A stretch of DNA of 64,000 bases from Prochlorococcus marinus str. MIT 1214. GTDB lineage: Bacteria; Cyanobacteriota; Cyanobacteriia; PCC-6307; Cyanobiaceae. Of the stretch, positions 1 through 64,000 are shown piece after piece. The notes below the pieces were generated by a model. It did no database searches. It worked only from the letters and a program-made list of their open reading frames with translations, and was not told the DNA's origin. The stretch is from positions 620,001 through 684,000 of the forward strand of contig NZ_CP114777.1 in NCBI RefSeq assembly GCF_027359355.1, in the 5' to 3' direction. The position numbers and the translations under genes were made by a program. Each line of letters opens with the position of its first letter. Within the stretch, counting starts at the first letter, position 1.

Positions 1-2048
1 GGTTAGGGAGTCAATCTCCCAGACGTCCAATACTTCGCTGGTCAGCCACTGACAAGTTAGGTCTACTAATGGTCTGCCTATTATTAGCAATATTTTCAAG
101 TTATAAGTTACTTGCTGTTCCCGATCTCAAACCAGGAGATATTGCTCAATTCAATGTAATAGCCCCTAGAGATGCAAAGATAATAGATACTAAGGATTTA
201 AAAGAAAAGAAACAAGGCTTAAAAGAAAATTTTGTTCAAGTAATAGACAAGAATCAATCAAATAATTTAGAAAAGACTGTTTTAAAAAAAATCAATACAC
301 TTCGCACCTTAAAGGATAATAATTTTGAGGTAGATTTAAATGAAAACAGTTTAACAAATTCAGAGAAAAGTTGGCTTATTAATGTTTCCGATAATAAATG
401 GGAAGAATGGAAAGAAGAGATAAAAAATGTTTCAAGAAAAATGCTTTCTCAAGGTATTATAAATACACTTGCGCTAGATCAACTTAATGAAGCTTCTTCA
501 CTTCAATTAATAGATCTAGGTGGAAAAGATTCTCCAAGTAGATCATTAGGTGCAAAAATATTATCAAGTAGCTTTCATCAAAAAAGTAACTTAATAGTAG
601 ATGAGTTAAAAACCAATATATTACTTGAAAATTTAATTCATCAAGATGGTATAAACACAATAAATGTTAAAGAAGGCAATTTAATATTAAAGAAAGGAGA
701 GACAATAAGTTCACAAGATTTTGCTATTCTAGAACACTTTAATAAAGTAGGTCGAAGTCCGAGGCCTTTAAAGTGGTTAATTACTTTCTCCGAAGCAATG
801 TGTGGTTGCGGATTACTTCTTATGATTATGAGAAGAGAGAAACCCAGGCTTAAGGCTAGACACGGATTGCTATCCTTAACTTTATTATTTGTAGTTCAAT
901 TGACGAAAGATTGGATTGGACCGCTAGCAAGTCCTATGCAATTAATATTACCTCCAACTCTACTTCTTTCACAAGGAATAGGTACGACAACTTCATTAGC
1001 TTGGATGGCCACTGCTAGTCTGTTGTGGCCATCATCACTTAATGAATTAACTGAAATTAGACTAATAATTGCTTGTGTTGCTGGATCTTTTGTTGCATTT
1101 TTAGGTAGAAGGATGAGAAGCCGTGCACAAGTTCTTCAAATAGCTGTATTTATACCTTTTGGTGCATTATTAGGTCAATGGTTTATTTTTAATCAATTAA
1201 TTAAAGAGAAAAATATAGGATCAAACAACCTATCTATTGACCCTAATTCCCTTTTTAATGAAACAGTTATTATAAGTGCAATATTAATGATAACTATATT
1301 AATTATTCCAATATTAGAAAATACATTTGGATTACTTACTAGAGCAAGATTAATGGAACTTGCTGATCAAGAACGCCCTTTACTGCGCCGTTTATCTAGA
1401 GAAGCCCCAGGAACATTTGAGCATACTTTAACAATTTCAAGTCTTGCGGAGGAAGGCGCAAGAGTCATTGGAGCTGATGTTGACTTGATAAAAACTGGAG
1501 CTCTTTATCATGATATAGGAAAATTACATGCACCTAATTGGTTTATTGAAAATCAGAAAGATGGAATAAACCCACATGAAGAAATAAAAAACCCGTATAA
1601 AAGCGCCGATATTCTTCAAGCCCATGTAGATGAAGGATTGAAGCTTGCGAGGAGATATCGACTTCCATCGCCTATTGCTGATTTCATACCTGAACATCAA
1701 GGAACATTGAAAATGGGATATTTTCTTCATAAAGCTCGAGAAAGTGATCCTTCTGCATCTGAAAAACGTTTCAGATATAAAGGACCTATTCCTCATTCCA
1801 AAGAAACTGGGATCCTTATGCTTGCAGATGGATGCGAAGCAGCTTTAAGAGCTCTTGATGCTTCTTCTTCAGACAACGAAGCGTGCAAAACAGTTAGAAA
1901 AATAATTCAATCTCGTCAGCTTGATGGTCAATTAAAAGAAAGCAGTTTAACTAGAGCAGAAATAGAAATAATCCTTAGGGCCTTTGTCTCTGTATGGAGG
2001 AGGATGCGTCACAGAAGATTGAAATATCCAAGCTTTAATTCAAGATAA
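1..2048 (+). CDS. PgpH-like 7TM HD-domain phosphohydrolase (5' partial)
   Basis: Membrane HD-superfamily phosphohydrolase of the 7TMR-HD/PgpH type. Relatives have an extracytoplasmic domain, a membrane bundle and a cytoplasmic HD domain; characterised PgpH hydrolyses cyclic di-AMP. Counting from the first ATG (69), an N-terminal hydrophobic helix is followed by the typical VPDLKPGDIA segment. A soluble domain reaches about residue 235, several membrane helices span about 240-430, and the HD domain carries HDIGK at 481-485 with an EH pair further on. The reading frame is open to the left edge without a stop, and the upstream codons look coding, so the true start is probably outside the window. 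It converges with the next gene. The family is certain; the nucleotide substrate is inferred. Confidence 0.88.
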   Translation, partial: LGSQSPRRPILRWSATDKLGLLMVCLLLAIFSSYKLLAVPDLKPGDIAQFNVIAPRDAKIIDTKDLKEKKQGLKENFVQVIDKNQSNNLEKTVLKKINTLRTLKDNNFEVDLNENSLTNSEKSWLINVSDNKWEEWKEEIKNVSRKMLSQGIINTLALDQLNEASSLQLIDLGGKDSPSRSLGAKILSSSFHQKSNLIVDELKTNILLENLIHQDGINTINVKEGNLILKKGETISSQDFAILEHFNKVGRSPRPLKWLITFSEAMCGCGLLLMIMRREKPRLKARHGLLSLTLLFVVQLTKDWIGPLASPMQLILPPTLLLSQGIGTTTSLAWMATASLLWPSSLNELTEIRLIIACVAGSFVAFLGRRMRSRAQVLQIAVFIPFGALLGQWFIFNQLIKEKNIGSNNLSIDPNSLFNETVIISAILMITILIIPILENTFGLLTRARLMELADQERPLLRRLSREAPGTFEHTLTISSLAEEGARVIGADVDLIKTGALYHDIGKLHAPNWFIENQKDGINPHEEIKNPYKSADILQAHVDEGLKLARRYRLPSPIADFIPEHQGTLKMGYFLHKARESDPSASEKRFRYKGPIPHSKETGILMLADGCEAALRALDASSSDNEACKTVRKIIQSRQLDGQLKESSLTRAEIEIILRAFVSVWRRMRHRRLKYPSFNSR

Positions 2049-2081
2049 AAAATATCAACTTTATTGAAATATCAATATGAG

Positions 2082-2471
2082 TTAAAGTCTTATTCGCCTA
2101 TGACCTCTTCTACACCAATAGAGTAAAGCTAATAAGTTAAGCAAAGCGATTAGCAACAATAATCCACTAATGCCAAAAAGATCTTTAACTTTAATTAATC
2201 TGATTATTCCATAAGGCAAAGTTCCTGAAAGAGTCATAGACAAAGCAACTATTGATAAAATCACACCCCATCCTCTTTGAGCAAAAAGACCTGCTGAAGC
2301 AACAATTCCAGTTACTGCAGCTGGCCAAGCAAGACTAATAGCAAGGGTGATATTGGCAGTTTGAAGGGGCGGTCCTGATACAACTACATAAGCAATAAAA
2401 GGAATTGCAAGTGTATTAGAGATCAAACCAAACCAAGTAAGCGTCCAGTAGCCGCGCATTCCTGAACCCAT
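2082..2471 (-). CDS. Conserved small membrane protein
   Basis: A 129-residue protein with about four hydrophobic helices and a basic C-terminus (RRGHRRIRL). I recognise it only as the kind of conserved hypothetical found in marine picocyanobacteria; no enzymatic motif is visible. It starts at an ATG and ends 33 bases from the convergent HD-phosphohydrolase gene. It is separated from the small soluble gene upstream by about 50 bases, so the two could share a transcript. Function unknown. Confidence 0.72.
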   Translation of the reverse strand: MGSGMRGYWTLTWFGLISNTLAIPFIAYVVVSGPPLQTANITLAISLAWPAAVTGIVASAGLFAQRGWGVILSIVALSMTLSGTLPYGIIRLIKVKDLFGISGLLLLIALLNLLALLYWCRRGHRRIRL

Positions 2472-2524
2472 TTTTAAAAAAATATTCTCTTAAAAAAAAT
2501 CATAATAATGCATTAATAATTTTT

Positions 2525-2764
2525 TCATGCGAGAGAAGGTTGCAAACAATTAGATGGATAACAAACAGTTCTCCAAGTTCCATTCCCTGCAAGCACTTGT
2601 ACACCGATACCTCTATCTTTAATTGTGCATCTCAACCCTTGACCATTGCACCACACTTTTGCCGCCTTAAGTGCTGCATCAATACTTTCATATGGAGCAT
2701 CCAGAACATGATGAGGTGAACCATCGAGGCCTGTAAGTCTGTAAAGATTTCTTTTAAAAGCCAT
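2525..2764 (-). CDS. Conserved hypothetical protein, 79 aa
   Basis: A small soluble protein with three Cys residues (WCNGQG, LRCTIK, TVCYPSNC). The alternating beta/alpha pattern suggests a compact alpha-beta fold. There is no signal peptide or membrane helix. It lies upstream of the small membrane protein on the same strand and downstream of leuA by about 130 bases. Coding status is supported by good ATG context and amino-acid composition unlike a chance ORF. Function unknown. Confidence 0.7.
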   Translation of the reverse strand: MAFKRNLYRLTGLDGSPHHVLDAPYESIDAALKAAKVWCNGQGLRCTIKDRGIGVQVLAGNGTWRTVCYPSNCLQPSLA

Positions 2765-2896
2765 TTATGTGCGCATATCAAATCGTCACAACACATATTA
2801 ATCTTTAATTAATATGAAATAGTGATTTATCTAAAAAAATTTACGGAACACTTGGAATATTTCTAAATATAGTTGAAATAATTAATTGAAAAATTC

Positions 2897-4516
2897 TCAT
2901 ACCCCTTTTTTATCGACCTGAGCCAAATCATGTTGTGGATGAATGGATTTCCTTCCTTGAGCAGCTACTAATCTATTAAGAGCATTTATGTATGCTTGGG
3001 CGGCTGCAACAACAACATCAGTATCAGCAGAATGACCAGAGAAGAGGTTACCATCTCTTCTTATTCGAATCGTAACTTCTCCTAACGCATCTATTCCTTC
3101 TGTAACTGACTTTACGGAGAATTCAATCAATTCATTAGGTTCTTGGGTTAACGAATCTAAAGCTCGTACAACTGCATCAACAGGACCTGTTCCGAGAGAG
3201 ACGGCAGTTTTCTCCACTCCCTCTTCTCCAACAACAGTTACTGTTGCAGTAGGCATTAAAGATGTTCCACAACTCACTTGGACCAATTTCAATTGGAACA
3301 AAGCCTCTGGAAGTTGAACTTGTTCACTAACAATGGCCTCTAGATCACGATCTGTTATCTCTCTTTTCCTATCAGCTAAGTCTTTAAATCTAGCGAAAGC
3401 ATCATTAAGATCTTCCCTATTCAAATCGTATCCAAGGTCTTCTAATCTAGCTCGAACAGCACTCCTACCACTCAATTTTCCCAAAGAAATTTTGTTGTCG
3501 GACAGCCCAATTGTTTTTGCATCGATAATTTCGTATGTAAGCCTATTTTTTAAAACTCCATCTTGATGTATTCCAGATTCATGCGCAAAAGCGTTTGCTC
3601 CAACAATTGCTTTATTTGGTTGTACCACCATCCCAGTCAAATTGGAAACCAAACGAGAGGATTTAGTTATTTCCTCTGTTCTTACTGCAGTTAAAGGGGT
3701 GGGAGATTCAGGAGGTCTGCCAAAAAACGGATTAAAATATGATCTTCTTACATGAAGAGCCATAATCAATTCTTCTAAAGCAGCATTACCAGCTCTCTCA
3801 CCAATTCCATTAATAGTACATTCAAGCTGCCTAGCTCCATTCTTGACAGCCTCAAGGAAATTCGCGACTGCTAATCCTAAGTCATTGTGACCGTGAACAG
3901 AGAGAACTGCTTCATTGATATTTGGAACATTTTTATTGATATTTAATATTAAACCTCCAAATTCAGAAGGTGTTGTATAACCAACTGTATCTGGAATATT
4001 TATAGTATTAGCTCCTGAAGATATGGCTAATTCAATTACTTCATAAAGAAAATCTAGATCACTTCTTGCTGCGTCTTCACAGGAAAACTCAACATCATCA
4101 ACAAAACTTTTAGCATAACCAACCATATCTGGAACGATATCAAGAACTTCTTTTCTGGATTTTCTTAATTTATGTTCAAGATGAATGTCACTGGTTGCTA
4201 TAAAGGTATGAATCCTTTTTCTTGGGGCTGGAGCAATGGCATCAGCACAAGCTTTGATATCAGATTTTGAAGCTCTTGATAAACCGCAAATAATAGGTCC
4301 ATCTTCTCCTCCTACATTCTCAGCTATTTTCTGGACTGCAGCAAAATCGCCCGCGCTAGCGAAAGGGAATCCTGCCTCAATAACATCCACACCTAATCTT
4401 GCTAATTGTTGAGCAATAGCTAATTTTTCCTCTAAATTAAGACTTGCTCCAGGGGATTGTTCTCCATCCCTCAACGTGGTATCGAAGATTAAAACTCGGC
4501 CCGGATCTTTGGCCAT
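2897..4516 (-). CDS. leuA: 2-isopropylmalate synthase
   Basis: Catalyses the first committed step of leucine synthesis, condensing acetyl-CoA with 2-oxoisovalerate. The N-terminal TIM barrel opens with the signature DTTLRDGEQ at residue 12. The metal-binding HGH is at 208-210, and GNAALEE and HESGIHQDG motifs follow. The C-terminal third (after about residue 400) is the regulatory LeuA dimer domain that normally mediates leucine feedback inhibition. At 539 residues it is full length for the cyanobacterial form. It stands alone, divergent from the GH57 gene across a 316-base gap. Assignment over homocitrate or citramalate synthase rests on overall similarity and the complete regulatory domain. 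Confidence 0.96.
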
Positions 4517-4832
4517 AGCATGAAATATATAAAGATAATTAGACCTTTTTAAGATCTATATGAATTGAATTGATTGTAGTATATTTATCTCATATTTCTA
4601 CAAAGTTTATTAAGTTTCTAATTATTTAGTTGATCTTTTTTTATTTATATAATATTAAAAAATAAAGATTGGATATCAAATTCAAAGAAAATTTTTAATT
4701 AATAAATAAAAAATAATTTTTTCAAAGTATCTAATTTTACCAGTTTTAGTTTATAAGTTAAAGTTTATCTTTTTCAATGCTTCTAAAGAGTATAAGTATT
4801 CAAGGATCAAATCCAACAATCTGGAAATTTTA
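4517..4832. other. Divergent intergenic region, leuA / GH57
   Basis: 316 very AT-rich bases between two divergent genes. It must hold both promoters, but I see no convincing operator, riboswitch or inverted repeat, no leader peptide rich in Leu codons, and no ORF worth calling. Confidence 0.5.
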
Positions 4833-6398
4833 ATGACTAAAGGCAATCTCGCCATAGTCCTGCATGCCCATCTACCTTACGTGCGATCAGAAGAACCTGG
4901 CTCATTAGAAGAGGACTGGTTCTTTCAAGCTCTAGTGGAATGTTATTTACCACTGTTAGAGACACTTGAAAATAGCGCTAGTGCAAAAGATCAAGCGCCT
5001 AAAGTCACAATAGGCTTATCGCCAACTTTGCTTTCTCTTTTGGAAGATCAGGTGTTAAAAAATCGATTTGAGAAATGGGTAACTATAAGAATAGAAGTTC
5101 TTAATAATTTAGAGAAAGACAGCATAAAAGCAGTACAACACTTGAAAGAGAACTTTAAACGCCAGCTAGAAAGCTGGAAGAATTGTCAAGGTGATCTAAT
5201 AGGAAGATTTAAAAAATTACAAATATCAGAGGTAATTGATATTCTCACTTGTGCAGCCACTCATGGATATCTACCACTTTTAAGAGAAAACCCTGAGGCC
5301 GTCAGGGCTCAATTAAAAACTGCCGTAACAGAACATAAGCGCCTTTTTACTAGTTCACCATTGGGGATTTGGTTGCCTGAATGTGCATATTACGAAGGCT
5401 TAGATGAATTAATGGCTGAATCAGGATTGAGATATGCAGTTCTTGATGGTCATGGCTTGTTAAATGCAGATCCAAGGCCAAGATATGGCCTATATGCTCC
5501 TATCTGCACAAGAAAAGGAGTAGCTTTTTTTGGTAGAGATAGTGAATCAACTCTTCCAGTCTGGTCAGCAAGAGATGGATATCCAGGCAATCCAAACTAC
5601 AGAGAATTCCATAGAGACTTAGGCTGGGATTTATCGATTGAGAGTCTCAAAAAGATAGGAATTAATGAAAAAAGGCCTTTAGGAATTAAATTATTTAAAA
5701 TTTCATCTAAAAATACATCTTTAGAAAACAAGCAAGAATATGAGCCAAATGCGGCAAAAGAGATTGTTGAAAAAGATGCAGAAAATTATTTAAAGGAGAG
5801 AAAGAAACAACTTATAAAGCTTGGAGAATCAATGCAAATAGAGCCATTATTAATCGCTCCTTTTGATGCAGAACTTTTTGGTCATTGGTGGTTTGAAGGT
5901 CCGCAATTTCTCAAGCATTTATTTATTAAATCTAAAGGGGAAGGTATCAAGTTAATTACCTTAAAAGAGGCTCTACAATTAACACCAAAAATCCAATTAT
6001 GCAATCCTTCCCCTTCAAGTTGGGGACAAGGTGGTTTTCATAATTATTGGTTAAACAAGTCAAATTCATGGATTGTTCATGAGTGGAGTAAAGCTGGAAG
6101 AGAAATGGTAAGTGTTTGTTCCGAGGGGTTAATAAAAGAATCAAATATCAAAATCATTAAACAAGCTGGAAGAGAGCTTTTACTATGTCAATCTTCAGAT
6201 TGGAGTTTCATTCTCAAGGCAGGAACAACTACAGAGCTTGCAAGAGAAAGAATAAATTTGCATCTAAAAAGATTTTGGATGTTAATAAATGCAATAAAAG
6301 ATAATAAAATTATAAATGATACAAGTTTTGAAGAAATAGAAAAAGAAGATTGTATATTTCCTTTGATTTCTCCAATAGATTGGAAAAAGAAAATTTAA
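4833..6398 (+). CDS. GH57-family glucan enzyme (probable 1,4-alpha-glucan branching enzyme)
   Basis: Glycoside hydrolase family 57 protein of 521 residues, the branching-enzyme-like type common in cyanobacteria, acting on alpha-glucan (glycogen). The N-terminus carries the family motif HAHLPYVR. The predicted catalytic nucleophile Glu183 lies in GIWLPECAY, and the acid Asp345 in PFDAELFGHWW. A helical C-terminal region follows. It is a single gene that converges on the lycopene cyclase gene, and their stop codons overlap by 4 bases. The family and catalytic residues are clear. Branching versus amylase or glucanotransferase activity is inferred from family resemblance. Confidence 0.88.
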   Translation: MTKGNLAIVLHAHLPYVRSEEPGSLEEDWFFQALVECYLPLLETLENSASAKDQAPKVTIGLSPTLLSLLEDQVLKNRFEKWVTIRIEVLNNLEKDSIKAVQHLKENFKRQLESWKNCQGDLIGRFKKLQISEVIDILTCAATHGYLPLLRENPEAVRAQLKTAVTEHKRLFTSSPLGIWLPECAYYEGLDELMAESGLRYAVLDGHGLLNADPRPRYGLYAPICTRKGVAFFGRDSESTLPVWSARDGYPGNPNYREFHRDLGWDLSIESLKKIGINEKRPLGIKLFKISSKNTSLENKQEYEPNAAKEIVEKDAENYLKERKKQLIKLGESMQIEPLLIAPFDAELFGHWWFEGPQFLKHLFIKSKGEGIKLITLKEALQLTPKIQLCNPSPSSWGQGGFHNYWLNKSNSWIVHEWSKAGREMVSVCSEGLIKESNIKIIKQAGRELLLCQSSDWSFILKAGTTTELARERINLHLKRFWMLINAIKDNKIINDTSFEEIEKEDCIFPLISPIDWKKKI

Positions 6399-7636
6399 AT
6401 AATTTCTTGCTTTTTTACTAGAAAACCAATCATTCCTAATCTGACTTTAGATGGAGCAATATAAAATAATCTGAGCATAACGATAAATAGTCTGGGCAAA
6501 GGAAGAGTATTAGTTAAATATCCATACCAATCTTTTTTAGGTAATTTAAAAAAGGTATCAAAAAAAGATCTTAATAAAGATTCATCAAAGCTCATTAGTC
6601 GTTGAAGACCGAACTGATAAAGACGATGTCTTTGAACTAATTCATATGTCCATAGGGTTTTCCATCCTCTTCTGGCTATCTGAGAAGTAGGCATATTAGG
6701 ATCTTTCTTTATTACTTTTGCTATCTCCTTTGCTAATGAGGGTGCTCTCCTTAAAAGTGATCCAACTAGATATCCTGAAGCAGGATGGACCATACTGGCC
6801 GAGCCTCCAAAAGCCAAAAGAGGTTGATCTCTATAAGGCAATGGCAAATTCATTGGAAAAAGGCAATGTTCTTCATGGATGATTTCCTCAATTTGAATAC
6901 CTTTATTAGCTAATCGTGAATTTAATCTTGCTTTCAATGATTCAAATGAAACTGGAGGTGCACATGCCAAAGATGTTTCTTCTACAAAATAACTCCCGTC
7001 TCCCAAGTCCATAGCATAAAGAAATGAAGGTGGCTCTTCTAATTCTTTAGCCTTTAAATGGTCCGGTCTAAAATCCATCAATACAAAACTATTCTTCTCT
7101 ACAGGGGCAGAACTAAATTTTCCAACCACGCCATAGGCTGCCTGCTTAGCTATTTGATCATGCTTAGGTCGTCTAATAAAAGGCGTTTTATGACCGCTTG
7201 CATCAATAACAATCCTAGCGAAATATTTTTTCCCGGTAGTGCAAATCACAACGGTTTCTCTTTCCCTAAAATCGATATTTTTTACAGTTTCTACTTGCCA
7301 TGCAAGTCCATTACATCTCTCAAGGAGAGCCTCTTGAAAATTAATTGAATTTAAAAGACCATAATCAAGATAATGATTTATAAAGTTATTGCCCTTTTTA
7401 GTTAATCCATCTCCAAAGAAGCTGACAGTATCTTTCCATCTATATTTCAATAATTCTTGCATATTTAGAGACTCAAGTTCTGATGCCCAAATCCCATAAG
7501 TATTTGGCCAAGGTTCTAAAGGAGACTTAGACGCAATTGCCTGAACATCAAGTCCTTGTTGTACTAACTCAGCAGTTATGCAAAGAGCCGCTGGTCCTGC
7601 TCCCATAACTAATACATCGGAATTATTCAATTTCAA
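6395..7636 (-). CDS. crtL: Lycopene cyclase (probable beta type)
   Basis: Flavoprotein that cyclises the ends of lycopene toward beta- or alpha-carotene; 413 residues. The N-terminal dinucleotide fold has MGAGPAAL near residue 11, followed by the plant/cyanobacterial CrtL motif WPNTYGIW near residue 45. A second conserved segment [13 protein letters not shown] lies in the middle. The start is a TTG that overlaps the gyrA TGA stop (TTGA), so translation is probably coupled to gyrA. Prochlorococcus has both beta and epsilon cyclases; I favour beta from overall resemblance but cannot exclude epsilon. Confidence 0.88.
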
Positions 7637-10254
7637 TTTTTTGACGTTGGATCAATAGTATTTATGGATTCATTCGTTGTAGATGATTCTTTTTCTTCAT
7701 CATCATTACTTTGCTCTGGTGGGACTAAAACAACTTCAGACAACTTATCACCATTATCAAGCTTCTGAATTCTTACACCGGTTGCAGCTCTAGATTGTTG
7801 AGAGATTTTATCCGCACTAGTTCTTACAATTACTCCTCTTTCACTCACTAACAATAATTCTTCTCCTTTACCTAAAACCCTTAAACCTACAAGTTCATCT
7901 CCATCTTTTCTGAATTTTATTGCTCTTAAACCCATTCCTGCTCTTTTTTGCAACCGAAATTGTGTCACAGGTACTCTTTTCCCTAGGCCGCTTCCAGAAG
8001 CAACAAGTACCCAAGGTCCTTCAGATTCTGATGATTCATCGTGTAGTTCTTCTTCTTCACTTTTATCAACATGATCAGCTAACTCAGTAGATAAAACATC
8101 CATACTTACAAGAGAATCTCCAGACTTAAGATTCATTGACTTAACACCTCTTGCTGACCTGCCTAAAGGGCGTAATTCAGAATCATTTAATCTAAAATGA
8201 ATAGTCATTCCATTTTTAGAACCAATCAAAACACTATCCCCAGACTCAGCCAACCGAACCCAAGTCAAAGCATCACCACCTTCTAATCCTATTGCGATAA
8301 GTCCATTTGCTCTAATCTTGCTGAAAGCTGAAAGAGGTGTTCTTTTTATATAGCCCCCCCTAGTAAGCATCAATAAATAGTTTTCATCATCAAAAGAACT
8401 CACAGAAAGTAATGAAGTAATAGCTTCTTCCCTTGGAATTGGGAGTAATTGAACTATAGGAGTACCTTTTGCAGTTCTACTACATTGAGGAACTCTGTAA
8501 GCAGGAAGAGCATAAGCAACTCCTCTATCACTAAAAAGTAGGAGGCTGTCATGGTCATTACAACTAATAAATTTTTTCACCTCTTCCTCTCCTTGGCTTC
8601 GCGTACCTGCTTTACCTCTAGTACCTCGACTTGTTGCTTCAAATTCATTAACAGGCATCCTCTTTAAATAGCCTGTCTCAGTTAACAAAACTACTGATCT
8701 TTCATTAGCAATTAAATCAATATCCTCAAGTCCACCACCAAGTTCAAGAATTTTGGTTCTCCTAGGGGTATTGTACTTTTCTTTTATTTCATTTAATTCA
8801 ATATTTGTTATTTCAAATATCCTTTCTTTTTTATTTAAAATATCTTTTAAATCTATTATCTTTTCAACTAAATCCTCATGTTCAAGTCTTATTTTATCCG
8901 CCTCTAAAGCTGTCAGCCTTCTTAACTGCATCTGCAAAATAGCATCAGATTGTATATCTGTTAAACCATGCAATTCTTGTAATTTCCTTTTAGCAGTAGC
9001 GGAATCAGAGGCAGATCTTATAAGACTAATTATCTCATCTAGCTGATCTAAAGCTAATAATAATCCTAATAATATATGATCTCTACTCTCAGCCTTCTTC
9101 AAAAGATATTTAGTTCTTTTTTTAATGGTTTCAACTCTAAAATCTAAAAATACTTGCAACATCTTTCTAAGTGACAATATAACAGGTTCACCATTAACTA
9201 ATGCAAGCATATTTGCACTGAAATTAGTCTGTAAAGGAGTAAGTTTAAATAAATTATTTAAAACAACTTGAGGATATGAATCTCTTCTTAATTCAACAAC
9301 AATTCTCATTCCATCTCTATCACTTTCATCTCTAATATCTGCAATGCCTTCAAGTTTTTTATCATTGACCATATCAGCTATTCTTTCTATTAATCCTGCT
9401 TTATTTGTTTGATAAGGAAGTTCAGTGATTATCACTGCATCCCTATCTGGTCTCCCTGGATTTTCAATAGTTTCTATTTCAGCGACTCCACGCATTGTGA
9501 TTGATCCTCTACCAGAAAGATATGTTTCCTTAATTCCACTTCTGCCAAGTATCTGACCGCCAGTTGGAAAGTCTGGGCCTTTAATTATATTCATCAACTC
9601 TATTTCTTCTAGCTGAGGATTAGAAATTAAAGCCATCAATCCATCAATCAATTCGACCAAATTATGAGGAGGTATGTTGGTTGCCATACCTACAGCTATT
9701 CCAGACGAACCATTTAATAACAATTGCGGAATTCTTGCCGGCAAGACTGTTGGTTCTTGAACAGATCCATCAAAGTTATCCGCAAAATCAACTGTTTCAG
9801 ATTCAATATCTTCAAGCAAGCTATCAGTGGTTAAAGATTGCAATCTGGATTCTGTATATCTCATTGCAGCAGGGGGATCATTATCAACAGAACCAAAATT
9901 CCCATGCCCATCAATTAGAGGCATCTGCATGGAAAAATCTTGCGCCATTCTGACCAAAGCGTCATAAACGGCAGTATCACCATGGGGATGGAATTTACCT
10001 AAAACTTCTCCAACCACGCGAGCGCATTTTCTGTATGGCCTATCACTAGTTAATCCCAGTTCATACATCGCATAGAGAATCCTTCTATGAACTGGCTTAA
10101 GTCCATCTCTCGAATCAGGCAAAGCTCTTCCAACTATTACACTCATCGCGTATTCCAAGTAGGAACGCGACATTTCGTTTCTTAAGTCAGTCTGTATGAT
10201 CCGATCGTCGGATTCCCCGGGACCAGTACTATTAGGTCCCAATGGATCAGCCAT
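7633..10254 (-). CDS. gyrA: DNA gyrase subunit A
   Basis: Type II topoisomerase subunit that breaks and rejoins DNA. From the ATG at 10254 (preferred to an upstream TTG at 10272) it is 873 residues. The QRDD-type winged-helix region contains [16 protein letters not shown], and the catalytic tyrosine is in AAMRYTE (about Tyr133). A coiled-coil tower follows, then a six-bladed C-terminal beta-pinwheel with a GyrA-box-like RGTRGKAG and repeated L-x-x-G-x-x-K/R-R strands. The acidic tail is typical. It is the first gene of a pair with crtL. Confidence 0.97.
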
Positions 10255-10507
10255 ATATAAGGGTTTTACCAATTATAAGAATATTCGAGCATTAATAAAC
10301 CTTTTAAAGTAAATAACCATATAACTGAAAGTAAAACACCTCTAACAAGATCAACGACTACAAACAAATGATAAAAAAACCCCTCATAGAATTCCTAAAT
10401 CAGCAAGTTAATTCAGAAAAAACAAAAAATCTTGATTATCTATTCCCAACATTTGCTCAATTTGGCACTTCAGTTGGTAGTTTGACGAGAACTTACAAAA
10501 TTTAGGG

Positions 10508-11671
10508 GTGAATATTCAACTAGGACGAACCAAAACTGTTCGAAGAGCATATGGAATTGATGAAATTGCATTAGTTCCAGGAGGAAGGACAGTTGACCCA
10601 GAAATCACAAAAACCAACTGGGAAATCGGTGGGATTGAAAGAGATATTCCCATAATCGCAAGTGCGATGGATGGAGTTGTAGATGTAAAAATGGCAGTTG
10701 CCTTGTCAAAATTAGGTGCCTTAGGTGTTTTAAATCTAGAAGGAGTCCAAACTAGATATGAGGATCCGACAGAAGTCCTAACCAAAATCCACTCAATTGG
10801 TAAAGAGCAATTTGTTCCACTAATGCAAGAAATTTATAAGAAACCAATCAAAGAAGAATTAATTTTAAAAAGAATTCAAGAAATCAAAAAAAGTGGAGGC
10901 ATTACAGCTGTAAGCGGGACCCCATTAGCTGCGATTAAATATAGGGATCTAGTCAAAGAATCAGGTGCAGATTTATTTTTCCTTCAAGCAACAGTAGTTT
11001 CTACAGAACATCTAGGGAAAGAAGGCAGTCAAAATCTTGACCTTTATGAACTTTGTGAAAACATTGGCATACCAGTTGCCGTAGGAAATTGCGTTACTTA
11101 TGAAGTCTCTTTAAAGCTAATGAGAGCAGGAGCAGCAGCAGTAATGGTTGGCATTGGGCCAGGAGCAGCTTGTACCTCGAGAGGCGTCTTAGGAGTTGGA
11201 ATTCCTCAAGCAACTGCCATATCTGATTGCTCTGCGGCAAGGGATGATTTTCAAAAAGAAAGTGGGAAATATATCCCAATCATTGCTGATGGTGGCATTA
11301 TCACTGGTGGAGATATTTGTAAATGCATAGCTTGTGGAGCAGACTCGGTAATGATTGGATCCCCAATTGCTAGATCCGAAGAAGCTCCTGGGAAAGGTTT
11401 TCATTGGGGCATGGCAACACCAAGTCCTGTCCTCCCTAGAGGTACAAGAATTAAAGTTGGAACAACAGGAAGTTTAAAAAGCATTCTTTGTGGACCTGCA
11501 ATTCTTGATGATGGAACCCACAATTTATTAGGAGCAATCAAAACATCAATGGGAACTCTTGGAGCTACAAACATCAAAGAGATGCAGAAAGTTGAAGTAG
11601 TAGTTGCACCTTCTTTGTTAACAGAAGGAAAGGTTTACCAAAAAGCACAACAACTTGGAATGGGAAAATAA
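10508..11671 (+). CDS. guaB: IMP dehydrogenase-type protein lacking CBS domains
   Basis: TIM-barrel protein of the IMPDH/GMP reductase family, predicted to oxidise IMP to XMP for GTP synthesis. The catalytic cysteine is Cys222 in [10 protein letters not shown] dinucleotide/phosphate-binding segment ([15 protein letters not shown]) and the conserved [10 protein letters not shown] follow. At 387 residues it is shorter than classical IMPDH (about 480) because it lacks the tandem CBS regulatory insert, as in other picocyanobacterial copies. The start is a GTG at 10508. It is followed by Yfr1 and trxA, the conserved cyanobacterial order. GMP reductase activity cannot be excluded from sequence alone. 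Confidence 0.88.
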
Positions 11672-11718
11672 AGATACGGAAAGATTTCAGGATTTAATAC
11701 ATCGGTTAGGATTAGGTA

Positions 11719-11779
11719 GTGAGAGCCTTTGCTCTCACACTCCTCACACTCCACATAACCCGAATTATTCGGGTTTTTC
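11719..11779 (+). ncRNA. yfr1: Yfr1 small regulatory RNA
   Basis: The sequence has the complete Yfr1 architecture. An 8-bp stem (11719-11726 with 11731-11738, loop CTTT) is followed by the unpaired ultra-conserved motif ACTCCTCACAC at 11739-11749. A short spacer leads to a terminator hairpin from 11757 (AACCCGAA with TTCGGGTT) and a T-run. Its position between guaB and trxA is the location known in cyanobacteria. Yfr1 is an abundant antisense-type regulator that pairs with target leaders through the CUCCUCAC motif; published targets include outer-membrane protein mRNAs. Confidence 0.95.
11757..11779 (+). terminator. Rho-independent terminator of Yfr1
   Basis: Eight-base-pair stem with a three-base loop followed by TTTTT. 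It forms the 3' end of Yfr1 and lies 85 bases after guaB. Confidence 0.9.
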
Positions 11780-11887
11780 TTATTAAAAGCAAACAAATTA
11801 ATATTCAAACTTCATTTAAAAATGGCAGCAAAACTTTTTTTAGGCAAAATACAATTGTTATGATCTAGTTCTTAAGACTTCCAAGGT

Positions 11888-12211
11888 ATGTCCACAGCTT
11901 CTGCAGTAACTGATTCCTCTTTCGAACAAGAAGTCCTCCAGAGCGATGTGCCTGTTTTGGTTGATTTCTGGGCACCATGGTGTGGGCCTTGCCGTATGGT
12001 TGCGCCAATTGTTGAAGAAATCTCTAAAGATTTCGAAGGTAAAATAAAAGTTTTTAAATTAAACACTGATGAGAACCCAAATGTGGCAAGTCAGTACGGG
12101 ATAAGAAGCATCCCAACTTTAATGATTTTTAAAGGAGGACAAAAAGTAGATACAGTTGTTGGAGCAGTCCCTAAAGCAACGCTTTCAGGAACAATATCTA
12201 AACATCTTTGA
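11888..12211 (+). CDS. trxA: Thioredoxin
   Basis: A 107-residue thioredoxin, the general dithiol reductant that activates enzymes such as Calvin-cycle targets in cyanobacteria. The active site WCGPC is at residues 31-35, and the cis-Pro motif [12 protein letters not shown] lies near residue 75. Length and fold match m-type TrxA. The ATG follows an AAGG stretch. It follows Yfr1 and precedes hisH by about 55 bases, so it may begin the trxA-hisH-rsmD transcript. Confidence 0.97.
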
Positions 12212-12266
12212 TCAAATTACAGAATTTAGTTTCATAGCACTTTAAAACGATTCTAGGGGAAATCCA

Positions 12267-12896
12267 TTGGCAAAAATTGGATTAATAGATTATGGAATGG
12301 GAAACCTTTTTTCAGTTCAACAAGCATTCAAAAGGGTAAATCAACCTTTAAGTATTATTTGCAATATAAAAGCACTTAAATCATGCGATGCTTTGATTCT
12401 TCCTGGTGTAGGGGCTTTCGATCCTGCAATGATTAATTTAAGAAAAACTGATTTAATACCTTCAATAATTGATTGGGTAAATAATGGCAAACCGCTTATT
12501 GGCATATGTCTAGGGTTACAGCTCTTATTTGAGACTAGTGATGAGGGAACTTCAAAAGGTTTAGGGGTTATAAAAGGCCATATTCGAAGATTGCCTCAAG
12601 AAAAAAGTGAAAGAATACCGCATATTGGTTGGTCACCAGTATTCAAAACAAACAAATGTCCCATTTTAGAAAACTATCCAGATTCCAACTGGATGTATTT
12701 CGTTCATTCATACACAGCATGTCCTTTAGAACAAAAAAATACCGTAGCAATAACAAAATTTGGAAAGACCCACTTCTCATCCATCGTCTGGCATAAAAAC
12801 ACTGGTGCTTGCCAATTTCATCCTGAAAAATCTGGTCTTGCAGGACAAAAACTTATTTTAAACTGGATTAATTGGTTGAAAAAAACTAACTTTTAG
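12267..12896 (+). CDS. hisH: Imidazole glycerol phosphate synthase, glutamine amidotransferase subunit
   Basis: Class I glutamine amidotransferase that feeds ammonia to HisF in histidine synthesis. The N-terminus IGLIDYGMGNLFSV and the oxyanion segment PGVGAFDPAM are typical. The triad is Cys81 in GICLGLQ, His185 and Glu187 in FHPEKSG. At 209 residues it is full length. The start is TTG at 12267 after an AGGGGA stretch; no ATG fits. It is separated from rsmD by one base, indicating an operon. Confidence 0.96.
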   Translation: MAKIGLIDYGMGNLFSVQQAFKRVNQPLSIICNIKALKSCDALILPGVGAFDPAMINLRKTDLIPSIIDWVNNGKPLIGICLGLQLLFETSDEGTSKGLGVIKGHIRRLPQEKSERIPHIGWSPVFKTNKCPILENYPDSNWMYFVHSYTACPLEQKNTVAITKFGKTHFSSIVWHKNTGACQFHPEKSGLAGQKLILNWINWLKKTNF

Positions 12897-12897
12897 T

Positions 12898-13533
12898 TTG
12901 AAAGGGAAATTGAGACTTATTTCTGGGAAACGGATAGAAAGTCCTTTAAACAAAAATACAAGACCTACGTCCTCAAAAGTTAGAGAGGCCATAATTAATA
13001 TTCTTGGAAAGAAACTCGAAGAAGCAAGTTGGTTAGATCTTTGTAGTGGAAGTGGCGCAATGGCGTGTGAGGCCCTTCAAAAAGGTGTAAAGAGGGTTCT
13101 TGCCATTGAAAAACAAAGAGAAACCGCAAAAACATGTAAAAAGAACCTTATCGACATATCAAAAACTGTGGGTCATTCATTGCATATTGAAGTCATATGT
13201 AATGAATTGATCTCTTTTCTAAAAAAAGGGCCGGAAAACAAGAAAATTGAATTTATTAAAAATTTTCCTCGTTCTGAGCAAAAATTTGACTTTGTTTTTC
13301 TTGACCCTCCATACGAATCTGAGTTATATGAAATTTCTCAAGAACTTTTATTGGCAAAACAATGGATTAAAAAATCATCAACTTTGATATGCGAATGCTC
13401 GTCAAAATCATTGCCAACAATACATAATGGTTGGGAATTAAATAAAGAGAAATTCTATGGAAACACCTCTCTTCTTTTTCTTATTCCCAATCAGGCATTG
13501 AACTACTTCGACGATACTGATTCCATGCACTAA
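12898..13533 (+). CDS. rsmD: 16S rRNA (guanine-N2)-methyltransferase RsmD-like
   Basis: SAM-dependent methyltransferase expected to modify G966 of 16S rRNA. It has the RsmD opening [11 protein letters not shown] and [15 protein letters not shown]. Motif I is [14 protein letters not shown] near residues 42-55, and the catalytic motif IV is DPPYE near residue 139. The start is TTG, one base after hisH. Its last 53 bases lie antisense to petG, whose own codons run on the opposite strand. Confidence 0.92.
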
Positions 13534-13600
13534 CAAAAAGGCCTAATAATGTTATGGGAACAAGTCCAAGAACAATCCCACATAGCAGAGGCTCAATCAT
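13481..13600 (-). CDS. petG: Cytochrome b6f complex subunit PetG
   Basis: A 39-residue single-span subunit of the cytochrome b6f complex, needed for complex stability in thylakoids. The translation begins [19 protein letters not shown] and continues [12 protein letters not shown], which is the diagnostic PetG sequence. Start ATG is at 13600 and the TAA stop at 13481. It is antisense to the last 53 bases of rsmD and divergent from the cytochrome cM-like gene 55 bases away. It is too short for ordinary ORF lists but the sequence match is unmistakable. Confidence 0.95.
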
Positions 13601-13655
13601 TTTTTCGCATATTTATGATTACAGTTAACAATTCTTTCATGTCAAAGAGGTTTTA

Positions 13656-14045
13656 GTGAATACTCCGTCATCAAAATCATTAATTGATATGGAGCAAAAA
13701 ATCAGCTCTTGGAGAAGGTTATTTTTATCTATTACCACTGTCATCCTACTTATTATTTTTTGGACAATTGGAGACTTTAAACAAGAACCTTTTATATCTG
13801 AAACTTTATCTATTGAAGGTGAGGCTCTATCTGGAAGTAAATTATTCAAAATCAATTGTGTAGGTTGCCATGGGATTTCCGCTCAAGGTTTTGTAGGGCC
13901 TGACTTACATGAAGCAACGCAAGAAATGAGTGATAAAAAGATTATCAATCAAGTTATTCAGGGATTGACTCCACCAATGCCAAGTTTTGAAATTGAACCG
14001 CAATCAATGGCTGATCTATTGGCATATATGCACTCTCTAAACTAA
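13656..14045 (+). CDS. cytM: Membrane-anchored class I c-type cytochrome (cytochrome cM-like)
   Basis: A 129-residue monohaem cytochrome. An uncleaved-looking membrane helix spans about residues 20-38. The haem-binding CVGCHG gives Cys68, Cys71 and His72, and the likely axial Met108 is in PPMPSF. Size and layout match cyanobacterial cytochrome cM, an electron carrier of still debated role tied to respiration/photosynthesis balance. The GTG start at 13656 is the most upstream in-frame candidate. It neighbours petG and lies three bases before the RNA methylase gene. The specific cM assignment is by layout, not by demonstrated orthology. Confidence 0.85.
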   Translation: MNTPSSKSLIDMEQKISSWRRLFLSITTVILLIIFWTIGDFKQEPFISETLSIEGEALSGSKLFKINCVGCHGISAQGFVGPDLHEATQEMSDKKIINQVIQGLTPPMPSFEIEPQSMADLLAYMHSLN

Positions 14046-14048
14046 CTT

Positions 14049-14786
14049 GTGACTAACAAAAAAACTCTAAAAGTTGTACTTGTTGAACCAGCAGGAACAA
14101 TAAATATTGGTAGCGTTGCAAGACTATGTGAAAATTTTAGTGTTAATGAATTGAGAATAGTTTCTCCTAAATGCAATCATTTAGATCAAGAAGCGAAAAA
14201 GATGGCTGTCAAGGGAATAAAAATTTTAGAAAAGGCAAAACTATTTAAGGATCTAAATTCAGCACTTTCAGACTGCACAAGAATTATTGCTACTTGTGGG
14301 AGAAAGGATCATGGAGAGATTCCGCTGGCTTCAAACAAAGACGCATTGAGTTGGGCACTTGAATCAGAGAGAGATGAAACCATAGCTTTGGTCTTTGGAA
14401 GAGAAGATAGAGGCTTAACTAACGAAGAGCTTCTAAAAGCAAATAAAGTAATTAGTCTTAATACGAGTAAGAGCTATCCATCATTAAATCTTTCACATGC
14501 AGTAGCAATAATCTTGCATCAATTTAATCTAATTAATGAACTTGATTTATTAAAACCCAATAAAATAATAAGATATCCCGCAAATTTTATTAAATTAGAT
14601 GATTGCATGAATGATGCAGGTGGCCTTTTGCTTGATATTGGATTCTTAATGAAGCATACATATAAAGCAAAGATGGCGAAAATCAAACAGTTGCTTATAA
14701 GAGCCGAAATAAAAGATGATGAAGTTGCACTAATTAGAGGAATAATTAGCCAAGCACGATGGAAAATTAACAATACAAATGATTAA
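14049..14786 (+). CDS. TrmH/SpoU-family RNA methyltransferase (TrmJ-like)
   Basis: SPOUT-class RNA 2'-O-methyltransferase, 245 residues. The N-terminus VVLVEPAGTINIGSVARLCENF carries the family Asn-x-Gly-x-x-x-R motif. The knot motifs are ALVFGREDRGLTNEEL near residue 118 and LNLSHAVAIILHQF near residue 148. The C-terminal helical extension after about 170 is TrmJ-like, which would make tRNA position 32 the target. The GTG start follows the cytochrome stop by three bases, so the two genes are probably cotranscribed. Family is certain, substrate inferred. Confidence 0.88.
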   Translation: MTNKKTLKVVLVEPAGTINIGSVARLCENFSVNELRIVSPKCNHLDQEAKKMAVKGIKILEKAKLFKDLNSALSDCTRIIATCGRKDHGEIPLASNKDALSWALESERDETIALVFGREDRGLTNEELLKANKVISLNTSKSYPSLNLSHAVAIILHQFNLINELDLLKPNKIIRYPANFIKLDDCMNDAGGLLLDIGFLMKHTYKAKMAKIKQLLIRAEIKDDEVALIRGIISQARWKINNTND

Positions 14787-14839
14787 TTAAGATATCAAGC
14801 TACAATAAATAGGAAATATTTATATTCTTTGATTTTAAA

Positions 14840-15913
14840 GTGAAAAGTTATCTAAAAGTAATCACGAATATATTTTTAACCAGCATAAGCCTATCAGTTC
14901 TACTTGGAAGTTCACTAAGAATCGTTGGGCCTATTACTCAAAGAAGTAACGCTAACAGAAAACTTAATCTTAAAGGCAAATCAAGAATATCAAATGAAAA
15001 ACAATTACAAATTAGAAAATCAAAATTAAAATTATTTTCTAATGATAAATTAGAAAGATTTGAAAGACTAGAAACTTTAATCAATAAATGGGAGAATCTT
15101 ATAATTAAGAATCCAGATCTACAAGTTAGTGCTTTTTTCTTATCATTAGATAATGAAATTTATGCAGAAGTAAAATCAGAAATAAAGCTTTCTGCAGCTA
15201 GTACTTTAAAGGTTCCTATTCTAATAGTTTTACTTACGATGTTAGATAGAGGTGAAATATTTTGGAATGAGGATTTGATTCTTACAGAAGAAACAATTGG
15301 TAGTGGTTCAGGCTGGATGGCTTACCAAGAAGTTGGTGAAAAATTTCCTGTTTTTGAAGTAGCTACGGAAATGATAAGAGTGAGTGATAATACTGCAACT
15401 AATTTATTAATTAAAAGGTTAGGAGGAATAAATATAGTTAATCAAAAATTCAAAGAAATTGGATTAAAAAATACACAAATAAATAACTATTTGCCTGATC
15501 TAGACGGTACTAATCTTACATCCACCAAAGATCTCTCTTTAGCAATGGCTCTTGTAGATGGCGGATATCTACTTAATGTTAATTCTAGAGATATTTTCAG
15601 GGAAATAATGCAAAAATCAAACACAAACACCTTAATTCCCTCTGGGATATTAAAAGGTCTTGGGAAAGAATCTAAAGACACTGACTATCATCTTTCATTA
15701 AAAGGTTATTTAGTTCACAACAAAACTGGTGATATTGGAATCTCATATTCAGATACTGCTCTGATTCAAGCTCCAGATAACACAAGGGCGTTCGCAAGTT
15801 TTATCGTCAAAGGTCCATTTAATGATCCAAGATCATCTAAGTTGATAAGAGATTTATCGGCAGAATTAGTCCCTTTTTTAATGCCAAGTCAAAATTCAAG
15901 TACTCGAGATTAG
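14840..15913 (+). CDS. Class A beta-lactamase-like serine hydrolase
   Basis: A 357-residue protein with an N-terminal hydrophobic signal/anchor and a penicillin-binding-fold domain. The catalytic elements are visible in order: S-x-x-K as STLK near residue 120, SDN in RVSDNTATN near residue 183, and KTG in VHNKTGDIG near residue 302. This points to a periplasmic serine hydrolase of the beta-lactamase2 family, acting on beta-lactams or peptidoglycan-related substrates. Such genes are common in cyanobacteria and most are uncharacterised. GTG start. It is a single gene between the RNA methylase and chlI. Confidence 0.85.
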   Translation: MKSYLKVITNIFLTSISLSVLLGSSLRIVGPITQRSNANRKLNLKGKSRISNEKQLQIRKSKLKLFSNDKLERFERLETLINKWENLIIKNPDLQVSAFFLSLDNEIYAEVKSEIKLSAASTLKVPILIVLLTMLDRGEIFWNEDLILTEETIGSGSGWMAYQEVGEKFPVFEVATEMIRVSDNTATNLLIKRLGGINIVNQKFKEIGLKNTQINNYLPDLDGTNLTSTKDLSLAMALVDGGYLLNVNSRDIFREIMQKSNTNTLIPSGILKGLGKESKDTDYHLSLKGYLVHNKTGDIGISYSDTALIQAPDNTRAFASFIVKGPFNDPRSSKLIRDLSAELVPFLMPSQNSSTRD

Positions 15914-16024
15914 ATTTTTTAGTGGTTAAAAAAAATCTTTGCTTTTCATTATCATTTTTTTTTTGAACTTTATCAATCTAAAGTGGCCTGGTTATGAAAC
16001 AATCTTTTTAATAGTACTAAGAAA

Positions 16025-17113
16025 GTGAGTTCAACTAGAAAACGCAGAGTTTTTCCATTCACTTCAGTGATTGGGCAGGAAGAGATGAAGCTAGCGCTTC
16101 TTTTAAATGTTATTGACCCGAGAATCGGCGGGGTAATGATAATGGGTGATAGAGGCACTGGAAAGTCCACGACCATAAGAGCACTTGCCGATCTCTTACC
16201 TGCTATAGAGGTTGTTGAAGGAGATCCCTATAACAGCTCACTTGATGATCCAGACCTTCAAAGCAATGATGTCAGGGAAAGAATAGACAGTGGCAGTGAC
16301 ATTAAAAAAGGCGAGAAGCAGGTTCCAATGATTGATCTACCCTTAGGTGCTACTGAAGATAGACTCTGCGGAACTATTGATATTGAAAAGGCTCTTAGCG
16401 AAGGTGTAAGAGCTTTTGAACCAGGACTTCTAGCCAAAGCAAACAGAGGGTTGCTTTATGTTGATGAAGTCAACTTACTAGATGATCACCTCGTTGACGT
16501 ACTTCTAGACTCTGCAGCATCAGGCTGGAATACAGTTGAACGTGAAGGGATATCGGTTCGTCATCCTGCAAGGTTTGTACTTATAGGTTCAGGCAACCCC
16601 GAGGAAGGTGAATTAAGGCCTCAGTTACTTGATCGTTTTGGGATGAGTGTAGAAGTTAGAACAGTAAGGGAAGCAAAACTTCGCGTTCAAGTTGTTGACC
16701 AACGCACAGCCTTTGACAATGATCCTGAATCTTTTAGCGATTCGGTTCAAGCTAATCAAGACTCCCTTCAACAAAAAGTGGTTGATGCTCAAAATTTACT
16801 TAATGAGGTTTCCATAGATGAAGATCTCAGACTAAGGATTTCAGCAGTTTGTGGTGAACTTGATGTTGATGGACTTAGAGGAGATATCGTGACCAATAGA
16901 GCGGCCAGAGCTCTTGCAGCCTTTGAAGGAAGGAAAGAGGTTACGGAAGAAGATATTGCTCGGGTAGTCTCGACAGCTTTAAGGCATAGACTTCGAAAAG
17001 ATCCTCTAGAACAAGTGGATTCTGGAGATAGAGTAATTAAAGCTTTTTGCAAAATATTTGAAAGGAATGAAAGTACTGATGTATCTGAATTTGAACTAGC
17101 AGCAACAAACTAA
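16025..17113 (+). CDS. chlI: Magnesium chelatase ATPase subunit I
   Basis: AAA+ ATPase subunit of the enzyme that inserts Mg into protoporphyrin IX, the entry to chlorophyll synthesis. Walker A is GDRGTGKST at residues 41-49, and Walker B is in GLLYVDEVNLLDDH near 150. The arginine-finger region FVLIGSGNPEEGELRPQLLDRFG follows. At 362 residues it is full length. The start is GTG (SSTRKRRVFPF), consistent with the conserved N-terminus. The stop is immediately followed by the GTG of ruvC, so the genes form an operon. Confidence 0.97.
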   Translation: MSSTRKRRVFPFTSVIGQEEMKLALLLNVIDPRIGGVMIMGDRGTGKSTTIRALADLLPAIEVVEGDPYNSSLDDPDLQSNDVRERIDSGSDIKKGEKQVPMIDLPLGATEDRLCGTIDIEKALSEGVRAFEPGLLAKANRGLLYVDEVNLLDDHLVDVLLDSAASGWNTVEREGISVRHPARFVLIGSGNPEEGELRPQLLDRFGMSVEVRTVREAKLRVQVVDQRTAFDNDPESFSDSVQANQDSLQQKVVDAQNLLNEVSIDEDLRLRISAVCGELDVDGLRGDIVTNRAARALAAFEGRKEVTEEDIARVVSTALRHRLRKDPLEQVDSGDRVIKAFCKIFERNESTDVSEFELAATN

Positions 17114-17578
17114 GTGAGAATAATAGGAATAGATCCTGGCTTAGCAAGAGTAGGTTATGGAATTATTGATCAAATAGACGGAAAGAAAATAATGCTTGAT
17201 TGCGGAATTATTGAGACGAAATCAATACAAAAAGAAGAAAAAAGACTGGTAGAGATTTCAAATGATTTAAGCTCAATAATTAACAGATGGAATCCAAATA
17301 CTGCAGCAGTTGAAAAGTTTTTTTTCTATCGTTCTAGTACTACTATTAGTGTTGTTCAAGCTCGTGGAGTGATAATTATGACCTTAGGAAAGCACAATCT
17401 TCCAATTCAAGAGTTCCCACCAATGCAAATCAAACTTGCTGTGACCGGTTATGGTCATTCCGATAAAGATGAGGTTTTAAAATCTGTCATGCATGAACTC
17501 AGTATCACTTCACCGCCTAAGCCAGATGATGCTGCTGATGCCCTAGCAATCGCACTTACTGGAATCTATCTTAAATAA
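17114..17578 (+). CDS. ruvC: Holliday junction resolvase RuvC
   Basis: Endonuclease that cuts recombination four-way junctions. The acidic metal-binding residues are present: Asp7 in GIDPG, Glu67 in AAVEKFF, and the Asp138/139...Asp142 cluster in PDDAADALA. It is 154 residues, normal length. The GTG start abuts the chlI stop with no spacer, so translation is probably coupled. No RuvA or RuvB lies beside it. Confidence 0.96.
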
Positions 17579-17605
17579 AATATCTATAGTTAAAAGCACC
17601 TTTTC

Positions 17606-18202
17606 ATGGAAAATATATATGATGATATTAAATCAATAAAAGAAATTAAAAGAAAGGAATATAATTTAATCCGTAATTCAAATTCATTTTTAATAAATGA
17701 AAAAATAAAGTTAAATGTCAAATCATCATTAAATATACTGTTAAATAAATATCATTTTGAAGGGAAATATATAGGTATTTATTGGCCATTAAAAGGTGAG
17801 GTAGATATAAGATTTATAAAAGAAATTAATAATCAAAAAGTTGCTTTACCTTCGAGTTCTAAAAGTAAAGGCATTAGCTATCATCATTGGTCAAACAAGC
17901 AACTAGAGATAGATTCAAACAACATTCCTGCACCATCCCAAGAAAAAGCTATTAACCCTAATCTTATTTCTATCCTATTTGTACCCGCGATAGCTATCGA
18001 TCAAGAAGGATACAGACTAGGCTACGGAGGAGGTTACTTTGATCGACTTCGAAAAAAAGATTTGTGGTTTTCTATACCATCATTTGTTGTCATCAGTAAT
18101 AATTGCATTTCTAAAAAACCATTACCTAGAAACAGATGGGACGTTCCATTTAATGGTTGGATTAGCGAAAATGGTCTACATCAAATTGAAGCAACTAAAT
18201 AA
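17606..18202 (+). CDS. 5-formyltetrahydrofolate cyclo-ligase
   Basis: Folate enzyme that uses ATP to convert 5-formyl-THF to 5,10-methenyl-THF. At 198 residues it has the family's substrate/nucleotide segment IYWPLKGEVDIRFI near residue 60 and the glycine-rich motif RLGYGGGYFDR near residue 138. The ATG lies 27 bases after ruvC, in the same operon direction. Codon use is AT-rich like its neighbours. Confidence 0.92.
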   Translation: MENIYDDIKSIKEIKRKEYNLIRNSNSFLINEKIKLNVKSSLNILLNKYHFEGKYIGIYWPLKGEVDIRFIKEINNQKVALPSSSKSKGISYHHWSNKQLEIDSNNIPAPSQEKAINPNLISILFVPAIAIDQEGYRLGYGGGYFDRLRKKDLWFSIPSFVVISNNCISKKPLPRNRWDVPFNGWISENGLHQIEATK

Positions 18203-18244
18203 GTAGTTAAGCTTTAAGATAAATCAATTGCTTAATCTGAAGAG

Positions 18245-18709
18245 GTGACTGAAATCAAAGAAAAGTCTTTCATCAATACCTACGGAAGTGATTCATTAGA
18301 TAATCTTATAGAGCGTCTACAATCAACTTCAGATCCCAAAAGGCGCTATGAATATATTCTATGGCTTGGAAAAAGCTTGCCGTTACTAAGTGAAGATCTC
18401 CACCTGGAAACCACTAAAGTAAAAGGTTGCATTTCAGAAGTATATGTTCTTGGGACTATTTTGAATGAAAGAATTCAATGGAAAGGATATTCAGACGCAC
18501 TCATAACAAAAGGATTGCTGGCTTTTCTAATAAAAGGTTTAAATGATCTAACACCTTTTGAAGTACTCTCTATAAATGAAAAATTTATTGAGATGACAGG
18601 ACTAAGCAAAAGCTTGACGCCATCGAGAGCAAATGGTTTTCTCAACATATTTCTCAAAATGAAAGCTCAAGCAAAAAACCTGTCAATACAAAGCAATGAG
18701 AATGACTAA
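18245..18709 (+). CDS. sufE: SufE-family cysteine desulfurase sulfur acceptor
   Basis: Iron-sulfur cluster assembly protein that accepts persulfide from SufS and stimulates its activity. It is 154 residues, normal for SufE. The acceptor Cys62 lies in KVKGCISEVYV, the conserved loop. The GTG start is preceded by AAGAGG. It sits between the formyl-THF cycloligase and hom genes; the other suf genes are not in this window. Confidence 0.93.
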   Translation: MTEIKEKSFINTYGSDSLDNLIERLQSTSDPKRRYEYILWLGKSLPLLSEDLHLETTKVKGCISEVYVLGTILNERIQWKGYSDALITKGLLAFLIKGLNDLTPFEVLSINEKFIEMTGLSKSLTPSRANGFLNIFLKMKAQAKNLSIQSNEND

Positions 18710-18743
18710 ATAGCATTTCAACAAATCATCACATTATAAAAAC

Positions 18744-20060
18744 ATGAAAAAAGTTGGTATCGGTTTACTTGGCCTAGGAACTGTTGGCCAGGGTGTTGCA
18801 AATATCATTAGTAGCCCAAATGACAGACATCCATTGGTGGGAGAACTTGAACTTATTGGTGTTGCAGTAAGGGATCTCCAAAAGAGAAGAGATATATCCA
18901 TCTCAAATTCAATTCTTACAACAAACCCAATTGAGATAGTAAATAATCCCAATATTCAAATAGTTGTTGAAGTGATGGGCGGAATAGAGCCAGCAAAATC
19001 ATTAATTATCCAAGCCATAAGAGCAGGCAAATCTGTTGTAACTGCAAACAAAGCAGTAATTGCAAGACATGGTGAAGAGATTTCCAATGAAGCAAAAGCC
19101 GCAGGGGTCTATGTCCTAATCGAAGCAGCAGTAGGAGGTGGGATCCCAATAATCGAGCCTCTAAAGCAATCTTTAGGAGGGAATCAGATAACTAAAGTAA
19201 GCGGGATAATAAATGGAACAACTAATTACATACTCTCCAGAATGGATAAAGAAGGAGTTGACTATGCTGATGTTTTAAAAGATGCCCAAGCTCTTGGATA
19301 TGCAGAAAGTGATCCAGCCGCTGATGTCGAGGGGGCCGATGCCGCTGACAAAATTGCAATTCTAAGTGGCCTTGCTTTTGGCGGAGCAATTAATCGAGCT
19401 GACATACCAACAACTGGAATAAATCTCCTAGAAGGCATAGATGTTAATTATGCAAGAAAGTTAGGATATGGAATCAAGCTTTTAGCAATATCTGAAAAAG
19501 GCGAAACTCAATCGAAAAGTGAAAAAAGTCAACCACTATCTGTTTGGGTTGAACCAACATTGGTACCTGAAGATAATCCATTAGCAGGGGTAAATGGAGT
19601 TAACAATGCAATCCTTGTGGAAGGAAATCCCATAGGCCAAGTAATGTTTTTTGGACCAGGTGCAGGGTCCGGTCCAACTGCATCAGCTGTTGTTGCAGAC
19701 ATACTTAACATTGCTGGCATTCAGTCTATGAGTGGAGACAAAATCTTTAATTTAGATCCACTTCTATCAGCAAAAGGATGGAGAAATTGTCACGTAGCAG
19801 AAAAGAAAAAAATCACTAAAAAAAATTACATACGGCTTATTGCAGAAGATAATCCAGGAGTAATTGGAGAAATCGGGACTATTTTTGGAAAGAAAAAAAT
19901 ATCTATTGAATCAATAGTGCAATTCGATGCAATAGATAAACAAGCAGAGATAGTAGTTATTACTCACAAGATTAATCAAGGTCAACTGGAAGATGCTCTT
20001 TTAGAAATAGAAAACTTGTCACAAGTCAGGAGAATTGCAGCAACGATGGGTTGCCTTTAG
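18744..20060 (+). CDS. hom: Homoserine dehydrogenase
   Basis: NAD(P)-dependent enzyme of the aspartate pathway, making homoserine for threonine and methionine. The Rossmann motif GLLGLGTVGQGV starts at residue 7. The middle domain has VTANKAVIARHG, AAVGGGIPII and GIINGTTNYILSRM. The C-terminal ACT domain begins near residue 360 (NYIRLIAEDNPGVIGEIG) and is the usual site of threonine control. At 438 residues it is the monofunctional form. Confidence 0.97.
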   Translation: MKKVGIGLLGLGTVGQGVANIISSPNDRHPLVGELELIGVAVRDLQKRRDISISNSILTTNPIEIVNNPNIQIVVEVMGGIEPAKSLIIQAIRAGKSVVTANKAVIARHGEEISNEAKAAGVYVLIEAAVGGGIPIIEPLKQSLGGNQITKVSGIINGTTNYILSRMDKEGVDYADVLKDAQALGYAESDPAADVEGADAADKIAILSGLAFGGAINRADIPTTGINLLEGIDVNYARKLGYGIKLLAISEKGETQSKSEKSQPLSVWVEPTLVPEDNPLAGVNGVNNAILVEGNPIGQVMFFGPGAGSGPTASAVVADILNIAGIQSMSGDKIFNLDPLLSAKGWRNCHVAEKKKITKKNYIRLIAEDNPGVIGEIGTIFGKKKISIESIVQFDAIDKQAEIVVITHKINQGQLEDALLEIENLSQVRRIAATMGCL

Positions 20061-20151
20061 CTAACGAAAACTAGTCAAATCCGAATTAAGTTGCTAACTA
20101 TATAAATAGAAAAAGGAAATTTTATCTTAAATTTCTTTTCGGAACTAAACC

Positions 20152-20370
20152 ATGACAACATCCAAAAACGTAATTGAGAAAGCCAAAAAAGAAACAGGAA
20201 AAAATATTAATCAAGGAGATTGTGTTTATCTAAATAATCAAGAAGAACTTTTTCAAGTATTAGGCATAGATAATGCTTATGAAAAATGCTGGGTTCGCGA
20301 ATGGCCTCTCAATCCCAATGGATCTCCTGTCTTCGAGATATCAATCAAACAAGTTTCAACTAATCAATAA
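20152..20370 (+). CDS. Conserved hypothetical protein, 72 aa
   Basis: Small soluble protein with a basic N-terminus and a beta-rich body (GDCVYLNNQEELFQVLGI, CWVREWPL). It resembles short SH3-like barrel hypotheticals conserved in cyanobacteria, but I cannot name a family. It has an ATG start in reasonable context after a 91-base gap from hom. No membrane helix is present. Function unknown. Confidence 0.65.
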   Translation: MTTSKNVIEKAKKETGKNINQGDCVYLNNQEELFQVLGIDNAYEKCWVREWPLNPNGSPVFEISIKQVSTNQ

Positions 20371-20412
20371 ATATTTTGTTCACGTTGAGATAATCATAGA
20401 ATTGTATACTAA

Positions 20413-21990
20413 ATGTTAAAACTGAATTGCATTAAAAATATTTTAAAAGGCTCAGGTATTATCTTTATTTTATTACAATTATCTTGCGCCCAATACCAGG
20501 AAAGAGAAAAAATTATTGTTGCAAGTGCAGGTAAAATTGAATCTCTTGATCCTGCTCAAGCTAATACTCTTAGGACACTACAAATATTAAGCGCTCTTGG
20601 AGATACTTTATACAAAATAAATAAGGAAGGACATCTTCAGCCAAGTTTAGCTAAAGATTTACCAAAAATAAGTAATAATGGCTTGCTAATTGATATTTCA
20701 CTCAAAGAAAATATTTCTTTTCACGATGGAAGTCTTTTCAATGCAGAAGCGATGGCATTTAGTCTTAACCGATTTAGGGAAATAGGAACTTTAAATTACC
20801 TATTAAATGAAAAGATAGAAGATATTGAAGTAAAGGATGAATTCCTTATAAGAATAAAATTAAAAAAGCCATCGAGTTCTTTAAAAAGTCTTTTAACATC
20901 TGTAAATTTAACACCTGTATCTCCTAATTCATATTCAAATTATAAAGATAGTTTCAATAATAAAAATTTCATAGGTACGGGTCCTTACTTCTTAGAAAGT
21001 TTCAACTCAAGTCAACAAATAATCAGGCCATTCAATAATTATTGGGGAGAAAAGCCTCTAAACAAAGGTATTGACTTTATCAATTACAGTAATTCTAGTA
21101 CTCTTTTTGGAGCTATAAAAACGAAAGAAGTTGATGTCCTAATCTCAAATTCTATAGATGATATGCAGCGATTAGCTTTAAATAATATGGTTAATAAAGA
21201 TCAACTTAGATCAGGAGAAGGTGACCCAATAGAGATAGGATATATTACATTTAAAAGTAATGAATTACCTTTAGCACATAAAACAATAAGAGAAGCTCTT
21301 TCCTACACAATTGATAGAGAACTAATTAGTCAGCAAGTAAGTTTTGGAACTAGAGAACCCTTAAGATCAATAGTTCCTCCTCAATTACACAAAAAGGAAT
21401 TTTCTCCATGGCCTAAATATAATCCTAGTGTTGCAAGATCCTTATTAAAAAAAGAAGGCTACTGCGAATCAAATATTCTTTCTATTCCATTAACATTTAG
21501 ATCTAATGTACCTGCTGATAAATTACTTGCACTTACATGGAAAGATCAAATAAAAAGAGATTTATCTGATTGTATAGAAATAACATTAAATGGAATTGAA
21601 TCAACCACAGTTTACAAACAACTTTCCGAAGGGGCTTTTGATGCAGTCATACTAGATTGGACTGGAGCATATCCTGACCCGGAAGCATATTTAACTCCCT
21701 TATTAAGTTGTAATGAAATAAATAATAGTTCTTGCCTCAAGGGTGAAGCTGTATTCAGTGGTAGTTTTTGGGGTGATAATAAAGTTCAAGAACTTCTAGA
21801 GAAAAGTGAAGAGTTAGAAGGAGAAAGCAGGTTAAAGAAGTTAATACAAGTTGAGCAACTTGCTGCACAAGGAAGTGCCTACTTACCAATTTGGCTAGTT
21901 AATCCTAAAGCTTGGTCTTTAAAAGATATAAGTCAACCAGAATTCTCAAGTGATGGATTAATTATTCTAAAAAAATTAAAAAGAGACTAA
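20413..21990 (+). CDS. Peptide/nickel-type ABC transporter substrate-binding lipoprotein
   Basis: Family 5 extracellular solute-binding protein (DppA/OppA/NikA type), 525 residues. It has a lipoprotein signal with the lipobox Cys near residue 25 (LQLSCAQ). The family start motif follows (VASAGKIESLDPAQANTL), with SLAKDLPKISNNG and later GTGPYFLES. The next gene encodes the matching permease two bases downstream. The substrate cannot be read from sequence; dipeptide, oligopeptide or nickel are all possible in this family. Confidence 0.9.
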   Translation: MLKLNCIKNILKGSGIIFILLQLSCAQYQEREKIIVASAGKIESLDPAQANTLRTLQILSALGDTLYKINKEGHLQPSLAKDLPKISNNGLLIDISLKENISFHDGSLFNAEAMAFSLNRFREIGTLNYLLNEKIEDIEVKDEFLIRIKLKKPSSSLKSLLTSVNLTPVSPNSYSNYKDSFNNKNFIGTGPYFLESFNSSQQIIRPFNNYWGEKPLNKGIDFINYSNSSTLFGAIKTKEVDVLISNSIDDMQRLALNNMVNKDQLRSGEGDPIEIGYITFKSNELPLAHKTIREALSYTIDRELISQQVSFGTREPLRSIVPPQLHKKEFSPWPKYNPSVARSLLKKEGYCESNILSIPLTFRSNVPADKLLALTWKDQIKRDLSDCIEITLNGIESTTVYKQLSEGAFDAVILDWTGAYPDPEAYLTPLLSCNEINNSSCLKGEAVFSGSFWGDNKVQELLEKSEELEGESRLKKLIQVEQLAAQGSAYLPIWLVNPKAWSLKDISQPEFSSDGLIILKKLKRD

Positions 21991-21992
21991 TT

Positions 21993-23015
21993 TTGTCATC
22001 TAAAAAGGAACTTTTCAAATATATCCTTTCGAGATTAACTCTATTGCCAATTATGCTTTGGATTATTTCGAGCTTAGTTTTTATATTGTTGAGAATTGCA
22101 CCAGGCGACCCGGTAGACGCAATTCTTGGCACTCGAGCTAATGAATTTGCAAGGGAAAGCCTAAGAATTAAACTTGGATTAGATAAACCTCTTATTAATC
22201 AATATCTTGAATATTTAAATCAATTAATTCATGGGAATCTAGGAATTTCATTAAACACACAAGAACCTGTAAAAGTAATTATCTCTAAGGCTCTTCCAGC
22301 AAGCTTGGAATTAGCTATATTTTCAATATTAATAGCTTCACTTGTAGGTTATTTAATTGGTTTTTTAGGAGCAATTAAACCAGAAGGCAAAATAGATTTT
22401 TGGGGAAGAATTTTTGGCATTGGGACCTATGCTTTACCTCCTTTTTGGGCAGCGATGCTAATTCAAATTATCTTCGCTGTTTTGCTAGGTTGGTTACCCA
22501 TTGGTGGAAGATTACCTCCTGGAGCTATTCCTCCTCCCCCAATTACTGGTTTTTTACTTTTAGATAGTATTTTAGACAAAAACATTGAAATCATTTTTAG
22601 TTCTATTAAACATTTAATATTACCCTCATTCACTCTAGGGATATTATTAAGCGGAATCTTTAGTCGATCATTAAGATTAAATCTTGAGGAAGTTTTAAAA
22701 AAAGATTATATTGAGGCCGCTAAAAGTAGAGGTATTAATAACTTAAGAATATTAATTAAGCATGCTTTTCCAAATACACTTCTTCCAATATTGACAATTA
22801 CTGGATTAACCATTTCTTCTTTAATAGGTGGAGCACTTTTAATTGAAATAACATTCTCATGGCCAGGAATTGCTCTTGGACTTCAAGAGGCTATAAATCA
22901 AAGAGATTATACTGTTGTGCAAGGAATAGTTGTTGTAATATCTAGTCTTGTTGTCATGATTAGTGTTGGAATAGATATCGCTATTGCATATATTGATCCT
23001 AGAGTTAGCTATTGA
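21993..23015 (+). CDS. DppB-type ABC transporter permease
   Basis: Inner-membrane permease of the peptide/nickel family, 340 residues with six or so helices. The N-terminal motif FILLRIAPGDPVDAILG is diagnostic of DppB/OppB. The cytoplasmic EAA loop is EAAKSRGINNLRILIKHAFPNTLLP. The start is TTG, two bases after the binding protein. No second permease (DppC) and no ATPase follow; the next gene is convergent and overlaps by 7 bases. The partner subunits must lie elsewhere, or the system is incomplete. Confidence 0.9.
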   Translation: MSSKKELFKYILSRLTLLPIMLWIISSLVFILLRIAPGDPVDAILGTRANEFARESLRIKLGLDKPLINQYLEYLNQLIHGNLGISLNTQEPVKVIISKALPASLELAIFSILIASLVGYLIGFLGAIKPEGKIDFWGRIFGIGTYALPPFWAAMLIQIIFAVLLGWLPIGGRLPPGAIPPPPITGFLLLDSILDKNIEIIFSSIKHLILPSFTLGILLSGIFSRSLRLNLEEVLKKDYIEAAKSRGINNLRILIKHAFPNTLLPILTITGLTISSLIGGALLIEITFSWPGIALGLQEAINQRDYTVVQGIVVVISSLVVMISVGIDIAIAYIDPRVSY

Positions 23016-24610
23016 ATCTTGACAAGTTTTTCAATTATATTTCTATCCAAAATATGAAACCTAAGCTCACCTTTATTTAAATTAGTATTAGGAGGTATGG
23101 ATTTATTCTCTTCTAATTTTTCTAGGAAGCTGATAATTTCAAAAGACAATAGGCTCTGAACTGAAAGTGGATGATATCCAACAATTGATTCTCCAAGATT
23201 AAATAAGTCCTTACCTTTAGACTGATCCATCTGTCCTTCTACTCTAATAGGTGAAAAATGACTAGCTCCTTCAATCAAAAGCACTCTACTCAAGGAGCTT
23301 GAACTTAAAGCAAGCAATAATCCGAGTTGTTCACTTATTGATGGAGTAACTAAATCAAAAGTTCCTCCGGTAAGAAAAAGAGGTATATTTATTTGGTTAT
23401 CTGAATTTTTTTGCCACAAAAAACTCCCAAAACTATTCATACCAACAATAGCTGAGAGATTTTCTATGCTTTTCCTCTTTGACAAGGTAATATCAACTAA
23501 TTGACATTGTAAAAGTGAAGATAAATTAGAAAGAGAAAGATTATCAAGTACCTTCTGACACCTATTTTCAAGCTTTTCATCTATTGTTACTCCTGAAGCC
23601 AAAATAGCAGTGAGGGCTCCTAGCGAATGCCCCATTAGTACAATATTCTCAGCTGAGATATCAATTTGCCCTAATTCTTTTGCCTTGAGGATATTATCGA
23701 TATCGTTCAAACGTTCAGGAATAACTTCACCACCCGGTAGAGGAAGTCTTCCTTTCACCAAGGCTTCAAGTGCTAATGAATCACTACCTGGATGATCCAG
23801 GACGACAACAGGCCAACCATTGTGACTAAGACTTCTTGCAAGCCAATTAAAATGATTACGATCTCCTCCTAAACCTGGCATTAAAAGAACCCAATTTTTT
23901 CTGATGGTGTTCCTCGAAGAAGGGTTCCAAACATCTAAATTTAAAGGCTCATTTCGATGAGGAACATTTAAGGAAATCAATTCATATTCAGTTTCTTTTA
24001 TTTCAAGAGGCAGAACATTAATTGCTTCTCTTTTAACTGATAACTCATTAATTGAGACCAAATCAGATGTGAGTTTTTGTTGTTTATTTAATTCACTTCT
24101 CCAGTTATTAGCAACTTCAATCCACCCATCCAAATCAATATGAATAGCTTTAACAGATAGTGAATTCAAAAGATCAAAAGTCGTCACCTCATCCTTTTCA
24201 TTTAATAGTTTTTCCAAAGTATCTAGAACACTTTCGCCTGAGCTGTCTTCATCCATAAGAATTAGATCACTTACCTCATCCAGTAATTTTCGACCAGACC
24301 AACTTCGTAAAATTTGTCTTGCCATACTTTTATCTCTTACCAAAGGGGTACTTAAAAACTTTGCTAAACCTTCCCTTTCTTTAAAGCCTAGTAAATTAAG
24401 CCAGCTGGCTAATTCTGAATTTGTTTCCTCTTCACCATTACTCCAATCAATCAATTCTTTTATTGAAATTGGAATAGACATTCCATCAAAATGAATTTCA
24501 AATCTCTCTGCTGCTCGTAGTTTTGGATAAAAACAATAAGGAGCTAGTAAGCTTCCAACGGTTCCAAGAACAACTAATTTTTTAATGAATGAATTTGTTC
24601 TCAACGTCAA
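23009..24610 (-). CDS. Secreted/membrane alpha/beta hydrolase with DUF1400-like N-terminal domain
   Basis: A 533-residue protein. An N-terminal hydrophobic signal-like segment is followed by a region (about residues 35-115) resembling the cyanobacterial DUF1400 domain. An alpha/beta hydrolase domain then starts near residue 235 (WVLLMPGLGGDRNHFNWLARSL). The nucleophile elbow GHSLGA is near residue 328, and a catalytic-His region (GASHFSP) lies near 445. Two TTG codons are possible starts (24610 or 24604). Its 5' end overlaps the divergent MFS gene, and its 3' end overlaps the permease by 7 bases. Substrate unknown. Confidence 0.82.
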   Translation of the reverse strand: MTLRTNSFIKKLVVLGTVGSLLAPYCFYPKLRAAERFEIHFDGMSIPISIKELIDWSNGEEETNSELASWLNLLGFKEREGLAKFLSTPLVRDKSMARQILRSWSGRKLLDEVSDLILMDEDSSGESVLDTLEKLLNEKDEVTTFDLLNSLSVKAIHIDLDGWIEVANNWRSELNKQQKLTSDLVSINELSVKREAINVLPLEIKETEYELISLNVPHRNEPLNLDVWNPSSRNTIRKNWVLLMPGLGGDRNHFNWLARSLSHNGWPVVVLDHPGSDSLALEALVKGRLPLPGGEVIPERLNDIDNILKAKELGQIDISAENIVLMGHSLGALTAILASGVTIDEKLENRCQKVLDNLSLSNLSSLLQCQLVDITLSKRKSIENLSAIVGMNSFGSFLWQKNSDNQINIPLFLTGGTFDLVTPSISEQLGLLLALSSSSLSRVLLIEGASHFSPIRVEGQMDQSKGKDLFNLGESIVGYHPLSVQSLLSFEIISFLEKLEENKSIPPNTNLNKGELRFHILDRNIIEKLVKIQ

Positions 24611-25827
24611 GTTTTAGCAATTACTGGGAGAGATTCCCGGTATCTCTAAGATTAATCATAAAGGCTCGTTTATGGACAGCAATAGGCGCAGGAGCGGTAA
24701 TGTATTTAAGTCCAATAATTTTTTATAGTTTAGGTTTATCAGCAGAGCAAATCGGTAGCGGGATAACTACAGCTGCATTCGCTGGAATAACGACGAGGTT
24801 TGGAACAGGATTTTTACTTGACAGAAAATTTAACTATGGAAAAGCAATTAAGGTTGCATGTTTAATTGCAATATTATCGGATATCATACTTTTTTATTCT
24901 CAAAGCTTTTTAGCATACCTTTGTGGTCAGTTTTTTTTAGGAGCGGCAGCTGGAATTTATTGGCCTTCCGCAGAATTAGCAGTTCCATTAAATTGCCATA
25001 GCAAAATTAAATCAAGTGAAGGTTATTCTCTTGCAAGAAGTGCTGACGCTATTGGAGTTACATTAGGGGTCTTGCTAGGCACAATTGGAACGTATTTTGA
25101 ATTCGCACGAATAATATATTTAATTGATATTTTATGCATGTTATATATATTCAATGTTATATTGAAAAATCTAGGAACATGTACAAGCGAAACCGAAATC
25201 GAGTCGAAAGATGATATAGAATTTAATCATAGGAATCTAGAGAAAAAAACTAATCTAAAATGGGTTATAAATTTATTTCCTTTATTTTTAGTAACCCTAT
25301 TTGTAACAGGTATAATGAGTTTATTGCAAAGTATTCTTCCATTAGATTTAGCGAACGGTGGTATAATAAGGCCGCCATTCATAGAGCAAAGAGTAGCTAC
25401 ATTAGTAACACTTAAACTTGTTTTGCTTGCAATTTTTCAATGGCCAGTAGGTTTTATTTTAAGGAATAAAAATTCATCTTTTAAATTCAAATTATGCTTA
25501 ATATCGTTACTAATAGGTTTTATTTTCTTATCACTTTCTAATCTATTGATTAATGGATATATATTAATACTTTTAGCTTTCATACCTCTAACAATTTCTC
25601 TATGCATATTCCTACCATCTGCTTCAGATGCAATCATAAAGTCTTCTCCAAATAAATATCAAGGTAGAGTAATAGCTTTATATTCTCAGTGTTTTGGAAT
25701 TAGCGCTTTAACAGTTCCATGGATGGCTGGCAAGTTAATTGATAATTTCGATACAGCCTTTCATTTATGGTTAATTGTTAGTATTATTTGTTTAGCCTTA
25801 GTACCAATATCTAAATATATCAAATAA
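24589..25827 (+). CDS. Major facilitator superfamily transporter
   Basis: A 412-residue protein with about twelve hydrophobic helices and two halves. It has a charged loop between helices 6 and 7 (around residues 200-225, KDDIEFNHRNLEKK) and an MFS-like DRKFNYGKAI loop after helix 2. No substrate-specific motif is recognised. The ATG at 24589 makes the gene overlap the start of the divergent hydrolase by about 16-22 bases. There is no good later start before helix 1, so the overlap may be real. Confidence 0.85.
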   Translation: MNLFSTSSFSNYWERFPVSLRLIIKARLWTAIGAGAVMYLSPIIFYSLGLSAEQIGSGITTAAFAGITTRFGTGFLLDRKFNYGKAIKVACLIAILSDIILFYSQSFLAYLCGQFFLGAAAGIYWPSAELAVPLNCHSKIKSSEGYSLARSADAIGVTLGVLLGTIGTYFEFARIIYLIDILCMLYIFNVILKNLGTCTSETEIESKDDIEFNHRNLEKKTNLKWVINLFPLFLVTLFVTGIMSLLQSILPLDLANGGIIRPPFIEQRVATLVTLKLVLLAIFQWPVGFILRNKNSSFKFKLCLISLLIGFIFLSLSNLLINGYILILLAFIPLTISLCIFLPSASDAIIKSSPNKYQGRVIALYSQCFGISALTVPWMAGKLIDNFDTAFHLWLIVSIICLALVPISKYIK

Positions 25828-25834
25828 AAAAATC

Positions 25835-26203
25835 TCATCCTTTTAAAATAATTTGATTTCTATTCATTTCTTCAATTCTTAATTCCCTTAAATATAAAAA
25901 GAAAGGAGCTGCGAAGGCGAAGGCGATTGTAAATGTAGTTAATATTACAATCCATAGGTTTTTCATCTCTAGTCTCTTCGATTCTGAAAGTATCCAAATA
26001 AATACTGCTGTTGAGCCTATAAACAGATCTCTAGATAAAGACTGTGAAGCTGGATTATTATTAGCCAATTCTACAAATAATTGAATATCAAAACCAGGTC
26101 CATAGCTTTTTACAAATTCAATATTTGCGAGTGTAGGTAAAACGGCTCCTAATATAGACAATAATAAATAAACCCATTTCAACCATTTAATCTGTTTTAT
26201 CAT
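25835..26203 (-). CDS. DUF2834-like small membrane protein
   Basis: About 122 residues from the ATG at 26203, preferred over a TTG at 26224. It has three hydrophobic helices: the first ends in LPTLANIEF, the second in FIGSTAVFIWILSESKR, and the last in AFAAPFFLYLRE. This pattern matches the DUF2834 family, small bacterial membrane proteins of unknown role. It is convergent with the MFS gene, ending 8 bases away. Confidence 0.72.
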   Translation of the reverse strand: MIKQIKWLKWVYLLLSILGAVLPTLANIEFVKSYGPGFDIQLFVELANNNPASQSLSRDLFIGSTAVFIWILSESKRLEMKNLWIVILTTFTIAFAFAAPFFLYLRELRIEEMNRNQIILKG

Positions 26204-26335
26204 AAAAAATTTTATTAAATACAAAATAATATATCAGAAATATTCTCTGATTTGTCTATTTTATGAAAAAAAAAATATCATAGTTTTACCTATTAACTTA
26301 ACTAACTATATTAGAAATAATATAGCTATTCAAGA

Positions 26336-27178
26336 ATGAGAACTGATGCACCTAAAAAAATATTTAAACTCCCTAAACTTAAATTAGCTGTTATTGGTCA
26401 TGTTGAATGGGTCACATTCTTAAAGGTAGATCAGCTTCCATTAGCTGGAGAAATTTCACATGCAAAAGATTGCTTTGAGGAAGCCGCAGGGGGGGCGGCA
26501 GTCGCAGCTGTTCAAATGGCAAGATTAATAAATGGACCTGTTGATTTAATAACATCATTAGGTAAAGACAATTATGGTGAAAAATGCTACGAAAGGCTTA
26601 GTAAACTTGGTTTAAAATTAAAAGTAGCTTGGCGTGAAAAACCTACAAGAAAAGGTATTAGCTTGATTAGCAAAGATGGAGAAAGAGCAATTACAGTTAT
26701 TGGAGAGAGATTACAGCCAATCGCTTCTGACAAACTACCTTGGGGTGATATGAAAAATTACGATGGTATTTTTGTTACCGCAACCGATAAAGAAGGAATA
26801 AAACTTGCCAGGAAAGCTAAATTCCTATCTGCTACTCCCCGAACAGGCGAGAAAACCCTAAAGAATGCAAAAGTAAAAATCGATGCTTTAATTGGAAGCG
26901 GTCTTGATCCTGGAGAGGCAATAAATTTTGATGAACTTGAACCTAAACCAGAAATATACATTTCGACAAAAGGTAAATCAGGTGGGACAATTTTCCCTGA
27001 AAATATTAAATACAAATCCATTAAGCCTAGCTCAAAAGAGATCGACACCTATGGATGTGGAGACTGCTTCGCGGGAGCTGTCACTACAGCTCTCTCAGCA
27101 AAACTAAATTTAGAGCAAGCCATTAATATAGGTGCATATTGCGGTGCTGAATGCTCAACCCATTACGGACCTTACTAA
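26336..27178 (+). CDS. PfkB/ribokinase-family sugar kinase
   Basis: A 280-residue carbohydrate/nucleoside kinase-like protein. An N-terminal strand (LAVIGHVEWVTF) is followed by the PfkB glycine-rich motif AAGGAAVAAVQMARL. The C-terminal catalytic motif is DTYGCGDCFAGA with the catalytic base at Asp243. It reads GCGD instead of the usual GAGD, a conservative change in the anion hole. The substrate is not evident. A small membrane-protein ORF begins two bases after its stop. Confidence 0.85.
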   Translation: MRTDAPKKIFKLPKLKLAVIGHVEWVTFLKVDQLPLAGEISHAKDCFEEAAGGAAVAAVQMARLINGPVDLITSLGKDNYGEKCYERLSKLGLKLKVAWREKPTRKGISLISKDGERAITVIGERLQPIASDKLPWGDMKNYDGIFVTATDKEGIKLARKAKFLSATPRTGEKTLKNAKVKIDALIGSGLDPGEAINFDELEPKPEIYISTKGKSGGTIFPENIKYKSIKPSSKEIDTYGCGDCFAGAVTTALSAKLNLEQAINIGAYCGAECSTHYGPY

Positions 27179-27179
27179 A

Positions 27180-27386
27180 ATGAAAAAGCAAGAAAATAAA
27201 AATCCAAAACCAAACAATAAAAATTCTATTACTAATAATTTTATAATCCTAATATTTTCAATTATTTCTCTTTTTGTTGAATCAATAATAATAATTATCA
27301 GTTTATTTAAAAAAGGTATTGTAAAAAAAGAAGTACTTTCAAAAAAAACGGATCTAGGCTTCGACTTGATAATCAAGAGAAAATAA
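27180..27386 (+). CDS. Short hypothetical protein with one membrane helix
   Basis: A 68-residue ORF starting at an ATG two bases after the kinase stop. It has a highly basic, Asn/Lys-rich N-terminus, one long Ile-rich helix (about residues 20-45) and a basic tail. The in-frame ORF extends upstream into the kinase gene, but the ATG at 27180 is the sensible start. No recognisable family. Because the base composition is extreme, chance cannot be excluded. Confidence 0.45.
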   Translation: MKKQENKNPKPNNKNSITNNFIILIFSIISLFVESIIIIISLFKKGIVKKEVLSKKTDLGFDLIIKRK

Positions 27387-27481
27387 AGAACCATGTCAAG
27401 AGAAATTAATTTCATATTTTGTAATCAACTGGTTTTATTTCTATAAGTTGCTTTAATTAGATAAGGTTATAATCCTCCATA

Positions 27482-27844
27482 GTGAAATTGATTCTAATAT
27501 TTTTAATAATATTTTTTATCTATATATTATTAACTTTAAAAAAGAGAGCAAAGTTTACTAACAGAAAGAGTTTAATGGAAAGATTCAAGAAAAGGTTCAA
27601 AAATATAAATGTTCGTCGAAAAAGGATATCTGAAGAATTTACAAATTCTCTTTTACTTGATCCTTGTAAAAATATCCCTTTGGGGACATGGTATTCAGAG
27701 GATGAACTAAGAGAAAAAGCAGATATTCATAGATCTAGGTTAAGTAAATTTGGTAAATCAAAAATCAATGGTGAGATGCTATTTGTAGGACCAAAAGGGG
27801 GCATTTACAAAATAAGTAATGATGGAAAGAAAAAATATGTGTAA
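27482..27844 (+). CDS. Hypothetical protein with N-terminal helix and GPKGGIYKI motif
   Basis: A 120-residue protein with a GTG start. A single N-terminal membrane helix (about residues 2-18) is followed by a strongly basic linker. A soluble part has LGTWYSEDELREKADIHRSRL, and the last 20 residues carry VGPKGGIYKI...GKKKYV. This ending resembles short GPxGGxY...GxKxYI modules seen in phage, algal virus and picocyanobacterial proteins, a resemblance only. It is probably inner-membrane anchored with a cytoplasmic domain. Function unknown. Confidence 0.65.
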   Translation: MKLILIFLIIFFIYILLTLKKRAKFTNRKSLMERFKKRFKNINVRRKRISEEFTNSLLLDPCKNIPLGTWYSEDELREKADIHRSRLSKFGKSKINGEMLFVGPKGGIYKISNDGKKKYV

Positions 27845-27926
27845 ATCTTAAAAGACGAAATGCAATAATTATAAAAAATATAATTATTGCTAAAATCACA
27901 TTGAAAACTTATTAGCAAATTAAACA

Positions 27927-28088
27927 TTGATTTCATACCTAACAGTCTCATTTGGAGAATTAGAGCTATCTAATCTAACTTTTTGGAGCCTTGTTGGAAT
28001 AACAGTATTATTTGTCATCTCTTTTATTTTATCAACAATTCCTCTTACTAAAAATATACAAGCTACAAAAAGTCCTTCAAAAAAATAA
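27927..28088 (+). CDS. Small membrane protein, 53 aa, TTG start
   Basis: An ORF too short for standard lists. It starts at TTG (translation begins MISYLTVSFGELEL), has one membrane helix (FWSLVGITVLFVISFILS) and ends in a basic tail, NIQATKSPSKK. The topology resembles small photosystem-associated peptides, but I do not match it to a named Psb/Psa subunit. No ATG is available in frame. Its stop lies two bases from the end of a convergent minus-strand ORF. Confidence 0.45.
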   Translation: MISYLTVSFGELELSNLTFWSLVGITVLFVISFILSTIPLTKNIQATKSPSKK

Positions 28089-28090
28089 AA

Positions 28091-28330
28091 TCAAGCTGCC
28101 TGCTTATACTCTGAAAAATCTCTATTCGCCCAATGTATTCTTTTTATAGATAGATTAACCGTCGATATCTTCTTACTTTCTTCTTTCATATTTATAACAT
28201 TCCTATCATCTACAAATTGATTTGATATTTGATTAGAAGAGACGCTCGAGATCTTTAAACGATATTTACGCGCAAGATTTTGAATTGAGAACCCTTCTGC
28301 CTTTGATCGATGTGGCCAAAAATTCTTCAC
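28091..28330 (-). CDS. Hypothetical protein, 79 aa
   Basis: GTG-started ORF with a basic N-terminus (FWPHRSKAEGFSIQNLARKYRLKIS) that could form a short helix-turn-helix-like segment. There is no membrane helix and I recognise no family. It converges with the small TTG-started ORF at 27927-28088. Weakly supported. Confidence 0.4.
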   Translation of the reverse strand: MKNFWPHRSKAEGFSIQNLARKYRLKISSVSSNQISNQFVDDRNVINMKEESKKISTVNLSIKRIHWANRDFSEYKQAA

Positions 28331-28428
28331 GATAAATTAAATCTCTATTTTTAGGAAAACCAATAAAAATAAAATTGCAACTAATTCTAATTTTTTATAA
28401 CAAATATTGTTTGTACTATTCCTAGAAA

Positions 28429-28995
28429 TTAAGCAGCTGGCATGGCTGGTTTATATGATTCTTTATCTCCTACGCATTCAAGACTTTCCCTGGTAGAAAC
28501 ACCTGTAGTTGGATTTACGCCATCCGCTATTTTACAAAGATTTCTCTGATCTTCACTATCAAGAATTGCAAATGTAAAATCAGCTCCCTCAATCTGAGCG
28601 CCAGCGAAGCTGCTACCCGAGGCGATCATGTTTATCAATACCGCATTTCTAAGATCAGTTTTCTGAAAGTTAACCCTGTCTGAAAGGGTATCAGTAAGGT
28701 CTATCCCATTAAGATTTGAACCTTTTAAATCAGACAAAGTCAATGTTGTTCCGTGAAGATCAACATCACTAAAATCAGCATCTCTTGCCATAGCACCAGC
28801 TATTGAAGAAAGATGTAAGTCTTCTCCATGAAAATTAAACCCAGTGATATCAGATCGAACGTAGCTTGGAACTTCGTCCCCTTCTCCCTTAACGGCCACG
28901 TTTGCACCCGCAAATGCTGGGTTAACTCCAAAAAATATGATTAAAAGGCTCAGTACATATTTAATTATTTTTGAAAAAAGAAGATCTAAATTCAT
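28429..28995 (-). CDS. Secreted pentapeptide-repeat protein (probable thylakoid lumen)
   Basis: About 188 residues from the ATG at 28995, chosen over a TTG at 29028 because it gives a clean signal peptide ending NPAFA. The mature part has A(D/N)L-type pentapeptide repeats ([40 protein letters not shown]), forming a right-handed quadrilateral helix. Two Cys residues in the C-terminal tail (LCKIA and LECVG) could form a disulfide. Similar lumenal pentapeptide proteins are conserved in cyanobacteria and plastids; their role is unresolved. Confidence 0.85.
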
Positions 28996-29102
28996 GAGTA
29001 AAGATGATAATCCACCTGAATAATGCAATTATCTCTCCTATTAAAGAATTTTATATACATTGATAAGACAAATTAATGTAAGAGGAAATATCTAAATGAT
29101 TA

Positions 29103-29282
29103 TCACAAAAGAGGTCTGCCGGAGATAAATTCGTGCATTACTGGATTCATCCAATAAAACCCTACAAATAACATGACAAACACATTAAAAAATATCAAGG
29201 CTCCACTTAGTAAAAAAGTCTGTTCATTCGAAGAATTATCTTCTGAAGTTTCTTGGACAATAGCTTGAAAATTCTGATTCAT
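29103..29282 (-). CDS. Small membrane protein, 59 aa
   Basis: ORF absent from length-filtered lists. It starts with ATG (MNQNFQAIVQETSEDN), has a polar N-terminus and one hydrophobic helix (FLLSGALIFFNVFVMLFVGF), and ends MHEFISGRPLL. The ending loosely recalls high-light-inducible protein C-termini, but the Hli chlorophyll-binding motif (E-x-x-N-G-R) is absent, so I do not call it Hli. The reading frame and topology make it likely real. Confidence 0.55.
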   Translation of the reverse strand: MNQNFQAIVQETSEDNSSNEQTFLLSGALIFFNVFVMLFVGFYWMNPVMHEFISGRPLL

Positions 29283-29489
29283 TTTTCGTAAAAAGACATG
29301 ACTAAGTTACTAGAAAAACAAAATTTTTGAGGCTCTAACAGGAGAATTAACAGGATCTTTCTAATTTTTTAAGATTTTAATAATATTTTTTACTGAGATC
29401 TCCTAATAAGGGCAGCTTAGATGTTTCTAGATTTAAAAAAAATCAATATCGCACACAAGTATTAGTATCTGATAAAGACTTATTCACTC

Positions 29490-29831
29490 ATGCCATTCAT
29501 ACAAATCAACACATCCTCCAAAAGTGATGTAGAAAATGTTGATTTGCTCCAAAAAGATATTTCAAAAATGGTTGCTGATCTAACCGGCAAACCTGAAAAT
29601 TATGTAATGACGATGATCCAAAGAGATAACAAGATGACATTCGCTGGATCCGATGAACCATGCTGTTTTATTAATGTTAAATCAATTGGCTCTCTAACAC
29701 CCTCCTCGATGAGCAAGTCTTTATGCGAATTAATTGCATCTAAAACGAATATAAATAAGAATAGGATTTATATCGAATTTATCGACGTTAAAGCCTCAAA
29801 TTGGGGATTTAATAGTTCAACATTTGGATAG
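29490..29831 (+). CDS. MIF/D-dopachrome tautomerase family protein
   Basis: A 113-residue homologue of macrophage migration inhibitory factor. The residue after Met is Pro, the catalytic N-terminal proline of this tautomerase family once Met is removed. The pattern continues with PFIQINTS, DLTGKPENYVMTMI, PCCFINVKSIGSL and NWGFNSSTFG, all conserved positions of MIF. It probably forms a trimer with phenylpyruvate-tautomerase-like activity. A Prochlorococcus MIF of this kind is known; the physiological role is not. Confidence 0.92.
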   Translation: MPFIQINTSSKSDVENVDLLQKDISKMVADLTGKPENYVMTMIQRDNKMTFAGSDEPCCFINVKSIGSLTPSSMSKSLCELIASKTNINKNRIYIEFIDVKASNWGFNSSTFG

Positions 29832-29896
29832 TAAATTTATTATTTTTTTTAATTAAAACTGAAATTTAAGATTAAATAAATTAACCTTTCATATAA

Positions 29897-30292
29897 TCAG
29901 TAAAGCTCACGACCGCTTTCGGCACATAACTTTTCGATAGAAGGGCGAAAAGTTATTTTCAATCTATGTTTAGACCACAATTCATAAATAGACTCAATAC
30001 ATTTATCTAAAATGGCCAATTTTGTTGGTTTATAAATCCACCCTAAACCAATCAAACTATAAGCCTCTTGAAAAACCTTAATATCCTTGATTACTGAACC
30101 ATCACTCTTCAAAGCATGGATTCTCTCCATCGCTTGTTTATAAGAAATGCTGTATTTAAAGTCTAAAGAAAAATTAGAACTATTTATATCAATAAAGCTT
30201 AGGTATCCATTTTGATTTCTTGATTGCAAGAAATCAACCTCTCTTTTACATAAGGGGCACCACCCTCTATCAAAAAAAAATAGTAAGCTTGA
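29897..30292 (-). pseudogene. DCC-family thiol-disulfide oxidoreductase, 5' end lacks a start codon
   Basis: The C-terminal part is a good DUF393/DCC protein: FIDINSS, YSISYKQAMERIHAL, LIGLGWIYK, YELWSKHR. The first canonical start in frame is TTG at 30229, which falls after the redox motif. Reading upstream in the same frame restores DRGWCPLCKREVDF, the essential CxxC element, up to a stop (TAG) at 30293-30295. No ATG, GTG or TTG lies between that stop and the CxxC. A run of nine T (template orientation) sits just before the motif. It is either a 5'-truncated or frameshifted gene, or it uses a non-standard start. Confidence 0.65.
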
Positions 30293-30429
30293 CTAGATTC
30301 AAAAAAATCTAGATACTGATAAACCTTAAATTTAAAAATGGAAGGCTATCTTCGTTGTTCAATGTAAATAAACACTTGATAGCATACGAATAACGAGCGA
30401 TCTTAATGATATCTAACTGTTAAAAAAAA

Positions 30430-31089
30430 ATGGGCGCACTATTTATTGTCATATTAATCTCAGTATTAGTAGTTTCGGCTTTGCTTTTCTTTAATAAAGG
30501 TGAAAAAGCTCAAGAAATCAAAAGCAGTCTCAAAGATATATATGTAAATTTCAAAGAACTCTTCTCAAATTTTAAAAAGCTTTTTTTGATAGTTAAAGAG
30601 GTCATTCAATCAAAATTAGATCAAAAGCCAACTCAACTGGAAGATGAATCAACCGTTTCACAATCAGAAGTGCCCTCTGAACCAGAGGTAACTACTGAAG
30701 CACCCTCTGAACCTGAGATAAGTAGTGAACCTGAAGCTGTCGCTGAACCCGAGGTAACTGCTGATCCTGAACCTGAAGCACCCTCTGAACCTGAGATAAG
30801 TAGTGAACCTGAAGCTGTCGCTGAACCCGAGGTAACTGCTGATCCTGAACCTAAAGCACCCTCTGAACCTGAGATAAGTACTGAACCTGAAGCTATCGCT
30901 GAACCCGAAGTAACTGCTGATCCTGAACCCAAATCACCCTCTGAACTTGAGATAAGTACTGAACCTGAAGCTATTGCTCAACCTGAGGTAACTGCTGATC
31001 CTGAAATTCGATTAACTAGCGAATTAGAAAAACCTTCTGATGATTCAATTAATGATGAAAATATTGATAAAAAAACGAGCAATTTTTAA
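30430..31089 (+). CDS. Membrane-anchored acidic repeat protein (26-residue Pro/Glu repeats)
   Basis: A 219-residue protein. An N-terminal membrane helix (ALFIVILISVLVVSALLFF) precedes an amphipathic helical region of about 45 residues. A long Glu/Pro-rich low-complexity region follows, with four tandem 26-residue repeats of the type PSEPEISSEPEAVAEPEVTADPEP. The repeats are nearly identical at DNA level, so expansion is recent. The C-terminus is polar and ends KKTSNF. It is likely a membrane-tethered, extended, negatively charged tail. No family recognised. A perfect terminator hairpin follows. Confidence 0.75.
   Translation: MGALFIVILISVLVVSALLFFNKGEKAQEIKSSLKDIYVNFKELFSNFKKLFLIVKEVIQSKLDQKPTQLEDESTVSQSEVPSEPEVTTEAPSEPEISSEPEAVAEPEVTADPEPEAPSEPEISSEPEAVAEPEVTADPEPKAPSEPEISTEPEAIAEPEVTADPEPKSPSELEISTEPEAIAQPEVTADPEIRLTSELEKPSDDSINDENIDKKTSNF
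30703..31014 (+). repeat. Four tandem 78-bp repeats inside the acidic protein gene
   Basis: Units at 30703-30780, 30781-30858, 30859-30936 and 30937-31014. The first two differ at very few bases; divergence increases toward the 3' unit. All are in frame and encode 26 residues each. Confidence 0.92.
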
Positions 31090-31107
31090 TTAAATATTTT
31101 TTCCAAT

Positions 31108-31139
31108 AAAAAGCCTCATCAAATTTGATGAGGCTTTTT
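31108..31139. terminator. Bidirectional terminator
   Basis: Perfect 32-base inverted repeat (AAAAAGCCTCATCAAA and its complement) between convergent genes. It has A-run/T-run flanks and so works in both directions, ending the acidic repeat gene and the first pcb gene. Confidence 0.92.
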
Positions 31140-31163
31140 GATTGAAATTTGCGATTAAATCTA

Positions 31164-32219
31164 CTAGCTCTCAGTTGATGCTAGAGAGGCGACTGATCCA
31201 ACAACACGACGGAAATCAAAGCCCATTGCTCTAAGAGCATGCCAGATATGACCTTGAATAAAGAAAAATCCAAAGTAATAGTGAACATTGGACAATGCTG
31301 CTCTAGTTGTATGGCCTAAAAACGCTGTGCTATCTGAAACATCTCCTGTGTCTACCCAATAAGGAGAAATTCCAAATTTCAAAGCTAAAGGCTCTCCATA
31401 CCAATCAATAGGATAAACAGTTGTATTTTGAGCACACCAGAATGCCGCAACAATTGCCATCCAACCAATACCAGCAAGAGACCATGAAAGTACAGCTTCT
31501 GCTGAGAGCAATCCTTTACCTTTGAATTCAGTGTATTCGCCTAGTTGTTTTGTAGCTATGTGCCATGCACCACCACTTATTTGAACGAATGCCAAGAATG
31601 CATGTCCGCTCATTACTTCTTCAAGGCTGTCAATGGTTAAGAAGTCGAACTGATGCCCGTAAACCATTCCAAAATCACCATATCCAGGGAAGATTGTTCT
31701 GATTTCGCCTATAGCCGGGTCATAAATCCCATGCCATCTTGCCCACTCAACGAACCAAATATTTGCAACCCCAAAGAAAATCAAATGATGACCAAGAATG
31801 AATGTCAAATTATCTGGATTGTCCCATTCAAGTTTGAATTTCTTAGTGGTAGGGACTGGACCATCTTTCAAGTCCGGATCAAATAAAAGTGAATGTGCTA
31901 ATCCAGCAGTTCCATATACAGCTGAAAAAATCAAATGGAAAATAGCAATTGTTGCTACACCAGCGCCAGTCCATACACCAGCTTCATCAAAGCCAATTCC
32001 AAGAGAGGCTAAATGAGCAAGGAATATGGAACTTTGATGTCCCATTGGTATTTCTGGGTTGTAGCGAGCAAGCTCCCAAAGGGTGCTTCCACCGGCTGCA
32101 AAGCAAATAAGACCTGTGTGGCCTATATGTGACCCTATGAATCGACCTGCGCGATTGGTCACCACAGAATTACCAACCCACCACCCATAGGTGACGTCCG
32201 GATTTCCGTAGGTCTGCAT
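31164..32219 (-). CDS. pcb: Pcb chlorophyll a/b-binding light-harvesting protein, copy 1
   Basis: Six-helix antenna protein of the CP43/IsiA superfamily that binds divinyl chlorophylls a and b around photosystems. The start is the ATG at 32219 (MQTYGNPDVTYGWW), matching the other copies; the ORF runs 13 codons further upstream from an ATG at 32258. Conserved chlorophyll-ligand segments are GSHIGHTGLI, FILGHHLIFFGVANIWF, SGHAFLAFVQ and NVHYYFGFFFIQGHIWHALRAMGFDFRRV. It lacks the large lumenal loop of CP43. It differs from copies 3-5 in the middle loop (IFPGYGDFGMVYGHQ). Confidence 0.96.
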   Translation of the reverse strand: MQTYGNPDVTYGWWVGNSVVTNRAGRFIGSHIGHTGLICFAAGGSTLWELARYNPEIPMGHQSSIFLAHLASLGIGFDEAGVWTGAGVATIAIFHLIFSAVYGTAGLAHSLLFDPDLKDGPVPTTKKFKLEWDNPDNLTFILGHHLIFFGVANIWFVEWARWHGIYDPAIGEIRTIFPGYGDFGMVYGHQFDFLTIDSLEEVMSGHAFLAFVQISGGAWHIATKQLGEYTEFKGKGLLSAEAVLSWSLAGIGWMAIVAAFWCAQNTTVYPIDWYGEPLALKFGISPYWVDTGDVSDSTAFLGHTTRAALSNVHYYFGFFFIQGHIWHALRAMGFDFRRVVGSVASLASTES

Positions 32220-32289
32220 AATTAAGGAATTAAAGTCGAAATTTTGGGTACCATACACTTATTGCAATTGTTTTTACCAGAATAGTTAG

Positions 32290-32296
32290 AGGTCTT
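32290..32296 (-). promoter_or_regulatory. Shared upstream element of pcb copy 1
   Basis: AAGACCT (minus strand), 71-77 bases before the ATG, followed by CTAACTATT. The same core at the same distance occurs before the other pcb copies, so it is probably part of the promoter or the transcription start region. Confidence 0.5.
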
Positions 32297-32350
32297 TATA
32301 GGTATCTATCTTTTTTTACCAAAAAATCAGTTTTTACTGAAAAAAAACAA

Positions 32351-32382
32351 AAAAAAATACCCCCCAAAGGGAGGTATTTTTT
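32351..32382 (-). terminator. Terminator of pcb copy 2
   Basis: Stem AAAAAATACC / GGTATTTTTT with a C-rich/G-rich inner part and a T-run on the minus strand, just after the copy 2 stop codon. Confidence 0.85.
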
Positions 32383-32397
32383 ATTTTTAAATTGAAT

Positions 32398-33510
32398 TTA
32401 TCTTGGTGCTCTTCCATTAAAACCTGCACCTTCAACTCGAACTGTTGCGCCTTGACTGTTACCAATAGCATCAGCAACTTTCTTGAAGTCAAATCCTAAA
32501 GCACGAAGAGCATGCCAAAAATGGCCTTGTAAGAAGAAGAAACCAAAGTAGTAGTGAACATTTACCAAAGCAGCTCTGGTTGAGTGACCAAAGAAAGCGG
32601 TGGAATCAGAAAGGTCTCCAGTATCAACCCAATAAGGGGCCACAGAGAACTGTAATTTCAATGGTTCCCCAAACCACTCTGTTGGATATACGGTTGTATT
32701 AGTTGCAGCCCAGAAAGCAGCAACAATAGCCATCCAACCAATACCGGCAAGAGACCATGAAAGTACAGCTTCTGCTGAGAGCAATTCAGCTCCTTTGAAT
32801 TTACTCCATTCTCCAAGTCTCTTGTTTTCCCATTGAGTTGAACCAGCAACCATATGAATAGTTGCACCTGTCAATTCAGCAAAAGCCAAGAATGCATGTC
32901 CACCCATAACATCTTCAAGACTATCAATTTCAATGAAATCGAACTGTCTATCCCAAATCATTGTCAAGTCAAGGTTGTAATTGACCTGGCGAACAGCTCC
33001 TATCGCAGGATCGTATATGCCATGTATCCTTGCCCATTCCACAAACCATATACATGCAACACCAAAGAAAAACAAATGGTGACCAAGAATAAAAGTTTGA
33101 TTATCGGGATTTTCCCATTCAAGTTTGAATTTTCTAGCGCGAGGCACTTCGCTTTCTTCAACGTCAGCCTCAAAATAGACTGCATGCAAGAGAGCTCCTC
33201 CTCCATAAACCATTGACAAGACCAAATGGACAATAGCTATTGCAGCTACTCCTACACCTGTCCATGCTCCTGCTTCATTGAAACCAATTCCAATTGAAGC
33301 CAAATGAGCCAAGAATAGTGAGCTCTGATGCCCCATTGCAATATCAGGGTTGTAGCGGGCAAGCTCCCAAAGGGTGCTTCCACCAGCCGCAAATGCGATT
33401 AAGCCTGTATGCCCTATATGGGAGGCTATAAATCGGCCTGAGCGGTTGGTGACCACAGAATTACCAGCCCACCAATCATAGGTAACATCTGGATTTCCAT
33501 AGCTCTGCAT
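32398..33510 (-). CDS. pcb: Pcb chlorophyll a/b-binding light-harvesting protein, copy 2
   Basis: Antenna protein of 370 residues with the same six-helix layout (MQSYGNPDVTYDWW start, FILGHHLFFFGVACIWF, NVHYYFGFFFLQGHFWHALRALGF). It is the longest copy. It carries a distinctive lumenal insertion (GATIHMVAGSTQWENKRLGEW) and a longer C-terminal tail ending GFNGRAPR. These differences suggest a specialised role, for example association with a different photosystem, but this is inference. It has its own terminator and upstream element, so it is likely transcribed separately. Confidence 0.96.
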   Translation of the reverse strand: MQSYGNPDVTYDWWAGNSVVTNRSGRFIASHIGHTGLIAFAAGGSTLWELARYNPDIAMGHQSSLFLAHLASIGIGFNEAGAWTGVGVAAIAIVHLVLSMVYGGGALLHAVYFEADVEESEVPRARKFKLEWENPDNQTFILGHHLFFFGVACIWFVEWARIHGIYDPAIGAVRQVNYNLDLTMIWDRQFDFIEIDSLEDVMGGHAFLAFAELTGATIHMVAGSTQWENKRLGEWSKFKGAELLSAEAVLSWSLAGIGWMAIVAAFWAATNTTVYPTEWFGEPLKLQFSVAPYWVDTGDLSDSTAFFGHSTRAALVNVHYYFGFFFLQGHFWHALRALGFDFKKVADAIGNSQGATVRVEGAGFNGRAPR

Positions 33511-33584
33511 AATTTTTTAAGCGATACAGGCGAAATATGCGTGCAGATTACACGCTGCTGAAATGATATGTGCAAAATAGTTAG

Positions 33585-33591
33585 AGGTCGT
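33585..33591 (-). promoter_or_regulatory. Shared upstream element of pcb copy 2
   Basis: ACGACCT (minus strand) 75-81 bases before the ATG, followed by CTAACTATT exactly as in copy 1. Confidence 0.5.
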
Positions 33592-33845
33592 TATTTAGTT
33601 TGACTATTTTTGCCCATTTCAAAAATAAAAACGATTTTATGGATGCTGAGATATTAACTCGATGAAATAGTAAAAATCTTCCAAAGTCTAATCATAGCTT
33701 GATTTAAACAAGTCAAATCCTCCACTAATCATTCAAAAAAGCTCAATCCACAAGATCTAACAATATTTGATATTAAAAATTTCAACGTTGTAAAACCAAT
33801 AATTTTTTTTTCGATCGAAATCAAAAGATAAAAATTTGCAAAAAA

Positions 33846-33869
33846 AAAGAGGAGATAAATCTCCTCTTT
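33846..33869 (-). terminator. Terminator of pcb copy 3
   Basis: Ten-base-pair stem AAAGAGGAGA / TCTCCTCTTT with a short loop and a T-run on the minus strand, right after the copy 3 stop. Confidence 0.88.
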
Positions 33870-33892
33870 AAAAACATGTTGTTTTTTTCTAA

Positions 33893-34939
33893 TCAATAAA
33901 GCTGAGCTGGAAGAGGTTCTTTAAGAACTTTCTTAAAGTCAAATCCCATAGCTCTTAAAGCATGCCATAGATGACCTTGAAGGAAGAAAAATCCAAAGTA
34001 ATAATGAACATTTGCTAGAGCAGCCCTAGTTGTATGGCCAAAGAAAGCAGGACCTCCTGAAAGATCAACACTATCAATCCAATAAGGAGCAATACCAAAC
34101 TTTAAGATCAAAGCTTCTCCGTACCAAGCTTCAGGGTAAACTGTTGTGTTCTGAGCACACCAGAAAGCTGCCACTACAGCCATCCAACCAATACCAGCAC
34201 AAGAGAATGAAAGAATTGATTCTGCTGAAAGAAGACCAGCTCCTTTGAATTTGGTGTATTCACCAACTTGCTTGGTTGCGATATGAAAAGCTCCACCTGT
34301 GATTTCTATGAAAGCCAAGAAAGCATGCCCGCCTAGGACATCTTCAAGACTATCGATAGCCAGGAAGTCAAACTGATGGTTCCAAATGTTAGTCAAATTA
34401 AGGTTGTACTCAACTTGTCTAACAGCTCCTATTGCAGGATCATAAATTCCATGAATTCGTGCCCATTCAACGAACCATATACATGCGACACCAAAGAAAA
34501 GCAAATGGTGTCCAAGAATAAATGTCTGATTATCTGGGTTGTCCCACTCAAGCTTGAATTTTCTAGCTTGAGGAACCTCTGAATCTTGCATATCGCCAAC
34601 GAATAGCACTGAATGCAATAAACCACCGGCTCCATAAACCATGGAAAGAACCAAATGTACGATAGCAATCGAAGCGACTCCTGCCCCTGTCCAAGCACCA
34701 GCCTCGTCAAAGCCAATACCAATTGAAGCTAAATGAGCAAGAAAGATAGAACTCTGATGTCCCATTGGGATCTCAGGGTTATATCTTGCTAGTTCCCAAA
34801 GAGTACTTCCACCTGCAGCAAAGGCTATTAGCCCAGTATGCGCAATGTGAGCAGCAATGAATTTACCAGATTTGTTAGTAACCCCAGCGTTTCCAGCCCA
34901 CCAACCATAGGTGACATCCGGGTTTCCGTAGGTCTGCAT
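33893..34939 (-). CDS. pcb: Pcb chlorophyll a/b-binding light-harvesting protein, copy 3
   Basis: Antenna protein of 348 residues, the shortest copy (start MQTYGNPDVTYGWW). It has the canonical six helices with HIAHTGLIAF, FILGHHLLFFGVACIWF, GGHAFLAFIEITGGAFHIATKQ and NVHYYFGFFFLQGHLWHALRAMGF. The middle loop VEYNLNLTNIWNHQFDFLAIDSLED is shared with copies 4 and 5. The short C-terminus (KEPLPAQLY) distinguishes it. Flanked by its own terminator and upstream element. Confidence 0.96.
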   Translation of the reverse strand: MQTYGNPDVTYGWWAGNAGVTNKSGKFIAAHIAHTGLIAFAAGGSTLWELARYNPEIPMGHQSSIFLAHLASIGIGFDEAGAWTGAGVASIAIVHLVLSMVYGAGGLLHSVLFVGDMQDSEVPQARKFKLEWDNPDNQTFILGHHLLFFGVACIWFVEWARIHGIYDPAIGAVRQVEYNLNLTNIWNHQFDFLAIDSLEDVLGGHAFLAFIEITGGAFHIATKQVGEYTKFKGAGLLSAESILSFSCAGIGWMAVVAAFWCAQNTTVYPEAWYGEALILKFGIAPYWIDSVDLSGGPAFFGHTTRAALANVHYYFGFFFLQGHLWHALRAMGFDFKKVLKEPLPAQLY

Positions 34940-35013
34940 GATTTAAGAATTTTGGCGTAATACGGTGAGCACACCTTACAGGCAGCTCAATTCAAAAACT
35001 ACTATTAGTAATA

Positions 35014-35020
35014 AGGTCTT
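35014..35020 (-). promoter_or_regulatory. Shared upstream element of pcb copy 3
   Basis: AAGACCT (minus strand) 75-81 bases before the ATG, followed by TATTACTAATAG, which contains a plausible -10-like TACTAAT. Confidence 0.5.
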
Positions 35021-35117
35021 ATTCAGAAGTAGTAAAGTTTTTTTTCTTCAAATTGGCTTAACCCGCAACTAAACTAGGTTTTCATGGAAATACTCAAGAA
35101 AAATTTAAATATCAAAA

Positions 35118-35312
35118 ATGAAATCTGCTTTACAACTTGAACTACAAGATCTTCATGGACTTCCTTTCATAGCAACAATAATTTGGTTTGTGCTACTTGG
35201 AGTTTGTCTTTTAGCAGTGGTTTTTTATTTTTTTCAAAAGAATTACAGGCAAAAAGCAAAAGTTGATGGCGAACTCCCTCCTGAAAAGAAATCACGACCA
35301 AAAGGATTTTAA
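35118..35312 (+). CDS. Small membrane protein within the pcb array, 64 aa
   Basis: ATG-started ORF opposite in strand to the surrounding pcb genes. A polar N-terminus (SALQLELQDLHGLPF) precedes one helix (IATIIWFVLLGVCLLAVVFYFF) and a basic tail (NYRQKAKVDGELPPEKKSRPKGF). The charge pattern predicts a cytoplasmic C-terminus. It has the size and shape of a photosystem accessory peptide but matches none I know. Confidence 0.65.
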   Translation: MKSALQLELQDLHGLPFIATIIWFVLLGVCLLAVVFYFFQKNYRQKAKVDGELPPEKKSRPKGF

Positions 35313-35427
35313 ATGACTAAGAAAATTTTGTTTTTCAAAGTTAGTTCTCAAATTAATGTATTATCCTGAAACACGGGTTTGGCATAGTGGCCACCTGGGT
35401 TAACAATAAAAACAATTTTTTTACTCA

Positions 35428-35634
35428 ATGATTGATTTTTCTCACCTTCTTGATTTTGCCACTCAACTTCCACACCCATCAGATATTGGTTTAATCAAAC
35501 CATCCGGTGGATTTAATATAGCCGCAGCTCTTTGTGGTCTTGGAGCAGTATTTGGAGCATCTCAATTCTTCTATTATTCTGATGATTCAAAAAGGATCGA
35601 TCCTTGGGCTAAGCCTGAAAACTATAAAAACTAA
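35428..35634 (+). CDS. Small protein within the pcb array, 68 aa
   Basis: ATG-started ORF. The N-terminus is MIDFSHLLDFATQLPHPSD, the middle segment is hydrophobic and Gly/Ala-rich (FNIAAALCGLGAVFGASQFFYY), and the tail is polar (DDSKRIDPWAKPENYKN). It is probably a single-span thylakoid protein. A terminator follows 33 bases after the stop. It shares strand with the preceding small gene 115 bases upstream, so the two could be cotranscribed. Function unknown. Confidence 0.65.
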   Translation: MIDFSHLLDFATQLPHPSDIGLIKPSGGFNIAAALCGLGAVFGASQFFYYSDDSKRIDPWAKPENYKN

Positions 35635-35667
35635 AGGAATTTAAAATCTTTTAATTTTTTTCAAATA

Positions 35668-35703
35668 AAAAAAGAGCCTCGTCTAATGACGAGGCTCTTT
35701 TTT
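35668..35703. terminator. Bidirectional terminator
   Basis: Long stem AAAAAAGAGCCTCGTC, loop TAAT, and complement, with T-runs on both strands. It serves the small plus-strand gene and pcb copy 4. Confidence 0.93.
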
Positions 35704-35727
35704 ATTTGGAATCTTAAAAACCAATTA

Positions 35728-36816
35728 TCAATCAGAAAGAGTAACCCTAGCGTTATCAAGATTACTAATTGAATCAGTAACCTTCTTGAAATCAAAGCCT
35801 AAAGCACGTATTGCATGCCAAAGGTGACCTTGAATGAAGAAAAAACCAAGGTAGTAGTGAACATTTGTTAGCCAAGCTCTTGAAGTATGGCCACTAACAA
35901 CACCAGTCATATCAGCAGTATCAATCCAATAAGGAGATATACCAAATTTAAGAGCTAATGTTTCTCCATACCAGGCTTCGGGATAAACAGTTGTATTTGT
36001 TGCACACCAGAAAGCTGCAATAATCGCCATCCAACCAATACCAGCAAGAGACCATGAAAGTACAGCTTCAGCAGAAAGAATATTCTTTCCTTTGAATTCG
36101 GTGTACTCGCCTACTTGCTTAGTAGCGATATGAAATGCTCCACCTGTTATCTCTACAAATGCTAAAAATGCATGGCCACCCATTACATCCTCAAGACTAT
36201 CGATAGCCAAGAAATCAAACTGATGATTCCAAATGTTGGTCAAATTTAAGTTGTACTCGACTTGTCGAACTGCTCCTAAGGCAGGATCATAAATACCATG
36301 AATTCGAGCCCACTCAACAAACCAAATACAGGCAACGCCAAAGAAAATCAAATGGTGACCCAGGATAAAAGTCTGATTATCTGGATTATCCCATTCAAGC
36401 TTGTATCTTGCTGCCTGACGGTGCTCAGGGCGATCATCAGCAAACAAACCTGAACTATTTTGGGTATCTTCGCTAAAGATCAAAGAATGCAATAGGCCTG
36501 CACCCGCATATACCATTGAACAAATCAGATGGAATACGCCGATAAAAGCAATTGATGTGCCATCGAATACTGTTCCAGTTGGGTCAAATCCAATGCCAAT
36601 AGAAGCAAGATGTGGGATACTCACCATTCCCTGGTGTCCCATTGGAATATCTGGGTTGTATCTAGCGAGCTCCCAAAGTGTGTTGGCACCAGCTGCAAAA
36701 CAAATCAATCCTGTATGAGCAACATGCGAGCCAATAAATCGGCTTGACTTATTTGTTACAACAGAATTACCAACCCACCACCCGTAAGTGACGTCTGGGT
36801 TTCCGTAGGACTGCAT
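35728..36816 (-). CDS. pcb: Pcb chlorophyll a/b-binding light-harvesting protein, copy 4 (divergent)
   Basis: Antenna protein of 362 residues. The helices and ligand segments are conserved, but it departs from the other copies in two places. The second helix region reads HQGMVSIPHLASIGIGFDPTGTVFDG, and the stromal/lumenal loop has an insertion (SEDTQNSSGLFADDRPEHRQ). A short deletion is seen near the last loop (TADMTGVVSGHTSRAW). It is the most divergent copy in the array and may serve a different photosystem or condition; in other strains some pcb genes are iron-stress-induced and PSI-associated. Confidence 0.96.
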   Translation of the reverse strand: MQSYGNPDVTYGWWVGNSVVTNKSSRFIGSHVAHTGLICFAAGANTLWELARYNPDIPMGHQGMVSIPHLASIGIGFDPTGTVFDGTSIAFIGVFHLICSMVYAGAGLLHSLIFSEDTQNSSGLFADDRPEHRQAARYKLEWDNPDNQTFILGHHLIFFGVACIWFVEWARIHGIYDPALGAVRQVEYNLNLTNIWNHQFDFLAIDSLEDVMGGHAFLAFVEITGGAFHIATKQVGEYTEFKGKNILSAEAVLSWSLAGIGWMAIIAAFWCATNTTVYPEAWYGETLALKFGISPYWIDTADMTGVVSGHTSRAWLTNVHYYLGFFFIQGHLWHAIRALGFDFKKVTDSISNLDNARVTLSD

Positions 36817-36887
36817 AATTTAGGAAATTGAAGTCGAAATTCGACCTACCTTACATTTAGTGCAATAAATTTGCTTGAAATCGTAAA

Positions 36888-36894
36888 AGGTCTT
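36888..36894 (-). promoter_or_regulatory. Shared upstream element of pcb copy 4
   Basis: AAGACCT (minus strand) 72-78 bases before the ATG. The stretch between it and the start (AAGTCGAAATT near the ATG) is also similar to copy 1. Confidence 0.5.
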
Positions 36895-37023
36895 CAATTT
36901 AATGCACAAAACTAATTAATAAAATAACTGTGATTGTTCATTGATTTTCCCCACAAAAGCAGTGACAGATGGAAACTGAGAATCCTCGATTAACATCAGT
37001 CAATTTTTTTTATTACATCAAAA

Positions 37024-37057
37024 AAAAAGCCCCGCAAAAAAAAATACGGGGCTTTTT
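37024..37057 (-). terminator. Terminator of pcb copy 5
   Basis: Eleven-base-pair stem AAAAAGCCCCG / CGGGGCTTTTT around an A-rich loop, 26 bases after the copy 5 stop codon. Confidence 0.92.
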
Positions 37058-37082
37058 ATTAAATATTCAATAATTAAATCAA

Positions 37083-38147
37083 CTAGCCATTAAGAGTAAC
37101 TTTTGCGGTATCTAAGCTCGCAACAGCATTTGTAACTCTTCTAAAGTCAAAGCCTAATGCACGAATTGCATGCCATAAATGACCTTGTAAAAAGAAAAAT
37201 CCAAAATAATAATGGACATTGGTTAATGCAGCTCTTGTGGTGTGACCTGCAAATGCAGTGCTATCACTTAGATCTGCGGTATCAATCCAGTAGGGAGAAA
37301 TACCAAATTTCAAAGCCAGAGGTTCTCCATACCAAGCCTCGGGATAAACAGTTGTATTTGTTGCGCACCAGAAAGCTGCGACAATAGCCATCCAACCAAT
37401 ACCGGCCAAAGAGAAAGAAAGTACCGCTTCAGCAGAAAGAATATTCTTTCCTTTGAATTCGGTGTATTCGCCTACTTGCTTAGTGGCGATATGAAATGCT
37501 CCACCTGCTATCTCTACAAATGCTAAAAATGCATGCCCACCAAGAACGTCTTCAAGATTATCAATAGCCAAGAAATCAAATTGATGATTCCAAATATTGG
37601 TCAGATTAAGGTTGTATTCAACTTGTCTAACAGCTCCTATTGCAGGGTCATAAATTCCGTGAATTCTGGCCCATTCAACAAATGCTATGCAAGCGACACC
37701 AAAGAAAATCAAATGGTGACCAAGAATGAATGTCAAGTTATCCGGATTGTCCCATTCAAGCTTAAATTTTTCAGTTGTAGGTCCTGGTCCATCAGCTAAA
37801 TCACCATCAAAAAGAAGAGAGTGAGAAAGAGCTCCTCCTGCATATACAAGCGAAGCAATAATATGCACAATTGCTACAGACGCAACATTCGCCCCAGTCC
37901 AGACACCTGCATCATCAAATCCAATCCCAATAGATGCAAGATGAGCAAGAAAAATAGAGCTTTGATGACCCATAGCGATAGAAGGATCAAACCTGGCCAA
38001 CTCCCAAAGAGTGCTAGCTCCCGCAGCAAATGATATTAAGCCGGTGTGACCTGCATGAGCTGCAATAAACTTTCCGGCGCGGTTAGTAACCCTTGAATTA
38101 CCAGCCCACCAACCATAGGTGACATCTGGATTTCCATAGGTCTGCAT
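37083..38147 (-). CDS. pcb: Pcb chlorophyll a/b-binding light-harvesting protein, copy 5
   Basis: Antenna protein of 354 residues, start MQTYGNPDVTYGWW. It shares the loop VEYNLNLTNIWNHQFDFLAID and most of its C-terminal half with copies 3 and 4. Its fourth-helix segment reads FILGHHLIFFGVACIAFVEW, where the other copies have IWFVEW. The GPGPTTEKFKLEW loop is closest to copy 1. The mosaic of similarities suggests gene conversion among the copies. First gene of the array in transcription order. Confidence 0.96.
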   Translation of the reverse strand: MQTYGNPDVTYGWWAGNSRVTNRAGKFIAAHAGHTGLISFAAGASTLWELARFDPSIAMGHQSSIFLAHLASIGIGFDDAGVWTGANVASVAIVHIIASLVYAGGALSHSLLFDGDLADGPGPTTEKFKLEWDNPDNLTFILGHHLIFFGVACIAFVEWARIHGIYDPAIGAVRQVEYNLNLTNIWNHQFDFLAIDNLEDVLGGHAFLAFVEIAGGAFHIATKQVGEYTEFKGKNILSAEAVLSFSLAGIGWMAIVAAFWCATNTTVYPEAWYGEPLALKFGISPYWIDTADLSDSTAFAGHTTRAALTNVHYYFGFFFLQGHLWHAIRALGFDFRRVTNAVASLDTAKVTLNG

Positions 38148-38674
38148 GTGAAATCAGGGGGGAGAATATATATTTTACAGGTTACAAGTTAGTAGACTAT
38201 TTAACTATCTACAAAAGAAAGAAAACGTCGTTTGATTAATAATACAATATCATTTTACACCTAGATATAAGTAAAAGTTAACAGTCAAATTAGTGTTTAT
38301 TAATACAAGTTTTACTTATAAGATAAGCAAATTGATTTAATTTAGAAAAATCAATAAGATATACTTAACCTTTACAACATTTTAATATTTACTGGAAGAG
38401 CGCAAGGACTCTTCCAGTGTTGACAGAGAAACGAACTTCGACTTCAATTCCCATCAACAGAAATGTCATAACAAAAATCAACTCATAGTGCGAGAACAAA
38501 TAATTAATTTCATACAACCAAAACAAATTGGAGGAAATGGATTTTATAAATCCAAAAATATTTGAGGGTTATACGTACACAATGTTTATCTTAATCTCTT
38601 CTAGATTATAGATTGATTTGTAAAAAATTATACCTAAAGATCTAAGTTCGCTTGATATTGACCGCATCGTCGAA
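38148..38674. other. Intergenic region upstream of pcb copy 5
   Basis: 527 bases. It contains a degenerate pcb upstream element (ACGACGT on the minus strand at 38225-38231, 78-84 bases from the ATG) and a 10-bp perfect hairpin at 38391-38418. A 24-codon ORF with a good GGAGG site at 38537-38611 is too short to call. No tRNA is visible. Confidence 0.5.
38391..38418. other. Isolated 10-bp hairpin, possible small RNA element
   Basis: ACTGGAAGAG, an 8-base loop (CGCAAGGA) and the perfect complement CTCTTCCAGT. No T-run follows on either strand, so it is not a simple terminator. It lies in a gene-free stretch about 250 bases from the nearest gene on either side. Confidence 0.45.
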
Positions 38675-38872
38675 ATGGCATGGGAGGATAGAACTCCTTT
38701 TGAAGCAATTCTCTTCCAATTTAATTTAAAAGAGAAAGAAGTTATTCATTTAATGCGCTCTAATCTAAAAGCATCTTCATTCAGAATGTGGAGAAAAAGA
38801 GTCTCAGGAAGAAAAACCAAGCACGGGTTCCCTAATTACGAGCCAAGGTTCAAGTCACCAAACCAAAAGTGA
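38675..38872 (+). CDS. TIGR03643 (DUF2805) family protein
   Basis: Small protein with the family core [41 protein letters not shown]. The family N-terminus is also present upstream in frame (LSSLDIDRIVE, from about 38645). No ATG/GTG/TTG precedes it before a stop, so either translation starts at the ATG 38675 or at a rare ATT/ATA codon. Such proteins often sit beside DUF2256 and photolyase-related genes, as here. The stop overlaps the next gene. Function unknown. Confidence 0.82.
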
Positions 38873-39000
38873 AAATTAAATCCACAAAAAATTGCCCAAA
38901 GTGCAACAGAGACTTTAAATGGAGAAAGAAATGGGCAAAAGATTGGGAAAATGTCATTTATTGCTCAGAAAGATGTAGAAGAAGAAAAAATCAAAAATAA
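38869..39000 (+). CDS. DUF2256 zinc-ribbon-like protein, 43 aa
   Basis: Missed by length filters. The GTG start overlaps the TIGR03643 stop by 4 bases (GTGA). The translation has [15 protein letters not shown], then [16 protein letters not shown]. The paired C-x2-C and C-x3-C motifs match DUF2256, a short putative zinc-binding protein family. It is probably translationally coupled to the upstream gene and associated with the photolyase-related gene 103 bases downstream. Confidence 0.88.
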
Positions 39001-39103
39001 TTATATTGATTAATTTTTCACACTTAAAAAAGATTTGAGTTAATTTGAATTAATCAACTTCTTAATTATTTTCTAAGAAGTAATTAACTTATTAATCAAA
39101 AAA

Positions 39104-40594
39104 GTGAGAAAAATATTCCTGGTATTTCCAAATCAATTATTCAAAATAAAAAATCAATTTTCTGATATTAAACATATTGCTTTAATCCAAGATAACTTAT
39201 TTTTTGGCTGTGATTCTCAATGGAAACAAAAATTTCATTGTCAAAAAATAATTTTTCACAAAGCCAGTATGGACTCCTACGAAGAAAATCTTAAAAGGAA
39301 TGGCTTTAATGTGATTTATATAAAACATAAAAAAGAAAGCAGAACTGAAGAGTATCTAAATTATATTGCAGCAAAAGGTTTTAATTATTTCATTACTTAT
39401 GAAATGTTTGATTGGTCGCTAGAAAAAAGAATTAATGATTTCTCTTTGAAAAATAATACAAAGTTAGAAATAAGAAAAAACGATATGTTCTTAACTTGTC
39501 CAGAAATATCTGATGAAATCCTTAATCAAAAAAAAATTAATGGAATGCAGAAATTCTATAAACTTCAAAGACTAAAATTAAATATTCTAATTGAGAAAGA
39601 TGGTTCGCCAACCGGGGGCAAATGGAGTTTTGACAAAATCAATAGAAAGAAGCTACCAAATTCAATTAAAGTACCGAGAATCCCAATTATAAAAAATAAC
39701 AAATTCTTAGATAAAGCAAAGAAAGAAGTTTCAATAAATTATAAAGATTATTATGGGAGGATAGAAAAATTTAATTATCCACTTTCTCATAAAGATGCTG
39801 AAGAATGGTTGGATGATTTTTTAATTGAAAGATTTAATCTATTTGGAGATTACGAAGATGCAATACATTCATATCATAGGAACCTTTGGCATAGTGTTCT
39901 TTCTCCATTAATTAATTCTGGCTTACTTACTCCAAGCCAAATAATAGATAAATCTTGCGATTTTTACCAATCAAATAATATTTCTATTAATTCCTTTGAA
40001 GGATTTATTAGACAAATTATTGGCTGGCGTGAATTCATCCTATTAATGTATAAACGAAATAGTTTAGAACTTAGAAATGGAAACTTCTGGAATTTTGAGG
40101 ATAAACCAATACCATCTAGTTTTTACACTGGTCAAACAGGAATAAGGCCTTTGGATGACTCAATACAAAATATTTTAGAAACCGGATATGCACATCATAT
40201 AGAAAGGCTAATGATAGTTGGAAATTTAATGCTTCTATGCAGATTCCATCCTAATCAAGTATACAAATGGTTTATGGAATTATTTATAGATTCATATGAT
40301 TGGGTTATGGTTCCAAATGTTTATGGAATGAGTCAATTTTCAGATGGAGGACTATTTACAACTAAACCATATATTTCAGGTTCTAATTATGTCCTAAAAA
40401 TGTCTAACTATAAATCTGAAGATTGGTGCTCAATTTGGGATAGTCTTTTTTGGACATTCATAGATGACTATAAAAATAAGTTTAAGGGCCAATATCGATT
40501 GTCTATGATTTTAAGAAATCTAGAAAAAATGGATCCTAATAAAAAAATGAATCATAGACGTAATGCTTATGACTTCATGTCTAAACTTACTTAA
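39104..40594 (+). CDS. Photolyase-related protein (DPRP / FeS-BCP family)
   Basis: A 496-residue protein of the deoxyribodipyrimidine photolyase-related family, whose members include PhrB-type (6-4) photolyases. The N-terminus FLVFPNQLF and ALIQDNLFF is typical. The FAD-binding helical part contains FEGFIRQIIGWREFI, FYTGQTGIRPLDDSI, HHIERLMIVGNLMLL and NVYGMSQFSDGG. In classical members a Cys-rich block binds a 4Fe-4S cluster. Here the region after MSNY (about residues 430-445) is shortened to SEDWCSIWDSLFW with one Cys, so the cluster is probably absent. GTG start. Confidence 0.9.
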   Translation: MRKIFLVFPNQLFKIKNQFSDIKHIALIQDNLFFGCDSQWKQKFHCQKIIFHKASMDSYEENLKRNGFNVIYIKHKKESRTEEYLNYIAAKGFNYFITYEMFDWSLEKRINDFSLKNNTKLEIRKNDMFLTCPEISDEILNQKKINGMQKFYKLQRLKLNILIEKDGSPTGGKWSFDKINRKKLPNSIKVPRIPIIKNNKFLDKAKKEVSINYKDYYGRIEKFNYPLSHKDAEEWLDDFLIERFNLFGDYEDAIHSYHRNLWHSVLSPLINSGLLTPSQIIDKSCDFYQSNNISINSFEGFIRQIIGWREFILLMYKRNSLELRNGNFWNFEDKPIPSSFYTGQTGIRPLDDSIQNILETGYAHHIERLMIVGNLMLLCRFHPNQVYKWFMELFIDSYDWVMVPNVYGMSQFSDGGLFTTKPYISGSNYVLKMSNYKSEDWCSIWDSLFWTFIDDYKNKFKGQYRLSMILRNLEKMDPNKKMNHRRNAYDFMSKLT

Positions 40595-40718
40595 TAATTT
40601 CAACTAAGATATTCAGAATTTTCAGTCCTTATTTTTCTTTGTCTAGGTGGTGTTCTTACACCAAAAAAGAGCTCTCGAAGAGAGAAGAATTAATTATAAT
40701 TAATTTTTAATCTATATA

Positions 40719-41183
40719 GTGAAGCTTAAAATCGGGGATAGTATTCCATCGTTTTCTTTAAAAGATCAAAATGGAAACATCAGAACATCAAATAAATTGA
40801 AAAAGTCTCTGGTTTTATTTTTTTACCCAAAAGACGATACTCCTGGTTGTACTATTGAAGCTTGTGGCTTCCGAGACAAATATGATCTTTTTAAAATTTT
40901 AGGTGCTGAAGTTTGGGGAATAAGCAATGGTAATCGTCAAAGTCATCTTATATTTGCAAATAAAAATAACCTTCAGTATCCATTACTTTGCGATCATAAT
41001 AATATCCTTAGAAAACAATTTGGGGTACAGAAAAAGCTAGGATTCATCGAAGGAAGAGTAACCTATATAATAAATTCTGAAGGAATTATCAAACATATAT
41101 TTGAAGACCTTCTAAATGGTCCAGCTCATATAAAAGAAGCTATAAAAGCATTAAAAGAACTTCAATTATTAGAAAATAATTAA
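40719..41183 (+). CDS. bcp: Peroxiredoxin, PrxQ/Bcp type
   Basis: Thiol peroxidase of 154 residues that reduces hydrogen or organic peroxides using thioredoxin. The peroxidatic Cys44 is in TPGCTIEACGFRD, with the resolving Cys49 five residues later, the PrxQ signature. The conserved WGISNGNRQSH and PLLCDHNN follow. GTG start at 40719. It lies 13 bases before the photolyase-domain gene, so a link to light-driven oxidative stress is plausible. Confidence 0.93.
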   Translation: MKLKIGDSIPSFSLKDQNGNIRTSNKLKKSLVLFFYPKDDTPGCTIEACGFRDKYDLFKILGAEVWGISNGNRQSHLIFANKNNLQYPLLCDHNNILRKQFGVQKKLGFIEGRVTYIINSEGIIKHIFEDLLNGPAHIKEAIKALKELQLLENN

Positions 41184-41196
41184 AATTAATACTCTA

Positions 41197-42309
41197 ATGA
41201 ATATTTTTAAAGAGGCTAATGATGTATTAGATGATTTTATTATCAACCGTCTTGTTTCATACCATGAGCTAAGAAATTACGATTACGGAATAGAAAACCG
41301 AACTAATGTTTCTAATATTTCTAAATATACATCTCATAGAATACTTTACGAATATGATATACTTGAAAAATTAAAAAAATTTGACAAGACAAAAAAGTAT
41401 ACTGATGAAATTCTCTGGAGGATATATTGGAAGGGTTACCTTGAAAATCATAAATCAATATGGTTTGAATATATAAATTTCAAAGAAAATTCAAATTTTT
41501 CTAACTTAAATAATGCTATGGATGGTAATACAGGTATAGATTGCTTTGATACATGGATAGATGAGCTTAGAGATAATAACTATTTACATAATCACTCAAG
41601 GATGTGGTTTGCAAGCATATGGATTTTTACTTTAGGACTTCCATGGCAACTAGGAGCAAGGTTTTTTATGAAACATCTTTTTGATGGGGACGCTTCATCA
41701 AACACCCTTAGCTGGAGATGGGTAGCAGGTATGCATACAAATAAGAGGCCTTACTTAGCATCCAAGAAAAACATCGATAAGTACACAATTAATCGATTCC
41801 GAAAGACTCACTTTAGCGTATCGAAAAATATTAATATCATAAAATATAATCCTCTTCAATCAAATAAAATTCCAGTTCAAAGAAATTTTACTATTAGTAA
41901 GATTCTACTAATGTTTGATAATGATATGAATATTCTGAACAGATCTAAGTTATTTAATTTATACTCAAAAGTTTATATAATTAGTAATGGAATCATCAAT
42001 GATGGCTTTGAGCTAAGCGAGAAAGTAAGCAAATTTAAACTAGGTTTAATTGACAATATAAATAAGTTAATCCCAAACTCAGAAGTATTAAAATCAACTG
42101 ACATAGAAATCCTTTTTTGTGATCACAATTTTATTGATGTTATCTACCCAGGAGTTGGGCATAATCTAGATTTAATAAATAAATTCGCTAGTCAAAATCA
42201 AATTATTATTAATTATATATACAGAGAAGAAGATCTTAGATATTGGAATTATGCTAACTCAGGCTTTTATAAATTTAGGACTTCATTTTATAGACTGAAT
42301 ATGATCTAA
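41197..42309 (+). CDS. Photolyase FAD-binding domain protein without antenna domain
   Basis: A 370-residue protein that aligns only with the C-terminal FAD-binding half of DNA photolyases/cryptochromes: SKYTSHRILYEYDILEKL, DEILWRIYWKGYL, GIDCFDTWIDELRDNNYLHNHSRMWFAS, LPWQLGARFFMKHLFDGDASSNTLSWRWVAG. The N-terminal alpha/beta domain that holds the light-harvesting cofactor is missing. The last 150 residues are an unrecognised extension (FTISKILLMFDNDMN). It follows bcp closely. DNA repair versus signalling cannot be decided. Confidence 0.87.
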   Translation: MNIFKEANDVLDDFIINRLVSYHELRNYDYGIENRTNVSNISKYTSHRILYEYDILEKLKKFDKTKKYTDEILWRIYWKGYLENHKSIWFEYINFKENSNFSNLNNAMDGNTGIDCFDTWIDELRDNNYLHNHSRMWFASIWIFTLGLPWQLGARFFMKHLFDGDASSNTLSWRWVAGMHTNKRPYLASKKNIDKYTINRFRKTHFSVSKNINIIKYNPLQSNKIPVQRNFTISKILLMFDNDMNILNRSKLFNLYSKVYIISNGIINDGFELSEKVSKFKLGLIDNINKLIPNSEVLKSTDIEILFCDHNFIDVIYPGVGHNLDLINKFASQNQIIINYIYREEDLRYWNYANSGFYKFRTSFYRLNMI

Positions 42310-42401
42310 CATCTTATAAATTTATATTATATAAATTCAAACATAATAAATTTCACCTACCACAAAAAAGTCAAATCATAATTATAGTAATTGAAGATAT
42401 C

Positions 42402-43313
42402 GTGAGAATTATGGTTAGATTAAATGAAATTCAAATGCAATATGGAAAAATATTTTTAATCACTGGAGCAAATAGTGGTCTTGGTTACGAAACATCAAAA
42501 TTCCTTTTAGAAAGGGGGGCAACAGTAATTATGTGTTGCAGAAATCTAATCAAAGGAAAGAAAGCCAAAGAAGAACTTTTAAGATTTAATTTTCCTGGAA
42601 AGATTGAACTAGTTGAATTAGATTTATCAGATTTAATAAATGTTAAAAACTTTGCTGAATTTATCAAAAATAAATTTGATTACTTAGATGTTTTAATTAA
42701 CAATGCTGGGATAATGGCTCCCCCAAAGACTTTTAGCAAGCAAGGATTCGAAATACAATTTGCTGTTAATCATCTTGCTCATATGAGCTTAACGTTAGAA
42801 TTATTGTCCATGCTTGAAGAAAAAAATAATTCTAGAGTTGTGACCGTAACCTCAGGGGTTCAATATTTTGGCAAAATACAATGGGAAGATTTACAAGGAA
42901 GTCTTAAATATGATCGGTGGGCTTCATATGCGCAAAGCAAGCTTGCAAACGTAATGTTTGGATTGGAACTCGATTCAAAACTTAAAGAAAGCAATTCAAA
43001 AAGCTCTTCACTACTAGCTCATCCAGGATTTGCACGTACAAACTTACAGCCAAAGTCCGTTGAGGCTAATCAATCATGGAAAGAAGGACTTGCTTATAAA
43101 TTGATGGATCCCATGTTTCAAAGCGCGAAAATGGGGGCATTGCCTCAAATATCTGCCGCTACATTACCTAGCGCTAAAGGAGGAGAACAATATGGGCCTA
43201 AATTTAACTTTAGAGGTTTACCAAAAATATGTAGAAATGCGCCAAAAGCATTAAATCAAACCTCAAGAAGAAAATTGTGGGAGATAAGCGAAAAGCTTAT
43301 AAAAGATGTTTAA
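42402..43313 (+). CDS. Short-chain dehydrogenase/reductase
   Basis: NAD(P)-dependent SDR, 303 residues, close in style to the retinol-dehydrogenase/protochlorophyllide-reductase-like group. The cofactor motif TGANSGLG is at 21-28. NNAG (VLINNAGIMAPP) and the catalytic Tyr176/Lys180 in WASYAQSKLAN follow. GTG at 42402 or ATG at 42411 could start it. It lies at the end of the photolyase block on the same strand but after a 92-base gap. Substrate unknown. Confidence 0.9.
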   Translation: MRIMVRLNEIQMQYGKIFLITGANSGLGYETSKFLLERGATVIMCCRNLIKGKKAKEELLRFNFPGKIELVELDLSDLINVKNFAEFIKNKFDYLDVLINNAGIMAPPKTFSKQGFEIQFAVNHLAHMSLTLELLSMLEEKNNSRVVTVTSGVQYFGKIQWEDLQGSLKYDRWASYAQSKLANVMFGLELDSKLKESNSKSSSLLAHPGFARTNLQPKSVEANQSWKEGLAYKLMDPMFQSAKMGALPQISAATLPSAKGGEQYGPKFNFRGLPKICRNAPKALNQTSRRKLWEISEKLIKDV

Positions 43314-43368
43314 TATACAATTAAAAAAAAGGAAGTAACTCTTCTCCTTTATCACATATTTCTTGTTG

Positions 43369-43914
43369 TTAAGGGCATTCTATTTTTCCAGTCCAATTGA
43401 TTAAGCCTCTTCTAATTGAACAATTACATTTATCCTCACCTGTTAATTCATTAAGTTCTTTACCTGTCCAAGGAGATGGCTTATCGCTTAGCATTATTTC
43501 TTTCAATCGATTAGAAAATGACTCGTTTAACTGATCATAAACTTCTACTGACTGAAGAAAATCATCAAACGCCTCAGATTTGTCATCATAATTTCTTTTT
43601 TCGAATTCCTTATCAAAAACACCTCTCATAAATCTTGTACAATTGATGGCCTCAGAGTTAGTAAATGGTTTTAACTTTTGACTTAAGTATTCACGATTAC
43701 TCACTATAGATTCAAGAGACAACAATCTTTCTTCTAAATCCTTAATCTTTTTAACTGAAGGCAAATCATTATTTTGAATATCATCATCAGATAAGGACTT
43801 AGTAACTAAATGAGTAATATGCTCAGTTAGACTTTTACCCGACATCATTGCCTGTCGCTTAACTCTAATCAATAAGTCTTTTGAGATCTTTATATTAAAC
43901 TGACTTTTAGTCAT
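43369..43914 (-). CDS. Hypothetical protein with ribbon-helix-helix-like N-terminus
   Basis: A 181-residue protein. Residues 1-40 (QFNIKISKDLLIRVKRQAMMSGKSLTEHITHLV) have the strand-helix-helix pattern of Arc/MetJ-type DNA-binding proteins. A coiled-coil segment follows (IKDLEERLLSLESI), then a helical domain ending in a short Cys-containing region (EDKCNCSIRRGL...KIECP). It could be a transcriptional regulator. It is convergent with the SDR, and its promoter region contains a 52-base perfect palindrome. Confidence 0.65.
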   Translation of the reverse strand: MTKSQFNIKISKDLLIRVKRQAMMSGKSLTEHITHLVTKSLSDDDIQNNDLPSVKKIKDLEERLLSLESIVSNREYLSQKLKPFTNSEAINCTRFMRGVFDKEFEKRNYDDKSEAFDDFLQSVEVYDQLNESFSNRLKEIMLSDKPSPWTGKELNELTGEDKCNCSIRRGLINWTGKIECP

Positions 43915-44007
43915 TTTTCCAGAGACATGACTTGGTCAATCATAATCATTTGTTTTATATTAGCAATAAAATGTTAACGAGAAATGATCATCTCCAAAGA
44001 AGAAGTT

Positions 44008-44059
44008 AGATTACTATTTAAACTATTTATGCTAGCATAAATAGTTTAAATAGTAATCT
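44008..44059. repeat. 52-base perfect palindrome
   Basis: Perfect inverted repeat with no spacer, centred on GCTAGC, running from AGATTACTAT to its complement ATAGTAATCT. It lies 13 bases after the transglutaminase gene stop and 94 bases before the RHH-like gene start. As a terminator for the minus-strand operon it lacks the usual T-run on that side; six T follow closely on the plus side. It may also be an operator. Confidence 0.9.
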
Positions 44060-44072
44060 TGTTTTTTGTGAA

Positions 44073-44921
44073 TTAAGTAATCTCGATATTCCACTGTAGT
44101 TCACTTTTTAATTTAGAAGGCCCTACGAAACTTCCTCTAACTGGTGCTACGAGTTCAGAGTTTGAAGAAGAAGCTAAAGCGACATAATTATGATTAATAA
44201 GTCCGGAACCAGTGGGGTCAAAACCTCTCCATCCAAAGCCAGGTATATAGACCTCTGTCCATGCATGTAGTTCATACTTTTCAGGAGGTTCATCCATAAA
44301 TTGATATCCGCTAACAAACCGACTTGGTATACCAACACATCTACAAGTTTCCATCAACAATATTGCTAAATCTCTACAAGAGCCAACTCTTTCGCTCAAA
44401 GTTCTTCCAGAAGTCCATGCATGTCCAATATGCCTTGGAGTATATTTAACTCTATCTTTAATTAATTCAATTAATTGGTACAAAAAGTCCAATACATTAT
44501 TATTATTTATTCCGACCAAAGCCTCTTGGGCGATTTTAATTGCGGCAGGATCATGTTGACCATTAGGGAACCATCCATTAATAAATCCAATCAATGAATT
44601 ATTGGATTCAATCTTCAAAGGCAAACTTAAGTCATAATCATTTTTTAACTGATATAAATCTGAATGAATCTTTGTTTCTATTTCACTTTCTGCCTTTATG
44701 GTAAAAGAATTTGTAGACCCAGTGAAAACCACTTTAAAAATATCATCTCCGTTCTCTGAAAGCAAAGGGAAAATAGAATATGAAGAGGGGTATATTTTAA
44801 GTTCAAAATTTGATAATTTCTGAAAATTATTAGATCTTGGTTTAAGACAAATTAAATGATTATCAAGTGTTACTGGAATTTCATAAGTATAAACTAATGT
44901 ATGAATTATTTTCTTTTTCAT
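44073..44921 (-). CDS. Transglutaminase-like cysteine protease family protein
   Basis: A 282-residue protein with a bacterial transglutaminase-like N-terminal beta domain followed by a core domain with the triad Cys182 (VGSCRDLA), His219 (ELHAWTEVY) and Asp235 (GFDPTG). It is the third gene of the widespread ATP-grasp/alpha-E/transglutaminase operon, overlapping the alpha-E gene by 4 bases (ATGA). Family members are predicted peptidases or amide-bond-forming enzymes. The operon's product is not established. Confidence 0.92.
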   Translation of the reverse strand: MKKKIIHTLVYTYEIPVTLDNHLICLKPRSNNFQKLSNFELKIYPSSYSIFPLLSENGDDIFKVVFTGSTNSFTIKAESEIETKIHSDLYQLKNDYDLSLPLKIESNNSLIGFINGWFPNGQHDPAAIKIAQEALVGINNNNVLDFLYQLIELIKDRVKYTPRHIGHAWTSGRTLSERVGSCRDLAILLMETCRCVGIPSRFVSGYQFMDEPPEKYELHAWTEVYIPGFGWRGFDPTGSGLINHNYVALASSSNSELVAPVRGSFVGPSKLKSELQWNIEIT

Positions 44922-45892
44922 TCTTGTAAAGATTCAACATCAAATCTTTTATCATTTCTAAAATAAATCCCATGTATAAGATCATGTAATTTATTTAAAT
45001 CAATTTGAAGACTATCTATAGCTTCATGTAAACCATCTTTAATCAAGTGATCGATTCTTACAAAGCTCCATTTTGAAAGCAATAAGCCTATTAAGCATTC
45101 AAGATCATTTGGCTTTTCAGAAACAGGAGCGTTTTGAATCTTACCCAAAGATTGATTAATGCCTTCAAGGCAAAACCTAACTGATCTTGGAAAAATAGGA
45201 TCCAATAACAAAAAGCTAGCAATCGCATTCGGTGTTATTGATCCTTGCTCAGATATCCTAAACATCTGATAAGCTCCTGCTGATCGTAATAAAGAAATCC
45301 ACTGAAGCTCATCTAAAGCTCCTCCAAGCTCTTTTAAATTTGGTAAAAGTAAAAAATATTTTACATCTAATATCCTAGAAGTTTTATCAGCTCGCTCAAT
45401 TAATCTTCCTAATTTACTAAAATCCCATGCGATATCATGACTAAAAGTAGCATCAGTAACTCCATAAAATAATTGACAACCTCTTCTAATCTCAAATAAT
45501 TGTTCTTGAGCAGGCTGATGCCATATCACTTCTCCTTCTTGAATACTCCAATATAAACTATTAATTTGTTCCCACATTTCAGAAGTAATCACATCTCTTA
45601 TTTGACGAGCATTTTCTCTTGCCATACAAATACAACTTAAAATACTATTAGGATTTTCTCTATCTCTAATAAGAAAATTTGTTACATCACTAGGAGTTGT
45701 ATTTATATAACTTTCATCAAACTTCTTTCTATCTCCACTAGCGTCGACCAGAGGCAACCAAGGCTCAGCACTACCAGGAGGACAATCTAGTGCCATAGAC
45801 TCACTTACCTCAACAAATCTAGAAATATTTTCTGCACGTTCCAGATATCTATTAATCCAATAAAGTGATTCAGCGACTCTACTAAGTAACAT
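44918..45892 (-). CDS. Alpha-E domain protein (DUF403)
   Basis: A 324-residue all-helical protein with the family opening LLSRVAESLYWINRYLERAENISRF and later RQIRDVITSEMWEQINSLYW. This family always pairs with the circularly permuted ATP-grasp protein, whose gene is 5 bases upstream, and usually with a transglutaminase. The biochemical role is unknown. It probably acts with the ATP-grasp enzyme in building or modifying a peptide-like bond. Confidence 0.92.
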   Translation of the reverse strand: MLLSRVAESLYWINRYLERAENISRFVEVSESMALDCPPGSAEPWLPLVDASGDRKKFDESYINTTPSDVTNFLIRDRENPNSILSCICMARENARQIRDVITSEMWEQINSLYWSIQEGEVIWHQPAQEQLFEIRRGCQLFYGVTDATFSHDIAWDFSKLGRLIERADKTSRILDVKYFLLLPNLKELGGALDELQWISLLRSAGAYQMFRISEQGSITPNAIASFLLLDPIFPRSVRFCLEGINQSLGKIQNAPVSEKPNDLECLIGLLLSKWSFVRIDHLIKDGLHEAIDSLQIDLNKLHDLIHGIYFRNDKRFDVESLQE

Positions 45893-45897
45893 TTTAA

Positions 45898-47331
45898 TTA
45901 TTTACTAACGACCCAAGTATCCTTACAACCTCCTCCTTGAGATGAATTAACAATCAAAGAATCTCTTTTCAATGCTACTCTTGTTAATCCACCAGGACTT
46001 ACCCAAGTATTCTTGCCTCTGAGCACATAAGGTCTTAAGTCAACATGACAGGGATAAACTTCACCATCACTAAGTGATGGAACTGTAGACAAATCTAATG
46101 TTGGTTGCGCTATATAATTTCTTGGATTAGCTTTTATTTTAGCTGAAAATTTATTAATATCTATTTGAGAAGAGTGTGGACCGATTAACATTCCATAGCC
46201 ACCTGCTTCTGATACACTTTTTACAACTAATTTATCAAGATTTTCTAGTACAAAGTTCAGGTCACTTGATCTTGCACAAACATATGTTTTAACATTATTA
46301 ATTCGTGGTTCTTCATTTAAATAATACCTAATCATATCAGGAACGAAAGTATAAATTAATTTATCATCGGCAAGTCCTGTCCCAGGGGCATTTGCAATAG
46401 CAACTCGACCTTTTCTCAATACATCAATAAGACCTGGAACTCCAAGCATTGAATCTTTTCTAAAGAACTTAGGATCTAAATAATCATCATCTATTCGGCG
46501 ATAAATTACATCGACTTTTTTGATACCAGAAGTGGTTTTCAAATAAACATTTTGATTCTTACAAACTAAATCACTTCCCTCCACTAATTGAATCCCCATT
46601 TGTTGAGCTAAGTAACTGTGCTCAAAATATGCACTATTAAAAACTCCAGGGGTGAGTAGAACAACTTTTGGAGTATCCGTCCAAACTGCTAATTCCTGGA
46701 GAGATTTCAATAAATAAGAAGGATAATCATCAATAGGTCTAACTACTCTTCCATTAAAAAGGCTGGGAAAAACCCTTTTCATAACTAATCTATTTTCTAA
46801 GAAATAAGCAACACCTGAAGGACAGCGAAGATTATCCTCTAATACGAGCCACTCGCCTTTGCCATCTCTAATAAGGTCTAGACCAGATACATGGCACCAT
46901 TTTCCTAGTGGTAAGACAAAACCCCTCATCTCAGGTCGCCATCCATCAGAACTCTCTATGAGATCTCTTGGGATAATCCCATCTTTAATTATTTGTTGTT
47001 TTCCATATACATCGGCTAAAAATAAGTCTATTGCTTCGAGTCTTTGTATTAGTCCCCTCTCTAAATCTAACCATTCAGAAGAACCAATTACTCTAGGCAG
47101 AGGGTCAAACGGAAGAATTCTTTCAGAACCTTTGTTACCAGATTCATTTAGACGGAACGTTGCTCCATGGCGAAGAAGTAGCTTCCTTGCGATTTCATGA
47201 CTTACATTCAACTGATCTAGACCCATCTTTCCTAAAGAGGAAAGCAAAGGTTTTAGAGATGTTCTTGGCAAATAATTATCAGAAGAAAAATATTCATCAT
47301 ATCCCTTTTTAGGTTGGTAATCTTTAAACAT
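45898..47331 (-). CDS. Circularly permuted type 2 ATP-grasp protein
   Basis: A 477-residue predicted carboxylate-amine ligase (DUF404/DUF407 type). Recognisable segments are LPRVIGSSEWLDLERGLIQRLEA, GVAYFLENRLVMKRVFP, PGTGLADDKLIYTFVPDMIRYYL and LVVKSVSEAGGYGMLIGPH near the ATP-binding part. It is first in the three-gene operon with alpha-E and transglutaminase proteins. The ligase chemistry is inferred from the ATP-grasp fold; the substrate is unknown. Confidence 0.93.
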   Translation of the reverse strand: MFKDYQPKKGYDEYFSSDNYLPRTSLKPLLSSLGKMGLDQLNVSHEIARKLLLRHGATFRLNESGNKGSERILPFDPLPRVIGSSEWLDLERGLIQRLEAIDLFLADVYGKQQIIKDGIIPRDLIESSDGWRPEMRGFVLPLGKWCHVSGLDLIRDGKGEWLVLEDNLRCPSGVAYFLENRLVMKRVFPSLFNGRVVRPIDDYPSYLLKSLQELAVWTDTPKVVLLTPGVFNSAYFEHSYLAQQMGIQLVEGSDLVCKNQNVYLKTTSGIKKVDVIYRRIDDDYLDPKFFRKDSMLGVPGLIDVLRKGRVAIANAPGTGLADDKLIYTFVPDMIRYYLNEEPRINNVKTYVCARSSDLNFVLENLDKLVVKSVSEAGGYGMLIGPHSSQIDINKFSAKIKANPRNYIAQPTLDLSTVPSLSDGEVYPCHVDLRPYVLRGKNTWVSPGGLTRVALKRDSLIVNSSQGGGCKDTWVVSK

Positions 47332-47388
47332 ATCAACCCCAAATAAGTATATTGAATATGAATCAAATTATTAATTTCACAGGTAGCT

Positions 47389-47472
47389 AAAAATACAAAA
47401 AGAGTCTTAAAGGAATATGAAAGACTCAATATGTATATTTTAATACACTTTGAAAAATACAAAAAGAGTCTT
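47389..47472. repeat. 20-base direct repeat, two copies
   Basis: AAAAATACAAAAAGAGTCTT occurs at 47389-47408 and again at 47453-47472, 64 bases apart, between the giant repeat gene and the ATP-grasp operon. A partial inverted copy (AAAGACTC) lies between them. Confidence 0.8.
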
Positions 47473-47618
47473 TCATCCTCATGGAAATTTATAAATAAGT
47501 TAAAAACTTATAAAAGCAAAACGAATGTAATTAATACATCTAAATTTACATAAAGAAAAATACTTTTTGAAGATTCAATTTAGGTAATAGTTGAATTGAT
47601 AAATATGTCTGATATTCC

Positions 47619-50600
47619 TCAAAACAATCCCGTTACTTCAGAAAACAGAGCCTGATTTTCTACCGATTCAGCAAAACCTAAGAGTAATTCACCTCTATTT
47701 TCCAGACCACTATCTAATTGCTCAACCCAGTAATCATAACCAGCTTGGTCTGCCTCTCGACCTAGGATATTTTTATATAAAGTATTCACATAGGTTCCTG
47801 TATCAACATTCTCTCCATAAGTTGATTTGAATTCATCAGAAGCCAAAAAGGAGTCTGCCACTTGGCGATTACTATTTTCTCCAGAGGCATTTTTTTCAAT
47901 CCAATACTCAAGTCCGCCTGCATCAGGGAATCTTGCAAAAGCTGCGTTATAAACTCTAAACATTTGTCCAGTTGCGTCATCTTTTGATTTAACTTGATCA
48001 AATGTCTCTTGTATGTCTCTAATACCACTAAAAGATTTATCGTCAAATTCTAATTTCGGAACACCAGTAATATCATCAAATCCATCATCTGTTTTAACTT
48101 CGATAGTTCCATCATCCCTTTTATAAAATTTAAAATCTTTACTCTTACCTGTATATGTTTTAACGACATCTAATTTAGAGACGTCTACCTTTTGATCAGC
48201 AAATTGAATGTACTCAATATTCTTCAAGGTATCATTTCCATCATTCAGTCCTTCTCTTTGATCTTTAATTGAAATAGTATCTTTTGTTCTATCAAAATGA
48301 TAATCCTCAAAATTTCCAGCATAAAAAGCGACATCTTTTCCTTCTCCTCCATCAATGAAATCTGAGCCCAAACCACCAAATAATTTATCTGAAGTTTCTC
48401 CGCCTTCCAGTCTGTCATCACCATCATCTTTACTCTTAACCAATGAAGCCCAATGACTTATCGAATCACTACTCTCCGTAGACGTAGGATCCCTTAATTC
48501 TTTAATATCCATCCAAGGATAAGCAACTTCACCAATCGGTTTTTTATCGAGATCTAAAGCAGTTGGATCAAGTTCTTCTTCCGCCAGCTCCACAGCGGTC
48601 GCTGCTTCTTTAATTGGATCCTTAGTTGCACCCCAATATCCAGCGATCTTGTTAGCTTCATTATCTAGTGACGTATCAAAAAAGCTGGCATCTGTAACCC
48701 AAGCGCCACTGGTGGACCGATAGCCACCTGCCAATTTAATTTCGTTTGCCGTAATACCCTCTGGAATTACAGGTTTAATTTCTGCTTCTGGCACTTTCCA
48801 TCCTTCTGTCTGAAAAGATTCTGCTTTCACCCATTGGCCAAAGGGATCCCAAAAACCTCCATCGATTTTGATATCCTTTGCGGGTGGTGGAGCCCATGCA
48901 ACGGTTTGCGCATCAGCGCTTCCTTCTCCGAAATGTGCTATTGAGGAAACCCATGTGTTATCGACATCAAAATAACCACCGTTTCTTTTGATTACATCTT
49001 TCTCAGGAACAATCCCTGTGTTATTTAAAAAATCCTTTGCGGTAACCCACTTTCCATTGGGATTCCTAAAACCACCATCCTTTTTAATCAATTCATCTGG
49101 AGGGACAGTCCATCCTGCAGATAATGGATCTTTAAAGTAGTCGTCTTCTTCAACAAAAGTTCCATCGGCTTTTGTAAAGCCTCCTGTCTTGGCGATTACA
49201 TCTGCTTCTGGTGGAGTCCAGACAGTTGATATAGCAGGTTGATCACCACTTGTTCTTTTATTGAAGAAGGATTCCGCAGACATCCATGAACCATCAGGTC
49301 CTCTGAGTCCTCCTTCCCAACGAATAATATCGTCATCTGGAAGCACCCAATTCTTAAATGCTGCTGCTGCATCTGGAGCCATGTTTGCAGCTTGTTCTGG
49401 AGTTAAAGCTGCGAATGATTCTGGATCCAATTCCTTTAATTGATTTCCCCTAAATCCCGCCATAGCTTCTGGATCAAGCGCGGCAACATGCGTTGGCATA
49501 AATCCTTGCATTGCTGCAGAATCAAAAGCAGCTAAATGATCTTTTCTAAAACCAGCAACTGCAGTAGGAGCAAACGCCGAAATATATTTATCATCAAAAC
49601 TAGCAACTGCCATTGGGTCAAAAGCTGCAACATGTTCCATACCCAGAGTTGTCATATAGCCGTAATCAATCGCAGCAAAATGATCAGAATTAAATCCTGC
49701 CATCGCTGATGGATCAAAGGCAGCAAATTGATCTTTATCTAAACCTGCTATTGCTTTTGCTTCTAAGGCCGCCACATGATCAGCATTAAATCCTGCGATC
49801 GCTTCAGTATCAAAAGCGGCGATATGTCTGTCATCAAAACCAGCAACTGCCATTGGGTCAAAAGCTGCAACATGCTTACTTTTAAAGCCAGCAATTGCAG
49901 TAGGATCAAATGCTGCAAAATGATGTTCACTTAATCCACCTATCGCAAGTGGGTCAAAATTTTCTATTTGATCACTTCCAAAGCCAGTCATTGCCTGAGG
50001 ATCAAATGCTGCGAAATGGTTTCTATTTAAGCCTTGAATTTCTTCATATTTAAGATTGGCTATATCTGATACTTGAAAATCATTTACATCAATACCATTA
50101 ACAGTTGAGGTAGGTGGAGAATATACATATCCTCCATTGCCATCATCGGCCCAATTTGGTGGGATGACGACATTTCCATCAGCGCCTCTAGACCACCCTG
50201 TTACTTGAGCCTCAGTCGCTAAGGTTCCAGCGAGAACAATATCTGATTCTGGAATCAAAGCACTCGGAACAGAATTAGCCAATTCATCTGGACCTAGATA
50301 TCTATAATTGCCTTCTAAATCCACTTCCCATTCTGGTGGAGCATATGTAAAGCCCCCTAGCCCATCCCATTTCCAATCTGCCGGAACTTCGATATTTCCA
50401 TTTATATCTCTAGTAAAACTTGCTATGACATGCTCAGGGGCCTTCGCTCCAATTGCTGGCCTAGCCATTCCCTGACCATCATCTCCTTCTGAGTTTGGTG
50501 GATTGTAATACTCCCCTGATAAAGGATCGAATCCACCACCATCTGCAACCCCAGTGCCAGTTAAAGGATCCCAAGCAAGTTGATTTAAAGATCGTAAAGT

Positions 50601-51449
50601 TTCATCTCTTCTCCTTTTAGCTTCTTCCGCTTCAATTGCTTCGCCACCTCGATAAGGGCCAGGGCCACCAACATCTATTACAGATCCAAAAGAAGGTGGA
50701 GAGTATACATATCCACCTTGACCATCAGCAGCCCAATCAGCTGGAGGCATTAAGGATCCGTCTGCGCCTCTTTGCCATCCGTCAATTTGATCTTGGCTGG
50801 CTTGAGTTCCATCAGCTATAGCTCCTTGCCCCTCTCCTTCAAAACCTTCTGGGGGTGAGTAAACATATCCACCTTGACCATCAACAGCCCAATCAGCTGG
50901 AGGCATTAAGGATCCGTCTGCGCCTCTTTGCCATCCGTCAATTTGATCTTGGCTAGCTTGAGTTCCATCAGCGAAAGAGGGTTCTGGTGGGAAATATTCT
51001 CCTCTTGCTCTTGCTCTTTCTTCTGCCCTTCTCCCCATTTCTTCTGCTCTAGCTCTACCTTCCGGGGTGTCTGAGTAATCTTCAGGAGCCATTCCTGCCT
51101 CTGCTGCTGCCGCCTCAAAAGCATCTCTTTCAGCTATATCTTCTGCACTTGGACCAGGTGGCTCTTCTGCACCTCGCCCTGGAGGTATGTAACCAGGTGA
51201 ACCAGATCCAAAATCTCCTGGTGGAGGTGGAGCAAACTCTCCTGGTGGAGGTGGAGCAAACTCTCCTGGTGGAGGTGGAGCAAACTCTCCTGGTGGTGGT
51301 GGACCTTGTGGTGGTGGACCTTGTGGTGGTGGAATAAATTCTGGTGGTGGATCGAAATTTCCTTGTGGTGGTGGACCTTGTGGTGGTGGACCTTGTGGTG
51401 GTGGAATAAATGCTGGTGGTGGATCGAAATTTCCTGGAGTGCCAGTCAT
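47619..51449 (-). CDS. Giant multi-repeat RTX/DUF4214 protein, 1276 aa
   Basis: No signal peptide; probably exported by type I secretion. Order from the N-terminus: Pro-rich tandem repeats (PPPQG, EFAPPPPG); a Glu/Ala/Arg-rich helical stretch; several approximately 40-residue units ending DGQGGYVYSPP; fourteen contiguous 16-residue units of the type HVAAFDPMAVAGFDDR (49347-50018); six GGF...G-W-V...F units; an RTX-like calcium-binding segment (DDRLEGGETSDKLFGGLGSD) near residue 1025; and two DUF4214-like units at the C-terminus (FARFPDAGGLEYW, ILGREADQAGYDYW). The composition is richer in Pro/Gly/Ala and GC than its neighbours. Probably a surface or secreted protein. Role unknown. Confidence 0.88.
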   Translation of the reverse strand: MTGTPGNFDPPPAFIPPPQGPPPQGPPPQGNFDPPPEFIPPPQGPPPQGPPPPGEFAPPPPGEFAPPPPGEFAPPPPGDFGSGSPGYIPPGRGAEEPPGPSAEDIAERDAFEAAAAEAGMAPEDYSDTPEGRARAEEMGRRAEERARARGEYFPPEPSFADGTQASQDQIDGWQRGADGSLMPPADWAVDGQGGYVYSPPEGFEGEGQGAIADGTQASQDQIDGWQRGADGSLMPPADWAADGQGGYVYSPPSFGSVIDVGGPGPYRGGEAIEAEEAKRRRDETLRSLNQLAWDPLTGTGVADGGGFDPLSGEYYNPPNSEGDDGQGMARPAIGAKAPEHVIASFTRDINGNIEVPADWKWDGLGGFTYAPPEWEVDLEGNYRYLGPDELANSVPSALIPESDIVLAGTLATEAQVTGWSRGADGNVVIPPNWADDGNGGYVYSPPTSTVNGIDVNDFQVSDIANLKYEEIQGLNRNHFAAFDPQAMTGFGSDQIENFDPLAIGGLSEHHFAAFDPTAIAGFKSKHVAAFDPMAVAGFDDRHIAAFDTEAIAGFNADHVAALEAKAIAGLDKDQFAAFDPSAMAGFNSDHFAAIDYGYMTTLGMEHVAAFDPMAVASFDDKYISAFAPTAVAGFRKDHLAAFDSAAMQGFMPTHVAALDPEAMAGFRGNQLKELDPESFAALTPEQAANMAPDAAAAFKNWVLPDDDIIRWEGGLRGPDGSWMSAESFFNKRTSGDQPAISTVWTPPEADVIAKTGGFTKADGTFVEEDDYFKDPLSAGWTVPPDELIKKDGGFRNPNGKWVTAKDFLNNTGIVPEKDVIKRNGGYFDVDNTWVSSIAHFGEGSADAQTVAWAPPPAKDIKIDGGFWDPFGQWVKAESFQTEGWKVPEAEIKPVIPEGITANEIKLAGGYRSTSGAWVTDASFFDTSLDNEANKIAGYWGATKDPIKEAATAVELAEEELDPTALDLDKKPIGEVAYPWMDIKELRDPTSTESSDSISHWASLVKSKDDGDDRLEGGETSDKLFGGLGSDFIDGGEGKDVAFYAGNFEDYHFDRTKDTISIKDQREGLNDGNDTLKNIEYIQFADQKVDVSKLDVVKTYTGKSKDFKFYKRDDGTIEVKTDDGFDDITGVPKLEFDDKSFSGIRDIQETFDQVKSKDDATGQMFRVYNAAFARFPDAGGLEYWIEKNASGENSNRQVADSFLASDEFKSTYGENVDTGTYVNTLYKNILGREADQAGYDYWVEQLDSGLENRGELLLGFAESVENQALFSEVTGLF
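49347..50018 (-). repeat. Fourteen tandem 16-residue (48-bp) repeats
   Basis: Contiguous units with consensus (H/Q)xAAFDPxAxAGFxxx, without gaps, within the giant protein gene. DNA identity between units is moderate, so the array is older than the 110-bp duplication upstream. Confidence 0.88.
50707..50972 (-). repeat. Near-identical 110-bp duplication in the giant gene
   Basis: Copies at 50707-50816 and 50863-50972 differ at only two bases over 110. They encode the DGTQASQDQIDGWQRGADG...GGYVYSPP unit. Two more diverged units lie downstream in the gene. Confidence 0.9.
51215..51286 (-). repeat. Three exact 24-bp repeats encoding EFAPPPPG
   Basis: Perfect tandem copies at 51215-51238, 51239-51262 and 51263-51286 near the 5' end of the giant gene. 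They are followed by other Pro-rich repeats; slippage-prone. Confidence 0.9.
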
Positions 51450-51774
51450 TATGAATAATTCTTATAAATAAATTGTGAAAAAAGATAGCAGATCTAGCTT
51501 TTGTATTTAGCGTGAAACCGCAAATATTAAGAAAAAGTAAAAGTCGAAGTCTCTAAGTGCAATTTTTTCTACTTATCAATGAATTAATTAGATAAAAAGG
51601 GAACTTATCCGATAAGAAAAAATTATTTACAAAACTAGATTTACTAATTTCCATTAACCAAAGTTTGGTGAGTTTACCCATCCTTGAAATCTGATTAAGA
51701 AGCTAAATTCTTAATGTCAGATTTTTCTCTGATCTTATTTCTTGCTCTTAGGGCAAAACAAAACGTTCTTATTC
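51450..51774. other. Divergent region, giant repeat gene / psbA
   Basis: 325 AT-rich bases holding both promoters. A hairpin lies in the psbA leader. I see no additional gene. Confidence 0.5.
51691..51720 (+). promoter_or_regulatory. Hairpin in the psbA leader
   Basis: ATTAAGAA and TTCTTAAT form an 8-bp stem with a 6-base loop, extended by CTG/CAG pairs after a small bulge. It ends 54 bases before the psbA ATG and may affect mRNA stability or translation. Confidence 0.45.
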
Positions 51775-52857
51775 ATGACCACCATTCAGCAGCAACGTTC
51801 TTCGTTGCTCAAAGGTTGGCCACAATTCTGCGAGTGGGTTACTTCTACCAACAACCGTATCTATGTCGGTTGGTTCGGTGTATTGATGATCCCTTGTCTT
51901 CTTGCGGCAACAACTTGTTTCATCGTTGCATTTATCGCTGCTCCTCCAGTTGATATCGACGGTATCCGTGAGCCAGTAGCTGGTTCATTCATGTATGGAA
52001 ACAACATCATTTCTGGTGCTGTTGTTCCTTCAAGTAACGCTATCGGCCTTCACTTCTACCCAATCTGGGAAGCAGCAACTCTTGATGAGTGGCTATATAA
52101 CGGTGGCCCTTACCAGCTTGTAATCTTCCACTTCCTTATCGGTATCTCTGCATACATGGGACGTCAGTGGGAGCTTTCATACCGTTTAGGTATGCGCCCA
52201 TGGATCTGTGTTGCTTACTCAGCTCCTGTATCAGCAGCTTTCGCTGTATTCCTTGTTTACCCATTCGGTCAGGGTTCATTCTCTGATGGTATGCCTCTAG
52301 GAATTTCTGGAACATTCAACTTCATGTTCGTTTTCCAGGCTGAGCACAACATCTTGATGCACCCATTCCACATGGCTGGTGTAGCAGGTATGTTCGGTGG
52401 TGCTTTGTTCTCTGCAATGCACGGTTCTTTGGTTACTTCATCACTTATCCGTGAGACCACAGGACTTGATTCACAGAACTACGGTTACAAGTTTGGACAA
52501 GAAGAAGAGACATACAACATCGTTGCAGCTCATGGCTACTTCGGTCGTTTGATCTTCCAATATGCAAGCTTCAACAACAGCCGTAGCCTTCACTTCTTCT
52601 TGGCTTCATGGCCAGTGATTTGTGTTTGGTTGACATCTATGGGCATCTGCACCATGGCGTTCAACTTGAACGGTTTCAACTTCAACCAGTCTGTAGTTGA
52701 TACTTCAGGCAAGGTTGTACCAACCTGGGGTGATGTACTTAACCGTGCAAACCTTGGTATGGAAGTAATGCACGAGCGTAATGCTCACAACTTCCCACTT
52801 GACCTAGCAGCTGCTGAGTCTACTTCTGTAGCTCTTGTTGCACCTGCAATCGGTTAA
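51775..52857 (+). CDS. psbA: Photosystem II reaction centre protein D1
   Basis: The 360-residue D1 core protein that carries the Mn-cluster ligands and the QB site. The start is the ATG at 51775 ([10 protein letters not shown]), not the in-frame ATG 11 codons upstream, by comparison with known D1. The position equivalent to residue 130 is Gln (GRQWELSY), the D1:1-like state. Codons are more GC-rich and biased than its neighbours, as expected for a very highly expressed gene. The C-terminal processing region reads PLDLAAAES. Confidence 0.99.
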
Positions 52858-52876
52858 GTCTTTAACTTGATTTTTT

Positions 52877-52905
52877 AAAGCCCTCTTTTAGAGGGCTTTT
52901 TTTTT
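52877..52905 (+). terminator. psbA terminator
   Basis: Stem AAAGCCCTC / GAGGGCTTT followed by a long T-run, 20 bases after the psbA stop. Confidence 0.95.
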
Positions 52906-53135
52906 GCCTTTTTGCTCTATACATTTGCTGATTGGTTTGTTGCAAAATATATAAAACTCCATCAGGATTGCTAAGAAAGCAAGCAAAAGTCGGGGGCTTG
53001 GTTAGATCAAAGTTGGGATAAAAAAACAAAGTAAAGGATATATGAACTTAAAGTAGAAGCAGCACAAAGTTGTTGATGGTCTCCTGAATTTCTGACTCAC
53101 CGAGGTAACTCAATTAAGCAAAGACTATTTAAAAA

Positions 53136-55157
53136 CTATTTTAAAGTAGACATCTCTACTTTGATCAAATCAGATACTCTTTCCATAACTTCATTCCAGT
53201 TATGTCTTTTCTTTTGTCTGAATAATCTCATGGATGGATACCAAAATGTCGTTTCTTCTTCTAGACCCCACGTCCAAAAGGGTATATCTCTTAAAAGTAA
53301 CCAAACTTTTTTTCCCATTCCTCCCGCTAAATGAGCAACAGAAGTATCAGAAGTAATGATTAAGTCACAATTTTCAATTATTGCAGCAGTTTCCATAAAA
53401 TCCCAAATGGAATTAATTACTTCTTGAGATTCAACGAAATTATTTTTAAACTCGCAATTCTCTAACTGTTCTGATCCAAATCCCTTTTGCAACGACAAGA
53501 ATTTGACACTGTTATTTTTACTGAGTAAAGAGAAAGTATTTAGCGGGAGAGAACGACCTTTGAGAGAATTCTTTTCGACATTTGGATTACCTTGCCAATT
53601 AATACCAACAATGGGTCTTTTTTCTTTAGATAGGTTGCTTTTCCACTTATTAACAAGTTCATCAGTTGAGAAAATGTATGGATTATTAATTATTGGATTT
53701 TCCGGTCTGATTTTTAGATGTTTTGCTAAAGATAATAAAGGTATCCATTTTCCCTGGGAAACTGTTATGGCTTGATCTGTAGTTAATGGATTGGGATCAA
53801 TAGCTGATGATTTGATTAAAGAATGTAATTTTTGCTGTGCGCAAAAAGAAATCTCTAAACCTTTTCGTCTGAGATATGGGATATAGCGCATATATTGAAG
53901 CGTATCTCCTAACCCTTGTTCACTAACAACTAAAAGTTTTTCTCCTTTTTGAAATTCTGTATTATCTTTTCTATTGATTTTCGGCTTGCAATGAGGACGA
54001 ATTGATTTCTTTGTTTTAAATCTAAATTCATAGTTTTCTAGACCAGATTGATAATTGCCTTTCAAAAGTTCAATCAATGAAAGATTAAAACACGCCTCCG
54101 CATAATTTGGTTTTAAGTTAATGGCTTTTCTTAGCAATATTTCTCCTTCTTGTGATTTACCTAAATCGGCTGAAACCTTTCCAAGATTATTAATAGCCTC
54201 TTCGAAATCATTTCTCAGGTCAATTGCTTTGCGGATTGATATTTCTGCTTCTTTTAATTTCCCTTGATCACTCAAAATGTTTCCCAAATTGTTATGTGCT
54301 TCCGCAAGTGCAGGATTAAGTTCAATTGCTTTCCTAGTAATTATTTCTGCTTCTTTTAATTTTCCTTGCTCATTCAAAATATTTCCCAAATTGCTATGTG
54401 CTTCCGCAAGTGCAGGATTAAGTTCAATCGCTTTCCTAGTTGATATTTCTGCTTCTTTTAATTTTCCTTGCTCATTTAAAATATTTCCCAAGTTACTATA
54501 TGCTTTTGCATAATCACGTTTAAGTTCAATTGCCTTCCTAGTACTTATTTCTGATTCTTTTAATTTTCCTTGCTCATTCAAGATGGATCCCAGATTATTA
54601 TGTGCTTCCGCAAGTACAGGATTAAGTTCAATCGCTCTCCTTGTTGATCTTTCTGCTTCTTTTAATTTTCCTTGCTCATTCAAAATATTTCCCAAGTTAC
54701 TATATGCTTTTGCATAATCACGTTTAAGTTCTATCGCTCTCCTTGTTGATCTTTCTGCTTCTTTTAATTTTCCTTGCTCATTCAAGATGGATCCCAGATT
54801 ATTATGTGCTTCCGCAAGTACAGGATTAAGTTCAATTGCTTTCCTAGTAATTATTTCTGCTTCTTTTAATTTTCCTTGCTCATTCAAAATGGTTCCATAA
54901 TTAGAAAAAACTGTGGAATCCTTAAAACCCTGATTAATAAAATACTGATAATATTTTGCCGCCTCAGGAACATTGCCTTGTGAATGGAATTTAAATGCTT
55001 GATTACTGATTTGTTCTTCAGAAAATTGTTTAGTAAGATTAGTAATAATAGTAATATTTTCTTTGATCTCCACGAAAGAGAATGGAACGGAAAACACTTT
55101 TACTCCAGACACTTTTATGTATCCTGGCTCGTTTTGACAGATAGGATCATCACCCAT
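53136..55157 (-). CDS. TPR protein with GT9-like glycosyltransferase domain
   Basis: A 673-residue protein. An N-terminal cap of about 60 residues (VKVFSVPFSFVEIKENITIITNL) is followed by about nine 34-residue TPRs of the type GKLKEAEISTRKAIELNPALAEAHSNLGNILNEQ. A C-terminal domain then runs from about residue 395: KLLVVSEQGLGDTLQYMRYIPYLRRKG, PIVGINWQGNP, and ITSDTSVAHLAGGMGKKVWLLL, the pattern of ADP-heptose-type (GT9-like) transferases. TPR units 2-6 alternate between two sequence types, showing a recent 68-residue duplication. Acceptor and donor unknown. Confidence 0.87.
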   Translation of the reverse strand: MGDDPICQNEPGYIKVSGVKVFSVPFSFVEIKENITIITNLTKQFSEEQISNQAFKFHSQGNVPEAAKYYQYFINQGFKDSTVFSNYGTILNEQGKLKEAEIITRKAIELNPVLAEAHNNLGSILNEQGKLKEAERSTRRAIELKRDYAKAYSNLGNILNEQGKLKEAERSTRRAIELNPVLAEAHNNLGSILNEQGKLKESEISTRKAIELKRDYAKAYSNLGNILNEQGKLKEAEISTRKAIELNPALAEAHSNLGNILNEQGKLKEAEIITRKAIELNPALAEAHNNLGNILSDQGKLKEAEISIRKAIDLRNDFEEAINNLGKVSADLGKSQEGEILLRKAINLKPNYAEACFNLSLIELLKGNYQSGLENYEFRFKTKKSIRPHCKPKINRKDNTEFQKGEKLLVVSEQGLGDTLQYMRYIPYLRRKGLEISFCAQQKLHSLIKSSAIDPNPLTTDQAITVSQGKWIPLLSLAKHLKIRPENPIINNPYIFSTDELVNKWKSNLSKEKRPIVGINWQGNPNVEKNSLKGRSLPLNTFSLLSKNNSVKFLSLQKGFGSEQLENCEFKNNFVESQEVINSIWDFMETAAIIENCDLIITSDTSVAHLAGGMGKKVWLLLRDIPFWTWGLEEETTFWYPSMRLFRQKKRHNWNEVMERVSDLIKVEMSTLK
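54277..54900 (-). repeat. TPR-encoding tandem repeat with 204-bp higher-order unit
   Basis: 102-bp units encoding one TPR each. Units carrying NPVLAEAHNNLGS alternate with units carrying KRDYAKAYSNLGN, so pairs of units (204 bp) were duplicated together. Nearly identical at DNA level. Confidence 0.85.
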
Positions 55158-55911
55158 TTATTTATAGGAATTATAAAATCATATTAATAAGCATATCTAT
55201 TATATAACTAAAAGCGCTTAAGATATGAACAAAAGTCAGAATAAAGTTCGAGTAAGATCAAATCAAAGTAGTGAAAAATTATTCTATGAATAGCCTTCTA
55301 AAGGTTTAAGAGAGACTTAATCACAGAAATCAAGATAAATTGATCACCAGTAAGAATTAAAGTCAGGTCCAAATCAGAATATAAAAGCAAGGTCTAAACA
55401 GTTGCAGAATTGACAATTAAACAAGGATAAGAAACATAGTCTTGATTAACTCGATACATATTTGAACCCTGTTCAAAAAAACTATTCAATCTCCAATCTT
55501 GAGTGTATGTAAGAAAAAGATTATAAAAGAAAAATTTATCTAATTATAAAAAAGAAGAAATTTCTCTAACTAATTAAAGTCAAACTTAATTAAATCAAAT
55601 TCTTTAAAAGTATATTTACTATTAAATATACTTTTATTTTCTTTCTTAGAACACATGAAATTATTTATCTCTATAATTTTCTCAACAGAGTAATCATATT
55701 GTTATAAATCCATACATAAGATGAACAACTAGAAAAGATTTAAAACGACAATTGGATCGATTTGATAATACTATAGTAATTGGATTCATTAAAGTGCTAA
55801 TAATAAATTTTTGTTTTTTAATATATTATTAAAAGTAAATAGATTAAATTAAAAACAGAAAAAATTAGATTTTAGAAACCTAATAATAAAATCTTAAAAA
55901 TCAAATAGAAA
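55158..55911. other. Gene-poor region in the island
   Basis: 754 AT-rich bases between the TPR/GT9 gene and the oxidoreductase gene. A hairpin (AAAGTATATTT with its complement, near 55607-55638) is the only structure I see. No ORF of convincing composition, no tRNA. Confidence 0.5.
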
Positions 55912-56874
55912 TCAATTATTAGAGTAGCAATTATTTAAAAGTCTAGTAATCTCAACTCCCATGGACAAACTCCAATGCGTATTTAAACTTTTCTTTATGA
56001 AATTAGAAAATGATTCTAAAACCAGAACAAGAGGTTCTTTATTCTTTTTAATATCAATAGAAATACCTCCTTGAATTGGAAATTCTTTTTTATTCCAATT
56101 AGTATATAAGCACAAAGGATCATTACTTAAGTCATCAAAAACAAGCATTCCATATGCTCCTAAAACACCACATTTCCGGGTTTTTGGCATCATATTTCCT
56201 ATCAATGTTCTTGATTCAACCTGCTCACCAAAGGAACAATTTATTTCCCATATTGATTCATCCTGAGTTCTTCTTGAATTTTCTATGAGTTTCTTAGTAG
56301 ACATTTTAATTGGAGATTTTCCCATTAAACTTAGTAAAATTGATAACTCATGAGATCCCCAATCCCAGAGTACGGGTGCATCATCTCTATAGGGCCCAAA
56401 ATTACCAGCCTTTGTTAATAAGAATTTAATATCACCTATTAAATTTAATGATTCTTTTAATCCAATGAATTTGTAATTAAATAACTGAGTGAAGTCAACC
56501 ATCACTAAATTCTCATGACTTTTAGAGAGTTTATAAATAGTTCTAGCCTCATCAATATCAAGTGTAAGAGGCTTTTCTATGAGAATTGGAAGGCGAGCTT
56601 GTATTAAACGACTTGCAATTTCAAAATGAGTTTTTGGAGGTGTGCATATAACTACTCCATCTAATTCAGCGAAACTAATAAGATTCCGCCAGTCTGAGAA
56701 AATTTTACAATCACTTTGAATTATTTTTTTAGCTTCAGGATTTTTACTGGCTACACAAGTCAACTTTAAAAAGGGAATTTTACTGGTGGCCCTGACTATA
56801 TTCCTACCCCAACGACCTAATCCAATTAAACCTATTTTGCTAACATAATTATCTTTTATGATCTTATCTGTCAT
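55912..56874 (-). CDS. Gfo/Idh/MocA-family oxidoreductase
   Basis: A 320-residue NAD(P)-dependent sugar oxidoreductase-like protein. The Rossmann motif GLIGLGRWGRNIVRA starts near residue 14, and the catalytic lysine motif is EKPLTLDIDEA near residue 98. The C-terminal sheet domain follows. It is last in a three-gene cassette with a C-methyltransferase and a cupin epimerase-like protein, which suggests oxidation/reduction of a nucleotide sugar intermediate. The exact substrate is unknown. Confidence 0.9.
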   Translation of the reverse strand: MTDKIIKDNYVSKIGLIGLGRWGRNIVRATSKIPFLKLTCVASKNPEAKKIIQSDCKIFSDWRNLISFAELDGVVICTPPKTHFEIASRLIQARLPILIEKPLTLDIDEARTIYKLSKSHENLVMVDFTQLFNYKFIGLKESLNLIGDIKFLLTKAGNFGPYRDDAPVLWDWGSHELSILLSLMGKSPIKMSTKKLIENSRRTQDESIWEINCSFGEQVESRTLIGNMMPKTRKCGVLGAYGMLVFDDLSNDPLCLYTNWNKKEFPIQGGISIDIKKNKEPLVLVLESFSNFIKKSLNTHWSLSMGVEITRLLNNCYSNN

Positions 56875-56905
56875 GAAAACTTCAAAAGATATTCAATAGT
56901 ATGTT

Positions 56906-58147
56906 TTAAATTACTTCTATCTTAGGCAAGGGAATAATAAATTTGCCCCCACTATTGTGAAAGTCCATATTATTCTTAATTATTGAAGAAGAGAAATTCC
57001 AAGCTAAAATAAGAATATAATCTGGCTTATTTTCTTGTAAAAATTGTTTAGAAACTATAGGTATATGCATTCCTGGTGTATATAAATTCTGCTTCCATTT
57101 GCTATCATCAACTATATAACTTAATATGTCTGAACCAATATCAAAGTGGTGCAATAAAGTTGTAGCCTTGGCTGGTGCTCCATAACCAACAATTGTCTTT
57201 CCCTTTGATTTCAATGTTCTAAGCAAAGAATTTAACTCTCTCGCCAAACTTTTAATCTTATCAGAAAAGTTTAAATAAGTTGTAAGATTGTCTAGGCCTA
57301 ATTCCTTTTCCTCTTTTATGAACTTAACAACAGAATCTGAAATATCAAATTGACCTCTTTTGAGTTGAGTAAAGATTCTAACCGAGCCTCCATGAGAGTC
57401 TACATGTTCTATATTGAAAATTTCAAAACCATTATTTTCGAAAAATCTATTAAAAGAAATAATTGAATGGTAATCTAAATGTTCATGATAAATAGTATCA
57501 AATAAACTATTCTTTATAACATCTAGCAGATATGAAACTTCAACAATAAAGATACCTTTTTTATCTTTAATCAAAGTTTTTATACCTTCTAAAAAAACTT
57601 TCGGATCATCAATATGGGCGAAAACATTATTTGCTGTTATAACTGATGCTGATCCAAACTGATAGAGAATTTTTCGTGCTAAATCTTTACTAAATAATTC
57701 AATCAAAGTAGGGATACCATTCTTTATTGCTTCATTAGCGATTTTCTCAGCAGGCTCTATTCCAATCACTTGATATCCATCATTTTTAAAAAATTTCATT
57801 AAAGTTCCATCATTAGAGCCAATATCGATTACTAATCCATTAGTAAAATAATTTTCTCTGATATATTCAAAGTAGTTTTGAAAATGCTTAATAAAGACAT
57901 TAGATGTCCCCGATACATAAAGATAGTTTTTATAGAGATAGACAGGATCAATAACATCAATTAATTGTAAATGCTTACATTCATTACAAAAATAGACATC
58001 TAATGGATATAAAGTTTGCATTTTATTCAACTCAGATTTTCTCACAAAGGAATTTGCTAGAGGTGTTTCTTTGAGCTTTATGGCCAATGTCAAATTATTA
58101 GAATTGCATTGCCTGCAATTTGATCTACGGTAATGTCGTTTTCTCAT
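56906..58147 (-). CDS. Nucleotide-sugar C-methyltransferase
   Basis: A 413-residue SAM-dependent methyltransferase of the type that adds a branch methyl to NDP-ketosugars. The N-terminal zinc-binding part has CRQCNSNNL and YFCNECKHLQLID. The SAM motif is VIDIGSNDGTLMKFF near residue 100. The C-terminal domain has VGYGAPAKATTLLHHF and YIVDDSKWKQNLYTPGMHIPI, characteristic of this class. It lies 6 bases after the cupin gene and 31 bases before the oxidoreductase gene: one operon. Confidence 0.9.
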   Translation of the reverse strand: MRKRHYRRSNCRQCNSNNLTLAIKLKETPLANSFVRKSELNKMQTLYPLDVYFCNECKHLQLIDVIDPVYLYKNYLYVSGTSNVFIKHFQNYFEYIRENYFTNGLVIDIGSNDGTLMKFFKNDGYQVIGIEPAEKIANEAIKNGIPTLIELFSKDLARKILYQFGSASVITANNVFAHIDDPKVFLEGIKTLIKDKKGIFIVEVSYLLDVIKNSLFDTIYHEHLDYHSIISFNRFFENNGFEIFNIEHVDSHGGSVRIFTQLKRGQFDISDSVVKFIKEEKELGLDNLTTYLNFSDKIKSLARELNSLLRTLKSKGKTIVGYGAPAKATTLLHHFDIGSDILSYIVDDSKWKQNLYTPGMHIPIVSKQFLQENKPDYILILAWNFSSSIIKNNMDFHNSGGKFIIPLPKIEVI

Positions 58148-58153
58148 TTAAGA

Positions 58154-58582
58154 CTATGGATTTATTGGAGATATTCTGCACACATCAGACTCATAAATCT
58201 CTTGAAGCCTTGAATTTCTGCTCCAAGTTAAGAACTGAGTTGCTTCAGTAAAAACCATTGCATGCTCAACCATAGGTGGAGTAAAAAACATTTGCTTCTC
58301 TTTGATTATTATCTCTCTAGGCAATTCTTTATTACCGTGAGGTCGATGATAATATTTAATTTCTCCTGAAAGCACATAACAATAATGCCAGTCTGTTTTA
58401 TGGTAATGATTTGCCCTAATTGATCCTGTATTAGAGGATATTAAAACCGAACTCTTCATATCTATATCCAGCAAAGGCTGTATGGACCCCCTTTGGTCCG
58501 AAAAAGGCGGTGGTAGATCAACAATTACATTAGAAGGCCATGCCTTTTTTTCATCCTCAGAGATAGGTATTATTTTATCCAT
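58154..58582 (-). CDS. Cupin sugar-epimerase-like protein
   Basis: A 142-residue single-domain cupin: DQRGSIQPLL, SIRANHYHKTDWHYCYVLSGEIKYYHRPHG, MFFTPPMVEHAMVFTEAT. The ANHYHK histidines and a later His fit the cupin metal or base positions. It resembles dTDP-4-dehydrorhamnose 3,5-epimerase-like proteins used in deoxysugar paths. First gene of the three-gene sugar cassette. Confidence 0.85.
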   Translation of the reverse strand: MDKIIPISEDEKKAWPSNVIVDLPPPFSDQRGSIQPLLDIDMKSSVLISSNTGSIRANHYHKTDWHYCYVLSGEIKYYHRPHGNKELPREIIIKEKQMFFTPPMVEHAMVFTEATQFLTWSRNSRLQEIYESDVCRISPINP

Positions 58583-58723
58583 AGTAATTAATTCTAACTA
58601 TTTAGTTAGTTCAATTTTAGTACAATAATTAATTTTCAAGTGTCATCTTGTTTAGATTTATCACCATAGTATGATACATGTATAAGAATCTACTTTATAG
58701 AAAAAATAGATTTACTCAAAATA

Positions 58724-60796
58724 TTAATTCGTTATAGAAGTAAATGGCTTCCAATTATTTTCAAGATATTCTCCTTCCCGTGCTTTTTCTACAGCGGCGG
58801 TAAAAAAATTATAATATTCTTTAAAAATTGTATTATCATTAAATAGATACTTATGTGCCCTTTCTTTTAAATCTTTTTTTGTGTTATGCAAAAACAAACT
58901 ATTAGTTGCATATTTTTTACATAAATATATATAATCTTCAGGTGTACAAGCTATTGGAGGTTTTTTTACTTGCATCTGTTTATAACCTGAAGCAACTAAG
59001 CTACCTCTTTGGCTAAATGGATAGGTAATAAATGGTACACCAAAAGCCATAGATTCATAATAGGTATTACCACTACCAAAATAAAATGGATCTAACATTA
59101 TTTGACAATTTTTGGTTATATTTATAAAATCGTCTTGGGACATTCTTTTAAGAAATATTGATTTCTCAAGTAATATATTATTATGCTTTTTCCATCTATT
59201 TTTTAAATCTTCTGTTCTATTTTCATTTCTATCTTTAATAAGGATTAAATATGCATTATTTATCTCTTGCAAGATAGAAGCTAATACCTTATCAAAATTA
59301 GGATGCAACTTAAATATTGATTGAGTAAGTCCAATGATAAATTTATTATCTAAATCTAATCTGTTATTATAAGTTAGTTTAGATTCATTTATCTTTGGAA
59401 TTGGATAATTGAAAGGCAATCTACTGAACCTTACTAAGCGCTCTGTATAGCTAGATGATGGATGATGAGGAGTAATATCATTAGTAATAAAATAATCAAT
59501 GTTTTTGATACCTGATGTATTTGGATGTCCTAGACTAGTAACCTGAACCAATGCCAATCTAGATAATGCAAGAATATAGGTATAATTAGACATCCCTATA
59601 TCTGGATAAAATAAAATATCTAGTTTGTCAGAAAATATTAATTCGCATGCTTTGTATGTTGAATTTGGTAGCTCTATTACTTGTTTGAATAAATTCCTGA
59701 TAAGTTCTACATCCGAATTACTTTTATTTATTGGCGGAACATAAACTATAATTTCAAGATCAGTCTTCAGTAATAGGTCTAATAGAACATTAATATACAA
59801 TTTGCCTATAGTATGATTTTCTCTAAGAAATTCTGAGCAAATTCCTAACCTCAGGTTATTTTTGTTTATCGAGTTAACAAGATATTCTTTTCTAGAAAAC
59901 CCATCAAAAACAACTCCTTTGACATTGGATATTACTTTACTGAGTTCCTCAAGAATAATCTTATCATCTAATTTATTGTGGTAAGCTAGATAAAATAAAT
60001 TTGTATCAAAAACATTTTCGTTATTATAATAAATATTTTTTTTATTCTTTATTTTTTGCAATTGATTCTTGTATTCGATACGCTCAGTTTCTATCTGTGC
60101 AACATCATTCATTATTGGAGATAATCTCAACTTTGAAATCACATTAAAATTTAAATTATTAGGTTCTTTTTCTAATGCAAACAAATAGTGTTTAATAGCA
60201 TCTTTCTCTTTACCATGATTGCTAATTAGGTTTCCAAGATTATAATGAGCATATACAAAATCAGGCTTAAGCGTAATAGCTTTGCGTAATGATAATTCTG
60301 CTTCTTCTATCTTTCCAAGATCACATAAAATTTGTCCCAGATTATAATGTGCTTCTGCAAATCCAAAATCAAGTTCAATTGTCTTACGTGTAAATAATTC
60401 TGCTTCATTTAAATTACCTAGTTCTCTCAATACATTTGCAAGATTTAAATTAGCATCTCTACAAACAGAGTTAAGCTCAATTGCTTTGCGAAATGATAGT
60501 TCTGCTTCTTCTAATTTCCCAAGATCTTTTAAAACATTTCCCAAGTTGTAATGTGCATCCGGGAAATCATTTTTAACCTCAATTGCTTTGCGATATAATG
60601 AAACTGCCTCATTCTTCTTGCCAATTCCTGTTAATATGACACCATAATTAGAAAAAACTATATGATCTTCGAAGCCTAAATTTATGAAAGATTGATAATA
60701 TTTAATTGCTTCTAAAATTTTTCCTTGTGAATGAAACTTAAAAGCTTGATTCATAATTTGATCTTTAGTTATTTTATCTCCTTTTTTAATTGTCAT
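58724..60796 (-). CDS. TPR protein with SPINDLY/OGT-like (GT41) domain
   Basis: A 690-residue protein. About six TPRs (residues 15-225) begin with QAFKFHSQGKILEAIKYYQSFINLGFEDHIVFSNYG, closely related to the first repeat of the TPR/GT9 protein. The C-terminal part has VQVTSLGHPNTSGIKNIDYFITN, FIIGLTQSIFKLHPNF, and MLDPFYFGSGNTYYESMAFGVPFITYP, which are the landmarks of bacterial SPINDLY-like transferases. It is likely a cytoplasmic sugar transferase acting on protein or glycan. Acceptor unknown. Confidence 0.87.
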   Translation of the reverse strand: MTIKKGDKITKDQIMNQAFKFHSQGKILEAIKYYQSFINLGFEDHIVFSNYGVILTGIGKKNEAVSLYRKAIEVKNDFPDAHYNLGNVLKDLGKLEEAELSFRKAIELNSVCRDANLNLANVLRELGNLNEAELFTRKTIELDFGFAEAHYNLGQILCDLGKIEEAELSLRKAITLKPDFVYAHYNLGNLISNHGKEKDAIKHYLFALEKEPNNLNFNVISKLRLSPIMNDVAQIETERIEYKNQLQKIKNKKNIYYNNENVFDTNLFYLAYHNKLDDKIILEELSKVISNVKGVVFDGFSRKEYLVNSINKNNLRLGICSEFLRENHTIGKLYINVLLDLLLKTDLEIIVYVPPINKSNSDVELIRNLFKQVIELPNSTYKACELIFSDKLDILFYPDIGMSNYTYILALSRLALVQVTSLGHPNTSGIKNIDYFITNDITPHHPSSSYTERLVRFSRLPFNYPIPKINESKLTYNNRLDLDNKFIIGLTQSIFKLHPNFDKVLASILQEINNAYLILIKDRNENRTEDLKNRWKKHNNILLEKSIFLKRMSQDDFINITKNCQIMLDPFYFGSGNTYYESMAFGVPFITYPFSQRGSLVASGYKQMQVKKPPIACTPEDYIYLCKKYATNSLFLHNTKKDLKERAHKYLFNDNTIFKEYYNFFTAAVEKAREGEYLENNWKPFTSITN

Positions 60797-61188
60797 AGCT
60801 CTTTTATTTTTTCAAACGTAAGTTGCACTCGTCAGACCTTAAGGTTTAAGAAATAGACTTTTCTCCTGAAAAGTCAGACTAAATCTTATAGAAAAGCTAA
60901 AAATGCTTTGTACTATCATTGTACTATAGATCGACTAAAAACCCTTTACAAACTTGACATGACAACCAATTACAATCAAATTCTCGCTGATAATAATGCA
61001 ATAAAAGATAAATCATTTGTGAGACATCATTAGATCGCACTAAGAAATAAAAATAAATATTACAGATACATTTCATATTTTTTTTGCCTTAGAGCAAAAA
61101 GAAGTCAGCTAAATACTTAATATTTGTTGCCTAAGCAACGAAGATCAGCTAGAAAAAGTATCAACAACTACTATCTTGGCTTCGACCC
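60797..61188. other. Intergenic region in the island
   Basis: 392 bases between the TPR/GT41 gene and a short plus-strand ORF. Only weak hairpins are seen (GACTTTTCTCCTGAAAAGTC near 60857 and GTTGCCTAAGCAAC near 61124). No gene supported. Confidence 0.5.
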
Positions 61189-61326
61189 ATGATCAATGAA
61201 AACCTAGTAGAAATTCTACTCGCTGCAATTCTTGTCTCAAATACCTACGACAAGGATCAGGCTGTAATAAAATGGGGCGGTATTGTAATAGCCGTTGCTG
61301 GTGTTGCTTCAGCTTTATTTGGTTAA
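61189..61326 (+). CDS. Small membrane protein, 45 aa
   Basis: Too short for standard lists. ATG start; the translation begins MINENLVEILLAAILVSN and ends IVIAVAGVASALFG, giving two short hydrophobic segments around a polar turn (TYDKDQAVIKW). A clear terminator follows 57 bases after the stop, supporting expression. No family recognised. Confidence 0.6.
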   Translation: MINENLVEILLAAILVSNTYDKDQAVIKWGGIVIAVAGVASALFG

Positions 61327-61382
61327 ACATTAAAGTCCCTTGAAATCGATTTAACTCAGTTAAATCAAAAATTCATGATCTT

Positions 61383-61409
61383 AGCTGCAAATTATTTGCA
61401 GCTTTTTTT
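61383..61409 (+). terminator. Rho-independent terminator
   Basis: Stem AGCTGCAAA / TTTGCAGCT with a three-base loop and a T-run, downstream of the 45-residue ORF. Confidence 0.88.
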
Positions 61410-61538
61410 ATAAATTAATTAAAAAACTCATAAAATCCTGTTATACAAATCGATCACAAGCAAAAATCACAGTTAGACATAGGTTGTACCAATAGAGCGG
61501 AGTAATAAAAGTTATATTTATCCTTATTTGCCAATGAA

Positions 61539-63395
61539 TTAAGAAGACAAGTCTCGATATTTATCATGTTTAGCAAGGATTTCCAAAGCAGGATGGAGCA
61601 TCTCCTTATAATTTTTCCATCCACCTACAGATTTTGGGTTGATTGGTGTACGAACTTGAACCGTACTTGCTGTAGAAATTGCGCGAGGATTAAGATGCGG
61701 TGATAGATATGACTCGTCCCATTCCCAACCTAACCAAGAAATCAAAGATTTAATTTCTATATCAGAATTAGTAACCAATGAATCATAATTCAAGTCATAT
61801 ATTTTAGATCTAAATTTATTCTTATATTCTGTCATTACTTGTTCTTGATCTAAATAAACATTGGCACAATCAACTAAAGAGGAAGAAAACTCATTCCCAT
61901 TAGAAAAATTTGCACGATAAATTGAAAGTATATTATCTAAAGGATTTCTAAAACAATGAATGATCTTTGCATTATCAATTTGATTAGCGATAATACCTGC
62001 GTATTGATAATTATATAACATCTTATCAGTTATGATATTAAATTTTCTTATAGAAATATTTACTTTTTTCAAATACAAATTAGAAAGATTTATGTTCTTA
62101 TTAATAGATTTAACCTTATTCCAATATAAAAATGCTTCCTCTAAAATATTTGTCTCACCTAAATCGAAAGCAGCACTATTAATACTTAGAATAGATTCTA
62201 ATAATGTAGAGCCTGATCTTGGCATTCCAACAATAAAAATACATTGAAAAGGATCTTTTCTTATTATTAGATTATTATTTTTTTTATAAGAGACTGTAAG
62301 TAATTGCTTTGATTTATTGAAATATATCTCTGGATTAAATGGTTTAATTTTAATTTTAATTTGATTCGCAATTTGAAGGCATTCGGCACTATCTATATAT
62401 TTTTTCTCCTTATGAAAGATATTTGATCTAGCAAAATAAATATCAATTGTCTCTTTTGGCTTCTTGTTATCTAAAATAACTTTAGAAAATAATTTATTTC
62501 GCCATTTAGTATTTATTCCTATGGGTAAAAGAGTAGATAAGGAAAAGTATGCTCCAGCCAAATCATTTTTAATTTCAAGAGCTTTCAGGTAAGCCAATTC
62601 GGATTTATTTAAATAGCCAAGATCCTTTTGAACATTACCCAAATTCGAATAAGCTTCTGCAAAATTAGGCATTAGTTTTATAGATTTTTGATAGAAAGAT
62701 TCTGCTTCCTTTAATTTTCTTAAGTCATGTAATGTATTCGCTAAATTATAATAAAAATCTGCCACATCAGGGGTAAGTTCTATTGCTTTAAGATGAGATG
62801 ATTCTGCTTCTTTTAATTGACCAAGCTCTCTGAGGATTATTCCTCTATTGGAATAGGCTTTCCCATCACATGGATTATATTGAATTGACTTCCTAATAAA
62901 AAATTCTGCATCGCTAAGTTTACCCAGCTCATATAATATAGTCGCTAAATTACAATAAGCTTCTGCGAAATCAATTTTCAAATTAATAGCTTTACGTAGA
63001 AATAGTTCTGCTTCTGTTAAGTTACCAATTTCTTTTAAAGTATTTGCAAGATTATAATAACCTCTTGCAAAATTTGGATTAAGCTCTATAGATTTACGTT
63101 GATATCTTTCTGCTTCTTTAATTTTGCCAAGAACTTTTAATATAATTCCATAGTTTGATAAAACAACTGAATTATTAAGTCCGAGAGCTAAATAACGTTC
63201 GTAGTGATTAGCTGCTTCTAAAATGTCACCATTTGAATGTGCTTTAAATGCTTTTGCGATTATTTCATCTTTAAACTTATTAGTTAAAATATTTATATTT
63301 CCATGAATTTCACTCAATAAAAATGGAACGGAATAAATATTTAAGTCATTCTTTTTCTCAATATTCCCATCATCTTGATCGAACTCTCTACTCAT
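61539..63395 (-). CDS. TPR protein with sulfotransferase domain
   Basis: A multi-TPR protein with a C-terminal PAPS-dependent sulfotransferase. The chosen ATG at 63395 gives MSREFDQDDGN; TTG (63440) and ATG (63431) also exist upstream. The N-terminal cap (LNIYSVPFLLSEIHGNINILTN) and first repeat (AFKAHSNGDILEAANHYERYL) resemble those of the TPR/GT9 protein. About eight TPRs follow. The 5'-phosphosulfate loop is GMPRSGSTLLESIL, and the 3'-phosphate site lies in CFRNPLDNILSIYRANF. Target could be a glycan or tyrosine; not determined. Confidence 0.9.
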   Translation of the reverse strand: MSREFDQDDGNIEKKNDLNIYSVPFLLSEIHGNINILTNKFKDEIIAKAFKAHSNGDILEAANHYERYLALGLNNSVVLSNYGIILKVLGKIKEAERYQRKSIELNPNFARGYYNLANTLKEIGNLTEAELFLRKAINLKIDFAEAYCNLATILYELGKLSDAEFFIRKSIQYNPCDGKAYSNRGIILRELGQLKEAESSHLKAIELTPDVADFYYNLANTLHDLRKLKEAESFYQKSIKLMPNFAEAYSNLGNVQKDLGYLNKSELAYLKALEIKNDLAGAYFSLSTLLPIGINTKWRNKLFSKVILDNKKPKETIDIYFARSNIFHKEKKYIDSAECLQIANQIKIKIKPFNPEIYFNKSKQLLTVSYKKNNNLIIRKDPFQCIFIVGMPRSGSTLLESILSINSAAFDLGETNILEEAFLYWNKVKSINKNINLSNLYLKKVNISIRKFNIITDKMLYNYQYAGIIANQIDNAKIIHCFRNPLDNILSIYRANFSNGNEFSSSLVDCANVYLDQEQVMTEYKNKFRSKIYDLNYDSLVTNSDIEIKSLISWLGWEWDESYLSPHLNPRAISTASTVQVRTPINPKSVGGWKNYKEMLHPALEILAKHDKYRDLSS

Positions 63396-63678
63396 ACCCA
63401 GTACAACATAAAAATGTCGTATATGTTTCATTAATGCCAATATTTTATTACATTAGATGGTAATAATTGCTTTTAATACAAATAGCTTTAATTTCTATTG
63501 AGAAACAAAATCTTAGGATCAGATCTCAACGATTTCAAAAGTAGGGTTTAGAACAGTCTGAATGACTGAAAAGCGAGTCAGTCGTTAGATTAAAAGCCAG
63601 GAGATTTGTAATTTGATATTCGAGAAGCTTTGGTATGAAAAGCGTATTAAACATTAAATATCAACTCATAGAAGGCAG

Positions 63679-63882
63679 TTGATAGCAAAAGATTATCTCA
63701 ATTTTTACGTTGTTGGTTCAACAGTATCAATAAGGCTCATTACGAAAGATAGATACGGAAGAACAATTGCTGAATTGTCAAAAGGGTCTATAAATATTAA
63801 GGAACAGCTAGTTGAAAAAGGCTTTGGAAGCATCTATGAAAGATATGCAAGTCAATGTGAGTGGAGCAAGAATAAAATATGA
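63679..63882 (+). pseudogene. Staphylococcal-nuclease-domain fragment
   Basis: A 67-residue ORF (TTG start) matching only the second half of an SNase domain: RLITKDRYGRTIAELSKGSINIKEQLVEKGFGSIYERYASQCEW. The first half with the DGDT and DAPE active-site segments is missing, and upstream sequence does not restore it. It is probably a remnant or the 3' end of a degraded gene. Its stop overlaps the ATG of the next ORF (ATGA). Confidence 0.6.
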
Positions 63883-64000
63883 AACTCCTTAATACTGCTA
63901 TTGCTTTTGGAGTAGGTGCAGTAATTACTGCTAGCTTATCTCTTCTGAAAGTGAATAAGGATTTTATTGTTGGATCAACAGCTTTAGTTGTAGGAGCAGG
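63879..64000 (+). CDS. Hypothetical hydrophobic protein (3' partial)
   Basis: ATG overlapping the stop of the nuclease fragment. The visible 40 codons begin MKLLNTAIAFGVGAVITASL and continue hydrophobic (FIVGSTALVVGAG), so it is a membrane or signal-bearing protein. It runs off the right edge and cannot be identified. Confidence 0.5.
   Translation, partial: MKLLNTAIAFGVGAVITASLSLLKVNKDFIVGSTALVVGA

Follow-up and report, generated by a model that had tools for sequence, protein, structure and literature searches.

The phr2 gene of Prochlorococcus marinus str. MIT 1214 raises the question whether a photolyase without any of the cysteines that hold the [4Fe-4S] cluster of its relatives can still be a working repair enzyme, and how it came to do without the cluster. 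The gene occupies positions 39104..40594 on the + strand of the window, by which the whole stretch of 64,000 nucleotides analysed here is meant. Its product would, with a probability of about 0.8, belong to the cluster-free subgroup of prokaryotic (6-4) photolyases described as Phr2 or PromaPL and be functional; the repair activity and the iron-free state of this particular protein are both read from its sequence and from a structural model.

The phr2 gene and its product

The open reading frame comprises 496 codons with a GTG start and no internal stops. Over residues 6-225, the 496 aa product matches the Pfam family DPRP (PF04244, E 2.5e-50), and the score for FAD_binding_7, 25.6 bits, falls slightly below the cut-off of 27. 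At E ≤ 0.001 the product matches eight distinct PDB sequences, which comprise (6-4) photolyases or photolyase-related proteins and CryB; the closest is 9hnk. With its DPRP N-terminal domain, photolyase FAD domain and predicted PhrB fold, the protein has the domain plan of the DPRP/PhrB group. The gene is single-copy in its 1.93 Mb single-contig genome, and it is under purifying selection, the dN/dS values lying between 0.12 and 0.22 in 16/16 comparisons with full-length orthologues of the same genus.

The size of the genome and two pcb-like genes in the window suggest a low-light I (LLI) Prochlorococcus. In the whole genome (G000), the photolyase FAD domain (PF03441) was found three times and PF00875 once, compared with the four photolyase-type genes that PMC9426592 gives in its account of LLI strains, which carry phr2 according to the same account (mBio 2022). 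An Rfam scan of the window returned no match at phr2; the sole match at the gathering threshold was the small RNA Yfr1 (11719-11777, +, 64.5 bits).

The iron-sulfur ligand sites

In PhrB (PDB 4dja), the [4Fe-4S] ligands are Cys 350, 438, 441 and 454 according to the text of PMC3204975. Alignment with PhrB, the check that the initial annotation had named, left cysteine at 0/4 of these places in the window protein: Cys350 corresponds to Pro349 (40148..40150, +), Cys438 to Lys437 and Cys454 to Ser443, and the Cys441 place falls within a ten-residue deletion. The last three places belong to a shortened segment, Lys437-Ser443 (40412..40432, +), which contains Trp441 and the non-ligand Cys442; Trp445 (40436..40438, +) stands at the place of PhrB Phe456. 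The observation of absent ligands, made from the letters alone, was therefore confirmed and had been slightly understated, since none of the four is kept.

The comparison set was drawn from 178 loci, of which 162 were used (14 under 400 aa and two without a usable row were left out), together with two PDB chains, the part of PhrB that was compared starting at residue 43; one locus (L098), counted among the 162 and among the cluster-free rows below, duplicates the locus of the window itself. Two kinds of row are found, without intermediates: 23 have all four cysteines (FeS rows) and 141 have none. The position of Pro349 is Pro in 141/141 cluster-free rows and Cys in 23/23 FeS rows, that of Trp445 is Trp in 141/141 and Phe in 22/23, respectively, and Trp441 is likewise present in all 141. 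The segment Met433-Trp450 measures 18 residues in 140/141 cluster-free rows as against 28 in 21/23 FeS rows, which bears out the earlier remark that the Cys-rich stretch is shortened, here by ten residues. As 141 rows show the same state, neither chance nor a sequencing error can account for it.

It had also been noted that only one Cys remains between MSNY and LFW, which is literally true for Cys442, though this residue is not a remnant of a ligand: it lies 8 residues before Trp450, whereas the distance from the last ligand to the matching Trp is 7 in 23/23 FeS rows. Its place is Cys in 98/141 cluster-free rows and Gln in 30. That a cluster might still be bound through other residues, for instance Cys379, Cys442 and Cys285 plus a non-Cys ligand, gains something from the conservation of Cys379 in at least 90% of the 72 rows of a second alignment (A2, the window and 71 of the 80 named loci introduced below, with L103, L108 and seven loci whose match range contains a stop left out). 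It is nevertheless scarcely credible, given that the protein has six Cys in all (36, 46, 132, 285, 379 and 442), of which the catalytic part contains only three, that Cys442 is missing in 43/141 cluster-free rows, that the loop bearing the FeS ligands is deleted in 140/141, and that PromaPL is described as cluster-free in the account of PMC9426592. No shifted set of four was found among the six Cys, and the four conserved, [4Fe-4S]-binding Cys that define the FeS-BCP subtype are absent from the window protein.

The Pro/Trp set is not indispensable, since one cluster-free protein (L245, genome G487, from the phylum of Chitinophaga) lacks the ligands and also the equivalents of Pro349, Trp441 and Trp445; it lies on the cluster-free side of the tree. 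In the text passages of the literature searched, no account of the Pro/Trp replacement was found. A second pair of exchanges, Q253E and Q368E, was considered as a fixed partner of cluster absence and rejected after a sample not chosen by sequence pattern had been drawn: the FeS row L230 has Glu at both places, and the cluster-free L236, L244 and L246 have Gln253. Glu368 is moreover contained in the search pattern that yielded the 80 named loci.

Genomic neighbourhood

On one side of phr2 lie two pcb-like genes (35728-36816, and 37083-38147 with a PF00421 match), and on the other side a peroxiredoxin gene (40719..41183, +; AhpC-TSA family, PrxQ/BCP-like), followed by phr7 (41197..42309, +), a second photolyase-family gene with an N-terminal FAD_binding_7 domain (E 8.5e-19), named after PMC9426592. 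All 17 same-genus loci with a full-length phr2 have a pcb gene on one side and the adjoining peroxiredoxin gene on the other, and a phr7 match follows in 15 of the 17, in one of the 15 in pieces. Among the 80 named loci, 24 have a further photolyase-family match (E ≤ 1e-6) within flanks of up to 3 kb, most of these matches being weak. Such photolyase-family neighbours fit a role in DNA repair.

The arrangement phr2-peroxiredoxin-phr7 looks eroded in some same-genus genomes, all drafts in which artefacts may occur: phr2 is broken into six stop-bearing pieces in G013, and phr7 is likewise broken up, with stops, in G018; G007 retains no more than fragments of the two genes, G029 no more than the end of phr7, and phr7 is absent from G014. 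In Silicibacter lacuscaerulensis (Roseobacteraceae; L164, 1522-4491), a phr7 homologue (E 1e-63) directly precedes a cluster-free photolyase, a pair as in the window, which hints at transfer as a package. In the phr7 product of the window, the C-x-x-C...C stretch that belongs to the cluster site of SPL proteins is missing, and Cys116 (41542-41544) is kept at the first-ligand place (TGIDCFD); the same residue is Cys in the Silicibacter homologue and Phe in that of genome G208. In phr2 and phr7 the window has a pair of neighbouring photolyase genes, both for cluster-free proteins, whose two families each include clustered relatives.

The lesion site and the substrate

The residues of the lesion site are intact in the window protein: Gln304 (40013..40015, +), His365 (40196..40198, +), Asp177, Asp252, Tyr423 and Tyr429 stand for Gln306, His366, Asp179, Asp254, Tyr424 and Tyr430 of PhrB. 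Throughout the alignment, the counterparts of PhrB His366, Leu370, Met410, Tyr424, Tyr430, Asp179, Asp254, Arg183 and Trp390 are conserved in 164/164 rows. At the places of Gln306 and His366, Gln and His occur in 43/43 rows of the (6-4) family, in contrast to Glu and Asn in 14/14 SPL, Phr7 and class I rows. Glu at the first of these places is what we take to be a mark of CPD repair, and the window protein does not have this Glu + Asn pair. Asn as the corresponding mark at the second place rests on the mutagenesis text of PMC4619345, according to which (6-4) repair by PhrB is abolished in H366N; there, Tyr424 and Tyr430 are said to matter, and Trp342 and Trp390 to carry photoreduction. The Trp342 place is Tyr in the window protein, as it is in 115/141 cluster-free rows, and this exchange counts against the reading as a working photolyase. 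The roles assigned here to lesion-site residues and to the cluster are taken from the text of papers, PMC4619345 among them.

These residues have a direct bearing on the proposal that the cluster-free form is a CPD photolyase, the substrate having changed without the cluster. It is the prediction of the authors of the mBio 2022 study (PMC9426592), in whose account a (6-4) photolyase seems not to be encoded by any gene of high-light (HL) or LLI Prochlorococcus, and it finds further support in UV-B effects stronger than those of UV-C in Synechococcus RS9916, as described there. Gln and His in place of Glu and Asn, and the consequence of H366N for PhrB, speak against it, as does the naming of PromaPL as a (6-4) photolyase in the texts of PMC9178010 and PMC9426592, both citing Ma et al. 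2019. With the (6-4) lesion-site residues intact, CPD repair by the cluster-free form is considered unlikely, and we infer (6-4) repair for the window copy from its sequence. The existence of a cluster-free clade with these residues also matters for a published disagreement over the presence of (6-4) photolyases in high-light and LLI Prochlorococcus, in which the residues point against the mBio statement.

Predicted fold and proposed mechanism

An AlphaFold2 model built from 72 aligned sequences (pLDDT 92.4, pTM 0.93; a single-sequence model with pLDDT 38.7 was set aside) predicts that the phr2 product has the whole PhrB fold. Its highest-scoring PDB matches are FeS-BCPs, 8ijy with Z 43.2 and 4dja with Z 42.6 and an rmsd of 2.2 over 485 residues; the next kind of PDB structure, Thermus photolyase (2j07), follows at Z 26.6. 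Where the ligand sites used to be, helices of the model begin (residues 348 and 440).

The fold is shared by CryB of Rhodobacter (3zxs, Z 42.2), whose regulatory effects are cited in the text of PMC9178010, so that the phr2 product might be viewed as a cryptochrome-like light sensor instead of a repair enzyme. Conservation of lesion-site residues in every row and the photolyase-family neighbours make this highly unlikely, in line with the UV phenotype of the Synechococcus orthologue: according to PMC9426592, the phr2 mutant of strain RS9916 is UV-sensitive, and phr2 protects E. coli.

As a (6-4) photolyase, Phr2 would bind UV-damaged DNA, and blue light would excite its FADH-, either directly or via a putative antenna dye bound by the N-terminal domain (DMRL or 8-HDF in the DPRP/PhrB group). 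Next, an electron would pass from FADH- to the (6-4) photoproduct, with His365 aiding by a proton, and the lesion would be reversed. The [4Fe-4S] cluster that pins a roof-like subdomain in the PhrB relatives would be absent, its place being bridged by the turn shortened by ten residues, the Pro at the first ligand site and the two Trp, such that the fold may hold without iron. The packing role given here to Pro349, Trp441 and Trp445 is presumed. That PhrB Cys mutants are insoluble, as the text of PMC4619345 has it, implies that dispensing with the cluster is not trivial, which counts against the reading of phr2 as a working cluster-free photolyase. The cluster-free clade might even be seen as a natural rebuild of an iron-sulfur enzyme, in which Pro, two Trp and a ten-residue deletion replace [4Fe-4S] as the pin of the roof subdomain with (6-4) repair intact, a tentative idea to which we give somewhat less than even odds. 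If it is true, the cluster of the FeS-BCPs is structural and dispensable for catalysis.

Distribution of the cluster-free form

The 80 named loci comprise 37 Bacteroidota, 12 Verrucomicrobiota, 11 Planctomycetota, 10 Cyanobacteriota, 2 Ignavibacteriota, 2 Pseudomonadota, 1 each of Nitrospirota, Promethearchaeota and Balneolota, and 3 without a phylum, that is, 67 lie in phyla other than Cyanobacteriota; the carriers include a Lokiarchaeota MAG. Names among them such as Mucilaginibacter, Chitinophaga rhizophila, Hymenobacter frigidus, Dyadobacter alkalitolerans and Silicibacter lacuscaerulensis point to soil, roots, glaciers, deserts and a geothermal lake as habitats.

The named loci were found by patterns including HHIERL and are biased to cluster-free rows. 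The bias was checked by two draws made by Pfam family alone around the genomes of two named loci (G434 and G440). In the phylum of Chitinophaga (centre G434), the family occurs in 22/80 genomes, with 11 FeS proteins, 10 cluster-free ones that have the Pro and the two Trp (the centre included) and one, L245, that has neither the ligands nor the Pro/Trp set. In the phylum of Silicibacter (centre G440), it occurs in 30/150 genomes, 29 FeS and 1 cluster-free, the latter being the centre itself. Both forms are found inside one genus (code g7; FeS in G309, cluster-free in G214, G343 and G353), and a Polaribacter genome carries one of each (L195, L217).

The initial annotation had suggested that a cluster-free version would fit an iron-poor ocean. 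In its strong form, by which marine picocyanobacteria adapted to iron-poor sea water by abandoning the cluster, the suggestion can point to the window's own family, in which 49/57 genomes have a match and 41 of these 49 are cluster-free and 8 FeS, small marine genomes presumably being among the 41. As an account of the origin it did not hold up and must be judged very improbable: the form is widespread in other phyla, from Bacteroidota, Verrucomicrobiota and Planctomycetota to the Lokiarchaeota MAG, and the split, a single deep branch, predates the cyanobacterial one. Iron saving could still favour retention of the cluster-free form.

Phylogeny and the direction of change

In a tree of 110 rows, thinned at 80% identity and computed with the ligand columns excluded, FeS and cluster-free proteins are divided by one change (SH-aLRT 96). 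One change was likewise obtained, with support of 100, in a 97-row tree that includes the unbiased draws, again with the ligand columns excluded (59 FeS and 38 cluster-free rows; 46 rows hand-picked from the earlier 164, without L083, 50 from the draws, and L195).

The word 'lost', used early on for the ligands, stands as far as their absence is concerned; the direction is left undecided by the rooted trees. The SPL proteins of the window's family have TGLAC(M/I)D and C-x-x-C...CPF at the FeS-BCP ligand places, and since the same four ligands occur at the same places, a cluster in the common ancestor is likely; by this comparison of sequences, the cluster was likely lost rather than never there. 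However, in the two rooted trees (L083 and L067 were omitted from one of them) the outgroup tends to attach among the cluster-free rows, a placement that argues against one simple loss. A branch sets the cluster-free rows apart from all others in 10% and 33% of 200 bootstrap trees, and the FeS rows in 90% and 95%. Trees with the cluster-free rows held together are not rejected (AU p 0.423 and 0.419).

Comparison with known systems

The cluster-free type is already known in print (PMC9178010, PMC9426592), and the phr2 product is, as far as its sequence tells, an ordinary functional member of this known subgroup. In the text of PMC9178010, subgroup M consists of PromaPL and 19 others and is the only subgroup, out of seven, in which the four Cys are missing; PromaPL is aligned there with the ligand sites marked, according to the figure legend. 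Phr2 is equated with PromaPL and stated to be without a cluster in the account of PMC9426592. What the [4Fe-4S] cluster does in prokaryotic (6-4) photolyases has been called elusive (PMC12082625), and a large natural clade without the cluster and with the lesion-site residues offers a ready control for this question.

With PromaPL, subgroup M and the Phr2 of marine picocyanobacteria, the window protein has in common the genus group, the domain plan and the absence of ligands, and no difference was found in this comparison, which is one by description; it lacks the four Cys and lies on the cluster-free side of the single branch in a tree computed without PromaPL. Fold (Z 42.4-43.2 for the model) and lesion-site residues are shared with the FeS-BCPs PhrB (4dja), Cc(6-4)PL (9hnk) and SePhrB (8ijy), from which the window protein differs in the absence of all four Cys ligands, the ten-residue shorter loop, Pro349, Trp441 and Trp445. 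Phr7 and the SPL proteins (Phr4, Phr6) have a photolyase-family FAD domain as Phr2 does, the SPL ligands sitting at the FeS-BCP places, and Phr7, whose gene neighbours phr2, is likewise without the C-x-x-C...C part. Unlike Phr2, Phr7 and the SPL proteins have Glu and Asn at the lesion site, place the FAD domain first (as also described in the text of PMC9426592) and form separate clades.

Follow-up and report, generated by a model that had tools for sequence, protein, structure and literature searches.

One type of TPR arm joined to at least twelve unrelated kinds of modifying end in Prochlorococcus

Three large genes on one strand of a Prochlorococcus chromosome begin alike and end differently. 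The question raised by this locus is whether they form a unit, working with the sugar genes between them on one common target, or belong to something larger. The genes lie in a window of 64,000 nucleotides (620001-684000 of a closed 1,934,849-bp genome), which we take to come from a Prochlorococcus of the LLI type. All three open reading frames are present, and the features, in whole-window coordinates, are as follows:

53136..55157, minus strand: TPR-GT9 gene, 673 aa, with cap, 8 TPR units (in-house profile) and a GT9-fold end
55038..55103, minus strand: cap motif VKVFSVPFSFVEIKENITIITN of the GT9 gene (motif profile)
54105..54998, minus strand: TPR arm of the GT9 gene; human OGT is the nearest natural solved arm
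53139..54104, minus strand: GT9-like catalytic end; the motifs EQ..GD and D..IT.D...A are kept within the class
55912..56874, minus strand: Gfo/Idh/MocA oxidoreductase of the sugar cassette (profile match)
56906..58147, minus strand: C-methyltransferase (Methyltransf_13/14) of the sugar cassette
58154..58582, minus strand: cupin-like protein of the sugar cassette
58724..60796, minus strand: TPR-GT41 gene, 690 aa, with the first hairpin and no VPF cap
60155..60748, minus strand: TPR arm of the GT41 gene
58727..60154, minus strand: GT41/OGT-like end; nearest solved proteins are HMW1C/NGT, a bacterial TPR-OGT (5djs) and SPINDLY
61539..63395, minus strand: TPR-sulfotransferase gene from its ATG start; the TTG frame reaches 63440
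63279..63341, minus strand: cap motif NIYSVPFLLSEIHGNINILTN of the sulfotransferase gene, within a predicted disordered tail
62562..63272, minus strand: TPR arm of the sulfotransferase gene; pLDDT mostly 82-97
61542..62561, minus strand: PAPS-dependent sulfotransferase end with motifs GMPRSGSTLLES and RNPLDNILSIYR

An earlier note on this DNA had described a common front end in the three genes, with a cap in two of them, and alignment confirms this. The first hairpin, AFK.HS.G...EA..Y, is found in all three, and the TPR arms are 37-53% identical in pairwise comparison (blastp 1e-49 to 1e-70). The cap, VPF..EI..NI.I.TN, is restricted to the GT9 and sulfotransferase genes; the GT41 gene lacks it, nor does any in-frame extension upstream provide one. 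This gene is one of a few members of the family described below in which such a tail is missing.

The three ends are mutually unrelated, as had been claimed. That of the sulfotransferase gene matches Sulfotransfer_3 (PF13469, 1.7e-24), and both PAPS-binding motifs of such ends are retained in all 20 members compared, as in PAPS sulfotransferases generally; similarity to the protein-tyrosine sulfotransferase TPST2 is very weak (0.014). The GT41 end matches Glyco_transf_41 (PF13844) at 7.4e-12, over the curated cut-off, and the solved enzyme HMW1C at 1e-10. The GT9 end falls below the curated cut-off of PF01075 (18.0 bits against 22, E 0.0019) and has no match by sequence in the PDB, and its fold was therefore predicted. 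The resulting model (pLDDT 77.7) matches 3tov (7e-7, TM 0.58), the E. coli heptosyltransferases (1psw, 1e-5, and weaker) and the protein heptosyltransferase TibC (4rap, 2.7e-4). Since the family cut-off is missed and the GT-B fold is matched, this end is best described as having a GT9-like fold, with no confirmed membership of GT9. It shares the predicted fold with the heptosyltransferases at only 9-15% identity and, unlike them, is fused to a TPR arm. An APS kinase gene is found in the genome, so PAPS can be made, and genes of the heptose pathway, judged by sequence, appear to be present at 763-826 kb; cofactor supply for these enzymes is plausible.

The arm resembles that of OGT. Among natural solved proteins, the human OGT TPR arm is the best match to the arm of the window GT9 gene (8e-75), and the OGT superhelix is also the best structural match to the modelled sulfotransferase protein (1.3e-14), in which the catalytic part is poorly modelled. 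An asparagine at position 6 of the TPR is kept in 94% of 580 units in the family. In OGT, an asparagine ladder grips the backbone of extended substrates (PMC5493779), and Asn6 aligns with OGT Asn356 if the 3pe3 chain consists of a 4-residue tag followed by residues 313-1031; Asn6 is weak evidence by itself, because it is also a general TPR consensus residue. The ligand-facing groove, taken as positions 2, 5, 9, 12 and 13 of the unit, is the most variable part of the arm, its mean entropy being 2.50 bits and that of the remaining exposed positions 1.50. It also has the highest dN/dS in the arm, 0.60 against 0.35 and 0.25. Positive selection was considered and set aside, as dN/dS is below 1 throughout; the groove is the fastest-evolving part, for which relaxed constraint could also account.

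The cap behaves quite differently. In the sulfotransferase model, residues 1-38, which include it, are predicted to be disordered (pLDDT under 50), although the motif is under selection: its core positions have a dN/dS of 0.23, against 0.64 at the remaining ones. A 22-residue profile of the motif matches 35 places in the genome, the weakest of them (E 0.1) a 51-residue frame, and none of the 35 is a recognised carrier outside the TPR family; the sharing of the motif thus exceeds what chance would give. The idea that the cap is a tag shared with non-TPR partners was therefore dropped, there being no such protein in the genome. Two radical SAM proteins bear the motif on N-terminal repeats of a different build. 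A common docking partner for the constant cap is possible.

The front end reaches far beyond the window. A profile of it, followed by reading of the surrounding DNA, identified about 43 open reading frames in the genome, here called chassis genes, including the window GT41 gene; most consist of a cap or hairpin followed by TPRs, and two were recruited on TPR units alone. Together they occupy 78,030 nt, or 4.03% of the 1.93-Mb genome, mainly at 763-826, 1085-1097, 1220-1224 and 1377-1421 kb. In 38 of 42 (the window GT41 gene not counted), an end lies downstream of the last TPR. By blastp grouping, these ends form 12 unrelated classes: GT9-like (11 genes), sulfotransferase (5), GT41 (4, plus the window gene), three kinds of 2OG-Fe oxygenase (4, 2 and 1, two of these classes being weakly assigned at 0.03 and 5e-4), TylF methyltransferase (4), radical SAM/SPASM (2), SGNH-like (2, a weak assignment through DUF459 at 0.04), FkbM methyltransferase (1), a class I methyltransferase that has a long additional region (1) and a last class that matches no Pfam family. 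The other four genes are TPR-only. The earlier note's suggestion that catalytic ends are swapped on one TPR chassis thus holds on a scale well beyond what it claimed, in about 40 genes and at least 12 end classes.

Arms and ends are uncoupled, one type of arm having been fused repeatedly to unrelated ends. Four pairs of genes in this genome with differing end classes are 91-98% identical in DNA over 864-1066 nt, a stretch that begins near the gene start and breaks off close to where the TPR array ends. Among 141 genes from several strains, all five pairs with near-identical arms (at least 88%) differ in end class, and in 23 of 24 pairs with near-identical ends the arms do not match; as the baseline between arms in the family is itself about 70-84%, a non-match here is a pair no closer than is normal in the family. 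The genes at 1377360 and 1379997 are one near-identical pair with different ends. A tree of 108 arms requires 71 or more changes of end class (minimum 12, shuffled mean 77.2), a count that serves as a description and not a rate because the tree, built on 147 columns, is poorly resolved; three of its four starred forks join differing ends. Within the genome, the nearest N-terminus shares the end class in 8 of 41 cases, which is indistinguishable from shuffling (mean 4.7, P 0.13).

Chassis genes are also widespread in the genus. The front end occurs in 37 of 41 genomes of the genus-level group, where copy number runs from 0 to 44, and in at least 63 of 349 genomes of the wider order, where the matches listed from outside the genus are mostly one to three weaker copies. 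The named genomes with close relatives of the front end are Prochlorococcus without exception. A survey of other strains, as the earlier note had advised, gave 84 distinct complete chassis genes, 72 with an end and 12 without. The same 12 classes recur among them, together with three singleton ends, one PRMT-like (PRMT5_C, 4.5e-8) and another glycerophosphotransferase-like. Phage carriage was considered, and no chassis gene was found in the viral contigs searched.

Two chromosomal sites are hypervariable in their chassis content. Between guaA and pbp2, a site defined by its flanking proteins, seven strains have 17, 13, 6, 3, 2, 2 and 1 chassis genes; the mixture of ends differs by strain and every gene faces guaA. 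The window genes occupy the second site, between psbA and ychF. There, one strain (G004) lacks the sugar cassette and has chassis genes with GT9, sulfotransferase and methyltransferase ends; two others (G005 and G006) have a single TPR-only gene. Anchoring of such islands on tRNA genes was rejected, with no tRNA in the stretches examined near the window genes and near the 1377-1421 kb group. Some other chassis groups do adjoin tRNAs.

This variation bears directly on the idea of a single dedicated system, with one target recruited by all three arms and then glycosylated and sulfated with sugars from the cassette. The common front end and the adjacency of the genes had suggested it. However, the content of the psbA-ychF site shows that the three genes are not a co-inherited set, and they do not co-occur across strains, an outcome named beforehand as speaking against the proposal; nor do the other strains compared keep the Gfo/Idh/MocA gene next to their chassis genes. 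Unrelated TPR proteins are more distant from the window arms than these are from each other, but other chassis paralogs mostly are not. For the sulfotransferase gene, the nearest N-terminus is that of a GT9 gene lying about 0.72 Mb off (78% over 64 aa). Of six comparisons, one ranks the window mate second, and the other five rank it between 9 and 37 out of 38. In addition, the grooves differ between the arms, their variability pointing to several targets, and about 40 further members carry other chemistries. Both the common target and the dedicated system are thus regarded as very improbable.

The family might instead be largely the product of neutral or selfish duplication, in which repeats recombine and copies build up in islands, most of them with no separate function. 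The range of 0 to 44 copies in related genomes, the TPR-only members and a resolvase fragment that adjoins one copy would all fit. Against this, catalytic motifs of the ends are retained and reading frames are open, dN/dS is 0.25-0.60 in the arm with 0.23 at the core of the cap, and for a streamlined genome 4% is a steep cost. We consider such an origin improbable.

The window genes instead belong to a large family that is probably undergoing active recombination and made up of cytoplasmic enzymes that modify proteins. Proteins would be the favoured substrates because the arm is OGT-like, the nearest relatives of the GT41 end are protein glycosyltransferases and one strain has the PRMT-like end. 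Several observations do not sit easily with this: GT9, TylF, FkbM and SGNH-like ends are otherwise common on sugars, one chassis group lies among sugar-nucleotide genes, and Asn6 and variable groove positions are seen in TPR proteins generally.

The main rival to protein modification is that chassis enzymes decorate surface glycans, the ends acting on LPS, O-antigen or exopolysaccharide and the arm being merely a tether to a membrane complex via the cap. The 763-826 kb group has neighbours that read, by sequence, as heptose, sialate-like and rhamnose genes, the family includes sugar-type GT9, methyltransferase and SGNH-like ends, the window cassette is of sugar type, and sugar genes abound in the variable islands of Prochlorococcus (PMC5804319). 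However, no sugar genes were recognised in the surroundings of the largest group (1377-1421 kb), the GT41 and PRMT-like ends point to proteins, and a tether alone would need no groove more variable than the rest of the surface. Glycan decoration is therefore regarded as rather unlikely.

Under the protein-modification reading, the disordered N-terminal tail with its conserved motif would probably act as a docking or localisation tag, perhaps for a common partner. The groove of the OGT-like superhelix would probably hold extended polypeptides and choose the substrate through side-chain contacts that vary by copy, while the chemistry would be the work of the C-terminal modifying domain, of which there are at least 12 unrelated kinds. 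Arms and ends would be exchanged by recombination at the repetitive TPR DNA that paralogs share, and copies would pile up at fixed hypervariable sites, so that each strain would come to hold its own set of recognition-chemistry combinations. The benefit may be a varied stock of modified, perhaps surface or secreted, proteins against phage or grazers. This full combinatorial scheme, in which diversifying arms are re-paired with a dozen or more chemistries to place strain-specific marks on proteins behind a common N-terminal dock, is offered tentatively and with somewhat less than even confidence. The most obvious candidate targets in the neighbourhood are DUF4214 proteins, which adjoin chassis genes at two or three places. 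As a common target, DUF4214/RTX proteins were rejected, since their counts do not track chassis number in 17 near-complete genomes (Spearman -0.25, p 0.33).

Each pairing of TPRs with an enzyme is by itself a familiar bacterial architecture. Two features of the FlmG/OGT type are present in the chassis proteins, a transferase end placed behind an N-terminal TPR arm and the asparagine ladder. FlmG of Caulobacter crescentus, a precedent for the mechanism proposed here, is soluble and has a GT-B transferase end that modifies flagellins, and its TPR part alone is necessary and sufficient for flagellin binding (PMC7591256). The likeness is one of architecture: FlmG is a single gene with known targets, for which no cap motif, shuffling or other chemistries are described (PMC7591256). 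Among GT41 enzymes, OGT provides the nearest natural solved arm, and the window GT41 end aligns with HMW1C/NGT, a bacterial TPR-OGT and SPINDLY; in these enzymes, however, the arm goes with one type of catalysis, whereas the chassis arm goes with at least 12 kinds of end.

Polymorphic toxin families likewise combine a constant N-terminal part with interchangeable C-terminal activities in variable islands, and the chassis family resembles them. Its ends, in contrast, are biosynthetic modifying enzymes, and the chassis genes came with no recognised toxin, immunity gene or secretion signal. The apparent novelty lies in how many chemistries one type of arm carries, in the constant cap and in the evidence that exchange is still going on.

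TPR Pfams have been reported as enriched in low-light Prochlorococcus, with a proposed role in PSII or heterotrophy (PMC11357015). That report concerns the same genus and makes no mention of sulfotransferase or glycosyltransferase ends. A literature search, short on subscription journals, found nothing tying Prochlorococcus TPR proteins to sulfotransferases, and no report of chassis gene expression was found in one published proteomics study. The literature found has counted the family merely as TPR domains and linked it to photosystem II.

Although Prochlorococcus is the textbook case of genome streamlining, shuffled modifying enzymes take up as much as 4% of one of its genomes. If their substrates are proteins, the family would be a bacterial kit that separates the choice of target from the chemistry, with a simple rule on offer: the arm would predict the target and the end would predict the mark. 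Its natural arm-end chimeras would also be of use in engineering protein modification, and the family could account for strain-level variation that bears on resistance to phages and grazers.

Among the chassis genes, which join a shared TPR arm to one of several unrelated enzyme ends or to none, one in the genome containing the window (G000) carries a well conserved C-terminus of about 290 aa. It has no matches in Pfam or NCBIfam, is presumably an enzymatic domain, and has relatives in stretches L044, L068, L105 and L106. In Prochlorococcus AG-424-E20 (L049), a chassis arm bears a bacterial PRMT-like (arginine methyltransferase) end. Immediately after one TPR-only chassis gene of G000 come a serine recombinase (resolvase) fragment and a tRNA-Phe.

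G000 1379997-1381904 (end at L040:9997-10857), gene with the ~290-aa end
G000 1720863-1722251 (L043), TPR-only chassis gene
G000 1224950-1227940 (L039:9950-12940), DUF4214 protein adjoining chassis genes
G000 1373902-1375008 (L040:3902-5008), DUF4214 protein adjoining chassis genes
Window 47619-51449 (-), Pro-rich DUF4214/RTX protein, 1276 aa
Window 31164-38147, five consecutive Pcb-type (PSII/CP43-like) antenna genes
G000 683879-684496 (+; start, window 63879), TPR protein of a different type (205 aa), located just beyond the sulfotransferase gene
G000 804204-806258 and 812308-814827 (L035, L036), VPF-capped radical SAM/SPASM proteins

The 1276-aa protein combines "AFDP.A..GF...H.AAFDP" repeats with RTX and DUF4214 and is probably secreted; a protein 75% similar to it adjoins a psbA copy in another Prochlorococcus strain (G002). 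Overall DUF4214 protein counts do not track chassis number.

In both radical SAM/SPASM proteins the TPR region is built differently, which suggests that the N-terminal cap can be transferred separately from the arm.
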